A DNA stretch of 64,000 nucleotides from Hericium rajendrae (taxonomy: Eukaryota; Basidiomycota; Agaricomycetes; Russulales; Hericiaceae), in the NCBI GenBank assembly GCA_033439255.1, contig CM065882.1, positions 1,302,001 to 1,366,000 on the forward strand, in the 5' to 3' direction. Shown here piece after piece: positions 1 to 64,000 of the stretch. The stretch's first letter is position 1. Every line of letters begins with the position of its first letter. Under the pieces are notes generated by a model. The model was not told where the DNA came from. It did no database searches and saw only the letters and a list, made by a program, of their open reading frames with translations. A program made the position numbers and the translations under genes.

Positions 1-186
1 CGTGTAAGTAGATCAACAAAGATATACATAGGTCAAAAAATGTGAGCCAAGAGTGCATATATAAGTTGGTGTAGTGTATATCATCTGAAAATTTGAAATT
101 TCACATAGCCCAGTGTTGATCTATATGTCCTATCATAGTACTAGCTTGAAGTAAACAGACATAGCAGAAAGGCATGATATGCACTG
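1..186 (-). repeat. Fragment of the 2.55-kb dispersed repeat (third copy)
   Basis: On the minus strand this matches the first part of the repeat seen at about 61340-61510 and 30985-31150, including the CTAGTACTATGATAGGACAT segment. It continues upstream of that motif only in the copy at 61340. It contains no gene. The element at 187-3432 interrupts it, so the rest of the copy lies outside the window or was lost. Confidence 0.75.
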
Positions 187-1099
187 CATCAGTACTCTTA
201 CAAACTTTCTGCTGGAACTTATTCTGTCTGATCTTGTCTGATCACCTTATATATCTGACAGATTGTTCATTCCTGGCCATAAACAAAATCAGGCAAGTCA
301 GGTAGAGTCAGATTTTATCAGATATGTATTTACACTCAGACTTAATCAGATTTGAAATATCTTTTACTGTCAGACAGATCAGGCAGGGTGTAGTCTCCCA
401 GACACAGTCAGATTTTAAATGTTGTTCAGATTTTGGATGTTCTTCAGATTTTGGATGTTAATCAGATTTTCTTTTCTTGTCAGGTCAGCCAGGCAGAGTG
501 TAGTCTCTCAGACACAGTCAGATTTTCAATATCTTCTAGATTTTTTGCTGTTAGACAGATCAGGCAGGGTATAATCTTGACACAGTCAGATTTTGAATAT
601 TTTCCAGATTCTGAATGTTTATCAGATTAATTTTTTTTGTCAGTTTAGCCAGACAGGTGTAATCTCTCAGACATAGTCAGATATCAACTTACATTTAAAT
701 TTTAGCTCAATATCAAATCAAGCAGAATAATCAAAAATTAACAAGTGCAGGTACCAACTTGCAAGGCATGTTAGTATCTGATGCAACTGCTATAGGTCAT
801 GCAGATACAATTAGATATTGTCAGATGTCTTGCAGGTCAAATAAAAAGTTTTGAAGGTTTTTGATAAATCAAAGTAAACTAAAAATTGCTCCAATTCATG
901 TACTAGGCATTTGCTGATATAGAAAGTGATTGACAAAGTTATTACAAACTCAAGGTTCAAGTAGATCACCTTTAGCTGTAAACTTCCTCTAGATTAGTAG
1001 ACTAAGGTCACAGATTACATCCAGTGAAACTATGGTCAAAATAGTACAATATAATGCATAAGAGCTTATTGAAAAGCAATTACATAGGACTTTCGACAA

Positions 1100-2030
1100 A
1101 AACTAATTGAGATAAATCAAGATCTCTAGTTTAAGATCAAAAGCAGAAATGGTCCTACACAAATGAGTTTTGCAGATATCAGACTGTACAAGATCTTATT
1201 GAAATACGGTAAATCAGACCTTTTCAATGCATCTAAGATTAGACAAAACACTTAGAATTGACTAAGATATTATTCAATCTTCTTTCAAAATAAAACTACA
1301 TCACATTCCATGAGTTTTGCACATAACATAGCATATAAAAGCTTGTTGGAAAGCCATTGAAAATATCTTTTGAAAACATCTAAGAACCTTGAAATCAGAT
1401 GTGAATTGAATGAGATACTCTTCTTAGAAGATCAAAAGCAAAAATGGATTGCATCCTATGAATTTTGAACATGACATAGTCTATGAAGGCTTGTTGGAAA
1501 GCTATTTTTCACACCTTTCTGATGCATCTAAGATCGAGAAAAAGCATCCAAAATTGACTAAGATATCATTTAATCTTCCTTCAAAACAAAAATGCATTGC
1601 ATTCCATGAGTTCGGCACATAACACAGTGTATAAAGGCTTGCTGGAAAGCGGCTGACAAGACCTTTCCGACGCATCTAAGAACGTCGAAATCGGATACAA
1701 ATTGAGCAAGGTACCCCTCTATCTTCTTCTCAGAAGATCGAAAACAAAAATGAATTGCATCTTATGAATTTTTCACATGACACAGTCTATGAGGTATTGT
1801 TGGAAAGCGATTATTCATCCCTTTCCAATGCATCCAAGATCGAGAAAAAGCGCCCAGAATTGACTGAGATATCATTCAATCTTCTTCCAAAACAAAAATG
1901 CACCACGTTCCACGAGTTTTGCACATAACATAGCGTATAAAGGCTCGTTGGAAAGCGGTTGAAAAGACCTTTCGAACGCATCTAAGAACGTCGAAATCGG
2001 ATACAAATTGAGCGAGCTACAAGCGCCAGA
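1100..2030. repeat. Tandem array of about 150-bp units, two alternating types
   Basis: Units are marked by GAGTTTTGCACATAACATAG or GAATTTTxxACATGACATAG near 1311, 1460, 1610, 1766 and 1914, so the spacing is about 150 bp and two subtypes alternate, giving a dimer of about 300 bp. Each unit then has a GGCTTGTTGGAAAGC box and a GCATCTAAGAACGTCGAAAT or GCATCTAAGATCGAGAAAAA box. The right-hand units are the most GC-rich. No reading frame is maintained. Confidence 0.7.
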
Positions 2031-2149
2031 TCATATGTCTTTGTTCAATTGTGGCTATGTGGCTGATTTAAACTCCGATTAAAAGACATATCAGACGAGT
2101 TTGCTCCGAAATACCTCTCTCTCTGCAACCACCATCATCTCTGCTCTTG

Positions 2150-3065
2150 AAGGTAAGTTTGTTATCTTTGTTACCTTTGACTTCATTTTCGCTTTTTTGT
2201 AGTTATGTGACTACTACTCCTAAGATAAGTATTGTTGACTTTGTTATCTTTCTGATCTATTTTCGCTTTTTTGTAGTGTTGCTACACTTCTAAGGTAAGC
2301 ATTTGTTATCTTTGTTATCTTACTACAACTAATGTTGTTATCTTTTTGTACACTTTTCGCTTTTTTGTAGTCATTGCTATAACTGTAAGGTAAGGTTTGT
2401 TACCTTTTAAGTTGTTATCTTTTTGCTTTTTGTAGTGTTTGTTACATTGTTAAAGTAAGTTTTGTTATCTTTGTTATCTTATTACAACTGATGTTGTTAT
2501 CTTTCTAGTTCATTTTCGCTTTTTTGTAGTCTTTGTTATACTTCTTAGGTATGATTTGTTATCTTTCTTATGTTGCTTACACTAATATTGTAACCTTTTC
2601 ACTATATTTCGCTTTTTTGTAGTCTTTCTTATCATTGTAAGTTATGTTTTGTTATGTTTTCTTACATTTTCGCTTTTTGTACACTTTGGTATACTTTTAA
2701 GGTAAGCTTTGTTATCTTTCTTATGTTCCTTACATCTATATTGTTATCTTTCTAGTATATTTTCGCTTTTTGTAGTCTTGACTACACTTCTAAGATAAGT
2801 TTTGTTATCTTTGTTATCTTGTTAAGACTAATAAAGTTGTAGTCTTTCAGATTTATTTTTGCTTTTTTGTAGTCATTATAAGGTAAGTGTTGTTATCTTT
2901 TTAATCAATTTTTGCTTTTTCTTATCTTTGTAATGTTGTTATTTTTGTAGTTTGTTTTACTTTTTTGGTAGTTCTAAGATAAGTCTTATAATCTTTGTTA
3001 TGTTTTTCAGCCTGATGTTGTTATATTTGAAGCCTTTTTGCTTTTTTTTTGTAGTTGAGATTAGA
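2150..3065 (+). repeat. Array of about 11 units bearing splice donor and acceptor consensus
   Basis: Each unit of about 75-110 bp contains CGCTTTTTTGTAG, then 18-20 bases such as TGTTGCTACACTTCTAAG, then GTAAGT or a close variant, then a TTTGTTATCTTTG-rich stretch. This reads as acceptor, micro-exon, donor, intron, repeated. The acceptor-like boxes end near 2202, 2277, 2370, 2436, 2530, 2622, 2691, 2780, 2870, 2950 and 3050. It may be only a minisatellite that resembles splice sites. Confidence 0.6.
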
Positions 3066-3432
3066 ATGATTACTTATGTAGTTGATATGATGTTTGTGTA
3101 GTCTATAGATATATTAATTGATTGAAAAGCATAAATTCAATGTATGATATCAGATTTAAAATTGCTATCAGGTTTAAAGCTGCTATCAGCTTTAAATCTG
3201 AGGCCAGACATGAAATCTGAAGCAGATATGAAATCTGGAGTCAGAAATGAAATCTGGAGCTAGACATAAAATCTGGAGCCAGACATAAATCTGAGATCAG
3301 AAGTAAAATCTGAGACCAGATATAAATCTGATTGTATCTGTGGTACTATACCCTGCATGATTGCCTGATGTGTCTGAATGTTGCTCCCAGGCGCAATCAG
3401 GTATGGCCAGATAGTTTGTAAGAGTACTGATG

Positions 3433-5331
3433 AACCCTTTGGCTACTAGACGTGCACGATTAACGCCATTGGTCTTAGCCTTGAAAACCCAACGATTCTT
3501 TACGATCTTCCTATCTCGAGGTCGATCTACTAACTCCCATGTACCGAGCTTATGAAGCTGGTCCATTTCATACTGACACGCTTCACGCCATTTCGCCGAG
3601 TCTGACGAAGTCATTGCCTCCGAATAATCATGGGGATCTCGAGTAACACCCATTTCTAGCAGCGCATTGAGATTAGGAGGGTTAAAGTCCAACTGTCGTG
3701 CCATGCCCTGGGTCGGGGGCACGGGACTGGCTGGACGATTCTCCATCTCTGGTATGTGCCTACGAAGGTCCAACTGCTGGATCTGAGTGGCAGTTAAGCC
3801 ACTATACTGATCTCTGAGCCTGGGAGCCCGTTGATCAGCATTCACCCGCCATGGACGAGCCGGCGGTGTGACAGGATCAGCTACAGGAGGAAACTGTTCA
3901 ATCGTAGGTGGTATATGTGCTAGGGCATTTTCATCAACCCATTGAGTAGTAGGGCGAGGCGGTGGTGTCTGAGGTGGCTGTGGCTTGCGCGGTGGAGTAG
4001 GTGGAGTAGTATTAGGTGTAACCTTAGAATCGTCTTCCTTCTTAAGGACTGGGGGCTGAGGATCATCATCCTCATCATCTTCAGCTGTGTCAGCTGAAGC
4101 GGGTACAGGCCTCTGTGGTGGAGTTAAGTCCTCATCATTGAATAAATCAAAGAGACTCAGGTTGGGTAAAGGAGGAGTAGGAGCGCTGGAGGGCACTTTC
4201 TGGGTTGGTCGCGAAGGGAAGAAAATCTCATCGAATCTTGCTTCGCCAGACAAGACAATGGACCGGGTTGTAGAGTTCCAGAAACGGTAACCTTTAGAAC
4301 CGTCCTCATAACCCACAAATGTCATTTCCTTGGAGTTAGGCTCCAACTTGTGACGATGCTCCTTCTGAATGTGTACCTGGGCTTTACAGCCAAAAATGCA
4401 AAAGTACGAGATGTCAGGAATGTGACCAGCATCCCAAATCTCCATCGGTGTCTTCCTTTAGTACACGAGTGGGAGTGCGGTTGTATACGTGAACTGCTGT
4501 ATCAACCGCTAGCTGCCAGAAACCGAGAGACAAGCCTGCATGGTGTAACATAGACAGGGCTTTCTCCATAAAGGTACGGTTCCAGTGCTCTGCACGTCCA
4601 TTCTGCTGAGGTGTATACGGCATAGTTTTATGGTGCGTGATACCCAATTCTTTGAAGTGCTTATCCAGGATTGTGTTCATATATTCCCCCCCTCGGTCAG
4701 AGTGAAAGATCAACAGCTTTTGGCTAGTCTCCTTCTCAGCTCTGGCCAAATATGACTCGAAAGCCTGAGTGAAGTCAGACTTCCGTTTGAGGAACATGAC
4801 GACTCCTCTACTGCTGAAGTCGTCGAGGAATGTAGCAACGTATGAAAATCCTTGGATAGACTGAATGCGCATCGGTCTGACTAGGTCTGAATGAACTTTG
4901 CCCAGCAACCATGTAGCACGCTTCTCTGAAGTAGGGTATGTCTGGCGAGTGCTCTTGCCAAGCTCACACCCGTGACAGGGCGTAGTAGCCGCTGTGGATT
5001 GGTCAATCATGATGCCTTTCATGACTCCAGGAATGAGTCACTTCAGAGCACCATATGACATATGAGCGAAGCGTGCATGAGCAGTGTCCACCGAGACTGC
5101 ATCCTTAACTGCCGTGTTAACCGTAGGAGTAGGCTCAAGTAGCAGCCAGTGAAAACTGTCTAACTTTTTGCCACTCCCATAGGTAATGCCATCGCGTTCT
5201 ATTGTACACACTCCTGAAGAACCCCGTAGAAGTACATCAAACTTCTGGTTCAACAGTGTAGGCACCAATATGTATTGGTGTGTGGCTTTAAGTGCATAGA
5301 GCACATTGCTAAGCGTAATCGTAACACGCTT
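3433..5331 (-). pseudogene. Ty1/copia polyprotein fragment: pre-integrase, integrase, start of reverse transcriptase
   Basis: Reading leftwards, the minus strand encodes a GAG-pre-integrase segment (HARFAHMSYGALK, near 5060), an integrase core with FLDDFS, HSDRGGEY and TPQQNGRAEH supplying the D, D and E positions (about 4920-4590), a linker containing FVGYEDGSKGYRFW, a proline-rich spacer, and the first part of the copia reverse transcriptase (WREACQYEMDQLHKLGTWEL to RARLVAKGF). Reading is broken by an in-frame TGA near 5040 and by a frameshift near 4440. The reverse transcriptase stops at 3433, where the 3.2-kb CATCAG element begins. The catalytic YVDD region and RNase H are absent, so the copy is dead. 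The upstream part is separated by a 283-bp insert. Confidence 0.85.
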
Positions 5332-5614
5332 CATCAGGAAACCTGGAATGTTCTGATTATTGTCTGATTTAGTCTGATTTAGTCTGATTTAGTCTGATTT
5401 TGCCTGATTCCAGATGATCAGACAGAAGTTAGGTAGGTCCCTATCGTCCAGGTGCTTGTCAGACAAGTCTGATATCAGACTGAAGTCTGAATCTATCTGA
5501 ATTTTATATAAAAATAACCTATATAAAATTTCATCCATATGTAGGTTAGAGGTCTAGACATATCAGACAAGAGTTAGACAGTCAAAAAGTCAGACATTTC
5601 CCCTTTTCCTGATG
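5332..5614. mobile_element. 283-bp CATCAGGAA-ended miniature element in copia
   Basis: The left end CATCAGGAAACC and the right end GTTTTCCTGATG-like sequence (CCTTTTCCTGATG) are inverted. Four tandem TCTGATTTAG units follow the left end, and more TCAGAC motifs lie near the right. The flanking dinucleotides do not match, and copia coding does not resume on the far side, so a deletion or rearrangement followed insertion. Confidence 0.55.
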
Positions 5615-6062
5615 CATCTGTGTCCATGTGCGCTTATAGTACTTGTAAGGTATGAGATGCACAGTTGTACAGGTGCTCCTGGGTGGATTGACTACCTCCC
5701 TCAGGATTGGGACACCAAAACTATTCCCACTTAAGGGCAATAGCCAACCGTTCACATCCCTTATAGCATCACGCCGGCTTCCCGACGCTTGCCTACTACA
5801 GTAGAGGGTGAAGCAAGAACACGAGCCTTGACAGAGCCTCATGTATCGTACGTATAGTAAGCGCACAGAGGGAGCACAGACAGGTGGACTCACACTGACT
5901 TCTAGCATCGCCATGCTTCCGTCGTCAATGCTCGTGTAACCCCGAAGGGCGAGAGCACGATGGCAGTTCATTGAAGAACTCCAAGTGGGGCGCGAGTTGA
6001 GAAAGGTGACTCACCTTGGTAAAACAGCAAAGGTAACTTCTTGTGTAGCAGGTGTTCAGGCA
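5615..6062 (-). other. Copia leader region without a recognisable gag
   Basis: This stretch lies between the tRNA primer site and the interrupted pol region of the minus-strand copia. A gag gene and a protease are expected here, but I see no zinc knuckle and no DSG motif. A 129-codon open frame (5582-5971) runs through it but has no recognisable domain. The gag part has probably been deleted. Confidence 0.35.
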
Positions 6063-6074
6063 GGGCCCATAACC
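6063..6074 (-). promoter_or_regulatory. Copia primer-binding site (initiator tRNA-Met anticodon arm)
   Basis: On the minus strand this reads GGTTATGGGCCC, complementary to the anticodon stem-loop of initiator tRNA-Met. Copia-type elements are known to use an internal half-tRNA primer of this kind. The same 12-mer occurs at 47956-47967 in the other copia. Confidence 0.7.
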
Positions 6075-6431
6075 TGAAGAAACATGACTTAGAGAGACAT
6101 TAGTCTATACTCAGTCTGTGATGTGAAAGACTATATTGCAGTACCTTAGAGAGACATTAGTCTATACTACAAGTAGAGTCAGTAAGGATGAAACTCATAA
6201 GTAATGCAAGATATGCTCACCTCAGTCTGTGATGTGAAAGACTGAGGTATCTGAGTGAACGAGAGAGCCCTTATATAGTACTGAGGGCTCTGCATATCTA
6301 CCAATCAGAAATTGTACAGTAATCGTACAGCATAGCATAATGGATTGCTCATCGCATGGGAACAGCATCAGTCAGCTCACTAAGGTATCAGTAAGCATAT
6401 GTCAGAGCGTATTACTAACCTATACAGTAAG
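6075..6431 (-). repeat. Probable 5' LTR of the minus-strand copia
   Basis: This sequence lies directly outside the primer site and ends there in CA (minus strand), with a TGTATAGG start near 6431. A TATA-like box, ACTATATAAGGGC, sits near 6270. A 26-bp segment about TTAGAGAGACATTAGTC is repeated at 6088 and 6146. No 3' LTR is in the window, so the outer boundary is a guess. Confidence 0.5.
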
Positions 6432-9024
6432 GCTATGTAAATGTTTCATGTGATTCTGCAATCACCAAAGTCCAGATCATTCCAGATGTTTCCATAATTG
6501 TTGTCATCGAGACTAGTGTCATCAACCGATATCAACACGGTTGGCAACATGTGGTCTGGAGGCAGTTGGTCAGCCTCGGAGACAGTACAGTCCATCGTGG
6601 GGGTATCTCTCAGTGCAGCATCAGCATAGTCCCCATCAATGGCGACCCACCCCTCTGGAGCATGACTGTCAAAAAGTTCAATTAGCCAATCATCCACGAG
6701 CATGTCAGTCATCAGCAGCAGTGCAGCATTGTCCCAAACAATGTTGCACTCGATGGTGATCAAGTGCTTGCAGGGCCAACATACTAATATTCCTTTGCTC
6801 TCGCTGCTGTAGCTGACAAACTTCCCTTTCTCAGCACATTCATCAAGCTTCCGTCAGTTCTCAATGCAGACCCAGATGGGGCATTCCCATTCATGCAGGT
6901 CCAACAGGTCTGGTTTCTCACTGAATGCCTGTTCATACTGGGTTTGGTTGCCAGTGATCTTTCCCCTGGTGCAGTTCCAAAGCCACATGGCATGTTGCAT
7001 CACAGTGGCCCAGAGGAATTTAGGGAGTCCCACAGCCAATAGTATTGCAAGTGCACGTGTGACACTCATGCAGAAAAAAATGTTCTGTGGTGCCATTCTG
7101 TGAAGACGAGTCATGGACTGTCTTTTCATGATGTGTGCCTTGCTTCACAAGATGATCTTCGAATGCGAGGCTGGTGTACTCACCACCTCGGTCAGAACAG
7201 AAAGTCTGTATTACAGAGACCCCCCAATAAACTTGGACAAATTTCTTGTAGTTCACATATTTGTCGAAAGCTTTGCTCTTGTGCTGAAGGAATGAGATGA
7301 GGACCTCATAGGTTGCATCATCCAATAATGTCATAGCATACCAATGTCTGGCAAGAGATGCGACGTGAGCAGGGCCAAATAGATCAGACAATACAAGTTT
7401 GCCATAGATTGTTGATTGAGGCCACATGCATTCTTTTGAAAATGGCACGTGCTGGATTTTTGCTTGGACACAAGCTCAGCAGAGTTCCATCTCCTGGATC
7501 AGATCGTCGAGATTAATGCCAGTGATTGTGCCATGCTTGATTAGGGACTTTGCAGCATCAATTGACATATGGCCTAGCTGGTGATGAAGGTCGGTGGCAG
7601 ACAGCATGAGATTGGCACTATGGTCGTCAATGGTCACAATGGAAACTAGCATATGTGCAAGTGCATCTGCAGGACTACTAAATTTGTAGAGGTTGTTGTC
7701 GCACAGGATGCATGTGATGGTTTGTCCAGCGAGACTGCAAATCTGGCAATGTCCATCACGGAACATTGTCGAAAAGCTCGATGCATCAATGTGGCTGATT
7801 GAAATCAGGGTAAATGCTATGCTCAGCATGTATGGTACATCCTTCAGGGTGATCCTGGTGACTGTGTCACCATTTGGGAAGGTAATAATTACATCACTGC
7901 AGCCTATCATGAAGAAGACGTGCTTGTCAGTGGTGATGATCGGTTTAGGTGCAATCAGATGGAAGTTCAAGAATTCCGATCAGAAAGGGGAGTAGTGGTG
8001 ACTGGTGCTGATGTCGATGCATTGCATTAGGATTGAGTTGGGAACCATGACAGCTAGCGCTGAGAAAGCAAGATGGGTCTCGAGGGTGGCAGCCACATTT
8101 GCTGTACCTTTTCCATCACTGTCCTTGTCTTTCCTGCTGCTCTTGCCCTTCCTATTGGATCCCTGCCCCTCCTTTCTGCCTTCTTTCTGCCAGCAATTAG
8201 TGGTGCTGCATCAGGAAGGTTGACAACTTTCTGATTGACCTGACAATTTCTAACCCTACTGACAGCTTCTGATTGACCTGATCCACCTGAAAGCAATCTT
8301 GGGAAGCAAATATCTGATCAGACTTTTACATTCAAGAAAAGACATTTATTGTCAGATATATAAGTTTTTAATCTCTAACTAATAGATATATCAAAATCTT
8401 TGATATCTGAAATTTTTGAAAATCTGAGAGTGTCTGATTTCAAATCTGGAGGTCAAATATCAGTCAGATAGATCAGACAGTGTCAGACACCATCAGATGC
8501 TCTCAGACAGTTGCAGATAATTTTCAGATATTTGACCTCCAGATTTGAAAAAATTCTCAGATCAGACACTCTCAGATTTAGAAAATTTCAGATATCAAAG
8601 ATTTTGTTATATCTATTAGTTAGAGATTACAAACTTATATATCTGACAATAAATGTCTTTACTTAAATGTAAAAGTTTGATCAGATATTTGCCTGTTAAG
8701 ATTGCTTTCAGGTGGATCAGGTCAATCAGGAGCTGTCAGTAGGGTTAGAAATTGTCAGGTCAATCAGAAAGTTGTCAACCTTCCTGATGTGTGAAAATGG
8801 TGTCTGCAGTTCAAGCACTTGACATTTTTCTTTGTGCCAGAGCTGCTGCCATTGCTGTTGCCACACATGCTTTGGCTAGTGCTACACTTCTTTGGATCAG
8901 ATCCCACGATGAGCACTGTATCGACCTTGTTGAGCCAGGCCTTGATCACATGGTGATCAAATTCCTCATTGACATGAGAAATGATGGTCATTGGCGGGAT
9001 GGTCTTTCCAGTGATACAAGCACA
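6432..9024 (-). pseudogene. Second copia copy: gag zinc knuckle, protease, pre-integrase and integrase remnants
   Basis: On the minus strand this encodes, in order, a gag end with the CX2CX4HX4C knuckle start (CLNCRHHFH, near 8800), a protease-like linker, a pre-integrase block (LHHQLGHMSIDAAKSLIKHG, near 7570), and an integrase core with SDLFGPAHVASL, CSDRGGEYTSLAF and SQNGTTEH. It stops in the linker after integrase; reverse transcriptase is missing. The HHCC zinc motif contains an in-frame TGA between its two cysteines (ELC-TGA-AC, near 7477). The same TGA is present in the homologous copy at 53523. A fold-back element splits the knuckle at 8209-8789. Homology to the other copy ends at 9024. 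Confidence 0.85.
8209..8789. mobile_element. 581-bp fold-back CATCAGGAA element with TG target duplication
   Basis: The left half is almost exactly the reverse complement of the right half, so the whole element can fold on itself around 8500. Ends are CATCAGGAAGGTTGACAACT and its inverse. The uninterrupted homologue near 48765-48785 shows the empty site, and comparison gives a 2-bp duplication TG (8207-8208 and 8790-8791). Interior TCAGAC/GTCTGA motifs are dense. No coding capacity. Confidence 0.85.
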
Positions 9025-9077
9025 TCAGCAAACCTTTCCATTTACTTGTTGATCTGGTTTGTCTTTTTTTGATCTGG

Positions 9078-9240
9078 TTACGATTCCTTAGAATCGTTTA
9101 CTCTATACCACCTTTTCATAGTGAAAACGACACCAAAACGATGACGATGCCCATTAGGCAGTTGGCTTATATAATCACACATCTTCGATCTGACGAGTTT
9201 GCAGGTTCAATTCCAGTTCAAGCCTGACTTTTTTTTACAC
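9078..9240 (+). mobile_element. tRNA-related SINE-like element, copy 1
   Basis: Starts at TTACGATTCCTTAGAATCG, which can form a hairpin. A D-loop-like stretch AGTTGGCTTATATAA is followed about 43 bases later by a perfect pol III B box, GGTTCAATTCC (9204-9214), then a T run. The spacing fits an internal pol III promoter. Related copies lie at 17129, 35090 (minus) and 63917 (minus). A full tRNA cloverleaf cannot be drawn, so it is not a functional tRNA gene. Confidence 0.6.
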
Positions 9241-9278
9241 TTTATTTAATATCACACATGCAAAGCCAGTGCTCTTTC

Positions 9279-11158
9279 TAGGGTTCAACACAAGTCAGAG
9301 TCACCCGTCTATCAATACAGGTATACCTATCATTTACATGCAGGTTCCTGACCTGCAGATCTGGATCACCCGGTGGCTGACACCCGTCCAGAACCAGATC
9401 AAGCTTTTACTGAACTCCATCAACCTGTGAGTAACCCACAAGCAACTCGCAGTCCAGTAATTATTTATCAATAGTATATTAGTACTATACTATGTACACT
9501 ACATCCATAGTTTGATCTATATTAAATGGTGCTGCTCCCTTCAAATCAACATGCACATGCATGACCTCAATGTCTTTGCGGATGGTGCGTGCACGGTGTG
9601 TACATATATTTTCTAGTCTATATATCTATTGAATCACACCGACCCCTTCAAACTACCACCAGAGCCAAAATACGAACAGGTGAGATGCTGTCTCCGCACC
9701 CTTGGACCGCTCGTTGATGGCCTCGCACGACGGCTGCATGAAGTTGCTCGCATTGCACGATATGCCCACGAGTGAGAGCAGCATGAGCTTGTTCATGTGC
9801 TTTGGGTAGCATACCGCATACATCCCGCTGAAATATCTGCCAAGCGATTGCGCAGCGAACTCACCTTATCGATCCTTGTGCGCACGTATAACTGCTCGAG
9901 CGAGTTGACAAAAAACAATTCCGATTCATACATGCACCCAGTGATGTCATTGTGCTTTGCCTTGGAAGCTTGATGCTGAATGACAGCAACACCGTACAGT
10001 CCATGTCTAGCCAGTCAAGGGCGAAGACAAGGGAGCCGCGCGGACTGGCGCACGTTGCAAGGGCCGGGAGGTTGAGAAAATAGAGTCCAAGGCCGGTGCC
10101 ATATCCATGAAGTGTAATGGAAGGGGGTGGTGCATCGGGATTGAGACATCGAGGTGAGAGAGTGTGTTACAATTGTGCTTCAGGTCAGCGCAGGTGACAA
10201 TAGAGCTATATGAAAAGACGTGCACCATGCCAAAACCGTGCGTGCTCTTTTGAGTATGAGTGAGACTGTCCCGGGCATGCAAGGGCATGCGCGGCCAACG
10301 TTTGAACTTGGGGCATGCAGAGATTGAGTGGTGCAGGCCCGAGCATGGCATTGAGGCCGGCGCGGGCATCTGCACACAGAGTCATAGTCGTGGGGATGGG
10401 GTATCCAGTCAGAGGCACATACGTGCACTGGTGGAACATGAGTGGAAATGCGTGCTGTTCCAGGCATGTGATCGTGCATGAGCAACTGCACGCAGTCGGG
10501 CAATGAGGATATGAGCGAGAGCATGAAAGTCTCTGCATGTAACTCCATGCGAGTAATCAATGAGAAGTAGTCAAGCCGCGTTGCTACAGCAATGGGGCTT
10601 GACCGTTTGTTGTTGCTGGCCTCCCACGTGTAATACCAGAGCCATGAGCGCTCTCGAGGGTGTGTGCGGGAGGTAAAGAATGGGGCTGAGGTGCGGGATT
10701 GACATGTCGACAAGGAGAATGTGAGCACGAGAGCTATCATCGAAAGTGAGAATGGTAATGAGCGCGGATGGTGTGCGAAAAGTAAGATGGCTTGTTGCCA
10801 GTTGGGGACTGTCGATCGGCGGAAAACGAGTCTCACTCGCTCGATAACAAGCAAAACTTCGAAGATTAGTACAGCAAGTAAGATAAAGATCGTGTAGACT
10901 CATCTAAGGCCCCTCTAGCCCCTACAAACCCTCCCTGCCATTGAGTTGAAGAGAAAGACGAAAAGAGAAGATGAGAGGATGTAGTAAGTAGTGAGGCCAA
11001 CTGATCTGCAAGTGACCTGTGATGTCATGGGCCCTACCTGCAGCTCCGGATCACCTGGTGGCTGAAACCCACGCAGATCCAGGTCAGCCCTCGTGCCATG
11101 TTGAATACCTGTGGGTTCGGATCCAGGTCACCTGCGAGTGCACTCATGTCGAACCCTA
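9279..11158 (-). mobile_element. hAT-like non-autonomous element A (1.9 kb)
   Basis: Ends are TAGGGTTCAACAC and GTCGAACCCTA, with inverted similarity running about 170 bp inward through the CAGGT/ACCTG-rich terminal zones. It is oriented opposite to the related elements at 31572-33117 and 54585-61273, which show 8-bp target duplications. Here the flanking octamers do not match (GCTCTTTC and GGACTCAG). It is about 330 bp longer than its relatives, which agrees with a captured gene fragment at 9665-10007. No transposase is visible. Confidence 0.7.
9665..10007 (-). pseudogene. Captured host-gene fragment with a splice junction, inside the hAT-like element
   Basis: On the minus strand an open frame beginning HGLYGVAVIQHQASKAKH runs from about 10004 to a GTGAGT donor near 9864. 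A CAG acceptor near 9840 leads, in the same phase, to an open exon containing CGMLPKAHEQAHAALTRGH. The retained intron and the coding-like composition suggest genomic (not cDNA) capture of two neighbouring exons. An alternative frame through the putative intron reads SGMYAVCYPKHMNKLMLL and is also open. I do not recognise the protein. Confidence 0.45.
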
Positions 11159-11485
11159 GGACTCAGAATCATCTCACATGATTGCTATATGAGATCAGTT
11201 GTTTCTGTGCATCTCACATTTTGACACCTTGGTGATGTACTGTGGAAAGGGATGAGGGGCAAGCATACAAGAGGGAACGAACCACAAAAAGTAGTTGAGA
11301 TCTGACAAGTACACTGGCATCAACAGAGCAATCCACAATACAACAATGCCTATACACGGAACAGCTAAGGGGCAAGGGAGGACAAGGGGACAGCAGGGGA
11401 AGATCATGGTTTCCTTGCTTTCAGCACAAAAACACCTAGAAAGGAGGGGGAGTATGGATAGCGGAAAGCAGGAGGATGGTTTGTT

Positions 11486-12529
11486 TCAATGCCTCAGCTT
11501 CAGTACGGTTCCGGGTATGGCGTACCACACCAGCTGCTCAAAATAGGGCCCACAGGTGACGAATGGAATCCACCATTCCCAAAATGGGACCCTATTGTCG
11601 TAATAGCTCTTGGTGGCAGCAACATACTCAAACCAGGGAGGGTAAAAGCCGGACGCCCCCCAATCGATCAGCCATACTATGCCATCTTCTCCAAGGAGGA
11701 CATTTGCTGGGTTTATATCGCCATGGGTCAACACAAGAGGTTGGGACTTGTCAAAGCGGAGGCGCTGCCGGATGTCGTCTGGTTGGACAGAAAACAAACG
11801 CATCCCTACGTCAGCCTGTCTGTCGAACCAATTGGCAAGGTCGTCATAAGTGGTCCAAGGGCCCCGTCCAGCGAAGTTGGGCCCAAATATGGGCCCAGAA
11901 CCAGGGAGAGGTGGGCCATTGGTGACGGGTCCCGGTGGTGAGTTGGAGGAGGGGTTGGTATGTCGCAACATGCGAACATACTGGCGGAGGACACACATGA
12001 TGCGAATCTTCGACCACCAGTGGAGGTCGCCCCAGGCTTCGGACAACGTGTGGCCAGGGATGCGATCGAAGAGCAGGAATGCGGTGTCCTCCACTCGGTC
12101 CATCTGGCGAAGCCTGGGTACCGGAATGGTGCCTAGTTTCCTGACAAACTCTGACGTGTTGGCCTCCCCTGACTCGCCACCGTTTCCGCCGTCTGGAGAC
12201 GTGGCAGTGGTGAGCTTCAAAATGCGGTCAGGGCCGACGAAGCGGGCTGTGTGGTCTTTGTCGACCAAGGAGGCCTTGTGGTACTCCTGAAGCAGGTCGC
12301 TGAACTCCAAGCTGTCAAGCGGGCTGGGCTGCATCAGCTGATGAGCAGGTGCCGTCAGACAAGGAGTGCTAAACCTCACTCGCAACACGGGGCCACTGGA
12401 AATGGAAGAGATGCGAAAGAGTCGGAGGAGGTCGGCGACACCATCTGCGAGGAGGCCGAGAAGGCTAAAGGTGATCCAAGAGGCATAATGTCTCGGTGTC
12501 CACACATGTGTCCAGAGTGGTTGAAGCAT
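11486..12529 (-). CDS. Aminoglycoside phosphotransferase (APH)-fold kinase-like protein, 347 aa
   Basis: A single uninterrupted reading frame encodes a protein of the fungal APH/choline-kinase-like class. The catalytic loop HGDINPAN is at residues 269-276 and the metal-binding IDWG is at 288-291, as in the Brenner-type kinase fold. RILKLT (102-107) may supply the ATP-binding lysine and the nearby glutamate-rich loop its partner. LLFDRIPGHTLSEAW (152-166) matches the hinge region of the family. The first 45 residues are hydrophobic and rich in leucine, and could be a membrane anchor, or the true start could be the later methionine at 66. The substrate is unknown; these proteins occur in large fungal families. 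It is the only intact, intronless host-type gene in the left third. It stands alone between a hAT-like element and a small unrecognised gene. Confidence 0.85.
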   Translation of the reverse strand: MLQPLWTHVWTPRHYASWITFSLLGLLADGVADLLRLFRISSISSGPVLRVRFSTPCLTAPAHQLMQPSPLDSLEFSDLLQEYHKASLVDKDHTARFVGPDRILKLTTATSPDGGNGGESGEANTSEFVRKLGTIPVPRLRQMDRVEDTAFLLFDRIPGHTLSEAWGDLHWWSKIRIMCVLRQYVRMLRHTNPSSNSPPGPVTNGPPLPGSGPIFGPNFAGRGPWTTYDDLANWFDRQADVGMRLFSVQPDDIRQRLRFDKSQPLVLTHGDINPANVLLGEDGIVWLIDWGASGFYPPWFEYVAATKSYYDNRVPFWEWWIPFVTCGPYFEQLVWYAIPGTVLKLRH

Positions 12530-13012
12530 GGAGGAGGATCGGATGATAGCCTTGTGGACTGATTAATGGAGATATACACACACAGAGTTCGGTGCCATGC
12601 ATCCAGAGAATCAATCAACCATGCGTCCGGAGATCGGCCCGGTGAAGACAGCCCTTCAAAGGGCGCAAGGCAGACCATGTGATCACGGAATGTCTGAAAC
12701 ATCCGGAGCTAGAATCATGAGAAGGCTGAGTGGATGGAGAGCGGCTTAGAAGCCTGAGCCAGATTGAGCTGGGCCAGCTTAGAATAGGGCAGAAAGTCGC
12801 ATGCGTCCAGTTGTCGATAGGGCCCGCTGCTCGACGCAGCCTGGTACTTATCACTCCCCCATGTCCATACCCACCGACAGCGTATCTGCACCAGGTGTCC
12901 TCCCACTCAAACCATGGGCAAGCCCTCATTGGGCCCAGCCTTGGAAACAACCTACCCAGATCGAGACCAAGGTTTGAGCACACACGCTATGTTGATCTAA
13001 TGATACTGGTAC

Positions 13013-13246
13013 TCACCCAGAGCTTAGATCGCCGTAGGCAGCGTTGATAATAAAGCTGTGAATTACGACCACGTGCCCTTTAGAACACTGTTCTGGGGCG
13101 GGTTCTCGAGCACGAAGGAGGTCAACCATCCTGTACACTGGTGCATTTGTGTTAGTGTATCCTGGCCTTAGATTAAGCTGACAAGAAAACAGGTTGGTAA
13201 CAGGTGACTTTGAACCAAAATTAAAGCCATTCCCGGGTGTCTCCAT
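13013..13246 (-). CDS. Possible single exon, unrecognised
   Basis: A 77-codon open frame starting METPGNGFNFGSK ends at a good donor, CTGGGTGAGTACC, near 13014. I find no convincing downstream exon on this strand: the frames at 12615-12983 are not clearly linked. The composition is plausible for protein. It begins seven bases from the plus-strand reading frame below, so a shared promoter or a chance frame are both possible. Confidence 0.2.
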   Translation of the reverse strand: METPGNGFNFGSKSPVTNLFSCQLNLRPGYTNTNAPVYRMVDLLRAREPAPEQCSKGHVVVIHSFIINAAYGDLSSG

Positions 13247-13345
13247 CGATGTGTGCAGCGGCGCAAGCCTCAGATCAGGACAACCAACATCGGAAGTCAG
13301 GTCAGCAGGCCATCCACTCCATCATTGCAGGCTGGGCCACTGATC

Positions 13346-13844
13346 ATGAGAACTTGCAGCATCATGGCCATTAATAAGGGCTCCAACAAGCTGCGAACTG
13401 AAATGCTGAAGCCGTGTGATACCTACAAACCCCTTCCGCGCACAAATGCCCCCATAACCCTTCATGACATAGAGAACGTCATCAATATGCATCGTTTGGA
13501 CACATTTTACTGGAGCTGTGCACAAAAGCAAGCAGTAGGCTGCGGGACTTGGGCCCGGATGCTAGTGCGGTACCTCGTTAAACACGGCTTCCTCCAGCCT
13601 GAGGCCCTGACGGTTGTGGATACATATGTCCAAGATGCAGAAGGACTAGGGAGCATTATTGTCGCTAACGAGGCCGGGGCTGGCTGGACTGACCAAGCGT
13701 GAGTGGCATGTGGTGGCGGAACTGTGTGAAGCTGTGGCTGATTCTTTTGGTGAATAAAACAGTGCCTACACTGAATGCCCTGACTGCCGCGTGCTCATAC
13801 AAAATGAATTCAATCCCTTCCCATCCAGCCAGTCTTCTGGCTGA
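13346..13844 (+). CDS. Small unrecognised two-exon gene, 144 codons
   Basis: Exon one runs from the ATG at 13346 (MRTCSIMAINKGSNK) to 13698, where GTGAGT begins. The acceptor AATAAAACAG ends at 13762, and exon two (13763-13844) continues in phase with AYTECPDCRVLIQNEF and stops at TGA. The body contains HRLDTFYWSCAQKQAVGCG, then RMLVRYLVKHGFLQPEAL, a pattern that vaguely recalls small fungal proteins of unknown function that have a YxxS...GCxxW core. I cannot name the family. The frame is open further upstream without a methionine, so an earlier exon is possible. The 400-bp CATCAGGAA element begins 128 bp after the stop. Confidence 0.4.
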
Positions 13845-13971
13845 AAGCGAGGGGCTGGATGCTTGGCCCGCTCTGGATTTTCCTCCCCCCCCCTCTCTGT
13901 GTGTTGGCACCATCCAATGTATATGTATCTCACCACGCTGTGCTAAATTCATGGGACATTTTGGGATACTG

Positions 13972-14372
13972 CATCAGGAACCTTCAAAACTTTCTGATGA
14001 ACCCTGCAGAGTCTGATCAACTGCAAGACCTGATTCAGCTGCAGGCTCTAATTAGAGGACAATTTCTGATCAGAGATTTTATATTTTGAAGTCAATAACT
14101 ATTGGCAGATATAGTAGTTATCCAACTCTAATCATTAGATGTAACAAAGTTTTCAATATCTAAAATTTACATGAATCTGATCAGTTCTGATCAGTCTGTG
14201 AGCATTCTGCATTGATACTTTTTTGAATCTTGAGGTCAAATATTCTGCAGCTAGCTGAGAGTAGCTGATGCTGTCTGAGAGTATCTGATGTGTCTGATGC
14301 AACTGCTGCAGATCATGCAGACACTGTCAGATGCCTTGCAGGTCAAACAGAAAGTTTTGAAGGTTCCTGATG
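13972..14372. mobile_element. 401-bp CATCAGGAACC element, copy 1
   Basis: Perfect ends CATCAGGAACCTTCAAAACT and the inverse frame a 401-bp AT-rich body with many TCTGA motifs. It is the reverse complement of the copy at 14782-15182. Flanking dinucleotides are TG and CG, so no clean target duplication. Confidence 0.8.
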
Positions 14373-14634
14373 CGTTTGTTTTGAGAATGTTGCTTCGTTA
14401 GAATGAGGAGCAAGGGTGGCAGACTCATCAAAGGGCCTTCGATCAGCACCCATTGGTTGCACTTACTGTCAGCTGGGAGTGTACTCTGTCGAACCCTAAT
14501 TGAACATAGTGTGTTGTTCTCACTGTTCTACAGCAGTCTATGTAGCCTACTTGTGACTTTACTATTTACCTAGTGATGAGACATTGGTTTTCAACATTGT
14601 ATATATAAAAACACAGCTATTATTCAATTCTACA

Positions 14635-15229
14635 TCAAACTTTTTGCCTTTTGCTAGATCTAGTTCTCCCAGATGCTACTTCATCCTCCTCTTCAACTTC
14701 TTTGTCCTCTTCATCTTCAGAACTCATACCAGGTTCCTCAGAACTGCTTGGCTCACTATCCACTGGAACTGCACGAAGGCACATCAGGAACCTTCAAAAC
14801 TTTCTGTTTGACCTGCGAGACATCTGACAGTGTCTGCATGACCTGCAGCAGTTGCATCAGACACATCAGATACTCTCAGACAACATCAGCTACTCTCAGC
14901 TAGCTGCAGAATATTTGACCTCAAGATTCAAAAAAGTATCAATGCAGAATGCTCGCAGACTGATCAGAACTGATCAGATTTATATAAATTTTAGATATTG
15001 AAAACTTTGTTGCATCTAATGATTAGAGTTGGATGACTACTATATCTGTCAATAGTTATTGATTTCAAAATATAAAAGCTCTGATCAGAAATTGATCTCT
15101 AATTAGAGCCTGCAGCTGGATCAGGTCTTGCAGTTGATCAGACTCTGCAGGGTCCATCAGAAAGTTTTGAAGGTTCCTGATGCAGCTGAACATGGTTGCG
15201 GCGAAGGTGCTACTTTGGCGAGTGCCCTT
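14635..15229 (-). pseudogene. Terminal exon of an unrecognised gene, split by a 401-bp element
   Basis: After removing the 401-bp insert and one CA duplication, the minus strand is open from an acceptor CAATATTAG (exon start 15229) to a TGA at 14635-14637. The encoded tail is acidic, then basic: DSEPSSSEEPGMSSEDEED and later RTRSSKRQKV at the end. That looks like a nuclear-protein C-terminus. Upstream, LVQAFTLGRE followed by GTGAGT near 15370 may be another exon. A hAT end fragment lies at about 14485-14500. I do not recognise the gene, and the insertion breaks it. Confidence 0.35.
14782..15182. mobile_element. 401-bp CATCAGGAACC element, copy 2, CA target duplication
   Basis: Same family and length as 13972-14372 but inverted. 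The CA dinucleotides at 14780-14781 and 15183-15184 are the target duplication. Confidence 0.85.
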
Positions 15230-15419
15230 CTAATATTGCTCTCGCTTCTGGTTTTTGTGAGTGTTTTCCCTGAATCTCAGATTGGGTGCCAATGATAGGT
15301 TAACGACAATCAGATTCTCAGACCGGTGCCGAGACCTGTACTTGGTCTATACTCACTCTCGACCTAACGTAAAAGCTTGTACAATATCTAAGATTGGTTG
15401 ATGCTAAGTACATCATATC

Positions 15420-15737
15420 ATTGTCCAAACCGAGTTTGAGCACAACACCCATGGCTGAAACCCGCACAGATCCAGGTCAGTTCTTGCGTCATCTTGAATA
15501 CTTGCAGCATCAGGAACCTTCAAAACTTTCTGATTTATCCTGCATACATCTGATAGTGTCTGACTGTATCTGCATGATCTGTAGCAATTGCGTCAGACAC
15601 ATTAGATACTCTTAGACAACATCAGCTACTCTCAGCTAGTTGCAGAATCAAAAAAGTATCAATGCAGAATGCTTGCAGACTGATCAGATGCCTGCAAGGT
15701 AAATCAGAAAGTTTTGAAGCTGCACTTGTGTCAAACC
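15420..15737. mobile_element. hAT-like terminal fragment split by a truncated CATCAGGAA element
   Basis: 15420-15507 matches the terminal zone of hAT-like element A (GGCTGAAACCCxCxCAGATCC, CAGGTCAG), and 15720-15737 holds its end GTGTCAAACCCTA. Between them, 15508-15719 is a third copy of the CATCAGGAACC family. It lacks the last bases of its right end and a large part of its middle. Confidence 0.6.
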
Positions 15738-15952
15738 CTACAGTGGCAGTGGCATGATGATGACTGGCTTGTAGGTAAAGCACATCTTTGGTATGGAACA
15801 CGTTTTTATGCTGCAAAATTTAAACGGTTAATGATTACATAAGCAAAACTCGGTTTTCAGATGCACAGATCCTTATCAGTCCTTATCATCTCTCTGCTCT
15901 TCCTCTCTTGCTCTTCACTCTCTCACCTTCTACACCTCTAAACAATCTCACT

Positions 15953-16980
15953 ATGAACACCAGCATTGATATTCACATCCCTATGCCATCTCTTCCAACA
16001 GAAGTCTGGACAAAAATCTGTGCAGATCCTGATCTTCATGCACCTACCATGCGCCTTGTCCATAGCCAGGCCTGGAGGACCATCTGTCTGATGCCAAGTC
16101 ATCTTCACATTGATGAGCCTCAGGATTTGGTTCAATTTCTTGATCAGGTCAGTTCATTGTGCTCTCTTGGAACTTACAAATTCATTTTCTCTATCTAGGT
16201 CCAAACTCATTACACTATTCTCTCACCTCGCATCACTTTTATCCAAGGCCAACCCAGATATACATATGGCAACATACAGACCATTGTTTTTCATGGTGGT
16301 TTTTTTTCCGATGAGTACCAGGAGATCAAGATGCAGCTGTTGCCATTAGCTCAAGCCACATTTGCCTTGCTGTCCACTCTATCCTATTTTGCCATTCGTC
16401 AGGATGAGCTGGGCTGTGAGAACATTCAGATAGTTGGAGAGATGTGTAGAGAATTGAATAGAAGGCCTATCACTGTCTGTATCATTAATGTGCAGGATGA
16501 GGATCCTGATGTAAGTCTTATTCATTCTGATGTTGATATTTTGGAATCCTAATTGTATGTTAGGTTGGATTTCATCAAGACAACCCCTGGAACGATGAGG
16601 ATTGGACATCTGTCATGTTGCTATTTGGCAACATCAAAACACTAGTCCTTTCCACTTTCTGGCTTTTTTCTGATTGGCCTGAAGGCATGCCTCTGCCTTT
16701 TGGAGATCAAGAATGGGATGACGAAGAACTAGAAGTGCATACAAAAGCTATGGAGGCAAACATGGTATCTTCTATGGCACTCAGTCTTCCAACAGTACAA
16801 TATTTTCAGCTTAGGCAAGGAGGTGGATTTGGATACGAGTATAGTGATGGTTGTCCACATAAGCTGTCTACAGGATCTCATACCACATGGAAACCAAAAG
16901 ATAATGGCGAGTGGGACAAAACTAACTGCTGGTCTTATGCAGAGTTTGATAAATTTTATGAGCACCTTGATCACTACTAA
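15953..16980 (+). CDS. F-box-like protein, three exons, 307 aa
   Basis: Exons at 15953-16147, 16199-16510 and 16564-16980 join in phase (donors GTCAGT and GTAAGT, acceptors CTATCTAG and TATGTTAG). The N-terminus has the agaricomycete F-box-like pattern: MPSLPTEVWTKICADPDL, then MRLVHSQAWRTICL (about residues 11-45). In known relatives this motif binds Skp1 and recruits substrates for ubiquitination. The rest (TIVFHGGFFSDEYQ, NIKTLVLSTFWLF, LSLPTVQYFQLRQ) is compatible with degenerate leucine-rich repeats; the protein is shorter than the usual 450-600 aa. The C-terminus is aromatic and charged. The gene sits between transposons but has no stop or frameshift. Its function and target are unknown. 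Confidence 0.65.
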
Positions 16981-17128
16981 TGATTACAACTTCTATCTCT
17001 ATACCAATTTTGTTTTACTCTTTGTTATGAAAATTGTCTTCTAGACTAGATCAAGGTGTTGCTCAAATTCATTGACCTGCAGGTAACCTTTGAGTTACCT
17101 ACCACACAGATGTTTTTGAGTAAAGGTA

Positions 17129-17290
17129 TTACGATTCCTTAGAATCGTTTACTCTATACCGGCTTTTCCTATCGAAAACGACACCAAAACGATGACCATC
17201 CCCATTTGGCAGTTGGCTTATGTAATTGCAAGATCATCAATCTGACGAGTTTGCAGGTTCAATTCCAGCTCTGGCCTGACTTTTTCTTTT
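17129..17290 (+). mobile_element. tRNA-related SINE-like element, copy 2
   Basis: Same structure as the copy at 9078: a TTACGATTCCTTAGAATCG start, a B box GGTTCAATTCC at 17256-17266, and a T-rich end. It lies 150 bp after the F-box-like gene. Confidence 0.6.
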
Positions 17291-17929
17291 ACGCTTTGTT
17301 TTATTTACTATAACTCGGTGAGTTCTTGACCAATTCACTTGTTTTCAAATGTGTCAGAATTTACTCATTCATCATTTTTTAACCTATTCTATGCATCTTG
17401 ATCTATGCAAAACTTGCAGAACGTAAAGCACTCTCGCATTTTGCCCTTAGTGTACTTGATTTAAAGGTATCACTTAAGTATCACTTAAGTGAGTCTTTTG
17501 TGGGCTAACTCTCCTCTCTCTTCTGATTGTCAACTCAAGGGGTTCCTCTTGCAGTCGACAGCTTGGTTTAGCTAATGTTTGATAGGTGTAGACCTTTCTG
17601 CAATGGCTTGATCCTTGCTAGCCAGCTGCAGCTGACATTTGTCATCCTTGTCAAAAGGGTTCTCTTTTTAACAGCAAACTTTCTCATTTGATCATTTGAT
17701 CATAAACCACTAGTTAGCTCTCCACATCTATCTGTGTCAGACATGTAGCATTCCTAGCATTATATAATGAGAAAGTGAGAATGAAGTAGATGATCCGCCC
17801 AATGAATTCAAAAACTAACTATATTGTGCATCATCACTCTCTTATACTCTATCTTAGTGAAAAATAAAAGAGAAGTCAATAAACTCTGCTTTCCTGCCAT
17901 ACAATCATTTCTACTATAGAGTAATATCA
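17291..17929. other. AT-rich intergenic region, nothing recognised
   Basis: No open frame with coding character. A short direct repeat TATCACTTAAG is at 17465-17490. The region serves as the 3' flank of the JmjC gene. Confidence 0.4.
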
Positions 17930-20900
17930 CTATTTGTGACGAGTCTTCTTGGATGGCTGACTTGAATCCTGATCTCCCATCTTTCTCTTTTCTAGCTCTT
18001 CTTCTGCTATGCCCCCACCTATAGTCTCCCAAACTGCCAACGATGATTCAAAGTGAGTTTCCACCCAGCGAGGACTCTCATAGTCATCCGCCTTCTTCCA
18101 TACAGGTCTTGATTCATCTCCAACATAAGGCTGTAGGCTTTCAGGAAGGTCAGCATCTTTATCCAACCACCACTCATCCATTTCCTCTTGAATATTCAGC
18201 TTCTTGCTCCAGAACTTGTTCAGATCAGAGCAGAGAGAGGTGTACAGATCAGAAGAGGACCTTCTTGGGCCAATAGCTTGAAGAAGATCTGGCCTGATCT
18301 CAATCTGCTCACTATAGTGGATCCAAGCTTGAGCAACATCTCTGCTGATGCTAGTAAAAAATTTCAGAGGATAGGCCCACTCCTCCTGACAACCTTCACT
18401 GAGGTAGTGCTTCATCATCTTTGTCAAAGCCAGTCCATTGATAATTTTGTGAGCTTGAGCTGTAGCATCAGGTCGAGGCACAAGATTCTTGACAGCTGAT
18501 AAGGTTGGTGCAAAGATGACAGCATGTGCAGCTGCCAAAAAGATGTGCATCCCTTGAACTGTGTTGATGTCTGGGTATTGAGCTACAATATAATTAGACA
18601 GAATATTAAAGATAAATGTAAAATATGACTCACCACCAGAAGAGGGATGATCTAAAAGATAAGCCCACCAAGCCATAAAATCAGCTAGTATAGGACGGAC
18701 AGATGGATGAGATGTGTTATTGTGAATGGTTCCCAGCATCTGAGAATGAATCTGTCCAAAAAAGCTACGATCCAAGCAGGCTTGGGCATAGAAATGCCGA
18801 CCATAAACCATGGTTGCCTCAATTCCATACACCCAGTGTCGAGTGCAAGGCCGTTGATAGCTAAATGAATGTCAAAAGTCAGAATTGAAAAGCAAAAGAA
18901 CAATTATTTTTACTTACAGAGTCTGGCCTGGCTGCAAGAGAATAGCTTCTACATAGTACTCATTGAGATCTAAATTAGAAAAGTCATGGATGTCCAGATA
19001 GGTGTTCAAGTTGCTGATATCGTCCTTCCATGGATCTTTGGGTGTAAGCAGAATCCAGAGCTTGCTACCAACCAAAGGCTTTGAAGCTGTAGCTAGACCA
19101 TCTGTATCCTCATGGAAGTCTGAAATAGACCCTTTAGTTGCTACAGTGGCCCAGGACAAATCAGTCGTTGGCCTATCATGCAGATGAGTCTGCAAAATAG
19201 CCTCAGAGTGCCTCAAGACAAGTTCATGACTGGCTAGAGAGCTGAGTATTCCTTAGTTAGTATAATTAGAAAACAGATGTAAATTATAATCATACCTAAA
19301 GTTGGGCATTTCTGCCAAAGGTTCTGGGCAAGCATTATCTAACCCATTCAAGATCTTGCCATCATACAAGGTGCACAGATCTTCTGAAAGCAGTTCTGGA
19401 TCCATGCCTGCTAGAAGAATGTCACGGCGTGTGCCCTTTCTCAACTGCGCCTGTGCATTGTCTGCAGACCTATAAGCCATATCTGCCATATAAACATTTA
19501 TTAGTTTCTGTCCTATGATATAAATATAATCTTACCTTGAATTTCAACAATTTCATCCAGATCACCCAATCTTCCCATAGACTCTTCATTCCAACTCCAT
19601 CTTCTGGAACTAGACTGACTATGCACCAAGATATGCCTGCGAGAGAAGATGCTTTGAATGATAGTGGTGTCTAGATCTGCAAAACTGTCACAGGAGGTAA
19701 CATAGACTGCTGAGCTAGTGTCTCTGTCAGGATGTTCCTGTTGTTTGGCAGACTTGTTACACATGCGTGGCTGTCCATCTGGCTGTAGGCTGGCGAATAG
19801 AGCAGTTTTTAGCTTGTTGCCTAAAGTAACCTGAAAGTCGTCCTATTGAATACTAAGTGTTAGTGGTAAAAACAAAATAAAGCTTGTAGTCACTCACCTC
19901 ATTCTCCATAATAAGAGGTATATAAGGAACATTGACCATATCATCTCTTTTTGCACAGTATGCAGGAAGCATGATAGGCTCAGAATTTAGCTAATTTAAA
20001 CAAAGCAAGTCAGTAATAAAGCTCTGAATAATATAGCATGCATACCTTAGCAGGTTTCTTATCTAATGCAGGCAGTTTCTAATATATGATTAGAATTGTT
20101 ATATGCAAACAAAAATAGTAGGATCAGAAGCTTACTGGTATGTTAGCCAGCTCATAATGCAGTGTATTGATCTTGTTTTTAAGAGCCTGAATGATTTTGT
20201 TGTCTGGAACACTACCTTGTTTTCTGTCTTGCATGTTTCTGATAAACCTGTTAGGATCCACCCTGATCTCAATCTCTTCCTGTGTCTGCTCCTCTGGCTG
20301 CTCTGCTATTTTGTCTTGTTGTTTCTTCTGCAGCTCTTTCTCCTTCTCCTCCTTCTCTTTTTCCTCCTTCTCCTTTTTCTCTTTCTCCTCCTTCTCCTTC
20401 TTTTCCTTCTCCTTCTTCTCCTTCTCCTTCTCTTTCTTCTCCTTCTGCTCCTTTTCCTTCTTCTCCTTCTCCTTTTTTCTCTCCTTCTCCTTAACTTTCC
20501 TTTGCTTTTCCTCCTGCTCTGAATCCTCCTCTTCTGAATCCTCCTCTGAATCCTCTGACTCTGACTCTACCTCAACTAATTTCTTCACCACTTTCTTCTG
20601 CCTTGGAGACTTTGATTTTTTAGCTAAAAGATAATTATATTAGATTATTGGATTGAATACATAGCAAATTAAGACTTACCTGGATTGCTTTTCCAAACTG
20701 CCACAAGACCTTGTACAATTGCATTTGGATCTACCTTACTGAAATCTAAGCCAGCCATGACCTCAGCAATAGTAGTTCTAAAGTCATCTGGCAGACTATG
20801 AACTAATTTTTCTGTCTTTGCATTCAGCACTATATCTTGGGAAAGGTGTTCTTCAGCTTCATCAGAAGATGTTGGCTCATCCTGCTGTTCTGCTCGTCCT

Positions 20901-22620
20901 AAAAAGAGTATTAGATCAGCAAAAATCAAAGATCATATTGTAAACTCTAACCATATTTGGGCTCCTGAAACCAGGTGGCCTCATCTGCTATATCTTCAGT
21001 TTTAGAAAAATGGGTTTTCCAAAATTGCAACAGTTCTGGCACATGCACATTGGCAGGTGCACCACGTGCAATAGCAAACAAAGCAATCCAGATCATTCTC
21101 TCAAATTTGACCAGATGTGGAGGCCGCTGCACATTTCCCAGAAGAATCATGACCTAGAATATATATATGTTTGATATCAACAGAGAAAATAATATTACTA
21201 AATAGAACATACCTGTAGATATGCAGATCGACTGAAGGCCTCTATATGCAATGATCGTCCCAGAAATAGCACAATAGGAGAGAAAGATAGGCAAAGTAGA
21301 ATGGGTGATAGCCATTTAGAACGTTTAGGCTTGTCCATGTTTTTAATTTTATCATCTGATAGGTCGGCATCTCTATAACAAGACTGATATTAAAAACAAA
21401 TGGTTCATTAAGTCTAGATAATATGACTTACATAAATATGTTTTGCCAGAATATATCATCTTCAATGATGAAGATATATGCCTACAAATACATTATTAAA
21501 TTTGTAGTAAGGTATAAGAAATTGAGCTCTATTACCTTCATAAAAGCCTGCAGGCCAGCAGCTGCTATCTCAAAATGCTGAATGATACGAAAGGATAAGT
21601 TGGCCTGTTCCTTCTTCATCACACCCTCCAAGAGAGCACTTGTGATCTGAGCTGCAACCTCATCATTCCATATTCCTGATGACCAATGATTTTCAAGGAC
21701 TTTCATAGTTGCAGATGTGATACTGTCACTTGATGTGGTGGCCACTGTTCCATCAGAGAGTGCTAGCTTGTTGGGAGTATGAAATGCATCATATGCCTTG
21801 TCAATGACAGTTGGCCAAGACTTTAGATCATCCACCACCTTAGACACATCAGATTATTAAGCAAAAAAAAAAAGAATAATAGCTCATACTGATTTCAAAA
21901 GACTAGTCTTTTGCACAAGCTGCTTGTATGCAGCAATCTGAGGCATATGCAAGTGCTTCTGGCCTCGAGCAGGAGTCATATCGTGAATCTTGCAGATGAC
22001 ATCGACAATCTGGTATCGTGCGATCACATTTGTGACCAGAGTCAGATGACCAGAATAGAGGTTCAGAACCGCATTGAAGATCTCTTTGCGTTCCTGCTCA
22101 TTGTTTAGATTTTTACCACCTTCAACCATAAGCCTCCAGAGATTGGCTTTTTCTGGAGGTGGCAAGTCATAGAACCCTTCTTTGCCCCAAGAATCCATGT
22201 GTGTGAGAAAGGTCTGCATGACATTTAATCACAGCATCACAAATAGAATGAAGAGTATAGCATTACCTCATAGACAGTAGACAACCGGTCTTCAGCATCC
22301 TGATCTGCTAGTACCAACATTTTCATGGCCTCTCTGTCTGGTGCATGTGCACGCCTTCCCTGCAACAAGGTTCGGATTGTGGAGACAGTCATGATATCCC
22401 CATTGAACCAGGGTAGGGTGTGGAGCAGCTTTGCCTCTACTCTGAAGTCTGCCTTCTTCTCTTGTGCCTTATCTACAGTCACTACGGCTGGATGGATGGT
22501 GGCTTTACTGAACTCCTTAGAAGGTATGAAACTGGCAAGGGATGACTTGAATGAGATATCAGATCAGAAATGGACTCAGGGGTCATACCTGATATCAGGC
22601 TGTGCTGGCTTAGGAGGCAT
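17930..22620 (-). CDS. JmjC-domain (2OG-Fe oxygenase) protein, 15 exons, 1305 aa
   Basis: My model starts at the ATG at 22620 (MPPKPAQPDI) and ends at TAG 17930. Exons: 22620-22589, 22531-22267, 22213-21890, 21838-21536, 21481-21432, 21372-21213, 21153-20952, 20898-20680, 20623-20136, 20078-20046, 19990-19898, 19842-19536, 19482-19296, 19241-18918, 18860-17930. All phases close. The JmjC core lies near residues 910-1040: SISDFHEDTDG gives the HxD pair (H931, D933), GSKLWILL follows, then ILLQPGQTL, and TRHWVYG gives the distal histidine (H1004), then VYGRHFYAQACLDRSFFG. This matches the large agaricomycete JmjC-like family. Residues about 535-650 form an acidic then Lys/Glu coiled stretch. 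The N-terminal 500 residues are unrecognised. JmjC enzymes usually demethylate or hydroxylate lysines; the substrate here is unknown. It diverges from the TET/JBP-like gene. Confidence 0.75.
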
Positions 22621-22810
22621 GATTAGATGAAGATTGGAGAGTCTACAGAAGGTCAGATGCACCATCAACATAGAGCAAAAGAGAGTGAGAGCCTACCTTG
22701 TCTGTAGCAAAGATGACAGCAAAGAGCAAGAGAGATGTGGCAGCAATGAGGCCGGGTGGCTGAAAGTGAACATGATCACATGACATCTTTGATCATGTGC
22801 GACAGCGAGC

Positions 22811-22872
22811 CCGACCGTCCTCGCTGTCGCACGTGATCCCTCACCGTCCTCGCTGTCGCACGTGATCCCTCA
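22811..22872. repeat. Tandem 28-bp duplication
   Basis: Two adjacent copies of a segment containing CGTCCTCGCTGTCGCACGTG lie in the upstream region of the JmjC gene, about 200 bp before its ATG. Confidence 0.7.
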
Positions 22873-22959
22873 GGATTGCGAGACAAAAAAAAAAAGAAAC
22901 AAATTTTATTCGAAGTCCCTAATATACAATACAGTGGTATGCTACCTAGCGTGATAAGA

Positions 22960-23760
22960 CGGAAATGTGCAGACTCGAAATCGAGACCAAACTGTCACGA
23001 TTTCGAGCTGCAGGACATGTGGGGCATACCCACACCATGCAGCAGAAGTCTGACCCAAAATCACGATCAAACGGTCGCAATTTTGGGCCAGCACGACGTG
23101 TGGGTGTACCCACACGTCCCGGATGCGAACCCTCTCGTACAGGGCTAGAAACGTCACCGAACGGTGACGTTTCCAGTCCTGCACCATGCAGAACAGGTCC
23201 GGGTCGTATAGACCCAAAATTGCGACCAAACGGCCGCAATTTTGGGTCCGTACGACGTGTGGGTGCTACCCACACGTCCCGGACACGAAGAGTCTCGTAC
23301 AGGGCTAGAAACGTCACCGAACGGTGACGTTTCGAGCCCTGCACCATGGAGGACAAGTCCGGGTCGTATAGACCCAAAATTGCGACCAAATGGTCGCAAT
23401 TTTGAGTCCATACGACGTGTGGGTGCTACCCACACGTCCCGGACACGAAGCATCTCGTACAGGGCTAGAAACGTCACCGAACGGTGACGTTTCGAGCCCT
23501 GCACATGGAGGACAAGTCCGGGTCGTATAGACCCAAAATTGCGACCAAACGGCTGCAATTTTGGGTCCGTACGACGTGTGGGTGCTACCCACACGTCCCG
23601 GACACGAAACGCATCGTGTAGAGCCAGAAACGTCACCGAACGGTGACGATTCTGGCCCTGCACGGCATGCGGGAGTTACCCGCACGCTGCACAAGAAGAA
23701 CGGGTCGTACAGACCCAAAATCGCGACCAAACGGTCGCGATTCCGGGCCTGTACAATGCA
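22960..23760. repeat. Hairpin-rich tandem array, about 160-bp unit, five units
   Basis: Unit markers GACCCAAAAT lie at 23053, 23211, 23371, 23530 and 23712. Each unit holds up to three inverted repeats: AAAATTGCGACC/GGTCGCAATTTT, GTGTGGGT/ACCCACAC, and GAAACGTCACC/GGTGACGTTTC. A half unit based on CTCGAAATCGAGACC begins near 22975. Compensating differences are visible between units, for example TCGCGACC paired with GGTCGCGA in the last unit. The array is GC-rich compared with its surroundings and lies between two divergent genes. Several short frames through it are by-products. Confidence 0.8.
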
Positions 23761-24001
23761 GAAAGATTACATACCTTATTCAGCTAGCGAAACGCTGGCT
23801 GCAACTGCCCGGGGCAGTGCTGGAAGCCCTGGCGCCGGAAGTGAGGCCGTTGGGCCGGAAGTGAGCGCGGTTGTGCCATTCCGAGGTCGTTGGACCTGAA
23901 TGAGGCCATTGGGCCCTGCGCGCGAGCCTCGGGGGGCAATGGAGGAGGTCGGAGGAGTGGGGAGAGGGATGTGGTAATGTTGCAGGGGATGGGCTTCAAA
24001 C

Positions 24002-24038
24002 GAGCACCAACTCGCTCGAAACGAGCGAGTTAGTGCTC
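24002..24038. other. 37-bp hairpin
   Basis: Arms GAGCACxAACTCGCTCG and the inverse flank a three-base AAA loop. It lies 200 bp from the array, between the divergent genes. Confidence 0.7.
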
Positions 24039-24216
24039 ATCATTAGTTAAAAGATTGAGATAAGAAAGTTTATTACTCACCTGCGTGGTCTGCAAAGCCT
24101 CCCAACATTCCACCCTGCCCCAACTACACGAGAAGAATGCGAGAAGAATGAGTACTTACCAGAGAAAGAGCAAGAGAGAGGACTTGCGCTGGAAATCACG
24201 ATCGGGCCTTACGTAA

Positions 24217-24300
24217 TCCGCAGCACGGGCGAAATGACGTACTGCCGTCCCCCTGGTGATGTCATGGGACGGGAGTACGTCATTTCGCCCGTGCTGCGGA
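24217..24300. other. 84-bp inverted repeat between the divergent genes
   Basis: Arms of about 35 bp, beginning TCCGCAGCACGGGCGAAATG on the left and returning on the right, are separated by about 15 bases (CCTGGTGATGTCAT). It contains TACGTCA/TGACGTA boxes that resemble bZIP/CREB-type sites. 24301-24943 is otherwise AT-rich upstream sequence with no clear gene. Confidence 0.7.
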
Positions 24301-24943
24301 TGCTGCGGGCGCTTAGTGGGCGCTTGCTGCCAGGCTCCTTACTTCTTCCCGTCATCTCGACAACAGTGCTCAAATCTCGTCTTCTTCGTGGTTTTCTTTA
24401 GCGGTGAGTCTAATTATTCTTATAATCTTTGTATAGATGTATAAAATGGCTAAAATAAATCATAACACCTACTATCTTTAGCAATCCGAGTGTGGATTGT
24501 CAATTCACCGGCATTTTGAGTACTTTTGGTATACTGTCGGAGCTGAGTGCTTCCTTTTAGCCGTTTATCTTGATAGTAAGCTATATTTTCCTTATATCAT
24601 ATGTATATGTATATGCTAATGTTATTATAGACAGAGGTCTCAATAGCAAAGAGTCGACCCCTAACATTGGTGGCATCTTTGGAGCTTTTTGTGGGGTTTG
24701 AGCAGTTCGGTCAGTTCGGTACGAGGTAGGTACTTCTTTTTAAGTGATTCTTTTTGGAGTGAATCTAATTGGTCTATCCATATGGGCCTAAAGCTAAAGA
24801 TAGAGCAATAAATAGCTACTTTTCAACAACAACAATAAAAATATTTCAATTTGACATTTTTAGTGCTTTTTTCTATAGTAAGTCAACTTCTCTCATATTG
24901 TTTGCAAGTACTAAGACTGATATAAATTATAATAAATATAGTT

Positions 24944-27900
24944 ATGGCTTCTCAAACTCTACCAAATGATCTAAAATCATTACAATTACATGGTCGGGAT
25001 TCTGAACTTCCTCCTATTGGCATACGGCCAGATCATCCTCTGCATGCAAAGAACTTTTTGAATAGCAATGATTCTTTGTACAATACATTCAAGGATGGTA
25101 CAACATATGTGTGCATAGTGGATACAAGTTCAGCAGGCAAGCAGAAAAATGCAGAGTATGCAGCTCGAGTTGGAGTACCTCGGGGTACCTTGAGAGAGAT
25201 GAAAGACAAATTTGGTGAGTGTTTTGCTAACATTTTTGGACAGCTACTAATAAAAATAATATTTGTCAGGCTTGATTCAGTTGAATTCTGGTGATATGGT
25301 GTTTGTACGATCACAACAAGATGGAGATGTGACAGGCAAGAAGGATCTTTTTCAGGGAACCATGATAGCAGGGTATGTTGTTTAAACTTTTTAGCTTGGT
25401 ATCACTATACTAATTCAAGAACTTTATGTGATAGAAAATTTTTCTCTTCAGAAAAAATGGAGCATTTGCAACAGGCATTGGAAAATGCTCTTGGAGAAGA
25501 GGAGGAGAGTACAGCATCAATGCCTGTTTGGGATTTGGATTCTAAAACATTATTGGGTGGTACTGCTTTTGAGCGTACTGGTATTCTGCCAGATAAATCA
25601 GGTAGAACATATCAGATTGGACCAACACATCAAAAGCCACCACATCTTTTTGCGCCTTCAAAAAATGGCAAGTTAGAGAAAGGTGGAGAGTTGACAGATG
25701 CACAGAAGATGTCTAAAGAACTATTGGATGTAGGTTTATAAGATCTTTCCAATATCAATTTGGCTAAAGCTGTATAGGCAACTACTGGCTTGTTTTCAGA
25801 GGGCTATAAATGCTTGCCAGGCATACAAAATTATGTTCAGTCTTTTGCAGACTTGCATCCTTTTCCCAAAATTGGATCGTCAGACAATTTTATGACCCAG
25901 GCCATGCAAGTAAATATCTCAAATGCCACTACTTCTGAAGCAGGTTAGTAAAATTGAAATGAATATAACAAAGATTCAAAATTAATATTTACATAGATGT
26001 GGATCTTGCATCTATCCTTGGTCATTATGGTGGCAAACATAAAGATGGATATGATGCCCTTGGAGCTTTTACTGCTATGGTTTCTCATTCCAAGCATCCT
26101 AAAAATGGATACGATCCTGGTCGCTTTCACTTGCTAGAGCTTGGTGTTTTCATCGTGCTAGAGGATACTTTGGCTTGTTATTTTTCAGGCTTGCTTATGC
26201 ATGGTGGTACTTCTCCAAAGGCTCCTTTAGGAACATCACCATCGGCCTTGAAGACTACAGTTCGCCTCAATGCTATTGGTTATCCAAATGATATCTTGTA
26301 TGATATGAAAGGCATCTTACCTTTGTGCGCTTGGTCCTCAAAATCATCAAAGGAAGGCTTTTTACCTTTAGGTCCTGAAGTTAGATATTAGTGAGTTCTA
26401 CTTGTAATATTAAAGCTATATATATTGATTTATCTTTGTAAATTTAGTCCAGAGGATAGAAGTGACACTACAGATAATCCCATCAATGCTGGCAAGGGTA
26501 GCTGGGCTAGAGATGGACACATCATCATGCAGCCTGACTCCTTACTTGATTTTATTGTACGACATCTTCTGTTGTTGTGTATTTTCATATGTGCACAGAT
26601 CTGACCCAAGCTTCAAGTTTGTTGTTCTTACTTGATTATTTTGTTGATTATTGATATTTCACTCTATAGGTTCAAATTGATGTTGACAAGTTTGTCTCTG
26701 CTTTTAGCATCAAATCAGCAGATTCAAATTCATCTCATCGATATGTTGCAAAAACTTGGGCTCTAGCACCTGGTCAAGTTGCAGTGCATATCGATAACAT
26801 TGATACTATTCCTATCACTGTGGTTCCATCCGCTACAAATGGCCAAGAAGTGGTAGAAGATCCAAGACATCCTGTCCTGAAAAGATGGAAAGAATGGTTA
26901 ATTCAAAACTACAATCTTATGCCCAGCAATCACAAGTCTTTCCCAAAGCTATTCATTGATCCAGATAATCCATTAGAGTCTCAAGTGTTAGGTGGTAGTT
27001 ATTTAGGAGGTGTGTTTACATTTTTTTGATATAAAAGAGATTCAACTAAATTATCTTTTATATAGGAAAGACAAAGGCCTATACAAGATCCAAGCCAGGT
27101 AGTAATTAACTTATGGTGCATTAGCTAAGACTAATTGCTCAACATTTTTCTTTGTAATAGCAAAACTACGCAAACCTAAGCACTTTTCTGTTGGCAGTTT
27201 GAAAACACGTTCCAACATAAACAAGAAAATACGATCTGTAGCAGATGCACTTATTTCTCCATACAAGGAAAAAACATCAGACAAAGGAAAGAAAAGGACC
27301 AGAGAAGATGACAATGAAGAAGGAATACGAAGAAGCAAGAGGTTGTGCCACAGGGTGAATTATGCATGTTAGTTTTCAACAATTACATATAACATATTTA
27401 TTATATACTGAGCATAGTATGAGATCAGATGAAGACCAAGATGAAGATGAAGAAATGAGAGATGCTTCAGATGAAGATCAGTGGCAAGATGAAGATGAAC
27501 AACATGATGATGAAGAACAGGAAAATGAAGATGAACAGGAAGAGGAGAACAGTGCTGATCAAGTACAAAAAAGCCTTGCAAATGTGGAGAAGACTCTATC
27601 TTGGAGCCAAGAGTGCTTTAAAGATATGCTTTCCTCAAAAGAATCTGATGATAGAGATGGTATTCTGCTTTCTTCTATCTTACGATAGAAAGATATGGAG
27701 ATTTTTTTTAGTTAACAATATGAGTCTAACATCAAGAGCAGAATACTTTTCAGTAGAATCACTCAAAAATGACTTGGAAGCACTCTCTACTCATAGAAAC
27801 TCCATTTCTGCATCCTCCTCTAGTTATGTTGTGGGGCCGTCTACACATATCAGCCTCAGCAACATGGCAACAGCTATTAAAAAATGCACTCCTGGATGTC

Positions 27901-29711
27901 TGGACCCTTTGCCTTCAGTTCAGAAAGGCCTACAAAACATTTCTGATCTTCTTCATAACATTGCACTTCAATCTCTAGACACTCGTTGCAATCAATTTAT
28001 AGTCATGATGTCTCATATGACAGCATGGCTATGGATTGATCATATTGCAAGCTACTATGCAGATCAAGTCTTGAATGTCCATGCTGAGGATGAAGAAAAC
28101 TGGATTGTGAAGCTTGGGCGAATATTGTTGGCTGCTGCTAATGCAACTAATTCATGCAATATCACTCTGACACCATCCCATTTTACTTCAAATCTTTCTA
28201 CTGTGCCCAGTGTTATCTGTCTCCCACCTTGTCGCAATGATCTCAGCTCTGTTGACTTTAGCCCTCGAAAACACTTTCTTCAGCAATCTTTACGAATGAC
28301 TTTAGGACAATGGTTAAATCCTGATCAAACTGTCTCTCCTCATGCTGTTGCTCAAGCAGTATTTGTACAGAATCTAGTCTCTATTGCAGGTATGTTTATA
28401 TATCAATAGTAATATTTTATAATATCTCATCATGATAAACAGGGATAGAGATTCTTTACTTGGAAAAGACTTTTGTTCTCTTCTGTGGATTTAGTCCAAT
28501 GGTGGCAAAGAAAAAGCTACGGCGCTCCGTATCTCAAGATGATTTACAACATTTTTCAACTTGGCTATCTCATCATGCTATTGTCATACCAGACACGGAG
28601 GAGCATAAACTCATGATGTCCATCAATGATGTTTGTGATCAATATTCTGGTTTCAACAAAGATGCTCGTAAACATATTGAGACCTTGCCAATTCCCTCTA
28701 CTGCTAGTCAGTCTGAAGAGAGACATTCCCCTTCACCACATCCTCCTCTATTTTCTCATCCTCCACTTGGCCACATAAAATGTCTAAAGTTTCTGCATGC
28801 AGCTATATTCTTCCTGGATAGATCTTCTTTGAAGAATGAGCTGTCATTTACAGGTGATCTAGAATCTGCACCTCCAGAACATCAGGCCCTCCTTACAAAA
28901 ATGGCTACACGACTTGACCATTATCTTCCCTTTCGTCAGCGTGCACCAAGTCTTGTGAGGATGAGAGAAGATGATACTCCTTTTTCGCCAACAAATGTTC
29001 ACTCTCAAGCTGGATTTTTCAGTGCTCTGATCTTCCGTGGCATCACTTATGGTTGCCAGTTTGTCTTGGATCAGAAGGCCATGTTTTCAGACCTAAAAGA
29101 CTGGTCAGCCTGTTATGACAGCCTTAAATCCAATAAATCCTCAAATTATTTCTGTAACACCACAGCTTATGGTTGTCCAACCCAGCGTAGTGTTGAACAT
29201 GCAGACAAATATTGGAGGGCAGCAAACATAGAATGGAAGAATTTGGTGGAAAGAACAGCACATTGCTCCTTTACAGCATTCTACAAGTGCATCAAAAACA
29301 AAAAGTCAAAAACAAATGAAGTCATGTTCTATGGCTTTGGACCGCTTGTGGCTTATCTTCTCACTGCAGACTATGCTTATACAGATGTCATTGATATGCC
29401 ATCAGAGTATGATATGGGTGAACTTATATCAGAGATCCAAGCAGGAGCACTGAAAGGCCTAGCAAAATTACAATTGATCCATCCTAAGGAGAAAAACAAG
29501 ATGGTCATCAAAGATGCATTTGTTTTGCTATTTCATTTTCTAGATGCACGGCTGACTATAGAAGAGAAAGAGAAGATGGTGTTTGATCCTATTATGCTGG
29601 AACATACTTTATGTAAAGTATCTCGACTGTGGAACTTTGGGTTAGAGCAGTTGGTAAGATGTCTTATATATTTATAAGTGATCAACTCTGATTTAATCTG
29701 TCTTATAGTAA
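24944..29711 (+). CDS. TET/JBP-like 2OG-Fe(II) oxygenase, 13 exons, 1347 aa
   Basis: Exons: 24944-25214, 25270-25372, 25435-25729, 25778-25943, 25997-26390, 26448-26556, 26670-27009, 27066-27098, 27161-27354, 27413-27659, 27712-28389, 28443-29653 and 29709-29711 (only the stop codon). Phases close throughout; the acceptor before 27413 is a weak GAG, so a split into two genes near 27370/27423 is possible. The oxygenase core is at residues 285-375: YGGKHKDGYDALGAF gives HxD (H293, D295), then DPGRFHLLELGVFIVL, FSGLLMHGGTSP gives the distal histidine (H347), and VRLNAIGYP may give the 2OG-binding arginine (R368). I recall this pattern from expanded basidiomycete families; TET/JBP enzymes oxidise 5-methylcytosine or thymine in DNA. 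After it come a basic nuclear-like stretch (RSKRLCHR), a strongly acidic run, and an unrecognised 600-residue C-terminal region. The TET/JBP name is inference. Confidence 0.6.
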
Positions 29712-29811
29712 CTTGTAACAGATGGACGGAATGAAATATTGAATAGGTATCACGCGTACAGACAATCCAAAAAAAATACTTCGCAACAAACAATATTAAT
29801 ATTGATCTACG

Positions 29812-30180
29812 CAGAACTTGGTGAAAGAGGGCCAATGCTGTGCATGGCAAAACGATTCCTTTTTTTTTTATCATCAATGAAGGTATATAAATTACCGTCA
29901 TGTATGGCCATGTACAGGTATACTGACATCTTGCATGCAGGCCTGTACCTCATGCCTTATACTTGGCATGTAGCATTGTGCTGGGGCCAGTGCCTCATGC
30001 ATGCCTGCTACACCTCATGCCAGCCCACTATCCTATGCTGGTCTACCACATCTCGATGTACCTTGTGGATGGGCCAGTAACAGCTTAGAGATGACTACAG
30101 CTGAATGTGAGCATGTCAGCCAGCACAACCATATACATGCATTGTGTATTGCTATGTGCACTGAGGTGTGTCACCTGCCT
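29812..30180 (+). repeat. Copy of the Helitron helicase 3' end and trailer
   Basis: From AGGGCCAATGCTGTGCATGG onward this matches the last codons and trailer of the helicase gene (46219-46290), including GTATATAAATTACC. After a gap it matches 46443-46712 (CCTTATACTTGGCATGTAGC and following). It begins about 100 bp after the stop of the TET/JBP-like gene. Confidence 0.8.
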
Positions 30181-30984
30181 ATACATTGTGCCTCATACCT
30201 CATACACAGACATACCGAGCCATGCATAGGCTTAGTGCCTTATGCATGCTCATCATGCTACACTACATTTTGTATACAAGCTACCATCCCATAGATGCTT
30301 ACTGTACTTCATGTACAGGCTCACAGCATCTTGACACTCTGCACATGCTTGCAGCACCCTGTGCATGGCCACCACACTCTGTTGATCTCCTGTACAAGCT
30401 AGTAGCAGCCCTACATATGGGCCTGCATGCCTTATGCTCACCCTCTATGCCTCATGCATGGCTCTCAATATCTCACACATCCTCACTGCGCATTGCATCT
30501 TATATATAGGCCCACTACAGCTTAACATTGGTAAGCATGGCCACTGGACCTCCTGCACAGCTATAACACTTATCATGCCTTGTGCATGAACCTAGTGCCT
30601 TATGCACATATGTACTTTTGTTGTGCCTTACCAGTGCACACATACTTGCACATAGCTCTACCTGTACATGATGTGTACCATTGTGCATGTGTGCACTGTT
30701 TGAACTTGTAATATACTTGATTGTACTAGTAGCTGTATGAAATATAATTGATTTTGGCTTTATATCTCTTGTACCTGATTGATCTGAGACAGTACTAATA
30801 GCAGAGATCATAGTAGGGACCATATAGATCAGAGCAAGTCTTTGAATTTATATGATTTGTACAACAACTACAGCTATCCTTCAGAAACATGTAGCACTAT
30901 ATAGTGTCCAACTACTGTTATGATAGCTATGATAGGCCTTATAGTCTTACATAGTTGAGAACTGTGGTGGCATAAATAGTGATA
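30181..30984. other. Low-complexity TGCATG-rich region, no gene
   Basis: Degenerate short repeats of GCATGC, CCTCATGC and TACAGG, without a supported gene. 30713-30795 is repeated at the end of the window (63918-64000). Confidence 0.5.
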
Positions 30985-31571
30985 GACCTTATAGTGCTAT
31001 GATAAAACATATAGATCAATACTGGGCTATATGAAATTTCAATTTTTCAGATGATACACACTACACCAACTCATATATGCACTCTTGGCTCACATTTTTT
31101 GACCTATGCATACTTTTGTTGATTAGCTTACACATGTATCAACTTATGAGCATCACAACAAACTTATGTATGCTTCTACTACCTCATACGTTTTCTGTTA
31201 GCCTGTGCACCTTCTATTAATTTGTATACATTGCTGCTAGTACCAAAGGCAGAATTTAATTTCTATATTTGGATTTTTTTTTCTGACTTTTACAAAAAAT
31301 AACATAAATCATACCAGTTTTTTTTAATAGAGCTTATATCTCTTCAATGTATAATCTAGTCAGTATTTTTCTATTTTACATGCATAAAATACTATAAAAA
31401 TTGAATTCTTACCTTCAAACCATATTTTGTATACTGGCAGAAATTAGTGACCAAATATGGCAACTACTTTCTGGTAAAATTGCCTGTCGATTAGCATGAA
31501 GGTTTAGAGTAACAAAAAACATATACAAATGTCTGAGAGCATCAATTGTGCAAACATCACTTTAAGTATAT

Positions 31572-33117
31572 TAGGGTTCAACACAAGTGCACTCGTGGGT
31601 GACCTAGATCTGAACTCGCAGGTATTCTATCTGTCCAAGGTGCTGACCTGGATCCATGCAGATTTGCACCACTGGGTGATCTGGAGCTGCAGGTCAGGTA
31701 TCTGTGACATCACAGGTCACTTGCAAGTCAGTTGGTCTTAAAGTTGTGTCTCACTTTTATGATGCCCTCCTCTTTGTTTCTTCATCTTAATCCTCCCCTT
31801 TTCACCCTATCTCCTCAATTCAATGGCAGGATGGGTGTTATGGAGATTTGAGAGGCTTCTAGGTGAGTCCAAAAGCCTTTTATTTCATTGTACTGTACTA
31901 ATCTCAGGAGTCTCACTCGATAACAGACAAGGCTCTCATTTTTCACTATTCTTCGACAGGTTTCATGATGTTTGATGGGTTTCATGACATCCCACCATTT
32001 TTTGACATCATCCACCATATTTTGTGTACCATCTGTGCTTCTCCCATCATCCTCATCAACAAATCAACCAGCCAACCAGCCCTCACCCATCTTCAACAAC
32101 CAGCACTCATGTGCACCAGAGATTTAATTCCCACTCACAACAGTAAGAGCATGCACAGTGCCAGTCTAGCGCTGCAACTGCAAGGCCCACAATGCCTGTC
32201 AGGTCTTGTTGCTACAGCATTGTTGCTACAACAGCAAGGCTTGACATCTTTTTGCTGATCATCCGAGCAGTGCCTAGCATGCCTCAACAATGCGCAGTTG
32301 TCTACAAACAGCTTTGCATATCCTTGCATGTCTGAGACAGTGTGCATCTACCAATACATGCCCTGCCAGCATACACATTTTTGACTGCATGCCCCCACCA
32401 TCCCATAGTCCATTGCTCAAACTACATGTGTGCATTCATGTCCATGGACATCACATATACCACTATGCATGCTGTCATATCATTCGTCTGACAGAAGCCC
32501 AATGTGAGGCAAGTTTTATATGCCATCAGTGCTATTCAACAATCAAAATGCACCCTCCCGGTCTCATTTTCAATTTCTATCCAAGTTGGTGATGTCATTT
32601 GTGTGTGCATGCCCACAGCTATGCCAGTACACCAGCACCCACATATGCTCCCCTTGCACATGTGCCAGCCCATGTGCACACACATACTCAAAGCTGCCCC
32701 ACCGGCATGCACATGCCCATGTCGATGCCACAAGTATGTCGCATGCAGCCTTTTGAATCCATGCCTTGCTTGTAGACTTTATACACTTCATGGGTATGAC
32801 AAGATATAGTGATAATGGGCATATGTGATTGGAGCTGTAAGTTAGTGTTGGCAGATGACATATAGTATGTAGTTAGTTAGGGATCATGACATATAGATTT
32901 GAACTTTGCAATATAATATGTTAACCAAAATAAAGTTTGGATAGCAGGTTACCCACAAGTCACTCACAGGTCAATGGGTTTGAGCACAACCTTGATCTGA
33001 ATTTGTACAGGTCTCAGCCACCAGGTGATCTGGATCTACAAGTTAGATACCTGCAGGCCAATTTTGTGGGTATACCCATGTTGACCTACAGGTGACTCTG
33101 ACTCGTGTCGAACCCTA
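31572..33117 (+). mobile_element. hAT-like non-autonomous element B, 1546 bp, 8-bp target duplication
   Basis: Ends TAGGGTTCAACACAAGTGCA and GACTCGTGTCGAACCCTA. The flanks are AAGTATAT (31564-31571) and AAGCATAT (33118-33125). The other copy of the host repeat, at 61930-61945, has a single AAGCATAT, the empty site. TAGGG ends and 8-bp duplications are typical of the hAT superfamily. A GTTGCTACAGCA motif inside is shared with elements A and C. No transposase. Confidence 0.9.
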
Positions 33118-34399
33118 AAGCATATAAAAAAACACTGTTTAATCTAATCTAATCATGAGTAGTTCAGCTCCTACCTCTGATAACTCTATATTTTCTGCTA
33201 TGTTATATATCTTAGTACCTTATTATATATATAATCTGGTATGTAATACAGTACACACTTGTCATATCTTATTATACTCAGCTCGATATATGATATACAC
33301 TATTATATATGCTTATATTATAAATACTTGTAATATCTACAATTATAATAGTAGTCTAGTTGTATGTCTAATCAAACAAGATTCAAGATTGAATATATGA
33401 TCAATGTCAAACATTGTATTGTTGAACAAAGCTAATGGCCAATCACGTGATCAATAGCAGACCTTGTTCGGCCGCACAAGGTCTGGTGGCTGTGCTTAGC
33501 TTATGTCAGCAGTAGTTGATGTTGCGCTCTCTGCTCTCTCTTCTTTTCTTCAGATAGCTTTGAAGTCAGTGTGACACTACCAGTAGTGCACACTAACTAC
33601 AAGGCTTGGACACGCCCAGTCCCCATCTGCAGCGAGTTGCGGCTGAGGTGTCCAATGATGGTGTGGGGCCATCACCAACTTTCTGCTGATGATGTGGCAT
33701 AGAGATCAGGCCATAGAGCTCTCAATACCACATCAATCAGAATGAGTTAAAGCTTGTTAGAATCAGATTTACAATAGCTCTAGAATAGTGCCACAAACAA
33801 CAAAATAGCATGACAAAATGCTGACGTATTGGACTATATGTCTATGATGATGTGGCAGACTGTTTGCTTTATAGCTCCGCTGATACTGCATCAATCATGA
33901 TGTATGAGGGCTTGTTGAACTCAGATTTACAATAGCTTTCTAACAATACAGTGTACAACATCATAGCACCATTGGTTGTTGAGATAGGAGACAATACTGT
34001 TTTGCTAATATAGCATATAAATTGAAGAATATCTCTGCTTACAGTGATCCGATTTTCGTATTCTAAATTGGGTTAGAAAGATGTAATCAAAGGTATATGA
34101 ACACAATTTACCGTTTGTCGATTGATTGCTTTGTTGCAGAGCTATAAAGCAATCACTGTATACAGTGTATTGGCTCTCTAACCGACTTATGCTTATGTAA
34201 GCGGGCGCTAAGACCTTGTTCGGCCGCACAAGGTCTTGTAAGATCACATGACCGAGTCTCAGGACCCACTGCTACCGATAAATTGCATTTTTTGCTCATT
34301 TTATCAATAAACAGTATGTACATTTGTTTGCTGTGTATCATTTTAGTGGCTGTATCTTTCTATAAGCAGTAAATTGTGTTAGAGACCAGCTTTCTGGTA

Positions 34400-34920
34400 T
34401 ATTTGGATGCATTTGAGAACAAGTGAATCGGTTGAGTACTGATTAAGTTAGCTGAAGTTCAAGCATTCTAGGGGAAAATGCAGAAACAATTTGCATTCTG
34501 CAAGTTTTGCACCGATCCTAACGCCTAAGGTACTGTCAGAAAGCTATCAATAAGTAGATTCTGATGCATTTTAGAACAAGTAAATTGGTTGAGAATTGGC
34601 CTAGTTAGCTAGGGTTCAAGCATTTTAGAAGAGGAAAAAAAGAAACACTTTGCATTCTGCAAGTTCTTAACCGATTTGGATGCATGAAGTATGGTAGCAA
34701 AGCTATAAGTGAGTAGATTTAGACGCATTTGAGAACGAGTAAATCGGTGAAGAATGGACTGAGTTAGCTCAAGTTCAAGTGTCATAGAGGGAAAATGTAG
34801 AAATTCATTGCATTCTATGAGTTCTGCACAGATCAGGATGCAAAAAATACTGTCAGAAAGCAATAAATGAGCAGATCCAGATGCATTTGAGAACAGGTGA
34901 ATTGGTTGAGAACTGATCAA
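34400..34920. repeat. Tandem array of about 157-bp units, four units
   Basis: GATGCATTTGAGAACAAGTG-like boxes recur near 34405, 34560, 34718 and 34877, each followed by a TTAGCT/CAAGTT box and CATTCTGCAAGTTTTGCACC. It is present in both copies of the host repeat. The order of boxes resembles the array at 1100-2030. Confidence 0.7.
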
Positions 34921-34939
34921 GTTACATTAAATCAACAAA

Positions 34940-35090
34940 GTTTGGCTAGAGCTGGAGTTGAACCTGCAAACTCGTTAGATTGAAGATATGTGATTATATA
35001 AGCCAACTGCCTAATGGGCATAGTCATCGTTTTGGTGTCGTTTTCACTATGAAAAGGCGGTATAGAGTAAACGATTCTAAGGAATCGTAA
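34940..35090 (-). mobile_element. tRNA-related SINE-like sequence, copy 3
   Basis: Minus-strand copy with the TTACGATTCC end at 35090 and the B box GGTTCAACTCC near 34950-34965. It forms the right end of the 2.55-kb repeat. Confidence 0.6.
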
Positions 35091-36331
35091 CTAGAATCTT
35101 GCATAAAGGTGTCCTCTAAGCCTTCTACGACCGTGCTCTTTGTCTTCTTCACCTCTCTTGACATAGCGTCAACTGAGACCACATATCCAATGCGCCTTTT
35201 CAATACCTTTGGAGGAGATGCCTTCTTCTGAAACTCAATAGAGTATGCTTGCATATCATAGGCCTAGTAACAATCTATCCATAAGTCTCATCTATACAAA
35301 GATACAAACAAATTTACCTCTTGCAATTGACGATCAAGAATAGCTACAGATCGCAACTTGCATGCCATCTGATACAACCCTTTTTTTCCAGACAGAGGTA
35401 CCGTAACAAAAGACACTTGCACCTGAACAATCTGACCAGGTCGAATGATGGCTGGATCAATAGTGATATAGTGATAATCAGAAGATCTAGAGGTTTTAAC
35501 ATTAGTAAAATACAACACAAGAGTCGGCATAGAGTTGACGTACGTGCTGTTCCACTTTCTTTCATAGTACTCAACCTTATTATCATCAAGATGAGCACCT
35601 GCAGTGGATGTGGCCAGTAGCAAGACACCTTGTGGATCCACGACATCCCCAAAGGGTACAGGACTTGAGCCGTTGACAAGTGAGAGAGGAGTGACGTAAC
35701 GGTTGGCAAAGCTAAGGCTTGCATGACTCTCAACTTGATCAGGAACCCATGGTCTGAGACCTTTCACCGAATAGATGCTATCTATGAGACGATGGATAGC
35801 TGCAACACCGGCAACTGATTGATCAAAGAGAGGAGATCCTATTCCTAGTAGGCGAACGCTCTGTTTCGTCCAAATGATCTTCGTAGGTAGACTGTCATAT
35901 GTTTTTAAGCAAAGAGAAAGACGACAAAAGCAGATAATAACACACCTGTTGCGATCCAAAATTGGTGGCAAGTCATAGTCTAACAAGACACCTTGTCCTT
36001 CCCAGACGGCTTCCTCCATCTCCGCATCAGGATCCGAGTTTCGCAACACAACCTTTGCAGATCCATCTACGGCTTTATGTGCGACATAGTTCTCTCTCAA
36101 GAACTTCATCTAACAAAGCTAGTTAGCTGAATTCTAACAATAGTAAGGTATGAATACGCACATCAGACATATTGCTGAGTTGAAGATGACGTGGTAACTG
36201 CTTTACAGCATCATCACTGATCTTTATAAGATGTGCTCCTACATATTCATGAGACAAACTATACAGAGACAAAACACCAATCACTTACGGCAATCTGGCT
36301 TGTCTAAAAACTCAATCAAAGGTATAGACAT
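35024..36331 (-). CDS. Unrecognised five-exon gene beside the Helitron, 365 codons, C-terminus altered by an insertion
   Basis: Exons 36331-36289, 36238-36162, 36109-35946, 35891-35318 and 35263-35024 join in phase with normal splice sites. The N-terminus is MSIPLIEFLDKPDC. The middle contains GQGVLLDYDLPPILDRN, DVVDPQGVLLLATSTAG and PAIIRPGQIVQVQVSFVTVP, then MACKLRSVAILDR. This beta-strand-like pattern recurs in agaricomycete hypothetical proteins of unknown function that I cannot name. The PGQIVQVQVSF...LRSVAIL portion could be an OB-like barrel, which is only a guess. The last exon runs into the tRNA-like end of the 2.55-kb repeat at 35090, so the final 22 or so codons are not original. 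It is divergent from the gene at 37691. Confidence 0.55.
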
Positions 36332-36659
36332 CTTAAATGATGCGTAGAACGTATGGATAATGAAAACAATCCTAAGAGGGGGGAAAAGAAGAAAGATAGG
36401 ACAGGATGGCAGAACTGCAAAGAATGGACGGAGCATTCAAAATTACGATGTGGTCTGATTCTGACTCTGTTTTTTCTATTGGTCCGCATTAACAACAAGA
36501 TCATCTAGATTCATAGCAGCACAATCCGGTCTATGTTCTTTGTGAACGTAGTAAGGTGCGGGCTTATTTTCAAATGTATCAAGATTACAATTCAACAATT
36601 TCAATTTCAATAATCCTTTGTGATCGAGATTTCTTGGTGTCATCTCCGCTTAAGTCCGG

Positions 36660-37190
36660 TCAAGGCTTGGCTACTTTGCAGATCTCGCTTAGAACATATT
36701 GCTTCTGAATCAACCGTGAACAGTTTCATGCTATGCCTAGCGCTTTGCTCACTGCTTCTTTCAATTGCTCTCTTGAAATTTCATTGCTGGTTGTCCCTCT
36801 TCCGGTCCAATGGGCATCCTGTGTTTTATGTTTGTTCCGAAGCTTCAGGTCCAATGGTACGTGTCATCTTGTCTTAAGCTCGCTTAATGTTCAGCTACTT
36901 TGCAGATCTCGCTTAGAACATATTGCTTCTGAATCAACCGTGAACAGTTTCATGCTATGCCTAGCGCTTTGCTCACTGCTTCTTTCAATTGCTCTCTTGA
37001 AATTTCATTGCTGGTTGTCCCTCTTCCGGTCCAATGGGCATCCTGTGTTTTATGTTTGTTCCGAAGCTTCAGGTCCAATGGTACGTGTCATCTTGTCTTA
37101 AGCTCGCTTAATGTTCAGCTACTTTGCAGATCTTGCCTAGAACATATTGCTTCCGAATCAACCATCAAGGGTTTCATGTTATGCCTAACA
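36660..37190 (+). repeat. 224-bp tandem repeat, about 2.4 copies, between divergent genes
   Basis: ACTTTGCAGATCTCGCTTAG starts at 36671, 36897 and, diverged, at 37121. The first two units are almost identical; the third diverges after about 60 bp. The short frames across it (for example 36733-37101) are repeats of each other and are not genes. 37191-37690 is upstream sequence of the next gene. Confidence 0.85.
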
Positions 37191-37690
37191 CTTTGTTGTC
37201 CGGTTGAAATTCTATATTTTACATTTCCAATGTTGGCTACAAACATCCTAAGAACATACGTATTTTTACCGTACTTCGGGCCAACGCTGAAGCATTTTGT
37301 AGATCTCAGGTTCTGATTCTCTTGTTCATCTTGCTCTGCATCTTGCTAATTCTTATTTGTTTTGGATATTCAGTTACTACTTGACACGTCACCATACCCC
37401 AAAGATCTGTCAGACCGATTTGATAGGTGACTACACAAATTCAGATGTAAGCACGATCTCTATCATAATATTTCCAATTGCATCGTTTATCCGTGCATTC
37501 ACAAAGTATGACTTGAGGTCTAAGTCAGATTTACACCTGCCCTAAACTCCTATCCTCATTTTATATAAGAAGAGAGCAGTTCAATCGCTTTGCCTCAGCA
37601 TTTGCTGCCCCACTGTTCTTCTGCATCTTTGCTGGCACTTTATTTGTCTTATTGCACGTCTATTATCCTCTTTTTATACCTTTTTTCATC

Positions 37691-39872
37691 ATGAATACTC
37701 GGTCTCGCAGCAACAAGGACAAGGTCCTTGCTCTTCCTTCCACCCCTGTTCGTAAGCCCAAGATGACCGTTCAACCTTCGGCTCCCAAGGGACTCAGCCG
37801 AACATCATCTCTGGCTAGCTCACTAGGTTCTATGAACTCGTATGTCTTTATTTTGTGCAATTATATGATTGGGCTAATGCTGTTGACAGTAGGAAGAGAG
37901 CTTTGGAAGAGCCAGCGTTCGAGTCCAATGAAGAGTACACTTATCTTTTTGGGATTTTGTTTCATACTTTTCTGACCATTTTGTGCGTAGGCCAGAGTTG
38001 CAGACTCCATTGACTACACGTTTTAAACGGATGGCTAAAGCAGATCGGTGAGTTTTTTTATCTTTTACTGTTCAGATATGCATTAACATAAGAATAAGAG
38101 AGCCTCTCAGCTTACGCAAAACATCAGAAACGACTAACAATAATGGAACTGCTTCTGCCCCAAAGAAACAGAAGATGAACGAGAAGTACGTATATGTTTT
38201 TTTTTCATACATTTGCTTTCTTGATATTGTTGTCTTTGCAGAAAAGAGCGTACTTTGGTATCAGATGATGAGTACGTGATTTTATTGCATTCTTCACATG
38301 CATAGTCCAAGCTTGCTTAGCTTTATAATTGTACTTGGCAGTCCATTTTCGATTAAGGAGGTTAATCCTCAGAAGACGTATGTCGTACAGTTTTATCTGT
38401 AGAATGATTGCTGATTTGCCTACACATTATAGATCAAAGGATGTCTTTTTAGATGACGAAGCTGCTGACACTACAGATGCAATGGTTTCTGATGACGTGC
38501 AGAAGAGCACGGATGAAAACAAAGAGAATCAAGACAACATTGACTTGGACGTGATGGACAACAATCTGTATGTTATTGTCACATCTATCGGAATACTAAA
38601 TCATTCTTCTTTCAGAATTCCAGAGGGCTGCAATGTCACCATCGCTACGTTGATTGATCCCCTTATGACAATGTTTTACAAACAACTTCCACCTCTAAAG
38701 TACGCTTGATTTTTGTTGTAAGCTTTTCCAAATGACTTACAACTCTTTTTTCTTATAGCACGTCTACTAGTCTGATTGGTGGCAGTGTAGATGTCATGAC
38801 CTATGCAGTTAGTCGTCTGACAGATGATGCCTACGGTAACATTACACTCGAGTAAGTTTATTGTTCAACTCATTTCATCATACAATATATTAATAGGGTA
38901 TGTGCACAGCTATCTCCTTCAGATTATCACATTTCAGGAGAACCGATCTTTGAATTTGATGAATCCCTCTCGTGCAGATCCAAGTGACTTTGTTGCTATG
39001 CCTTTAGGCACCGGCCATGCTATTGCATTCAAGGACGGAAATAAAAGCACAGCCTTGTGTCTCACCGTTGGATTTGTTGTAGATTCTCATCTAGCCAATG
39101 CACGGGTGCTGGAAAGCAGTATGTTCTTTATTGTTATCATCTCTTGTATGCAATTTGACTATCTTATTTTAGATGGACGTCAGATCAAAGAGCTCTATGT
39201 CTCTCCCTTGAGCATAGAATGGGAAAGGGCTTTGGCATTCTACGGCCTGGTCTTTCAGAAGTCCAAGCTAAGCATATACTGCATGGACAATGCACTTCCT
39301 TTTTCAACTGCGATGAGTCCGGTTGCACCTTCTTCCTCCAAAAAGAAATCTCAGTCATCCGGCAAGTTTTGCCCATTATCTTTATCAACCTGAGATACTA
39401 AGTGGAACTATACATTAGGCTCCAAGGAGTTGGCCACTCCGTCTTCCAAGTCACGAGACAAGTGGTCCAATGTTAGCCCAGCTTCTCAGGCTACAGGGAC
39501 CGATGCCACATTCAAGATGGGGATCAAAGGAATGAGTAAGAGAGCCATTCCGGTGTCCTATGATGGTAAGTGCGTCTATCTTGTTGTTTTCATCAACTAA
39601 CTCCGTCTTTTTGTTATACAGTTCCAGTGTGGGACTGCACCGCACTTTACAAGCGTATTGGTGATGGAGGATCTGTTGACCGAGGAGATCCATCTCTTTT
39701 GTTCGGTAGAGCTCATACGCATTCTGAGGTCAAGGTGATTCAGGATGATTTGCATGCTGGAGATGTAGTTGCGATTATTCATACCACATCCCATTGGATG
39801 AAAGGCGATTTCTCCAACCTTAGTCTTAACATCCAGGGTGTCTACTTGCTTGCTCGCGAAAAGGAGGATTAA
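37691..39872 (+). CDS. Unrecognised multi-exon gene next to the Helitron, one apparent frameshift
   Basis: Starts MNTRSRSNKDKVLALPSTP at 37691 and stops at TAA 39872. Small exons are separated by introns of about 50-70 bp with GTATGT, GTACGT and GTGAGT donors. One intron (from about 39360) uses a GC donor, GCAAGT, and ends at ACATTAG near 39419. The N-terminal third is basic and low-complexity (SAPKKQKMNE), followed by an acidic stretch. The C-terminal part includes LCLTVGFVVDS, SIEWERALAFYGLVF and GDVVAIIHTTSHWMKGD then LSLNIQGVYLLA. The reading frame slips once near 38960-38975 (between FEFDES and PSRADPSDF); no splice choice I tried repairs it. The protein would be about 500 residues. It is divergent from the gene ending at 36331 and precedes the Rep-helicase by about 470 bp. 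The function is unknown. Confidence 0.5.
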
Positions 39873-39990
39873 TATATTACTTAGTAGAAGCGTTGAAATT
39901 CTAAAATCTTTGTTTTGACTTTTATATTAGGACTCAAATATATCTTTTTAATTATGCATCATTGCGTGTGATTGAAAAAAAAATTCAATT

Positions 39991-40020
39991 GGATTCTATC
40001 GCTATTGAGCGATAGAATCC
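39991..40020. terminator. 12-bp-stem hairpin between the unknown gene and the Rep-helicase
   Basis: GGATTCTATCGC, loop TATTGA, GCGATAGAATCC. It is perfect and lies 120 bp after the stop of the preceding gene. It could be a 3' processing or transposon-related structure; the terminator label is only a placeholder. The stem recalls the AGTATCGCTC hairpin at 50838. Confidence 0.35.
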
Positions 40021-40060
40021 CATAAACGAGGTAGAGATCCTTGCTTAGACCATCGCCTTA

Positions 40061-43003
40061 GTGCTATTATTTGCTATATTTGTGGTGAGTTCTTTGATGA
40101 TATATTTAGATAAGGACCACTCCAATTGCTACGTGCAGCTAACATTGGCCAAAGTGCCTGTATCAAAGTGTACAAATAATTGGGCCAAGGTGCTCGCACT
40201 ACAAAAATTACATGTTATGACGTGCTTAATTTTAATATTGCTATTATGCATAACCGAAGTCAAATTGAGCAGACAAAAGTCCTTCTTTATTGAATGGATA
40301 TCATCTTATAAAGATAGTATATCATACAACACACAAGATAGTATGAAAAGTAATATCTTGTTGTCAATAAATATCAAAAAGCCACAAATGTTAGGTGGTT
40401 CTACTACAAAGGCAACTTGGTCATATGATGAAATCTCAGACTTTATACAAGGAGATGCTATATTTCATAATAACACATCTTGGAACTTCGTTTCTCATAG
40501 TGAAGATTTAATACCAGCAGCTAATGATATGATTATAACTTCTATTCCAATTTCCAAGCTGACTAGGCTCACAAAAAGTGCTATTATTAATATATGCTGT
40601 CAACATAAGATACAAGCAAACAATCAAAATATGTTGCAAGACTTGCAAAATAAATTGAACAATCATAGCTGTAAGACAGAAAATTGTCAACAATATTTCA
40701 CATTGTTTAAACTTGCTAAAAATAAAAATAGCATAAAATGTAAAAAATATAGAAAAAATACAAAGAAGGTCCAGCAAGATGAATCATGTTTTCCTCCAAG
40801 TCCTCCTTCAAAAACACTTATTGAAGATATTGTTTCTGAATACTGTAATGATATACAATCAAATATGATATTGGAGAGCTTATGTAGTGTCTGTGGTCTT
40901 TTGACTTCACTTCAACATCTGACAGATATGTCTGAACATGATTTAGACTTGTCTATCCTTGAAACTGACAATATTTTCATTGCAAGGCAGGAAAGACACA
41001 TGTCATCAGATATAATACAATCTTATAAAGGACCCTTACTTGATAAACACTCACAAAGCATCTGTAATATTTGTCTTCAAGAGTTAAAAAAGAGAAAGAT
41101 ACCAAAACATGCTCTAATCAATGGCAATTGGATAGGTGAGATTCCAGAGCAGCTACAGAATCTCAGCTGGACAGAAAAGATGCTTATCTCAAGGGTGTAT
41201 CACAACCGATGCATTGTACGCGTGCACAAGTCTGGCTTACACAAAATGTCAGCAAATGCAGTTTTTTTCTCTACTCCTATGCCTAAGATATATGCAAAGC
41301 TTCCACCTAGCCTTGATGAATTAGATGAAGTTATGGCATTTGTTTATATAGGTCAAACTCAGCCTACAGAAAAAGAATTTAAGCGAACGCCTCTTTTGGT
41401 TCGAAGAAACAAAGTTGCTCATGCTTTAGAATGGCTTAAGCTTAATCATATTGATTATGCTGACTTGGATATATCTTATGAGAATCTGAACACATATCCA
41501 GAAGACATTCCTCCTGTAGTTGTAGAGTGCAAAATTTCAGATGATGCTATTGAGTCTGGAATGATGTCGGTGTCTGATGAACCTCTTCAAGGTGTAGAGT
41601 CTGGAAAATGTCCCTTTATTGTACATGGTTTGATAGGTGGAGATTTGGAGAAAAAGACTACTCAACAGCTTAGAGCAATTGCTTTACAGCATATGAGAGG
41701 CAAGAACAACAGAGCTTTAGGAGTTGGACAAGCTGCAAATCCAGAGTCAATATATAACAATCCTCAGCTTTATCCTCAAATATTTCCATGGCTATTTCCA
41801 TATGGCCTAGGGGGTGTTGGCAATAGCAATGGCAGTGTAAAAATCTCTGATCATGTAAGAAAAAATGATCTATTGATGTACCATGACAAAAGATTTCAAT
41901 ATGAGGCTATGTTTCCCTTGGTCTGTATCAATCACGATCAAATCAAAGAGAGTACAACAGGTGGTTACCTTTTGGCCAAAAAAGCCAATTTTTCCAATAT
42001 AGCAGATAGACTCATGTCAGTGAATCCAGAAGTTCTGAGTCAACTTATAGATAGATTGGCTGAGGGAGAAAGAGTACAACCAGAGACAGATGAGGAAAAA
42101 CTCTGTTATCAAATTATCAATGATTTGGACCATGTTGCTCATCATGTACAAGGTTCAAAGACAGGTCGCAAATATATGAGAAATGAGATCTGGTCTCTTA
42201 TATCATATTTGGGTGCTCCGTCTTGGTTTATTACATTTGCACCAGCAGATCTTAAACATCCTATCTGTTTGTATTTTGCTGACAAAGACATAAGATTCTA
42301 TCCAAAGCTTTATGGAAAGGATGAGCAGTTTCGTCTTATTGCTAGCAATCCTGTAGCAGGTGCCAGGTTTTTCAAACTCATGGTGGACTTGTTTATCAAA
42401 CATGTATTGAGATTCAATGACAAAAGAAGAGGATTGTATGGTAAGACTGCTGGATACTATGGAACTGTGGAACAACAAGGTCGTTTAAGCCTTCATTTAC
42501 ATACTATGATCTGGATTCAAGATTGTTTGTCACCTCAGGAAATTAGAGATAGAATTTTAGACCCTACTTCAGAGTTTCAAAAGGAGATGATTAGATACTT
42601 AGAAAGTTGTCATCAAGGAGAATTTATAGATAGCACTATGGCAAAAGTAGAAAATGACATGATACAACAAGTAGAAAAGGATGTACACTATGTTGAACCA
42701 ACTGAAGTTTTACCAGAAGCTCCACCCAAACCATGCAAAATACATGTAAAAAAAGATGATGTACCTTTAGTATCAAGCTTTGAAGTGGAGCATAATACAA
42801 ATGAATATGTAATGGATTGCAGCAATTGTCAAGAAACATGTTCATGGTGGACACATTTTAAAAAGAGAGTCAATGAACTTTTATATTTGTCTAATGTTCA
42901 CAGTTGCAATAAAGGAGGTTGCAAGAATAAAAAATATGACAGTTGCAAAGCTTTTTCCAAGAGACACATATCTAGCTTCTTTAATAGACAAGGACAGTGG
43001 TAG
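40061..43003 (+). CDS. Helitron Rep part: DUF6570, Helitron-like N domain, HUH motif (frameshifted end)
   Basis: The first 95 codons look non-coding and hydrophobic, so the start at 40344 (MKSNILLSIN) is more likely. A cysteine-rich segment follows, then the DUF6570 block (LPPSLDELDEVMAFVYIGQ), then the Helitron-like N-terminal domain (NPQLYPQIFPWLFPYGLGG and YHDKRFQYEAMFPL). GAPSWFITFAPAD precedes the HUH motif, LSLHLHTMIW, at about 42488-42515. Rep nicks and joins single strands in rolling-circle transposition. A CxxC/C cluster (CSNCQETCSWW) and CNKGGCKNKKYDSCKA follow. The frame then ends at 43003. The homologous continuation, FPRDTYLASLIDKDSG, is in another frame, so a one-base slip lies near the T run at 42950-42956. 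Confidence 0.85.
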   Translation: MLLFAIFVVSSLMIYLDKDHSNCYVQLTLAKVPVSKCTNNWAKVLALQKLHVMTCLILILLLCITEVKLSRQKSFFIEWISSYKDSISYNTQDSMKSNILLSINIKKPQMLGGSTTKATWSYDEISDFIQGDAIFHNNTSWNFVSHSEDLIPAANDMIITSIPISKLTRLTKSAIINICCQHKIQANNQNMLQDLQNKLNNHSCKTENCQQYFTLFKLAKNKNSIKCKKYRKNTKKVQQDESCFPPSPPSKTLIEDIVSEYCNDIQSNMILESLCSVCGLLTSLQHLTDMSEHDLDLSILETDNIFIARQERHMSSDIIQSYKGPLLDKHSQSICNICLQELKKRKIPKHALINGNWIGEIPEQLQNLSWTEKMLISRVYHNRCIVRVHKSGLHKMSANAVFFSTPMPKIYAKLPPSLDELDEVMAFVYIGQTQPTEKEFKRTPLLVRRNKVAHALEWLKLNHIDYADLDISYENLNTYPEDIPPVVVECKISDDAIESGMMSVSDEPLQGVESGKCPFIVHGLIGGDLEKKTTQQLRAIALQHMRGKNNRALGVGQAANPESIYNNPQLYPQIFPWLFPYGLGGVGNSNGSVKISDHVRKNDLLMYHDKRFQYEAMFPLVCINHDQIKESTTGGYLLAKKANFSNIADRLMSVNPEVLSQLIDRLAEGERVQPETDEEKLCYQIINDLDHVAHHVQGSKTGRKYMRNEIWSLISYLGAPSWFITFAPADLKHPICLYFADKDIRFYPKLYGKDEQFRLIASNPVAGARFFKLMVDLFIKHVLRFNDKRRGLYGKTAGYYGTVEQQGRLSLHLHTMIWIQDCLSPQEIRDRILDPTSEFQKEMIRYLESCHQGEFIDSTMAKVENDMIQQVEKDVHYVEPTEVLPEAPPKPCKIHVKKDDVPLVSSFEVEHNTNEYVMDCSNCQETCSWWTHFKKRVNELLYLSNVHSCNKGGCKNKKYDSCKAFSKRHISSFFNRQGQW

Positions 43004-46000
43004 CATTATCATGAAAAAAGGAGAGGCCATGCTCAATACATTTTCCACACCTTTAACATATCTTTTGGGATGTAATACAGATGTAACTAGTATGCTTTCA
43101 GGAACTGCCATTAAGTCTATTGTTGCATATATTACTGACTACATTACCAAGTCACCTTTAAATACTCATGTCATGTTTCAAGCTATTCGCAGTGTATTTG
43201 ATAAAAATACTACTTATATTGGTGGTGACAGCTCTAGACAAGAAAAAGCAAGAAAGTTAATAGTTCAGATAGTAAATTCTTTGACTGTAAAATTAGAAAT
43301 GGGATCTCCCATGGCATGTATGTATCTTTTGTCTCATCCAGATCACTACACAAGTCACTTGTTCAAGGTTTTCTTTTGGAGTACATATGTAAAACAAGTG
43401 AGCCAAGATTGGAATCAAATTGATGATTTTCATGAAAATGTTCCTGATAAAGTAATACTAAATCAAATTCGAGGAAAGTTAGTAGGCTTGTCTCCAATTC
43501 TTGATTATATGTATAGACCAAAAGAACTAAGTGATGTGACTTTATATGATTGGATACGTCTATATGAAAAAAGGCCATTGAGTGGACTAAAAAAATCAAA
43601 ATCATATTCCTCAAGTAAAAAATCACAGTCTAAGGATGAATACATCTTAGATGTGAATGTGGATGATACTGAAAAAATGGACATTGATGTGAAAGAAGAA
43701 GAGGAAAAGAGAAAAGAGATAGAATATGAAGAGGAGGAGAACGATGACTATGTATATACTGATGAAGAAGAAGAGGATGAAGAAGAGTATGATCCAAATG
43801 ATAAGGATTATGATCCAAAAAATCATAATCAAGATACAAAGAAAAAAATAGTACCAAAAATGTTATTTATTGAGCCTCATCCTCAATTAAAAAGTCATTA
43901 TATTCATAAATTTGATGAGAGCAAAAGTAAAGTGCCAAACTTCACTGGAGGTCCTTTGCCCAGAAGGGATAAAGGAAATAGAGAGGAGTATTGTCAGACT
44001 ATGCTTATATTATTCAAGCCTTGGAGATCTGGTCTGGATCTCAAAAAGAAAGAACAGTCATGGGATGATGCATTTGAGAATTACAAGTTTACTTCTCGAC
44101 AAAAGCAGGTGATGGATTTTTTTCAAATCAAATATGAATGCAATGATGCTAGAGATGATTTTTCTGCACAACGAAAACAACAAGCACTGAATGATAGCTT
44201 TGGTGATAAAATCTTTGCCACATTTCAGCATGAGCTTGATGGTCAACATGATGAAGATGAAGCAACTGCCAACTGGGGTGTTGATAGTCTTACAGAAAAG
44301 CTTCAAGAAGAATGGGATGATATAGGCAAAAAACAACAAAAAAGACTGACAGATATGTATGAGATGCATAAAGTTATTCAAGGTACTGGATGGTTAAATC
44401 CAAGTAAAGTAGAGCAGACAGAAAATGCTGTTGATGAGAATGTCATGTTATCCAAGTCTCAAAAGGAATGGAAAGCAACTCTGGCACGAGAAAAAGATAT
44501 CATTTTGGCCAAAAGAGATCTTGAAGCTAGCAATGCAGAAAAGAATAATGATACTTCCTATGGAGATCCTTATAATGTAAATGAAGTCAAGTTGGTGAGT
44601 AAAGCATATTTAGATTACAATTATCATCCAAAAAATCCAGAGGATAGATTAAACATTGATGAAATAGCTAAGACATTCACACTAAATGTTGAGCAATCAA
44701 GAGCATTCAAAATTATTGCAAATCATGCTGTGACTCCACAGTCTGAGCAGCTCAAGATGTATTTAGGGGGTATGGCTGGCACAGGCAAGTCACAAGTCAT
44801 CAAAGCTATGATCAAGTTTTTTGAGCAGAGACAAGAGTCTTACAAATTTTTAATCATGGCACCTACGGGAGCTGCAGCAGCTTTGATAGGAGGATCGACA
44901 TACCATTCTATGTTAGCTATCAATAAATTTCAACCAGAAGGAGGCAAAGGTGTATCTACTCTGGCTGATATTCGTACTAGGCTTCAACATGTTCAGTACA
45001 TCTTTTTAGATGAGGTGTCTATGGTAGATTGCAATAGTTTATACAATATCAGTGCCCAAATGAGCAGTGCACTTAAAGTAGAAGATCAGCCTTTTGGAGG
45101 TGTAAACATCATTCTTGCTGGTGACTTTGCTCAACTGCCTCCTCCTGCTAATAGTGCCTTGTACAGCCAAGATGTAGATACTGTAATTCACACTACTCAT
45201 TCTCATCTAAAACAAAAGGCTTGTTTAGGAAATGCATTATGGCATCAGTTTGTGACTGTGGTAATTTTAAGACAGAATATGCGCCAAAAAACACAGACAC
45301 CTGATGATGCTAGATTCAGAAGAGCTTTAGAAAATATGAGATACAAATATTGTACAGAAGATGATATCAACCTTCTTAGATCTAGAATTACAGGACCTGG
45401 GGCCAATAGACCCAACATTGCAGATCCTCAATTTCGAAATGTATCTATCATTACATCATTCAATATTCAGAGAGATGAAATTAATGAAGCAGGAACAATT
45501 CGATGTGGAATAGAGTCCAGCCAAAAGCTTGTACACTTTTATTCTATAGATAGATGGCATAAGGCTGATGAATCTTTGTCAAGTAAAAAGAAAAAAAATA
45601 TGTATAGTGATCCTATAAGAGCAAACAATCAAATTCACGTTATCTTGCAAAGAAAACTATGGGAGTTAATTCCATCTATGACCAAACACTATGCAGGAAA
45701 ATTATCTTTGTGTATAGGAATGCCTGTCATGCTCAAACACAATGAAGCAACTGAGATGTGTGTTACCAATGGAGCTGAAGGTGTGGTCGTAGGATGGAAG
45801 TGTCATACTGGTATTGATGATAAGCTTGTGTTAGATGTAGTCTTTGTGAGATTGACTTGTGCACCTAAGCCAGTGCAACTCACAGGGCTGCCTCTTAATG
45901 TTGTTCCTATCTCCAGAGTTGAAGAGAAAATCAAATGCTTTATGCCCAATGATAAAGAAATATGGATTAGTAGATCTCAGATTCCTATCCTACCTAACTT

Positions 46001-46289
46001 TTCAATGACAGACTATGCTTCTCAAGGAAGAACACGACCATTTAATGTTGTTGATATTCAAAATTGTAAGGACCAAAGAGGAGTCTATACTGCTCTCTCA
46101 CGAAGCTCAAGTATTGCTGGAACAGCCATTCTTCAGCAGTTTAATACTGACAAAATTAAAGGAAGACTCCCTGGATATCTAAGATCAGAATTTAGAGAGC
46201 TTGAGCTATTAGATGAAACTTGGGGGAAGAGGGCCAATGCTGTGCATGGCAAAACGATTCCTTTTTTTATTATTAATAAAGGTATATAA
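42873..46289 (+). CDS. Helitron catalytic-tyrosine region and Pif1-like helicase
   Basis: True coding in this frame starts at the slip near 42950. MKKGEAMLNTFSTPLTYLLG precedes the double-tyrosine motif YITDYITK (about 43128-43151), the Rep nuclease residues that must act with the HUH motif upstream. A long acidic region (EEEEDEEEYDPNDKDYDP) follows near 43690-43830. The SF1 helicase motifs are all intact: Walker A GMAGTGKSQVIKA (near 44775), DEVSMVD (near 45012), GDFAQLPPP, ILRQNMRQ, DYASQGRT and YTALSRSSS (near 46090). It ends at TAA 46287-46289. The helicase is uninterrupted for about 1,100 codons. Translated alone it would lack the HUH residues, so the element is active only if the frameshift is bypassed or is an assembly error. 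Confidence 0.9.
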   Translation: MNFYICLMFTVAIKEVARIKNMTVAKLFPRDTYLASLIDKDSGSIIMKKGEAMLNTFSTPLTYLLGCNTDVTSMLSGTAIKSIVAYITDYITKSPLNTHVMFQAIRSVFDKNTTYIGGDSSRQEKARKLIVQIVNSLTVKLEMGSPMACMYLLSHPDHYTSHLFKVFFWSTYVKQVSQDWNQIDDFHENVPDKVILNQIRGKLVGLSPILDYMYRPKELSDVTLYDWIRLYEKRPLSGLKKSKSYSSSKKSQSKDEYILDVNVDDTEKMDIDVKEEEEKRKEIEYEEEENDDYVYTDEEEEDEEEYDPNDKDYDPKNHNQDTKKKIVPKMLFIEPHPQLKSHYIHKFDESKSKVPNFTGGPLPRRDKGNREEYCQTMLILFKPWRSGLDLKKKEQSWDDAFENYKFTSRQKQVMDFFQIKYECNDARDDFSAQRKQQALNDSFGDKIFATFQHELDGQHDEDEATANWGVDSLTEKLQEEWDDIGKKQQKRLTDMYEMHKVIQGTGWLNPSKVEQTENAVDENVMLSKSQKEWKATLAREKDIILAKRDLEASNAEKNNDTSYGDPYNVNEVKLVSKAYLDYNYHPKNPEDRLNIDEIAKTFTLNVEQSRAFKIIANHAVTPQSEQLKMYLGGMAGTGKSQVIKAMIKFFEQRQESYKFLIMAPTGAAAALIGGSTYHSMLAINKFQPEGGKGVSTLADIRTRLQHVQYIFLDEVSMVDCNSLYNISAQMSSALKVEDQPFGGVNIILAGDFAQLPPPANSALYSQDVDTVIHTTHSHLKQKACLGNALWHQFVTVVILRQNMRQKTQTPDDARFRRALENMRYKYCTEDDINLLRSRITGPGANRPNIADPQFRNVSIITSFNIQRDEINEAGTIRCGIESSQKLVHFYSIDRWHKADESLSSKKKKNMYSDPIRANNQIHVILQRKLWELIPSMTKHYAGKLSLCIGMPVMLKHNEATEMCVTNGAEGVVVGWKCHTGIDDKLVLDVVFVRLTCAPKPVQLTGLPLNVVPISRVEEKIKCFMPNDKEIWISRSQIPILPNFSMTDYASQGRTRPFNVVDIQNCKDQRGVYTALSRSSSIAGTAILQQFNTDKIKGRLPGYLRSEFRELELLDETWGKRANAVHGKTIPFFIINKGI

Positions 46290-46781
46290 ATTACCTCACA
46301 CATAGATCAGACACACCATGCCCTGCCTCTGATGTCTTATGCATGGGCTCAGATGCTACACATGCTAGCATATGTATGGCTGATAAATGGTCATAGCTAT
46401 GCACAAGCACATCAGTTAGCACACCTGTGTAGGCATGTCATGTACCTGTACCTCATGCCTTATACTTGGCATGTAGCATTGTGCTGGGGCCAGTGCCTTG
46501 TGCATGCCTGCTACACCTCATGCCAGCCCACTGTGCCTCATGTTCACTGGCCACACCCTATGCTGGTTCACCATATCTCGATGTACCTTGTGGATGGGCC
46601 AGTGATAGCTCAGAGATGGTTACAACTGAATGTGAGCATGTCAGTCAGCACAACCATATACACACATTGTGTGTTGCCATGTGCAGGTGTGTCACTTGCT
46701 TGTACCTTTGTTGAGATCGGGGCAAATGCCCATTACCAAAGCACACTAAGTGTGATTTTCATCTTATCTCGTTCCTTACCT
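46290..46781 (+). repeat. Helitron trailer shared with 29890-30180
   Basis: 46443-46712 matches 29940-30180. No CTRR end with its hairpin could be placed with confidence. The 200-codon frame across it is not supported as a gene. Confidence 0.6.
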
Positions 46782-47648
46782 CATCAGGAAGCCCCTAAAC
46801 TTTCTGATTTGACCTGTGAAAATCTGCGGGACCTGCAGAACATCGTGCGAGTCAAGTCAGACACATCAGATGATGTCAGAGAGCTACTGTACTTTTTCAA
46901 CCACAAGTTCATTCAGAATTTGCGTGACCCATGACCCCATAAGTTGTTCAACAAGGTCACAGTTCAGATGCCGCTGGGACATGGGACACATGTTCAACCG
47001 CACGCCATTGTTCAAACATGTTGGGACATTGCTGCAGTAGCACTGTGGTTCAGTGCATTGTGACACGTCGCAAATGGGAGCTTCGCCTTTACATGGACTC
47101 CATCCTCCTCTTGTCAGCAATGCTGACTTCCATTCGCACTCATTTTGTGTCTCTATAGGACTTTAACCACTAGAATACCATACATGCTCTGTTCTGTACG
47201 GAAATCTGTCTAGGAAATTTGTCATGTTTCTATGTTCATACTTACAGCGTGACATGGGACATATCAACAGGTAAGTTAGGTTCAGAGAGCATGCGGGACG
47301 CGTGATGAACTTATGGTCGAAAAAGTACAGTATTAGTTAGGTTAAAATAGCATCAGATAAAATCAGACAGTCTCAGACAACATCAGGTTATTTGACTACC
47401 AGATTCAGTCAGAAATGGTCTCAGACAACAAAAGATTTTTGTAAATTTTAGATTAAGGAAATTGTGTTATATTTAATAATTAAAGATAGATAACTACTAT
47501 ATCTGACAAGAGGTCTCTACTGTTTAAGCTAAATATTCAATGAGATATTAACATATGAAAATTTGCAACAGGTGTATCAGACTCTGCAGTAGCTGCAGTT
47601 ATTGTAAGAGTGACAGACTGTCTCAGAAAGTTTAGGGGCTTCCTGATG
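46782..47648. mobile_element. 867-bp CATCAGGAAG element with CT target duplication
   Basis: Ends CATCAGGAAGCCCCTAAACT and the inverse, flanked by CT at 46780-46781 and 47649-47650. Subterminal TCAGAC motifs are dense. The middle (46930-47330) holds unrelated unique sequence with no gene. Confidence 0.85.
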
Positions 47649-47650
47649 CT

Positions 47651-47955
47651 TTAGATTAGATGTTTCAGGCCTGGAGCCCAGATCGATTATGTACACTACT
47701 GTACAGTTGCTTTCAGCCCCTCGTGCTGTTGATATAGGCACAAGTTTGCAGGATGTTTATCTCAGTGAATTCTTCTATCACTGAGGTATGTGATCTATGC
47801 TTCTTTCATTGATTATTAATGTACTTACTCCAAGGGCAGTCCTGACTGCTCGGTATCATTCTAGGTACATAATCAATGCAGTGAATTCTTCTATTACTGA
47901 GTCCTGACTGCTCAGTATCATTTTAGATATCTCCCATACCCTGGTTCTTCTAAGA
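47651..47955 (+). other. Possible copia LTR remnant
   Basis: Lies directly upstream of a copia primer site. CAGTGAATTCTTCTATCACTGAG at 47761 is partly repeated at 47879, and TCCTGACTGCTCGGTATCAT at 47840 recurs at 47903. No second LTR is available, so the boundary is unknown. Confidence 0.35.
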
Positions 47956-47967
47956 GGTTATGGGCCC
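47956..47967 (+). promoter_or_regulatory. Copia primer-binding site
   Basis: GGTTATGGGCCC, complementary to the anticodon arm of initiator tRNA-Met, as in the minus-strand copia. Confidence 0.65.
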
Positions 47968-49347
47968 TGGTCCTGAATCAATGTTGCTCAACAACTCATT
48001 CAACCTTTACACTGTCTCGAAGCTCACAGCCAATGGCCCGAACTGGGTGATGTACAAAACTTGCATTGTGACCATAATTGGAGTGAAAGGTTTGATGCAC
48101 CATCTGAGAGGCACTGCCAAGGAACCAAAGGAACCATTGATATCACTCGATAAAGACAAAAAGGATGTCAATCCGATGACCAAGCAACTGGATGATTACA
48201 AAGAAAAGTGGGACAAGTGGCTCCAACAGGAATACACTGTCAAACAACAGATCTTCTCAACGATCACCAAATTACTCCTTTCATGCATGCAAGATCTGCC
48301 ATACTTGTAATGAATACAAAGGCAAGACAAAAATGGTCCAAATTGATCTCCGACAATGGCTCCAGGAGACACACTGTCAACCCAGCAGTGACATCTGTGA
48401 GCACTTTGATTTGTTGCTTCGCATGAAGGAAGAATTAGTGGGCATGGAGGCTAAACTAATTGATACCAATTTCACTGCCATAATTTTATCCTTGCTCCCC
48501 ACCAACTATGATCCTGTCCTCTCAGCAATGCTCTCAGCTGCTTGTATCACTGGAAAGACCATCCTGCCAATGACCATCATTTCTCACGTCAATGAGGAAT
48601 TTGATCATCATGCGATCAAGGCCTGGCTCAACAAGGTCGATACAGCACTCATCATGAGATCTGATCTGAAGAAGTGTGGTGCTAGCCAAGGCATGTGTGG
48701 CAACGGCAATGGTAGCAGCTCTGCCATGAAGAACAATGTCAAGTGCTCGAACTGCAGACACCATTTTCACAGCGCCACTAATTGTTGGCAGAAAGGAGGC
48801 AGAAAGGAGGGGCAGGGATCTGATAGGAAGGGCAAGAGTAGCAGGAAAGACAAGGACAGTGATGGGAAAGGTACAGCAAATGTGGCTGCTGCCCTCAAGA
48901 CCCATTTTGCTTTCTCAGCACTAGCTGTCACGGTTCTCGACTCAGCGCTGATGCAATGCATCGACATCAGCACCAGTCACCACTACTCCTCTTTCTGATC
49001 AGAATTCTTGAACTTCCATCAGATTGCACCTAAACCGATCATCACCACTGACAAGCATGTCTTCTTCATGACAGGCTGCGGTGATGTAATTATTACCTTC
49101 CCAAATGGTGACACACATCTGGAAAAATGGTTTTTTGGTTGATAGCTGGGGTCTTGTTATAGTAACCGCTGCCAGCTACAAATAGAAGACTTCTGAACTA
49201 TGATTGCTGATGATTAGATATTGATGGAAGCATCTTGGTATGTAATACACAACCCAGCTACAGTAGCATCTATAGCAGTCATATTTCTCAGGGAGAAATC
49301 AAGTCATATATTCCAAATAAAGCTACCAATTGTATTATATTATGACT

Positions 49348-50300
49348 CTACTTTACAAGGTAATAGTTGGGGGAGATGATGTGGGCACGGGGCAGACGAC
49401 ACGGGTGCATGGGAGAGAGAAAGGGTGTGCGGGAGACGGCAAGAGTGCACGGGAGGCGATGCGGGCACACGGAAGGTGACACGGACATGTGCGAGACAGC
49501 GGGAGGCACACGGAAGGTGGTGCTGGTGCGCGGGAGACAGTGCCGGTGTGCACGAGGAAGACGGCACCGATGTACGAGAAAGATGGCACCGACATGCGGG
49601 GAAGACGATGCTGACACGCGAGAGGTGACGCAGGTGAGTGGGAGATGGCAGAGGTGTGCAGGATGCGGCAGGGGTGCGCGGGAGGTGGCGCAAATGCGCG
49701 GGAGACAGCAGGGGTGGGAGATGGCAAGGGCTGTGCGGGAGACGGCACAGATGCTGAGAGACGGTGCGGGCACGCACGAAGTGACGCAGGTGCGGGGAAG
49801 ATGGCACCAGAGCGCAGGAGACGGGAGGGCACGCGGGAGGCAGCGAGGATGTGCAGGAGATGGCGCGGGCACGCATGAAGCGACGCAAGCGCGGAGAAGA
49901 TGGCACCGGCGAGCAGGAGACAGGAGAGGCATGCAGGAGGCAGCGCGGATGCGCAGGAGACGGCAAAGGGTGTGCGGGAGACAGCAAGGGGTGCGCGGGA
50001 GACAGCAAGGGGTGCGCAGGAGACAGCACAGACACTGGGAGACAGCACCGGCATGGGGGAGATGACGCGGACGCGGGGAGACGATGTGGGCGTACAGGAG
50101 ATGGCACAGGGCGCAGATCGGCGGAGGCATGCGCGGATCGGTGGGGACGTGCACGGATTGGCGTGTGCGTGCGCGAGTCGGCAAAGTTGGTGGGGACGTC
50201 CGCCACTCGATGGCGACATGTGCGAGGGGTCAGCAATGCGAAACGGTCAGTGGGGGCATGCATGTTGGTGGACGCGTGTGCAAGGCGACGTGCTGGATGC
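49348..50300. repeat. Left minisatellite arm, 21-bp unit (purine-rich on the plus strand)
   Basis: Degenerate tandem units such as GGGGTGCGCGGGAGACAGCA, cleanest at 49965-50040. The period is 21 bp, a multiple of three, so all six frames stay open for long stretches. Confidence 0.85.
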
Positions 50301-50301
50301 G

Positions 50302-50885
50302 CAAAGTAAAAACGAGAGTATTGCCCATATTTGAACAGGCAATACTCTCTGAATTAGCGGTGAATAAGGCCAATAAGACAAATTCACTCACTGTGAAGCC
50401 GTGTACAGCTCCTCCCTGTACGAGTCCAGCTCGGAATACCTGAGAAAAGCCTGTTAGTTGTCCATTGACAGAGGGAAACGTACCTTACAAGTATGAAAAA
50501 ACGGCCGTGGGACGTGTTTGGCTGCAGCCAAATGTTTCTCACGTGCCCCCCACATTTTTTTTGTTCAAAGTCAACATGCGAGCTGCGCGTCACGGCCCGC
50601 CGTGCACCGTTTCGTTTGAATGACCATATATGGTCATTCAAATGAAACGGGCCGCGCGGCTCCGTGCGCTCGACTTGCATTCGACGACTTTTACCTGCCA
50701 CGTCGTCTTCCTTCCACCCACCCCTTCGTCGCTGTGGGAATTTTATTGTAAGTATCTCCCAATCGTTTTTGATACTTTTTGGGCTGGGAATAAAGGTGAG
50801 TACCTACAGTTCTACTATAGCTTCGTTATCTAATCAAGAGAGTATCGCTCGTGTTGTCGAGCGATACTCTCGTTTTTTTTTACAC
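50302..50885. other. Core between the arms, bounded by inverted hairpins
   Basis: The left edge carries AAACGAGAGTATTGCC with its inverse GGCAATACTCTC 22 bases on. The right edge carries AGAGTATCGCTCG and CGAGCGATACTCT. The two edges are inverted relative to each other (ATGCGxAAGTxTAAAAA then CGAGAGTAT). Inside are a 44-bp palindrome at 50607-50650 centred on CCATATATGG, and a palindrome at 50506-50542 centred on GGCTGCAGCC. No gene recognised. Confidence 0.7.
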
Positions 50886-52270
50886 TTCGCATGCCCCCAC
50901 CCACTCCCGCACACCCGTGCCGCCCCTGCGTGCCCACGTCGCCACCTACACATCCATGCCGCCACCCGTGCACCCGTGCCCTGCCCGCGCACCTCCACCG
51001 ACTCACTTGCATCTGTGCCGACTCCCGCGTGCCCCTTGCTGACTCTCGCGCACCCCCGCCGATGCCGCCGCACTCCCTTGCACCCGCGCTGACTCCTGCG
51101 CATCCCCGCCGACTCCTGCGCATCCCCACCGACTCCTGCGCATCCCTGCCGACTCCCGCATGTCCCCGCCGACTCCCGCGCGTCCCGCCGACTCCCGTGC
51201 GTCCCCGCCGACTCCCGTGCGCCCCCGCCGACTCCTGCGCACTCCTGCCGACGCCGACTCCCGCCCACCCCCCACCGACTCGATCGGCGGCGCCGCCTCC
51301 CGCGTGCCCCTGCCACCTCTCGCGCCCCCGCGCGGACTCGCACGCCCCCGCGCCGATGCCTGCGCCCCCGCGCTGCCTCCCGCACACCGGCGCTGCCTCC
51401 CGTACTCCCCGTGCTGCCTCCCGTACTCCCCGTGCAGACTCGCACGCACCCGCGCTGATGCCAACACGTCCGCGCTGCTGCCCGCATGCCCATGCCACTG
51501 CCCGCACGCCCCGTGCGGATTCGCATGTCCCCGCGCCGTGTCCAACGCGCCGATTCCGCCTTCTACGCCTCGCGCCAACTCCCGCGCATCTCTGCTGACT
51601 CCCGCACGCCCACGCCGACTCGATCGCCGGCACCGCCTCCCGTGCGCCCTTGCCGCCTCCCATGTCCCCGCGCAGACTCGCACACCCACGGGCGGACTTG
51701 CACGCCTGTGGGCGGACTCGCTCACCCCCGCGCCGCATCCAGCGCATCCATGCCGTCTCCAGCATGCTCATGCGGCCTTCAGCATGCCCATGCCATCTGC
51801 TGCGCGCCCGCGCCGATCCCTGCGCGCCCGCACCGACTCGCACACCTCCCCGCCAACTCGCACGCCCCCCTGCCGACTCCCGCCCCCGCACCACCTCCCA
51901 CGCCCCCACGCCGCCTCCCGCGCGCCCCTCTCGTCTCCTGCGCGCTGGCACCATTTTCCCCACGCCTGCGCCTGCAGACCCGCGCCGCTTCCAGGATGCC
52001 CGCGCCGCCTCCCACGCCATCGCGCCGCCTCCAGCACACCCGCGCCGCCTCTAGCGCACCCGCACCACTCCCGTGCGCCCGCACAGATTCCTGCACACAC
52101 CGTGCCGACTCCCGCGTGCCCGTGCTGACACCCATGCACTCCCGCCGATGTTCACGTGCCCACGTCGATGCCCGCGCTCCCGTGCTGACCCCTGCCACCC
52201 CTGCTGCCTCCCACGCACATGCCCATCAACTTCTGCATGTGCCTTGCAGACCCCCACATGCCCATGTTGC
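50886..52270. repeat. Right minisatellite arm, inverted copy of the same 21-bp unit
   Basis: Units such as CGCCGACTCCTGCGCATCCC (50.88-52.26 kb), clearest at 51100-51180. The reverse complement aligns with the left-arm unit, so the two arms face each other around the core. Confidence 0.85.
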
Positions 52271-52282
52271 CTCCTGTAGTGT

Positions 52283-52318
52283 GTGGGAATTGTTTTGCTG
52301 CAGCAAAACATTTCCCAC
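52283..52318. other. 36-bp palindrome at the outer end of the right arm
   Basis: GTGGGAA and TGTTTTGC, centre TGCA, then the inverse. It resembles the palindrome at 50506-50542 in the core. Confidence 0.7.
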
Positions 52319-52755
52319 GAGGCATTGAGTGCTGTAGGTGCAGAAGAATATGGACTGGGAGATATACTACTAGTGTACAAGATGTAATTAGCCAGAAATA
52401 TAGTATTTCCTGTGGTATATTGCTGGAGATCTGATATAAGAGATAATCATGGATGATAACAAACTATACACAACTATAGGTGGAATGAAGCTACCAAAGG
52501 GTATAAACTCTATTGTAGGTGAACTGTAGGTACTGTAGCTTTGAGCAGCTATGGTAGATTTGGGCATCTATGAGCTGCTACAGGTCAGCTACAGATCAGC
52601 TACAGGTAGCAAATATAGGGACCCACTTGTCACCAAGAGCTACGTGATCTATGGAACCTTTTTCAGCTACTGTAGATTAATATTGCTACTGTAGATCCCT
52701 GTAGAATCTACGCCTTTTCCAGATGCAGTCACTAGGATCACCCTGAAGGATGTAC

Positions 52756-53162
52756 TGTACCATTTCGATCATAAGCTCATGGGGGTTGAGCTGTGACTGA
52801 GAACTTAGTAGGCTCATTTGGTCTCTTAGGCTCACAACGGGCTGTGACCCATGACCAAAATAAAATAGCTCACTCATTCCTTATGTTTTCAGGGATTTGC
52901 AGGCTCATATGCTTGGAGACATCTCATATTATCTTGTTGTAAATGCTCAGACAGCTTGAACATGTAATGAGATGATTTTAGCCCTCCACAAAGGTCTTGC
53001 ATTACACTGAGAAAATTTTGATTTTAATTTAATTATAATCAAAATTTGGTTACAGATATCGATGAGGCTCATCAGACCTTGTGACCAGTGACAAAGTGGT
53101 GATTAGGCATAGCTCAAGGGTCCCTGTGACCTGTGACATGAGCTTACAATCGAAATGGTACA
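52756..53162. mobile_element. 407-bp MITE in copia
   Basis: Inverted ends TGTACCATTTCGAT and ATCGAAATGGTACA, continuing with CATAAGCTCATG and CATGAGCTTACA. GTAC flanks both sides (52752-52755 and 53163-53166). A longer 9-bp duplication (GTACTGTAC) is equally compatible because the target is itself repetitive. The superfamily is therefore open: 9 bp would suggest Mutator-like. No coding. Confidence 0.85.
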
Positions 53163-55111
53163 GTACTGTACACGCTGAGCATAGCGTTTACCCTGATTTC
53201 AATCAGCCGCATTAATGCATTGGGCTTTTCGACAATGTTCTGTGATGGACATTGCCAGATTTGCAGTCCCGCCGGACAAACCATCACATACATCCTGCGT
53301 GACAACAACCTCTACAAATTTACTAGTCCTGCAGATGCACTCGCACATGTGCTAGCTTCCATTGCAGTCGTCAATGACCATAGTGCCAATCTCATGCTGT
53401 CTGCTGCTGACCTTCATCGCCAGCTAGGCCATATGTCAATTGATGCTGCAAAGTCTCTAATCAAGCATGGCATGATCACTGGCATTAATCTCGATGATCT
53501 GATCCAGGAGATGGAACTCTGCTGAGCTTGTGTCCAAGCAAAAATCTGGCATATGCCATTTCCAAAAGAATGCACATGGCCTCAATCGACAATCTATGGC
53601 AAACTTGTATCATCTGATCTATTCGGCCCTGCTCACATTGCATCCCTTGCTGGACATTGGTACGCTATGACATTATTGGATGATGCAACCTATGAGGTCC
53701 TCATCTCATTCCTCCAGCACAAGAGCGAAGCTTTCGACAAATATGTGAACTACGAGAAATTGGTCAAGTTCATTGGGGGGTCTCTGTAATACAGACTTTC
53801 TGTTCTGACCGAGGTGGCAAGTACACCAGCCTCGCATTCAAAGATCATCTCGTGAAGCAAGGCACACATCATGAAAAGACGGTCCATGACTTGTCTTCAC
53901 AGAATGGTGCCGCAGAACATTTTTTTCTGCATGAGCATCACATGCATGCTCGAATGCTATTGGCTGTGGGACTCCCTAAATTCCTCTGGGCCACTGTGAT
54001 GCAACATGCCATGTGGCTTTGGAACTGCACCAGGGAAAAGATCACTAGCAACCAAACCCAATATGAATGGGCATTCAGCGAGAAATCAGACCTGTTGGAC
54101 CTGCATGAATGGGAATGCCCCATCTGGGTCTGCATTGAGAACTGATGGAAGCTTGACGAATGTGCTGACAAAGGGAAGTTCATCAGCTACAGCAGCAAGA
54201 GCAAAGGAATATTAGTATATTGGCCCTGCAAGCACTCGATCACTGTCAAGTGCAATGTCATTTGGGATGACGCTGCACTGCTGCCGATGACTGACATGCC
54301 CATGGATGATTGGCTAATTGAACTTTTTGACGGTCGTGCTCCAGAGGAGTGGGTCACCATTGACGGGGATGATGCTGCACTGAGAGATACCCCCATGACA
54401 GATCATACTGTCCTCGAGGCTGACCAACTGCCTCCAGACCACATGTCGCCAATCACCACAGAGCAAGCCCTGCACGACGTGCCAGCTGACACTCTGCCTG
54501 ATGTGATGAATGTGCCTGCAACTTGCCAGAGTGAGCCCTCACCCACGATAGGACATGCCACCACACTACAGACCCCATTGCCAGTAGGGTTCGACACGAG
54601 TGCACTCGCAGGTGATCCGGATCCGAACCTGTGGGTATCCTAGGCAGCATGAGGTCAGACCTGGATCCATGTGGGTTTCAGCCACCGGGTGATCCGGAAC
54701 TGCGGGTCAGGTACCTGTGACATCACAGGTCACTCACGAGTCGATTGGCTCGTTTCTCTAACTCAACCTCACTACTAAGTTACTTACCTTCATCTCCTGC
54801 ATCTTCGGCATTTCTTCTCAATTTGGGCTAGGGAGGGTCTTGCAGGGGTTTGAGGAACTCAAGGTGAGTCCGAAGAGTCTGCTATTCCATTGTGACATAC
54901 TGATCTCGAGTCTCGCTTGTTATCGAGCGAGATTCAGTTTTTGGTTGTTCTTCGACAGTCGACAAAATCCCGCAGTATTTCAATACTGCACCATCCTCCA
55001 ATGCCCCTCTACCTCTCACACTCTATTTGCACTTTTGATAATTCCCGCCACTGCTCACAGCGCACTCGCCAAGACATCAAACCAGTGCTCGGCCCCTATC
55101 CATCATCCATG

Positions 55112-55598
55112 TGTAACGGACGATAGAGGTCGAGCCGCTACTGTCCGGGAAGTCCAAGGTAGGCGAGCGAGTGAGGAGGGTATAAAGGTGTCATAGACCT
55201 CCTAGAGAGAGTCCACGAGCTAGAGCTAACAGAACCGAGGATGCCTCAGTCCTGCAGCCAAGCAGATGAGTGATGAGCTGGCACCTCCTCTGAGGGCCAG
55301 CAGCAGATATAGACCTCCTGATGAGGGTATTGGGGGCCACACACCTTCCTTTGAGGGTTGGATCCCAAGAGAACCTTTCAGATATGAGGAGAACAAGCAG
55401 AGACTGAGACAAAAGCAGACAGATGGTGGTGAGTTGGCAAGATAGATCCTTATTCCCAATAAGGAAATCCGCTCTAAGTACATGATTCAAACTCAGCTAT
55501 CCTAATAAGGAAACTCTGCAAAACTCGAAAAGTAAGCCAGGTAGAAAAGAGTAAGAAAGTAGAAGACTATAGTAGTAACTGATAAACCATCCGTTACA
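55112..55598 (-). repeat. LTR (3' LTR of the minus-strand element)
   Basis: 487 bp, TG...CA. The 99- and 85-codon frames inside occur in both LTRs and are by-products. Confidence 0.9.
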
Positions 55599-55620
55599 GA
55601 GCCCCCCCACTTTCTTGGTC
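55599..55620 (-). promoter_or_regulatory. Polypurine tract of the LTR element
   Basis: Minus strand AAGAAAGTGGGGGGGCTC directly abuts the LTR, the normal site of plus-strand priming. Similar GGxGGCTGGGGGGCTG runs occur inside the element near 56235, 56350, 56445, 57722 and 58833. Confidence 0.7.
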
Positions 55621-56639
55621 TTTGAGACTCCTGAACACAAAGTGAGTAATGCAAAGCTGAGAATGAACAAAGCAGAAAGGGAACAAGACAAATTAGAAAA
55701 GAAGAAAAAGGGTTAAAGTAGAAAAATCAGAGAAAAATCTAGAGAAGAAAGTAGAAACAAGATAAAAGTGAAAATTTAGAGTGAAAATTTAGAGTGAAAA
55801 ATTAGAGAAGAAAATTGAAGAGAAAATCTGCATGTGAAGCTCTGCAGCTCCAGACTTAACTGCACCAAGCTCTCTTAACAGAGCAGCCTCCAACCCTAGC
55901 CAAGCTACAAGTCCTCCAGCTGCAGCACTTCACATCCAAAAGGGAAGGATGAAAGATGCTAAGCCAAGGCCACAGGCTATCTCAGCCACCCAGACTCCAG
56001 ACTGCTCTCAGCAAAGAGACAGGATCTCTTCAGCTCCTAGGTCTCCAAGCTGGTCTCAGGATGGCTGAGGCCTGAGGCATCCAGCCACTCCTCCAGTCTG
56101 CTCACAGCAGGAAGGCAGGATCTCACAAGCTCCTATGCAGCTCCCAGCTGCTCTCAGCCCTAGGGGTCTGACTCCAAAGGAATGCTGGATCCAGTGCTCT
56201 GCAAGGCTCCAGCCTCCCTCCTATACATCCCTATAGCCCCCCATCGCTAGCTCTGTGCAGGTACTCCCAGTAGATGGACAGGGGGAGCGAAACCTCCATA
56301 CCTCTAAGGTCCCAAAATCCTGAAAACTGTGCCACAGGCCCTAGTCACACAAGCCCCCCCAGACTCCGCATCAGAAACTAGATGGAAGTCCAAAATATGG
56401 GTGGATGGTGGGGTCGAGGACGGACGATGAGTGAGGCATGTGAGCCCCCCCAGACTGGTGCAGGAGATTTGAGTTGAGAGTAGACAGGATTGAATGAGGA
56501 TCACAGAGCGTAAGAGCAGCGAGGGTTGCAGATAAGCAGAAAGGGATGGATGCCATCCCTAGGATGTTGAAGGAGATGAGGATGGAGAGAAGGGATTTGC
56601 GGAGCAAGATCATGTCGGATTAGGACGTGTGAGGGCGCG

Positions 56640-58900
56640 TTTTGGAGGTGTGAACAATGCGGAGGAGATGCAAAAATCCGCTTGTTGATTAGTGGTCTGG
56701 ATGCCGAGATATGGCCGAGCCAAAAGAGGCCTAAATCGCCAAGTGACTTGCTGGATGACTACCCAAGCCATAGAATACCCCAGAGCTTGTATAGGGATTC
56801 AAAAGCGTTCGAGTATGCGAGCAGAGCGCAAAAACCCGCATCCAAATCGGTCCAGAAACGAAGGAGATGTGGCAGGATAGGGAGGATGGCTAGCTGCAAA
56901 AGCCAGGCGAAGGTCGAATGGGAACGGCTGGGTGGATGACAATGGATGAGGGCTTGTTTGAATCCCTTTTATGAACGTGTTAAGGTCAAGAAGAGTTTGC
57001 AGCGATAGCACATGTGGATCGAGCGCTACAAGCCTTCTAAGGCACCCAAGAGCGCCATCAGTTCCATTGGAATCCAACGGAATGGGATAGCGTTTGTAGA
57101 AACGTTTTGGGTGCCCCAGAATACGACGATTATTGCGGTCCAGATGCAAAAATCTGCTTAGAAATTGGTCCACGGATGGCAGAGATATGGTTATGCAGTC
57201 TGGACCCTTCCCAGAGGCTGTGGCCCCGTAGGTGGAATGGGAACGGCTGGTCGTATCAGGTCGTATGAGGGCTTGTTGGAATCGCATTAAAAACGCAAAC
57301 TTGGGCGTTCAAACCGTTTGACAATCCGCCAGATATTCGGCCTTGGGTGTAGAGATAAGTCTGGCCTGAAGAACAGGCAGGGCCAGAGAGATGGCGAAGA
57401 AAGGAGCCTCTCAGGGCAGAACAAATGCATGAATACGAAAGCGAATTCTCAGTGGATTCCACCGAGAAAGGTTTCGAAAGAATTGGAGGAGAATTGAAGA
57501 AGATACAAGGAAATTTCGCCCCAGAGGGAGGAGGAAGAGGAGATGATTCGATCTTGAGAACGGCTGGACCAATCAGCATGATCTTGGGCTTGTCGAAAAG
57601 CGTTTGCAAAGGGTAGGCTGAATGTAGGAAGAACAGAAGGAATGAAGTTCCAGTGGATACCACAGAGCTTCATCCAAGTGCCACTACATCGCCTAGGGTC
57701 GCCCAAGTCCGGCCATTGGCAGCCCCCCAGCCTCCTGGTCTTAAGACGAATGAATATGGTGAAATAAAGGAATAGATGACAAGAAACCACTTGTTGATAG
57801 CACCCCTGGTCACGGAGATATGGAGCTGGGGCTGCCTGGGGAATCCCCTGGACTATGGACACAATTCTGAAGGAACGGCTGGACGTCCCTCAAATCGTTT
57901 TGGTGTTCTGGTACCGGGTCAATAATGCGAGTCGAGTGCAAAAGACCGCTTCAAAATCGGTCCAGTATTCAGGGAGATACCAGCTGGCACTCAGGAGGGG
58001 CAGCAGGGTGAGTAGCCCCTCGAGCATAATGAGAACCGGTGGTCGGATCTGGACTTATGAGGGCTTGTTCGAAGCGTATTTGCAACGCGAACTCGGGCCA
58101 AAAGTCCGTTAGGTCATAGCTAGCATAGGCGCCACGCTATGGCCATCTTAGCACACCAGGGAGCGTCCTTGATACCCTCGGATTCCAAGGGGATGGCTGG
58201 ACACTCTGAAAAGCGTCCTAGTGAGCGGAACGGTCCTAAAGGCACACATTGACGTGCAAAAACCTGGTTCCAAATCGATAGAGGGAAAGGAGAGATACAG
58301 CAGTGCAATATGATCTCTCCTCCAGGCAGAGCAGGATCGCCGATGAAATGGGAACTAGGGCTCCAATCAGCTCGTGCAAGGGCTCGTTGGATTCGTGTGG
58401 ATGGTCCGAATCGAGGCATCCTGTCCGTATAAGGATCCGTGCAGAACTGACTTCATGAGCCCCAGGATAGTCCGACCATAGGAGATGGACTATGGCGAAG
58501 ATTTGACAGGTTGGGTCTTCTCCCAGGGTGAAAGCGGTTATGCGAAGGTGTATCAAATGCTCCGTGGATTCCACGGAGCAAGTTTCGAAGGAATAGAAGA
58601 AAATTTGAAGGAAATACAGTGAAATTTCGCTTCAGAGGGAGGATGAGGAGAGCATGAAGATATCTTGACAACCGCTGGAGCGCTTGAGACGTTCTTGGGC
58701 TCGTTCGAAAGCGTTTGGAAAGGCGAAGAGGATGGTGGAGTGGTTTAAGGAGCAGGGGCAACGTACAAAGCACGATTTGCATCCAAACCCTCCCTACATC
58801 GCCTGACAGAGCCTGATCTCAGCGATCTACAGCCCCCCAGCCTCCTGGACTTGAAGCGAGGTGGAAAGCGTTTGAAAATCGAATAGGATACAAAAGAAAC
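56640..58900 (-). repeat. Diverged internal repeats of the LTR element
   Basis: A block about 250 bp long around GTGGATTCCACxGAG, AAATTTCGCxxCAGAGGGAGG and GGGCTxGTTCGAAAGCGTTT occurs at 57440-57610 and again at 58560-58720 (spacing about 1.1 kb). A second box, TGCAAAAxCCGxTTCxAAATCGGTCCA, recurs near 56660, 56830, 57145, 57945 and 58255. The internal region seems to have grown by duplication. Confidence 0.6.
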
Positions 58901-59713
58901 CGAGGGAATCCGTCCAGAAATGAGAGAGTTAGAGAGGGGGTGAACTACCAGGCTCCTGACCCTCTCCTCGGCATGGGAGTTCTCGAGGCAAGGCCCTGTT
59001 GATAGGGCGATGAAGCGAAGCATCTCTATGAGGACTAGAGATGCATATAGAGCCCTCCAAGCAGCCAGAATTGGGCCAAAGGAGGAGCTGGAGGCAGGGA
59101 GCTGCCCAGAGGAGGAGGAGGCCTGGAATGGCCGAGCGAGTCTTGCGTCAACAGACAGTGGCCGGAGAACACATGGGACATGTTCTGTGCGAAGGTAGAG
59201 AGCTCCTGGGACTGCCAGGGACATGGATTCCACATCCCTGAGGTCCTCAACTCGAGGAGGAGGAGGAGTCTTGATGGCAGGAGGAAGAGCACCTGCATAC
59301 TGGAATAGGATATCGACACCTTCAGCGACTCGTGCCTGCAAAGTGCACCAGGCCCAACGAACGTCCCAGGGAGACGGTGACCCCTGGAGACAGGAACAGA
59401 GAACGAGATCCCTGTCGACCATAAAGACAGAACTCGGGGGGTATGGCAGGCAAAACCCAACTTGATCGAGCAACGATTGAAGTTGCTCGATGACCTCTAA
59501 GGCAAAGTGGAGCAAGGGCTCCCTGATCCGAAACTGATGGGCTTGGATACCAAGCCCATTGTCAACAAGATCACTGTCGACAAGGGAATGAGACCGGAGA
59601 GCAAGAACGCGGCTCTCCAGCGAATGGCGATAAGACGACTTGACATCGTCGCTTGAGATAAGGAACCTGGACATGGATGCCACGTTCAGGGAGAGGGGAA
59701 CTGAATGAGACAT
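58745..59713 (-). CDS. Possible gag-position ORF of the LTR element, 322 aa
   Basis: It starts 55 bp inside the 5' LTR (minus-strand orientation) with MSHSVPLSLNVASMSRFLIS, where a gag gene would begin. SLLDQVGFCLPYPPSSVFMV and VAEGVDILFQYAGALPPAI look like structured protein, and LPASSSSFGP a linker. I see no zinc knuckle or known gag motif, and the last part runs into the internal repeats (SRRLGGCRSL is encoded by the GGGGGGCTG tract). It may be a divergent gag or an unrelated protein. Confidence 0.35.
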   Translation of the reverse strand: MSHSVPLSLNVASMSRFLISSDDVKSSYRHSLESRVLALRSHSLVDSDLVDNGLGIQAHQFRIREPLLHFALEVIEQLQSLLDQVGFCLPYPPSSVFMVDRDLVLCSCLQGSPSPWDVRWAWCTLQARVAEGVDILFQYAGALPPAIKTPPPPRVEDLRDVESMSLAVPGALYLRTEHVPCVLRPLSVDARLARPFQASSSSGQLPASSSSFGPILAAWRALYASLVLIEMLRFIALSTGPCLENSHAEERVRSLVVHPLSNSLISGRIPSVSFVSYSIFKRFPPRFKSRRLGGCRSLRSGSVRRCREGLDANRALYVAPAP

Positions 59714-59768
59714 GTGAAGTCCTCACCAGCCAGCCAGAGACAAGTGGACTTCCGGATATGTCCACCTT

Positions 59769-60255
59769 TGTAACGGACGATAGAGGTCGAGCCGCTACTG
59801 TCTGGGAAGTCCAAGGTAGGCGAGCGAGTGAGGAGGGTATAAAGGTGTCATAGACCTCCTAGAGAGAGTCCACGAGCTAGAGCTAACAGAACCGAGGATG
59901 CCTCAGTCCTGCAGCCAAGCAGATGAGTGATGAGCTGGCACCTCCTCTGAGGGCCAGCAGCAGATATAGACCTCCTGATGAGGGTATTGGGGGCCACACA
60001 CCTTCCTTTGAGGGTTGGATCCCAAGAGAACCTTTCAGATATGAGGAGAACAAGCAGAGACTGAGACAAAAGCAGACAGATGGTGGTGAGTTGGCAAGAT
60101 AGATCCTTATTCCCAATAAGGAAATCCGCTCTAAGTACATGATTCAAACTCAGCTATCCTAATAAGGAAACTCTGCAAAACTCGAAAAGTAAGCCAGGTA
60201 GAAAAGAGTAAGAAAGTAGAAGACTATAGTAGTAACTGATAAACCATCCGTTACA
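59769..60255 (-). repeat. LTR (5' LTR of the minus-strand element)
   Basis: 487 bp, essentially identical to the other LTR. Confidence 0.9.
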
Positions 60256-61373
60256 CCATGACCCGACATTCACACACAAGGGCTTTACCTCCCACTTGCA
60301 CCCTCAAGAGAAACTGTGATTCCGGCATAGCATGTGAGTGGCCATAATGACAAATCACTGAGTGTCGTTGCTGTAGCAACGAGGCTGGACTATTGTTCAT
60401 CATGTGGCAGCATGCGCCGACTTCAACTCTGCACCCACGCCCATGCTCACGTCTGGCTCACCCCACCAGCAGTGCGCAGCTGCCCGTGCACATGCAGGAC
60501 AGCATGCAATCACCACTCATTCCCCTACCAGTGCATGCATGTGCGCTTCTGGCTGTCTGCTGCTATTCTCACATGGCTCGGACTGCATGCGCGGACGTTC
60601 CATGCCCATTTTAGCTGCACCGCACCTGTGCCCACATCCCTCTATCCCCTCAACAGCACGGTTGTCCGTGCATACCTGGGACAGCGTGCACCTGCTGCTT
60701 ATGTCTCGCCAGGTCACGTCCCACCAGTGCATGCATGCGTGTGCACCCTCGACTGTTCTACCTCATCTCGAGGACTGCATGTGCAGATGTGCAGCGCCAA
60801 CTTCAATATCGTGCTTGCACCTGCATCTCTCTTAACAGGCTGCCAGTGCATGCATGCGTGTGCCACACCACGACTCCCATCATGCACACGCTTGTCCATG
60901 CACGGCCCCCGCAAGCCCATGGCATCCTGTGCAGTTGAGTCATGCCCTTAAGGGAACACGGTGGGTAGTAAGCAAGCACTGGCAGAGATTGTGGTGTGGC
61001 AGTATTATGCATTATCATGTACACGGCTGAGTAGTGGTATAGTAAGTGTAGACTAGAGCTTGTGTATCATAGTATATTTGTGCCAAATAAACTTTAAGCT
61101 ATGAGTCACTACAGGTTACTCGTGGGTCGATGAAGTTCAGCAAAATCTTGACCTAGATCCGGACAGGTCTCAGCCACCAGGTGATCCAGATCTGCGGGTC
61201 AGGAACCTGCGGGTAAATTTCGCAGGTATACCCGTGTTGACCCACGGGTGACTCTGACTTGTGTCGAACCCTAATTGCCAGTGTGTACGCACAGTGAACC
61301 ACCAACTGTGCTAGATGCATCTCGAGCACAGTACATATTGTACCTTCCTGCTACGTCTGTCTACTTCAAGCTA

Positions 61374-63919
61374 GTACTATGATAGGACATATAGATCAAC
61401 ACTGGGCTATTCAATTTTTCAGATGATATACACTACACCAACTCATATATGCACTCTTGGCTCACATTTTTTGACCTATGTACACCTTTGTTGATCTACT
61501 TACACATATATCAACCTATGGGCATCATAGCAAACTTATGTATGCTTCTACTACCTCATACATTTCCTGTTAGCCTGTGCACCTTCTATTGATTTGTATG
61601 CATTGCTGCTAGCACCAAAGGCAGAATTTAATTTCTATATTTGGATTTTTTTTCTGACTTTTACAAAAAATAACATAACTCATACTAGTTTTTTTAATAG
61701 AGCTTATATCTCTTCAATGTATAATCTAGTCAGTATTTTTCTATTTTACATGCATAAAATACTATTAAAATTGAATTCTCACTTTTAAATCATATTTTGT
61801 ATACTGGCAGAAATTAGTGACCAAATATGACAACTACTTTCTGATAAAATTGCCTGTCGACTAGCATAAAGGTCTAGAGTAACAAAAAACTCATACAAAT
61901 GCATGAGAGCATCAATTGTGCAAACATCACTTTAAGCATATAAAAAAAACACTATTTAATCTAATCTAATCATGAGTAGTTCAGCTCCTACCTCTGATAA
62001 CTCTACATTTTTTACTATGTTATATATCTTAGCACCTTATTTTATATATAATCTTGTGTGTTATATAGTACACACTTGTCATATCTTATTCTACTCAGCC
62101 CGATATATGATATACACTATTATATATACTTATACTATAGATACTTGTAATATCTACAATTATAGTAGTAGTCTAGTTGTATGTCTAATCAAACAAGATT
62201 CAAGATTGAATATATGATCAATGTCAAACATTGTATTGTTGAACAAAGCTAATGGCCAATCACGTGATCAATAGCAGACCTTGTTCGGCCGCACAAGGTC
62301 TGGTGGCTGTGCTTAGCTTATGTCAGCAGTAGTTGATGTTGCGCTCTCTGCTTTCTCTTCTTTTCTTCAGATAGCTTTGAAGTCAGTGTGATACTACCAG
62401 TAGTGCACACTGACTACAAGGCTTGGACACGCCCAGTTCCCATCTGCAGTGAGTTGCGGCTGAGGTGTCCAATGATGGTGTAGGGCCATCACCAACTTTC
62501 TGGATCTCTTCTGATGATGTGGCATAGAGATTGCACCATGGTCCTCTCAATACCACATGAATCAGAATGAGTGAAAGCTTGTTGGAATCAGATTTAGAAT
62601 AGCTTTAGAATAGTGCCATAAACAGCAAAATAGCATGGCAAAATGCTGATCTATTGAACTATATGTCCGTGATGATGTGGCAGACTAATTGCTTTATAGC
62701 TCTGCTGATACTGCATCAATCATAATGTATGAGGGCTTATTGAAATTGTATTTACAGTAGCTTTCTAACAGTATAGTTTACAACATTATAGCACCACTTG
62801 TTGTTGAGATAGGAGACAATACTCTTTTGCTGATGTGGCACATAAATCGAGAAATATCTCTGCTTGGAGTGATCCGATTTTCATATTCTAAATTGGGTTG
62901 GAAAGATGTAATCAAACATATTTGAACACAATTTACCGTTTGTCGATTGATTGCTTCGTTGCAGAGCTATAAAGCAATCACTGTATACAGTGTATTGGCT
63001 CTCTAGGCGACTTATGCTTATGTAAGCGGGCGCTAAGACCTTGTTCGGCCGCACAAGGTCTTGTAGGATCACATGACCGAGTCTCAGGACCCATTGCTAC
63101 CGATAAATTGCATTGTTTTGCTCATTTTATCAGTAAACAGTATGTACATTTGTTTGCTGTGTATCATTTTAGTGGCTGTATCTTTCTGTGAGCAGTAAAT
63201 TGTGTTGGAGACCAGCTTTCTAATATATTAGGATGCATTTAAGAACAAGTGAATCGGCTGAGTACTGATTAAGTTAGCTGGAGTTCAAGCATTCTAGGGG
63301 GAAAATGCAGAAACAATTCGCATTCTGCGAGTTTTGCACCAATCCTGATGCATGAGGTACCGTCAGAAAGCTATCAATAAGTAGATTCTGATGCACTTTA
63401 GAACGAGTAAATCGGTTGGGAATTGACCTAGTTAGCTAGGGTTCAAGCATTTTAGAAGAGGAAAAAAAGAAACACTTTGCATTCTGCAAGTTCTTAACCG
63501 ATTTGGATGCATAAAATATGATAGCAAAGCTATAAGTGAGTAGATTTAGATGCATTTAAGAACAAGTAAATCAGTGGAGAATGCACTGAGTTAGCTTAAG
63601 TTCAAGTGTCATAAAGGGGAAATGTAGAAATTCATTGCATTCTATGAGTTCTACACAGATCAGGATGCAAAAAATACTGTCAGAAAGCAATAAATGAGCA
63701 GATCCAGATGCATTTGAGAACAGGTGAATTGGTCAAGAACTGATCAAGTTACATTAAATCAACAAAGTTTGGCCAGAGCTGGAGTTGAACCTGCAAACTC
63801 GTGAGATTGAAGATGTGTGATTATATAAGCCAACTGCCTAATGGGCATAGTCATCGTTTGCATGTCGTTTTCACTATGAAAAGGCGGTATAGAGTAAACG
63901 ATTCTAAGGAATCGTAACT
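61374..63919 (+). repeat. 2.55-kb dispersed repeat, copy 2 (empty site for hAT-like element B)
   Basis: Collinear with 30985-35092 minus the hAT-like insert. Hairpins GACCTTGT/ACAAGGTC are at 62277-62300 and 63035-63062, again about 755 bp apart. The 157-bp array lies at 63230-63750. The upstream 61300-61373 extends the match to the copy at 1-186. Confidence 0.8.
63768..63917 (-). mobile_element. tRNA-related SINE-like sequence, copy 4
   Basis: TTACGATTCC end at 63917, B box GGTTCAACTCC near 63781-63791 (minus strand). Confidence 0.6.
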
Positions 63920-64000
63920 TGATTGTACTAGTAGCTGTATGAAATATAATTGATTTTGGCTTTATATCTCTTGTATCTGATTGATCTGAGATAGTACTAA
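63918..64000 (+). repeat. Repeat of 30713-30795, cut by the window edge
   Basis: TTGATTGTACTAGTAGCTGT onward matches the sequence that precedes the first 2.55-kb repeat. Confidence 0.85.

Follow-up and report, generated by a model that had tools for sequence, protein, structure and literature searches.

A ~25-kb Helitron family of Hericium rajendrae carries a divergent pair of oxygenase-like genes with a putative shared promoter

In the 64,000-nt stretch of Hericium rajendrae DNA analyzed here (the window; GCA_033439255.1, CM065882.1:1,302,001–1,366,000, forward strand), two large divergent genes are part of a Helitron family of the autonomous type that spans ~25 kb and carries five genes. 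The gene order in the family is JmjC-like (−), oxygenase-like (+), gene 3 (−), gene 4 (+) and RepHel (+). The two oxygenase-like genes appear to share one promoter; with modest confidence, we regard anti-silencing as the likeliest job of the pair.

The giant Helitron and its interrupted copy

The window copy occupies positions 17129–46218. Its hairpin end lies at 17129, a junction common to five copies (the window copy included) with differing flanks, and its right part was severed at 46218/46219 by another Helitron. The homology shared with other copies is interrupted between 29818 and 35089 and reaches 46218 on the right; the copy is split by two further Helitrons. One of them, 5.27 kb in length (29817–35090, plus strand), has the same ends, sits three codons ahead of the gene 3 stop and contains no ORF of at least 120 aa; if its ends are CTTGG...GTAA, target-site duplication is absent. 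The region 46219–63917 (plus strand) holds the further insertion or insertions with the same ends, with the 5′ motif at 46219 and a hairpin end at 63899–63917. The ~25.0-kb copy on contig C12 also possesses the hairpin end; its opposite end was identified by motif. The initial annotation had noticed a Helitron tail next door to the gene pair; the clue was correct, and the pair lies inside a Helitron. The copies are clustered in few regions per contig, and no TTAGGG arrays turned up when telomere repeats were sought.

The terminal hairpin (ACGATTC-TAAG-GAATCGT; 17129–17155, minus strand) precedes the element terminus ...GTAA. Its stem is 7 bp in length and ends 2 nt from the element end, in keeping with the hairpin near one terminus that is typical of the Helitron superfamily; the DNA fold z-score of 17129–17188 is −3.2. 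At up to two mismatches, the hairpin-end motif matches the genome 300 times, compared to 0 for the reversed control. A second feature of the superfamily, a protein with an HUH Rep and a PIF1 helicase, is found in the RepHel gene (40049–46218, plus strand), which contains DUF6570 (E = 8.6e-43), Helitron_like_N (PF14214, E = 1.2e-31) and PIF1 helicase (PF05970, E = 9.6e-27) domains. The C-terminal part of RepHel is missing in the window copy; against the C12 copy, its dN/dS is 0.27 for the N part and 0.11 for the C part. Judged from these domains, RepHel would mobilise the element by rolling-circle transposition.

Canonical Helitron1 elements have 5′ TC and 3′ CTRR termini and insert between A and T. 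The ends CTTGG... and ...GTAA do not match these termini, and we therefore filed the family under the Helitron superfamily without a subgroup. An A stands before the CTTGG end in all three junctions, and the base following GTAA varies (T, C, A, G). RepHel points away from the hairpin terminus, the reverse of the usual Helitron layout, and this counts against the model. Compared to uninserted copies, target-site duplication was absent, as is usual in the Helitron superfamily, in both insertions analyzed, which concern elements with the same ends and not the 25-kb unit itself; at one of the two, a 4-bp microhomology (AACT) makes the exact boundary ambiguous.

Gene 3 (35091–36331, minus strand; ~327 aa) has its final codons and stop (29807–29809) on the far side of the 5.27-kb insertion. 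Its dN/dS is 0.24 (154 codons), and no Pfam match has an E-value below 0.19. Gene 4 (37691–39872, plus strand) was modeled with 13 exons and 505 aa; its dN/dS is 0.195, and it has no match in Pfam. That the pair could be a domesticated host cassette, regulating chromatin to the benefit of the host, is very improbable in our judgment: confinement to few regions per contig would suit it, but many near-identical copies have intact hairpin ends, several others are decayed, and no single conserved host locus was seen.

The divergent gene pair

The minus-strand gene (17930–22620) was modeled with 16 exons and 1288 aa; its 15 predicted introns are all GT..AG and 51–59 bp in length. The plus-strand gene (24944–29711) was modeled with 13 exons and 1346 aa and ends with a TAA stop at 29709–29711. 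Both models are closed, in agreement with the initial annotation, which had described two intact divergent genes of 1305 and 1347 codons. Since 1305 equals 1288 plus 17, the earlier minus-strand model seems to retain the last 51-bp intron (18583–18633). This stretch is an open frame in the window copy; it was taken as an intron because the frame changes across it in the B-type C12 copy.

Both genes are conserved as genes. Over 1055–1111 codons, dN/dS of the minus gene is 0.19–0.20 in comparison with all four B-type copies, indicating purifying selection across a dS of ~0.9; for the plus gene, it is 0.24–0.26 in two of seven comparisons. Higher values, 0.61–0.73 in two minus-gene comparisons at dS 0.01–0.02 and 0.41–0.70 in the other five plus-gene comparisons, fit copies that are in decay or of very recent origin and are not evidence of function.

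The plus gene is present at 15 places (the window counted), and at 11 of them the minus gene diverges from it. The pair had been proposed to form a mobile or captured module. Mobility is borne out by these places and by the location inside a Helitron; fresh capture fits less well than resident element genes, because a JmjC-like gene also seems to lie near a second, related family of Helitrons. That gene appears to be 45–48% identical to the minus gene, and in three of four places it lies 23–36 kb from the second family's gene 3, in the same relative orientation. We also considered that the pair are passengers, host genes captured by the Helitron and spread passively without a role for the element. 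Gene capture is a known Helitron trait, genes of unknown function are reported in Pleurotus Helitrons (PMC4289320), dN/dS reaches 0.6–0.7 in several copies, and one diverged JmjC-like copy (C5:1560979) has no element assignment. However, the genes are full-length with introns retained, the minus gene has been under selection over a long divergence, the divergent layout recurs, the second family keeps its JmjC-like gene in a similar position, and the plus-gene domain was not found beyond the 15 places among the matches listed at E ≤ 10. Taken together, these observations make passive carriage rather improbable.

Both proteins had been assigned an iron-binding HxD...H pattern, with H931/D933/H1004 in the minus protein and H293/D295/H347 plus R368 in the plus protein. 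All these residues were found at precisely those numbers; however, the pattern alone carries little weight, as at least one match occurs in 88% (minus) and 94% (plus) of 2000 shuffles per protein. Neither protein has a significant profile match in Pfam, NCBIfam, PDB or hhalign comparisons. In single-sequence searches, both proteins gave no match in Pfam and PDB, and three pieces gave none in NCBIfam.

The minus protein is probably JmjC-like. With a four-paralog profile searched against 177,635 PDB sequences, KDM7 ranks first, and its HxD, K and H line up with those of the minus protein, at an E-value of only 0.14. The triad and K948 are invariant in all four paralogs, and HxD, K and the second H are retained in all 20 loci matching each stretch. 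A composite JmjC pattern, composed post hoc after the sequence had been inspected, occurs in 0 of 20,000 shuffles and in three of four paralogs. The JmjC profile PF02373 did not match the window protein and reached E = 0.042 in one of the four paralogs, short of the curated cut-off; the 10 genome matches to this profile at E ≤ 10 include no copies of the minus gene. Using hhalign with shallow alignments, nothing significant was obtained between the minus-protein domain and eight JmjC stretches of the genome or the plus-protein domain, and an IMG/VR scan found no relatives of the family. The JmjC assignment of the initial annotation thus stands with moderate support: the KDM7 match is in register, but the profile scores are weak.

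The TET/JBP assignment of the plus protein was not borne out. A genome search with PF12851 recovered no copy of the plus gene up to E = 10, its domain aligned with three TET proteins of the genome at a probability of 0.3% (hhalign, shallow alignments), and PDB and Pfam gave no TET match. Left is a post hoc motif resemblance: a TET-derived pattern, rewritten after its first version had missed all three true TET proteins, occurs in 18 of 20,000 shuffles and has its sole match among 194 window ORFs of at least 80 aa in a plus-gene exon. HxD and the later H are retained in all four spanning loci (three other copies); residues 293–295 read HKD in the window and in these loci, and do not follow the HxE of the PE type of TET/JBP. 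R368 is lost in two C12 copies (L032/L033), both of which also have stops in exons. We regard the plus protein as a candidate 2OG oxygenase of unproven family, perhaps distantly related to enzymes that demethylate DNA.

HxD...H is common in shuffles, and none of the Pfam, NCBIfam, PDB and hhalign comparisons supports an oxygenase identity of the plus protein; both results would also suit structural or regulatory element proteins, acting in replication or RepHel control, with oxygenase likeness arising from chance motifs. The first-ranked KDM7 alignment, with its 17-residue H-to-K spacing, second H and flanks, argues against chance for the minus protein, as do the two post hoc patterns, one for each protein, in view of their rarity in shuffles. 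We consider this explanation unlikely, yet worth keeping in view.

The intergenic region

The putative divergent promoter region (22621–24943) has a CpG observed/expected ratio of 1.04, whereas the ratios of the two gene bodies are 0.19 and 0.25; in the portion present, three B-type copies give 0.96–1.12. It contains one palindromic array (22980–23770; fold z −26.7) with 3.8 units of 160 bp at 23052–23663. Between the window and the B-type C12 copy, the array is 86.3% identical, compared to 69.4% for introns and 75.6% for exons. At 24147–24157, identity between the window and one C12 copy switches from ~86% on the left to 99% on the right. Two element lineages recombined beside this conserved palindromic CpG island, which shows cassette exchange. 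Near the switch point, one 94-bp near-perfect palindrome (24208–24301; z −14.2 for 24203–24306) recurs at L014, L043, L055, L056 and L072.

The gene bodies are poor in CpG, and CpG transitions are over-represented when copies are compared; both suggest that the copies are methylated. The transitions are in 5.7-fold excess in the array and 13.6-fold excess in the remaining intergenic region (15/189 sites; the loci overlap and the counts are not independent), so no protection of this region is visible once copies have inserted, and the idea that their CpG island is shielded is unsupported. Between the A and B lineages, array CpG is not retained better than GpC (50/76 versus 30/42).

Proposed function and comparison with known systems

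Our favored reading is anti-silencing. One CpG-rich palindromic promoter region appears to drive both genes; the JmjC-like protein would most likely be an Fe(II)/2OG oxygenase acting on chromatin, or an inactive derivative of one; and the pair may remove or counter repressive marks, such that the element is expressed despite the presumed CpG methylation of the host. More speculatively, the pair could be a two-layer eraser, one histone-directed JmjC-type and one DNA-directed TET-type enzyme, co-expressed from the palindromic CpG island; by trading erasers next to this island, the Helitron lineage could exchange anti-silencing cassettes as it competes with the fungal host in an arms race. We hold this extension to be tentative and doubtful. 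If both proteins are active, the transposon would hit both chromatin layers of silencing through one divergently transcribed cassette, and fungal transposon escape from CpG methylation and heterochromatin would become directly testable. Even with inactive enzymes, one ~25-kb five-gene Helitron with full-length selected genes and cassette exchange widens the known range of fungal Helitrons.

TET-positive fungal DNA transposons have been published, including Helitron1 of Puccinia graminis (PU type) and Helitron2 of Agaricus bisporus, and the same anti-silencing role was proposed for the TET genes that such transposons carry (Kojima 2025, PMC12730594). Like those elements, the present one is a fungal Helitron with an oxygenase-like gene beside RepHel, and the PE-type proteins of that study are likewise far from known TET proteins. 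Unlike the PE type, whose hallmark is HxE, the plus protein has HxD and its TET membership is unproven; unlike the published TET Helitrons, the window element has a divergently oriented JmjC-like gene in addition. The term JmjC does not occur in the main text of PMC12730594, and our literature search found no JmjC-type gene in a Helitron.

The HELPO1 elements of Pleurotus ostreatus, described with RepHel and one to four accessory genes (Castanera 2014, PMC4289320), are also basidiomycete Helitrons of this composition. However, their sizes reach 13.7 kb among the rows listed, compared to ~25 kb here, and the accessory genes they carry are classed as retrotransposon/viral or as having no known function.

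With the JmjC histone demethylases KDM2/KDM7 (C. elegans KDM7, PDB 3n9l), the minus protein shares HxD, a Lys 17 residues past the first His, the second His and the FG end, all in register. Different from these enzymes, Pfam finds no reader domain in it, it has one long charged insert and it is encoded by a transposon; the E-value of the match is modest. Epe1 of fission yeast is the product of a host gene (PMC7192584), whereas the gene described here belongs to a transposon. VANDAL/VANC of Arabidopsis, in which an element-encoded protein opposes silencing, offers a working analogy; VANDAL is a plant transposon and VANCs are described as sequence-specific anti-silencing proteins (PMC5735166, PMC10398659), to which we claim likeness of role and not homology.

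Gene order and copies of the giant Helitron

The two genes are divergent in the window (C5:1302001–1366000), whose gene structure and Helitron type suggest a fungal, probably basidiomycete, genome. The minus gene (22620 to 17930, minus strand) contains 15 GT..AG introns and the plus gene (24944 to 29711, plus strand) contains 12; both models are closed, coding for 1288 and 1346 residues, respectively, and bear out the intact divergent pair of the initial annotation. The suggestion that the pair forms a mobile module also holds: it is multicopy and sits inside a ~25-kb Helitron, the giant element, in the order JmjC-like minus gene (−), plus gene (+), gene 3 (−), gene 4 (+) and RepHel (+). In tblastn searches of the genome (46.77 Mb, 19 contigs; C- and L-numbers denote contigs and loci), the plus gene was found at no fewer than 15 places, window included, with minus-gene copies near most of them; such counts are lower bounds, because only the best 35 of 92 plus-gene and the best 36 of 181 minus-gene candidates were scored. 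Counted from coordinates, the minus gene is divergent from the plus gene at 11 of the 15 places (at one of these as a single exon), the starts of the two genes being separated by ~2.3–4 kb, a distance partly estimated for places without a listed first exon. At the remaining four (C4, C7 and two on C12), the layout is broken or same-strand, or the minus gene is missing.

As revealed by DNA comparison, five copies end sharply on the left at one common junction, 17129, beyond which their flanks differ. Other copies run past 29818 into sequence that the window takes up again at 35091; the window copy is therefore split by a 5.27-kb insertion (29817–35090), located three codons ahead of the gene 3 stop. 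The copies align onward across 35089–46218, which holds the RepHel gene (Pfam DUF6570, 8.6e-43; Helitron_like_N, 1.2e-31; PIF1, 9.6e-27). At 46219 the window copy is cut again, by another Helitron with identical ends. One C12 copy has both ends, near 1203915 and, by motif, 1228936 (25.0 kb); the second, non-hairpin end was seen in no other copy.

One end of the element reads CTTGGTGAAAGAGGGCCAATG... and the opposite one ...AACGATTCTAAGGAATCGTAA, with a hairpin of 7-bp stem. The hairpin end has 300 genome matches at ≤2 mismatches, versus none for the reversed control. For two insertions into giant-element copies by elements with these ends, comparison with uninserted copies was possible; with the ends as taken, neither shows a target-site duplication, a 4-bp microhomology leaving the exact boundary ambiguous at one. 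Canonical Helitron termini are TC...CTRR; since the ends differ from these, the element was placed in the Helitron superfamily, with no subgroup assigned. RepHel (40049–46218) points away from the hairpin end (17129–17155) of its own element, which is the opposite of the usual Helitron layout.

Of the hairpin-end places, the first 100 listed (C1–C7) lie mostly in one or a few dense regions of each contig, which may be pericentromeric. One ~580-bp sequence at 8209–8790, apparently another mobile repeat, recurs in both orientations in or beside several giant-element copies (L009, L012, L016 and L040). By eye, 3300–7979 (minus strand) and 53696–54640 (plus strand) contain retrotransposon-like integrase/polyprotein fragments, a nested transposon landscape; 50001–52000, within the right-hand inserted element, is repeat-rich, with GC of up to 65%.

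Gene 3 (about 327 residues, minus strand, final codons beyond the 5.27-kb insertion) and gene 4 (505 residues, plus strand) also gave closed models; neither has a Pfam match of note. RepHel is at least 94% identical in the best stretch at 10 places, window included. In a second Helitron family, identity is 86–90% over the best RepHel stretch and about 70% for gene 3, each at 8 places, and about 50% for gene 4. On C9, C12 and C5, a JmjC-like gene of 45–48% identity lies 23–36 kb from the second-family gene 3 in the same relative orientation, and we infer that it is part of that family; a fourth such copy, at C5:1560979, is without gene 3 nearby. For the plus-gene domain, 45 matches at E ≤ 10 included no homologue beyond the 15 places. 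The RepHel part absent from the window copy encodes ...CGQTWSCAYDTLF... in the C12 copy (L072:668–1870); by eye, the CGQTWSCAYDTLF region looks like a cysteine-peptidase-type C-terminal domain.

Predicted identities of the two proteins

The residue numbers of the HxD...H pattern in the initial annotation are exact in both models; the pattern alone says little, being present in 88% of shuffled minus-protein and 94% of shuffled plus-protein sequences. The minus protein is probably JmjC-like, judging from its sequence profile. When four paralogs (A, B, C9 and C5) are aligned, H, D, K and H are invariant, and the best PDB match of this profile is Caenorhabditis elegans KDM7 (3n9l, E 0.14). The alignment is in register: it pairs SDFHEDTDG with TDFHVDFGG, the Lys lies 17 residues further along, and FGRH/FGGN follows the second His. 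All 20 loci matching that stretch keep HxD and Lys, and all 20 matching the next keep the second His, although several of these loci represent one and the same copy or the window. Pfam JmjC was found in one of four paralogs (E 0.042). Against the JmjC assignment, the minus protein has no JmjC match above cut-off, its copies are not among the 10 matches of a PF02373 genome scan up to E 10, and hhalign of its domain against eight JmjC stretches of the same genome gave no match.

The plus protein is a candidate 2OG oxygenase; that it is TET/JBP-like, as initially annotated, is a tentative reading with slightly less than even chances. Its HKD...GRFHLLELG...MHGG...R resembles HRD...GAFDLPDVG...RHGA...R of TET proteins of the same genome, and a TET-derived pattern, formulated post hoc, occurred in 18 of 20,000 shuffles. 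HxD and H are kept in all four loci (three other copies) spanning H293–H347; R368 is lost in the two decayed ones among them. Profiles gave this reading no backing: hhalign against the same-genome TET proteins reached a probability of 0.3%, plus-gene copies are absent among 52 PF12851 genome matches up to E 10, and PDB and Pfam searches found no oxygenase. Elsewhere in the genome, Pfam Tet_JBP has 38 matches above cut-off, several in families of near-identical copies (e.g. loci L001–L008); CpG observed/expected is 0.89 and 1.08 near the two best and 0.72 near the third.

Selection and exchange between element lineages

The minus gene and the adjoining part exist in two lineages, A-type (the window) and B-type (including the C12 copy). 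By Nei-Gojobori comparison of the window copy with others, dN/dS of the minus gene is 0.186–0.203 against four B-type copies (dS 0.84–0.91; 1055–1111 codons) and 0.61–0.73 against two A-type copies (dS 0.01–0.02). For the plus gene it is 0.256 against C12:1.21 and 0.235 against C14 (dS about 0.05), 0.41 against C5:1.08, and 0.66–0.70 against C3:1.52, C7 and two C12 copies, the latter two with in-exon stops. Against C12, gene 3, gene 4, RepHel N and RepHel C gave 0.24, 0.195, 0.27 and 0.11; against the near-identical C3 copy, 0.23, 0.41, 0.81 and 0.24, respectively. Transposon genes typically show purifying selection between lineages and relaxed decay of single copies. The gene pair inside the giant Helitron is real, mobile and under selection.

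Aligned with the C12 copy, the window shows a rise in identity from about 86% to 99% at 24147–24157, some 50 bp from one 94-bp palindrome (24208–24301, z −14.2). The hairpin end lies to the left, as does the JmjC-like gene (dS ~0.9); the plus gene (dS ~0.05) is on the right. As read from these alignments, the JmjC half was evidently exchanged between two element lineages, inside the putative promoter region that the two genes share.

The CpG observed/expected ratio of the 2.3-kb intergenic region is 1.04, compared to gene-body values of 0.19 and 0.25 for the pair, 0.18 in RepHel and 0.65 in genes 3–4; in parts of three B-type copies, it is 0.96–1.12 versus 0.21–0.29 in the gene body. Within it, one palindrome-rich array (3.8 units of 160 bp, fold z −26.7) reaches 1.22. 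The array is 86.3% identical between A and B lineages, exceeding exons (75.6%) and introns (69.4%), and is thus constrained or homogenised. Among copies (overlapping loci, not independent), CpG transitions are 4.6–13.6 times other C/G transitions in every region, 5.7 times in the array; the copies are therefore exposed to CpG decay, presumably via methylation. Protection of the island in inserted copies is not visible, CpG transitions being in excess there as well, and between lineages array CpG is retained no better than GpC (50/76 versus 30/42). The CpG content of the island would need upkeep in the active lineage.

Relation to known transposon-borne genes

The most likely role of the gene pair is a putative anti-silencing one. 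Accessory genes are described in Pleurotus Helitrons (Castanera 2014, PMC4289320), and a size of 6–14 kb is given for fungal Helitrons (PMC6431247). Among the matches listed in the open-licence literature, we found no earlier report of a Helitron or Agaricomycete transposon with a JmjC or histone demethylase gene; two of the listed papers concern, by title, marine stramenopiles and plants. In fungi, eleven transposon lineages, Helitron1 and Helitron2 among them, carry TET/JBP genes, for which escape from silencing has been proposed (Kojima 2025, PMC12730594). Different from the main text of that paper, in which JmjC is not mentioned, the giant element here carries a JmjC-like gene.
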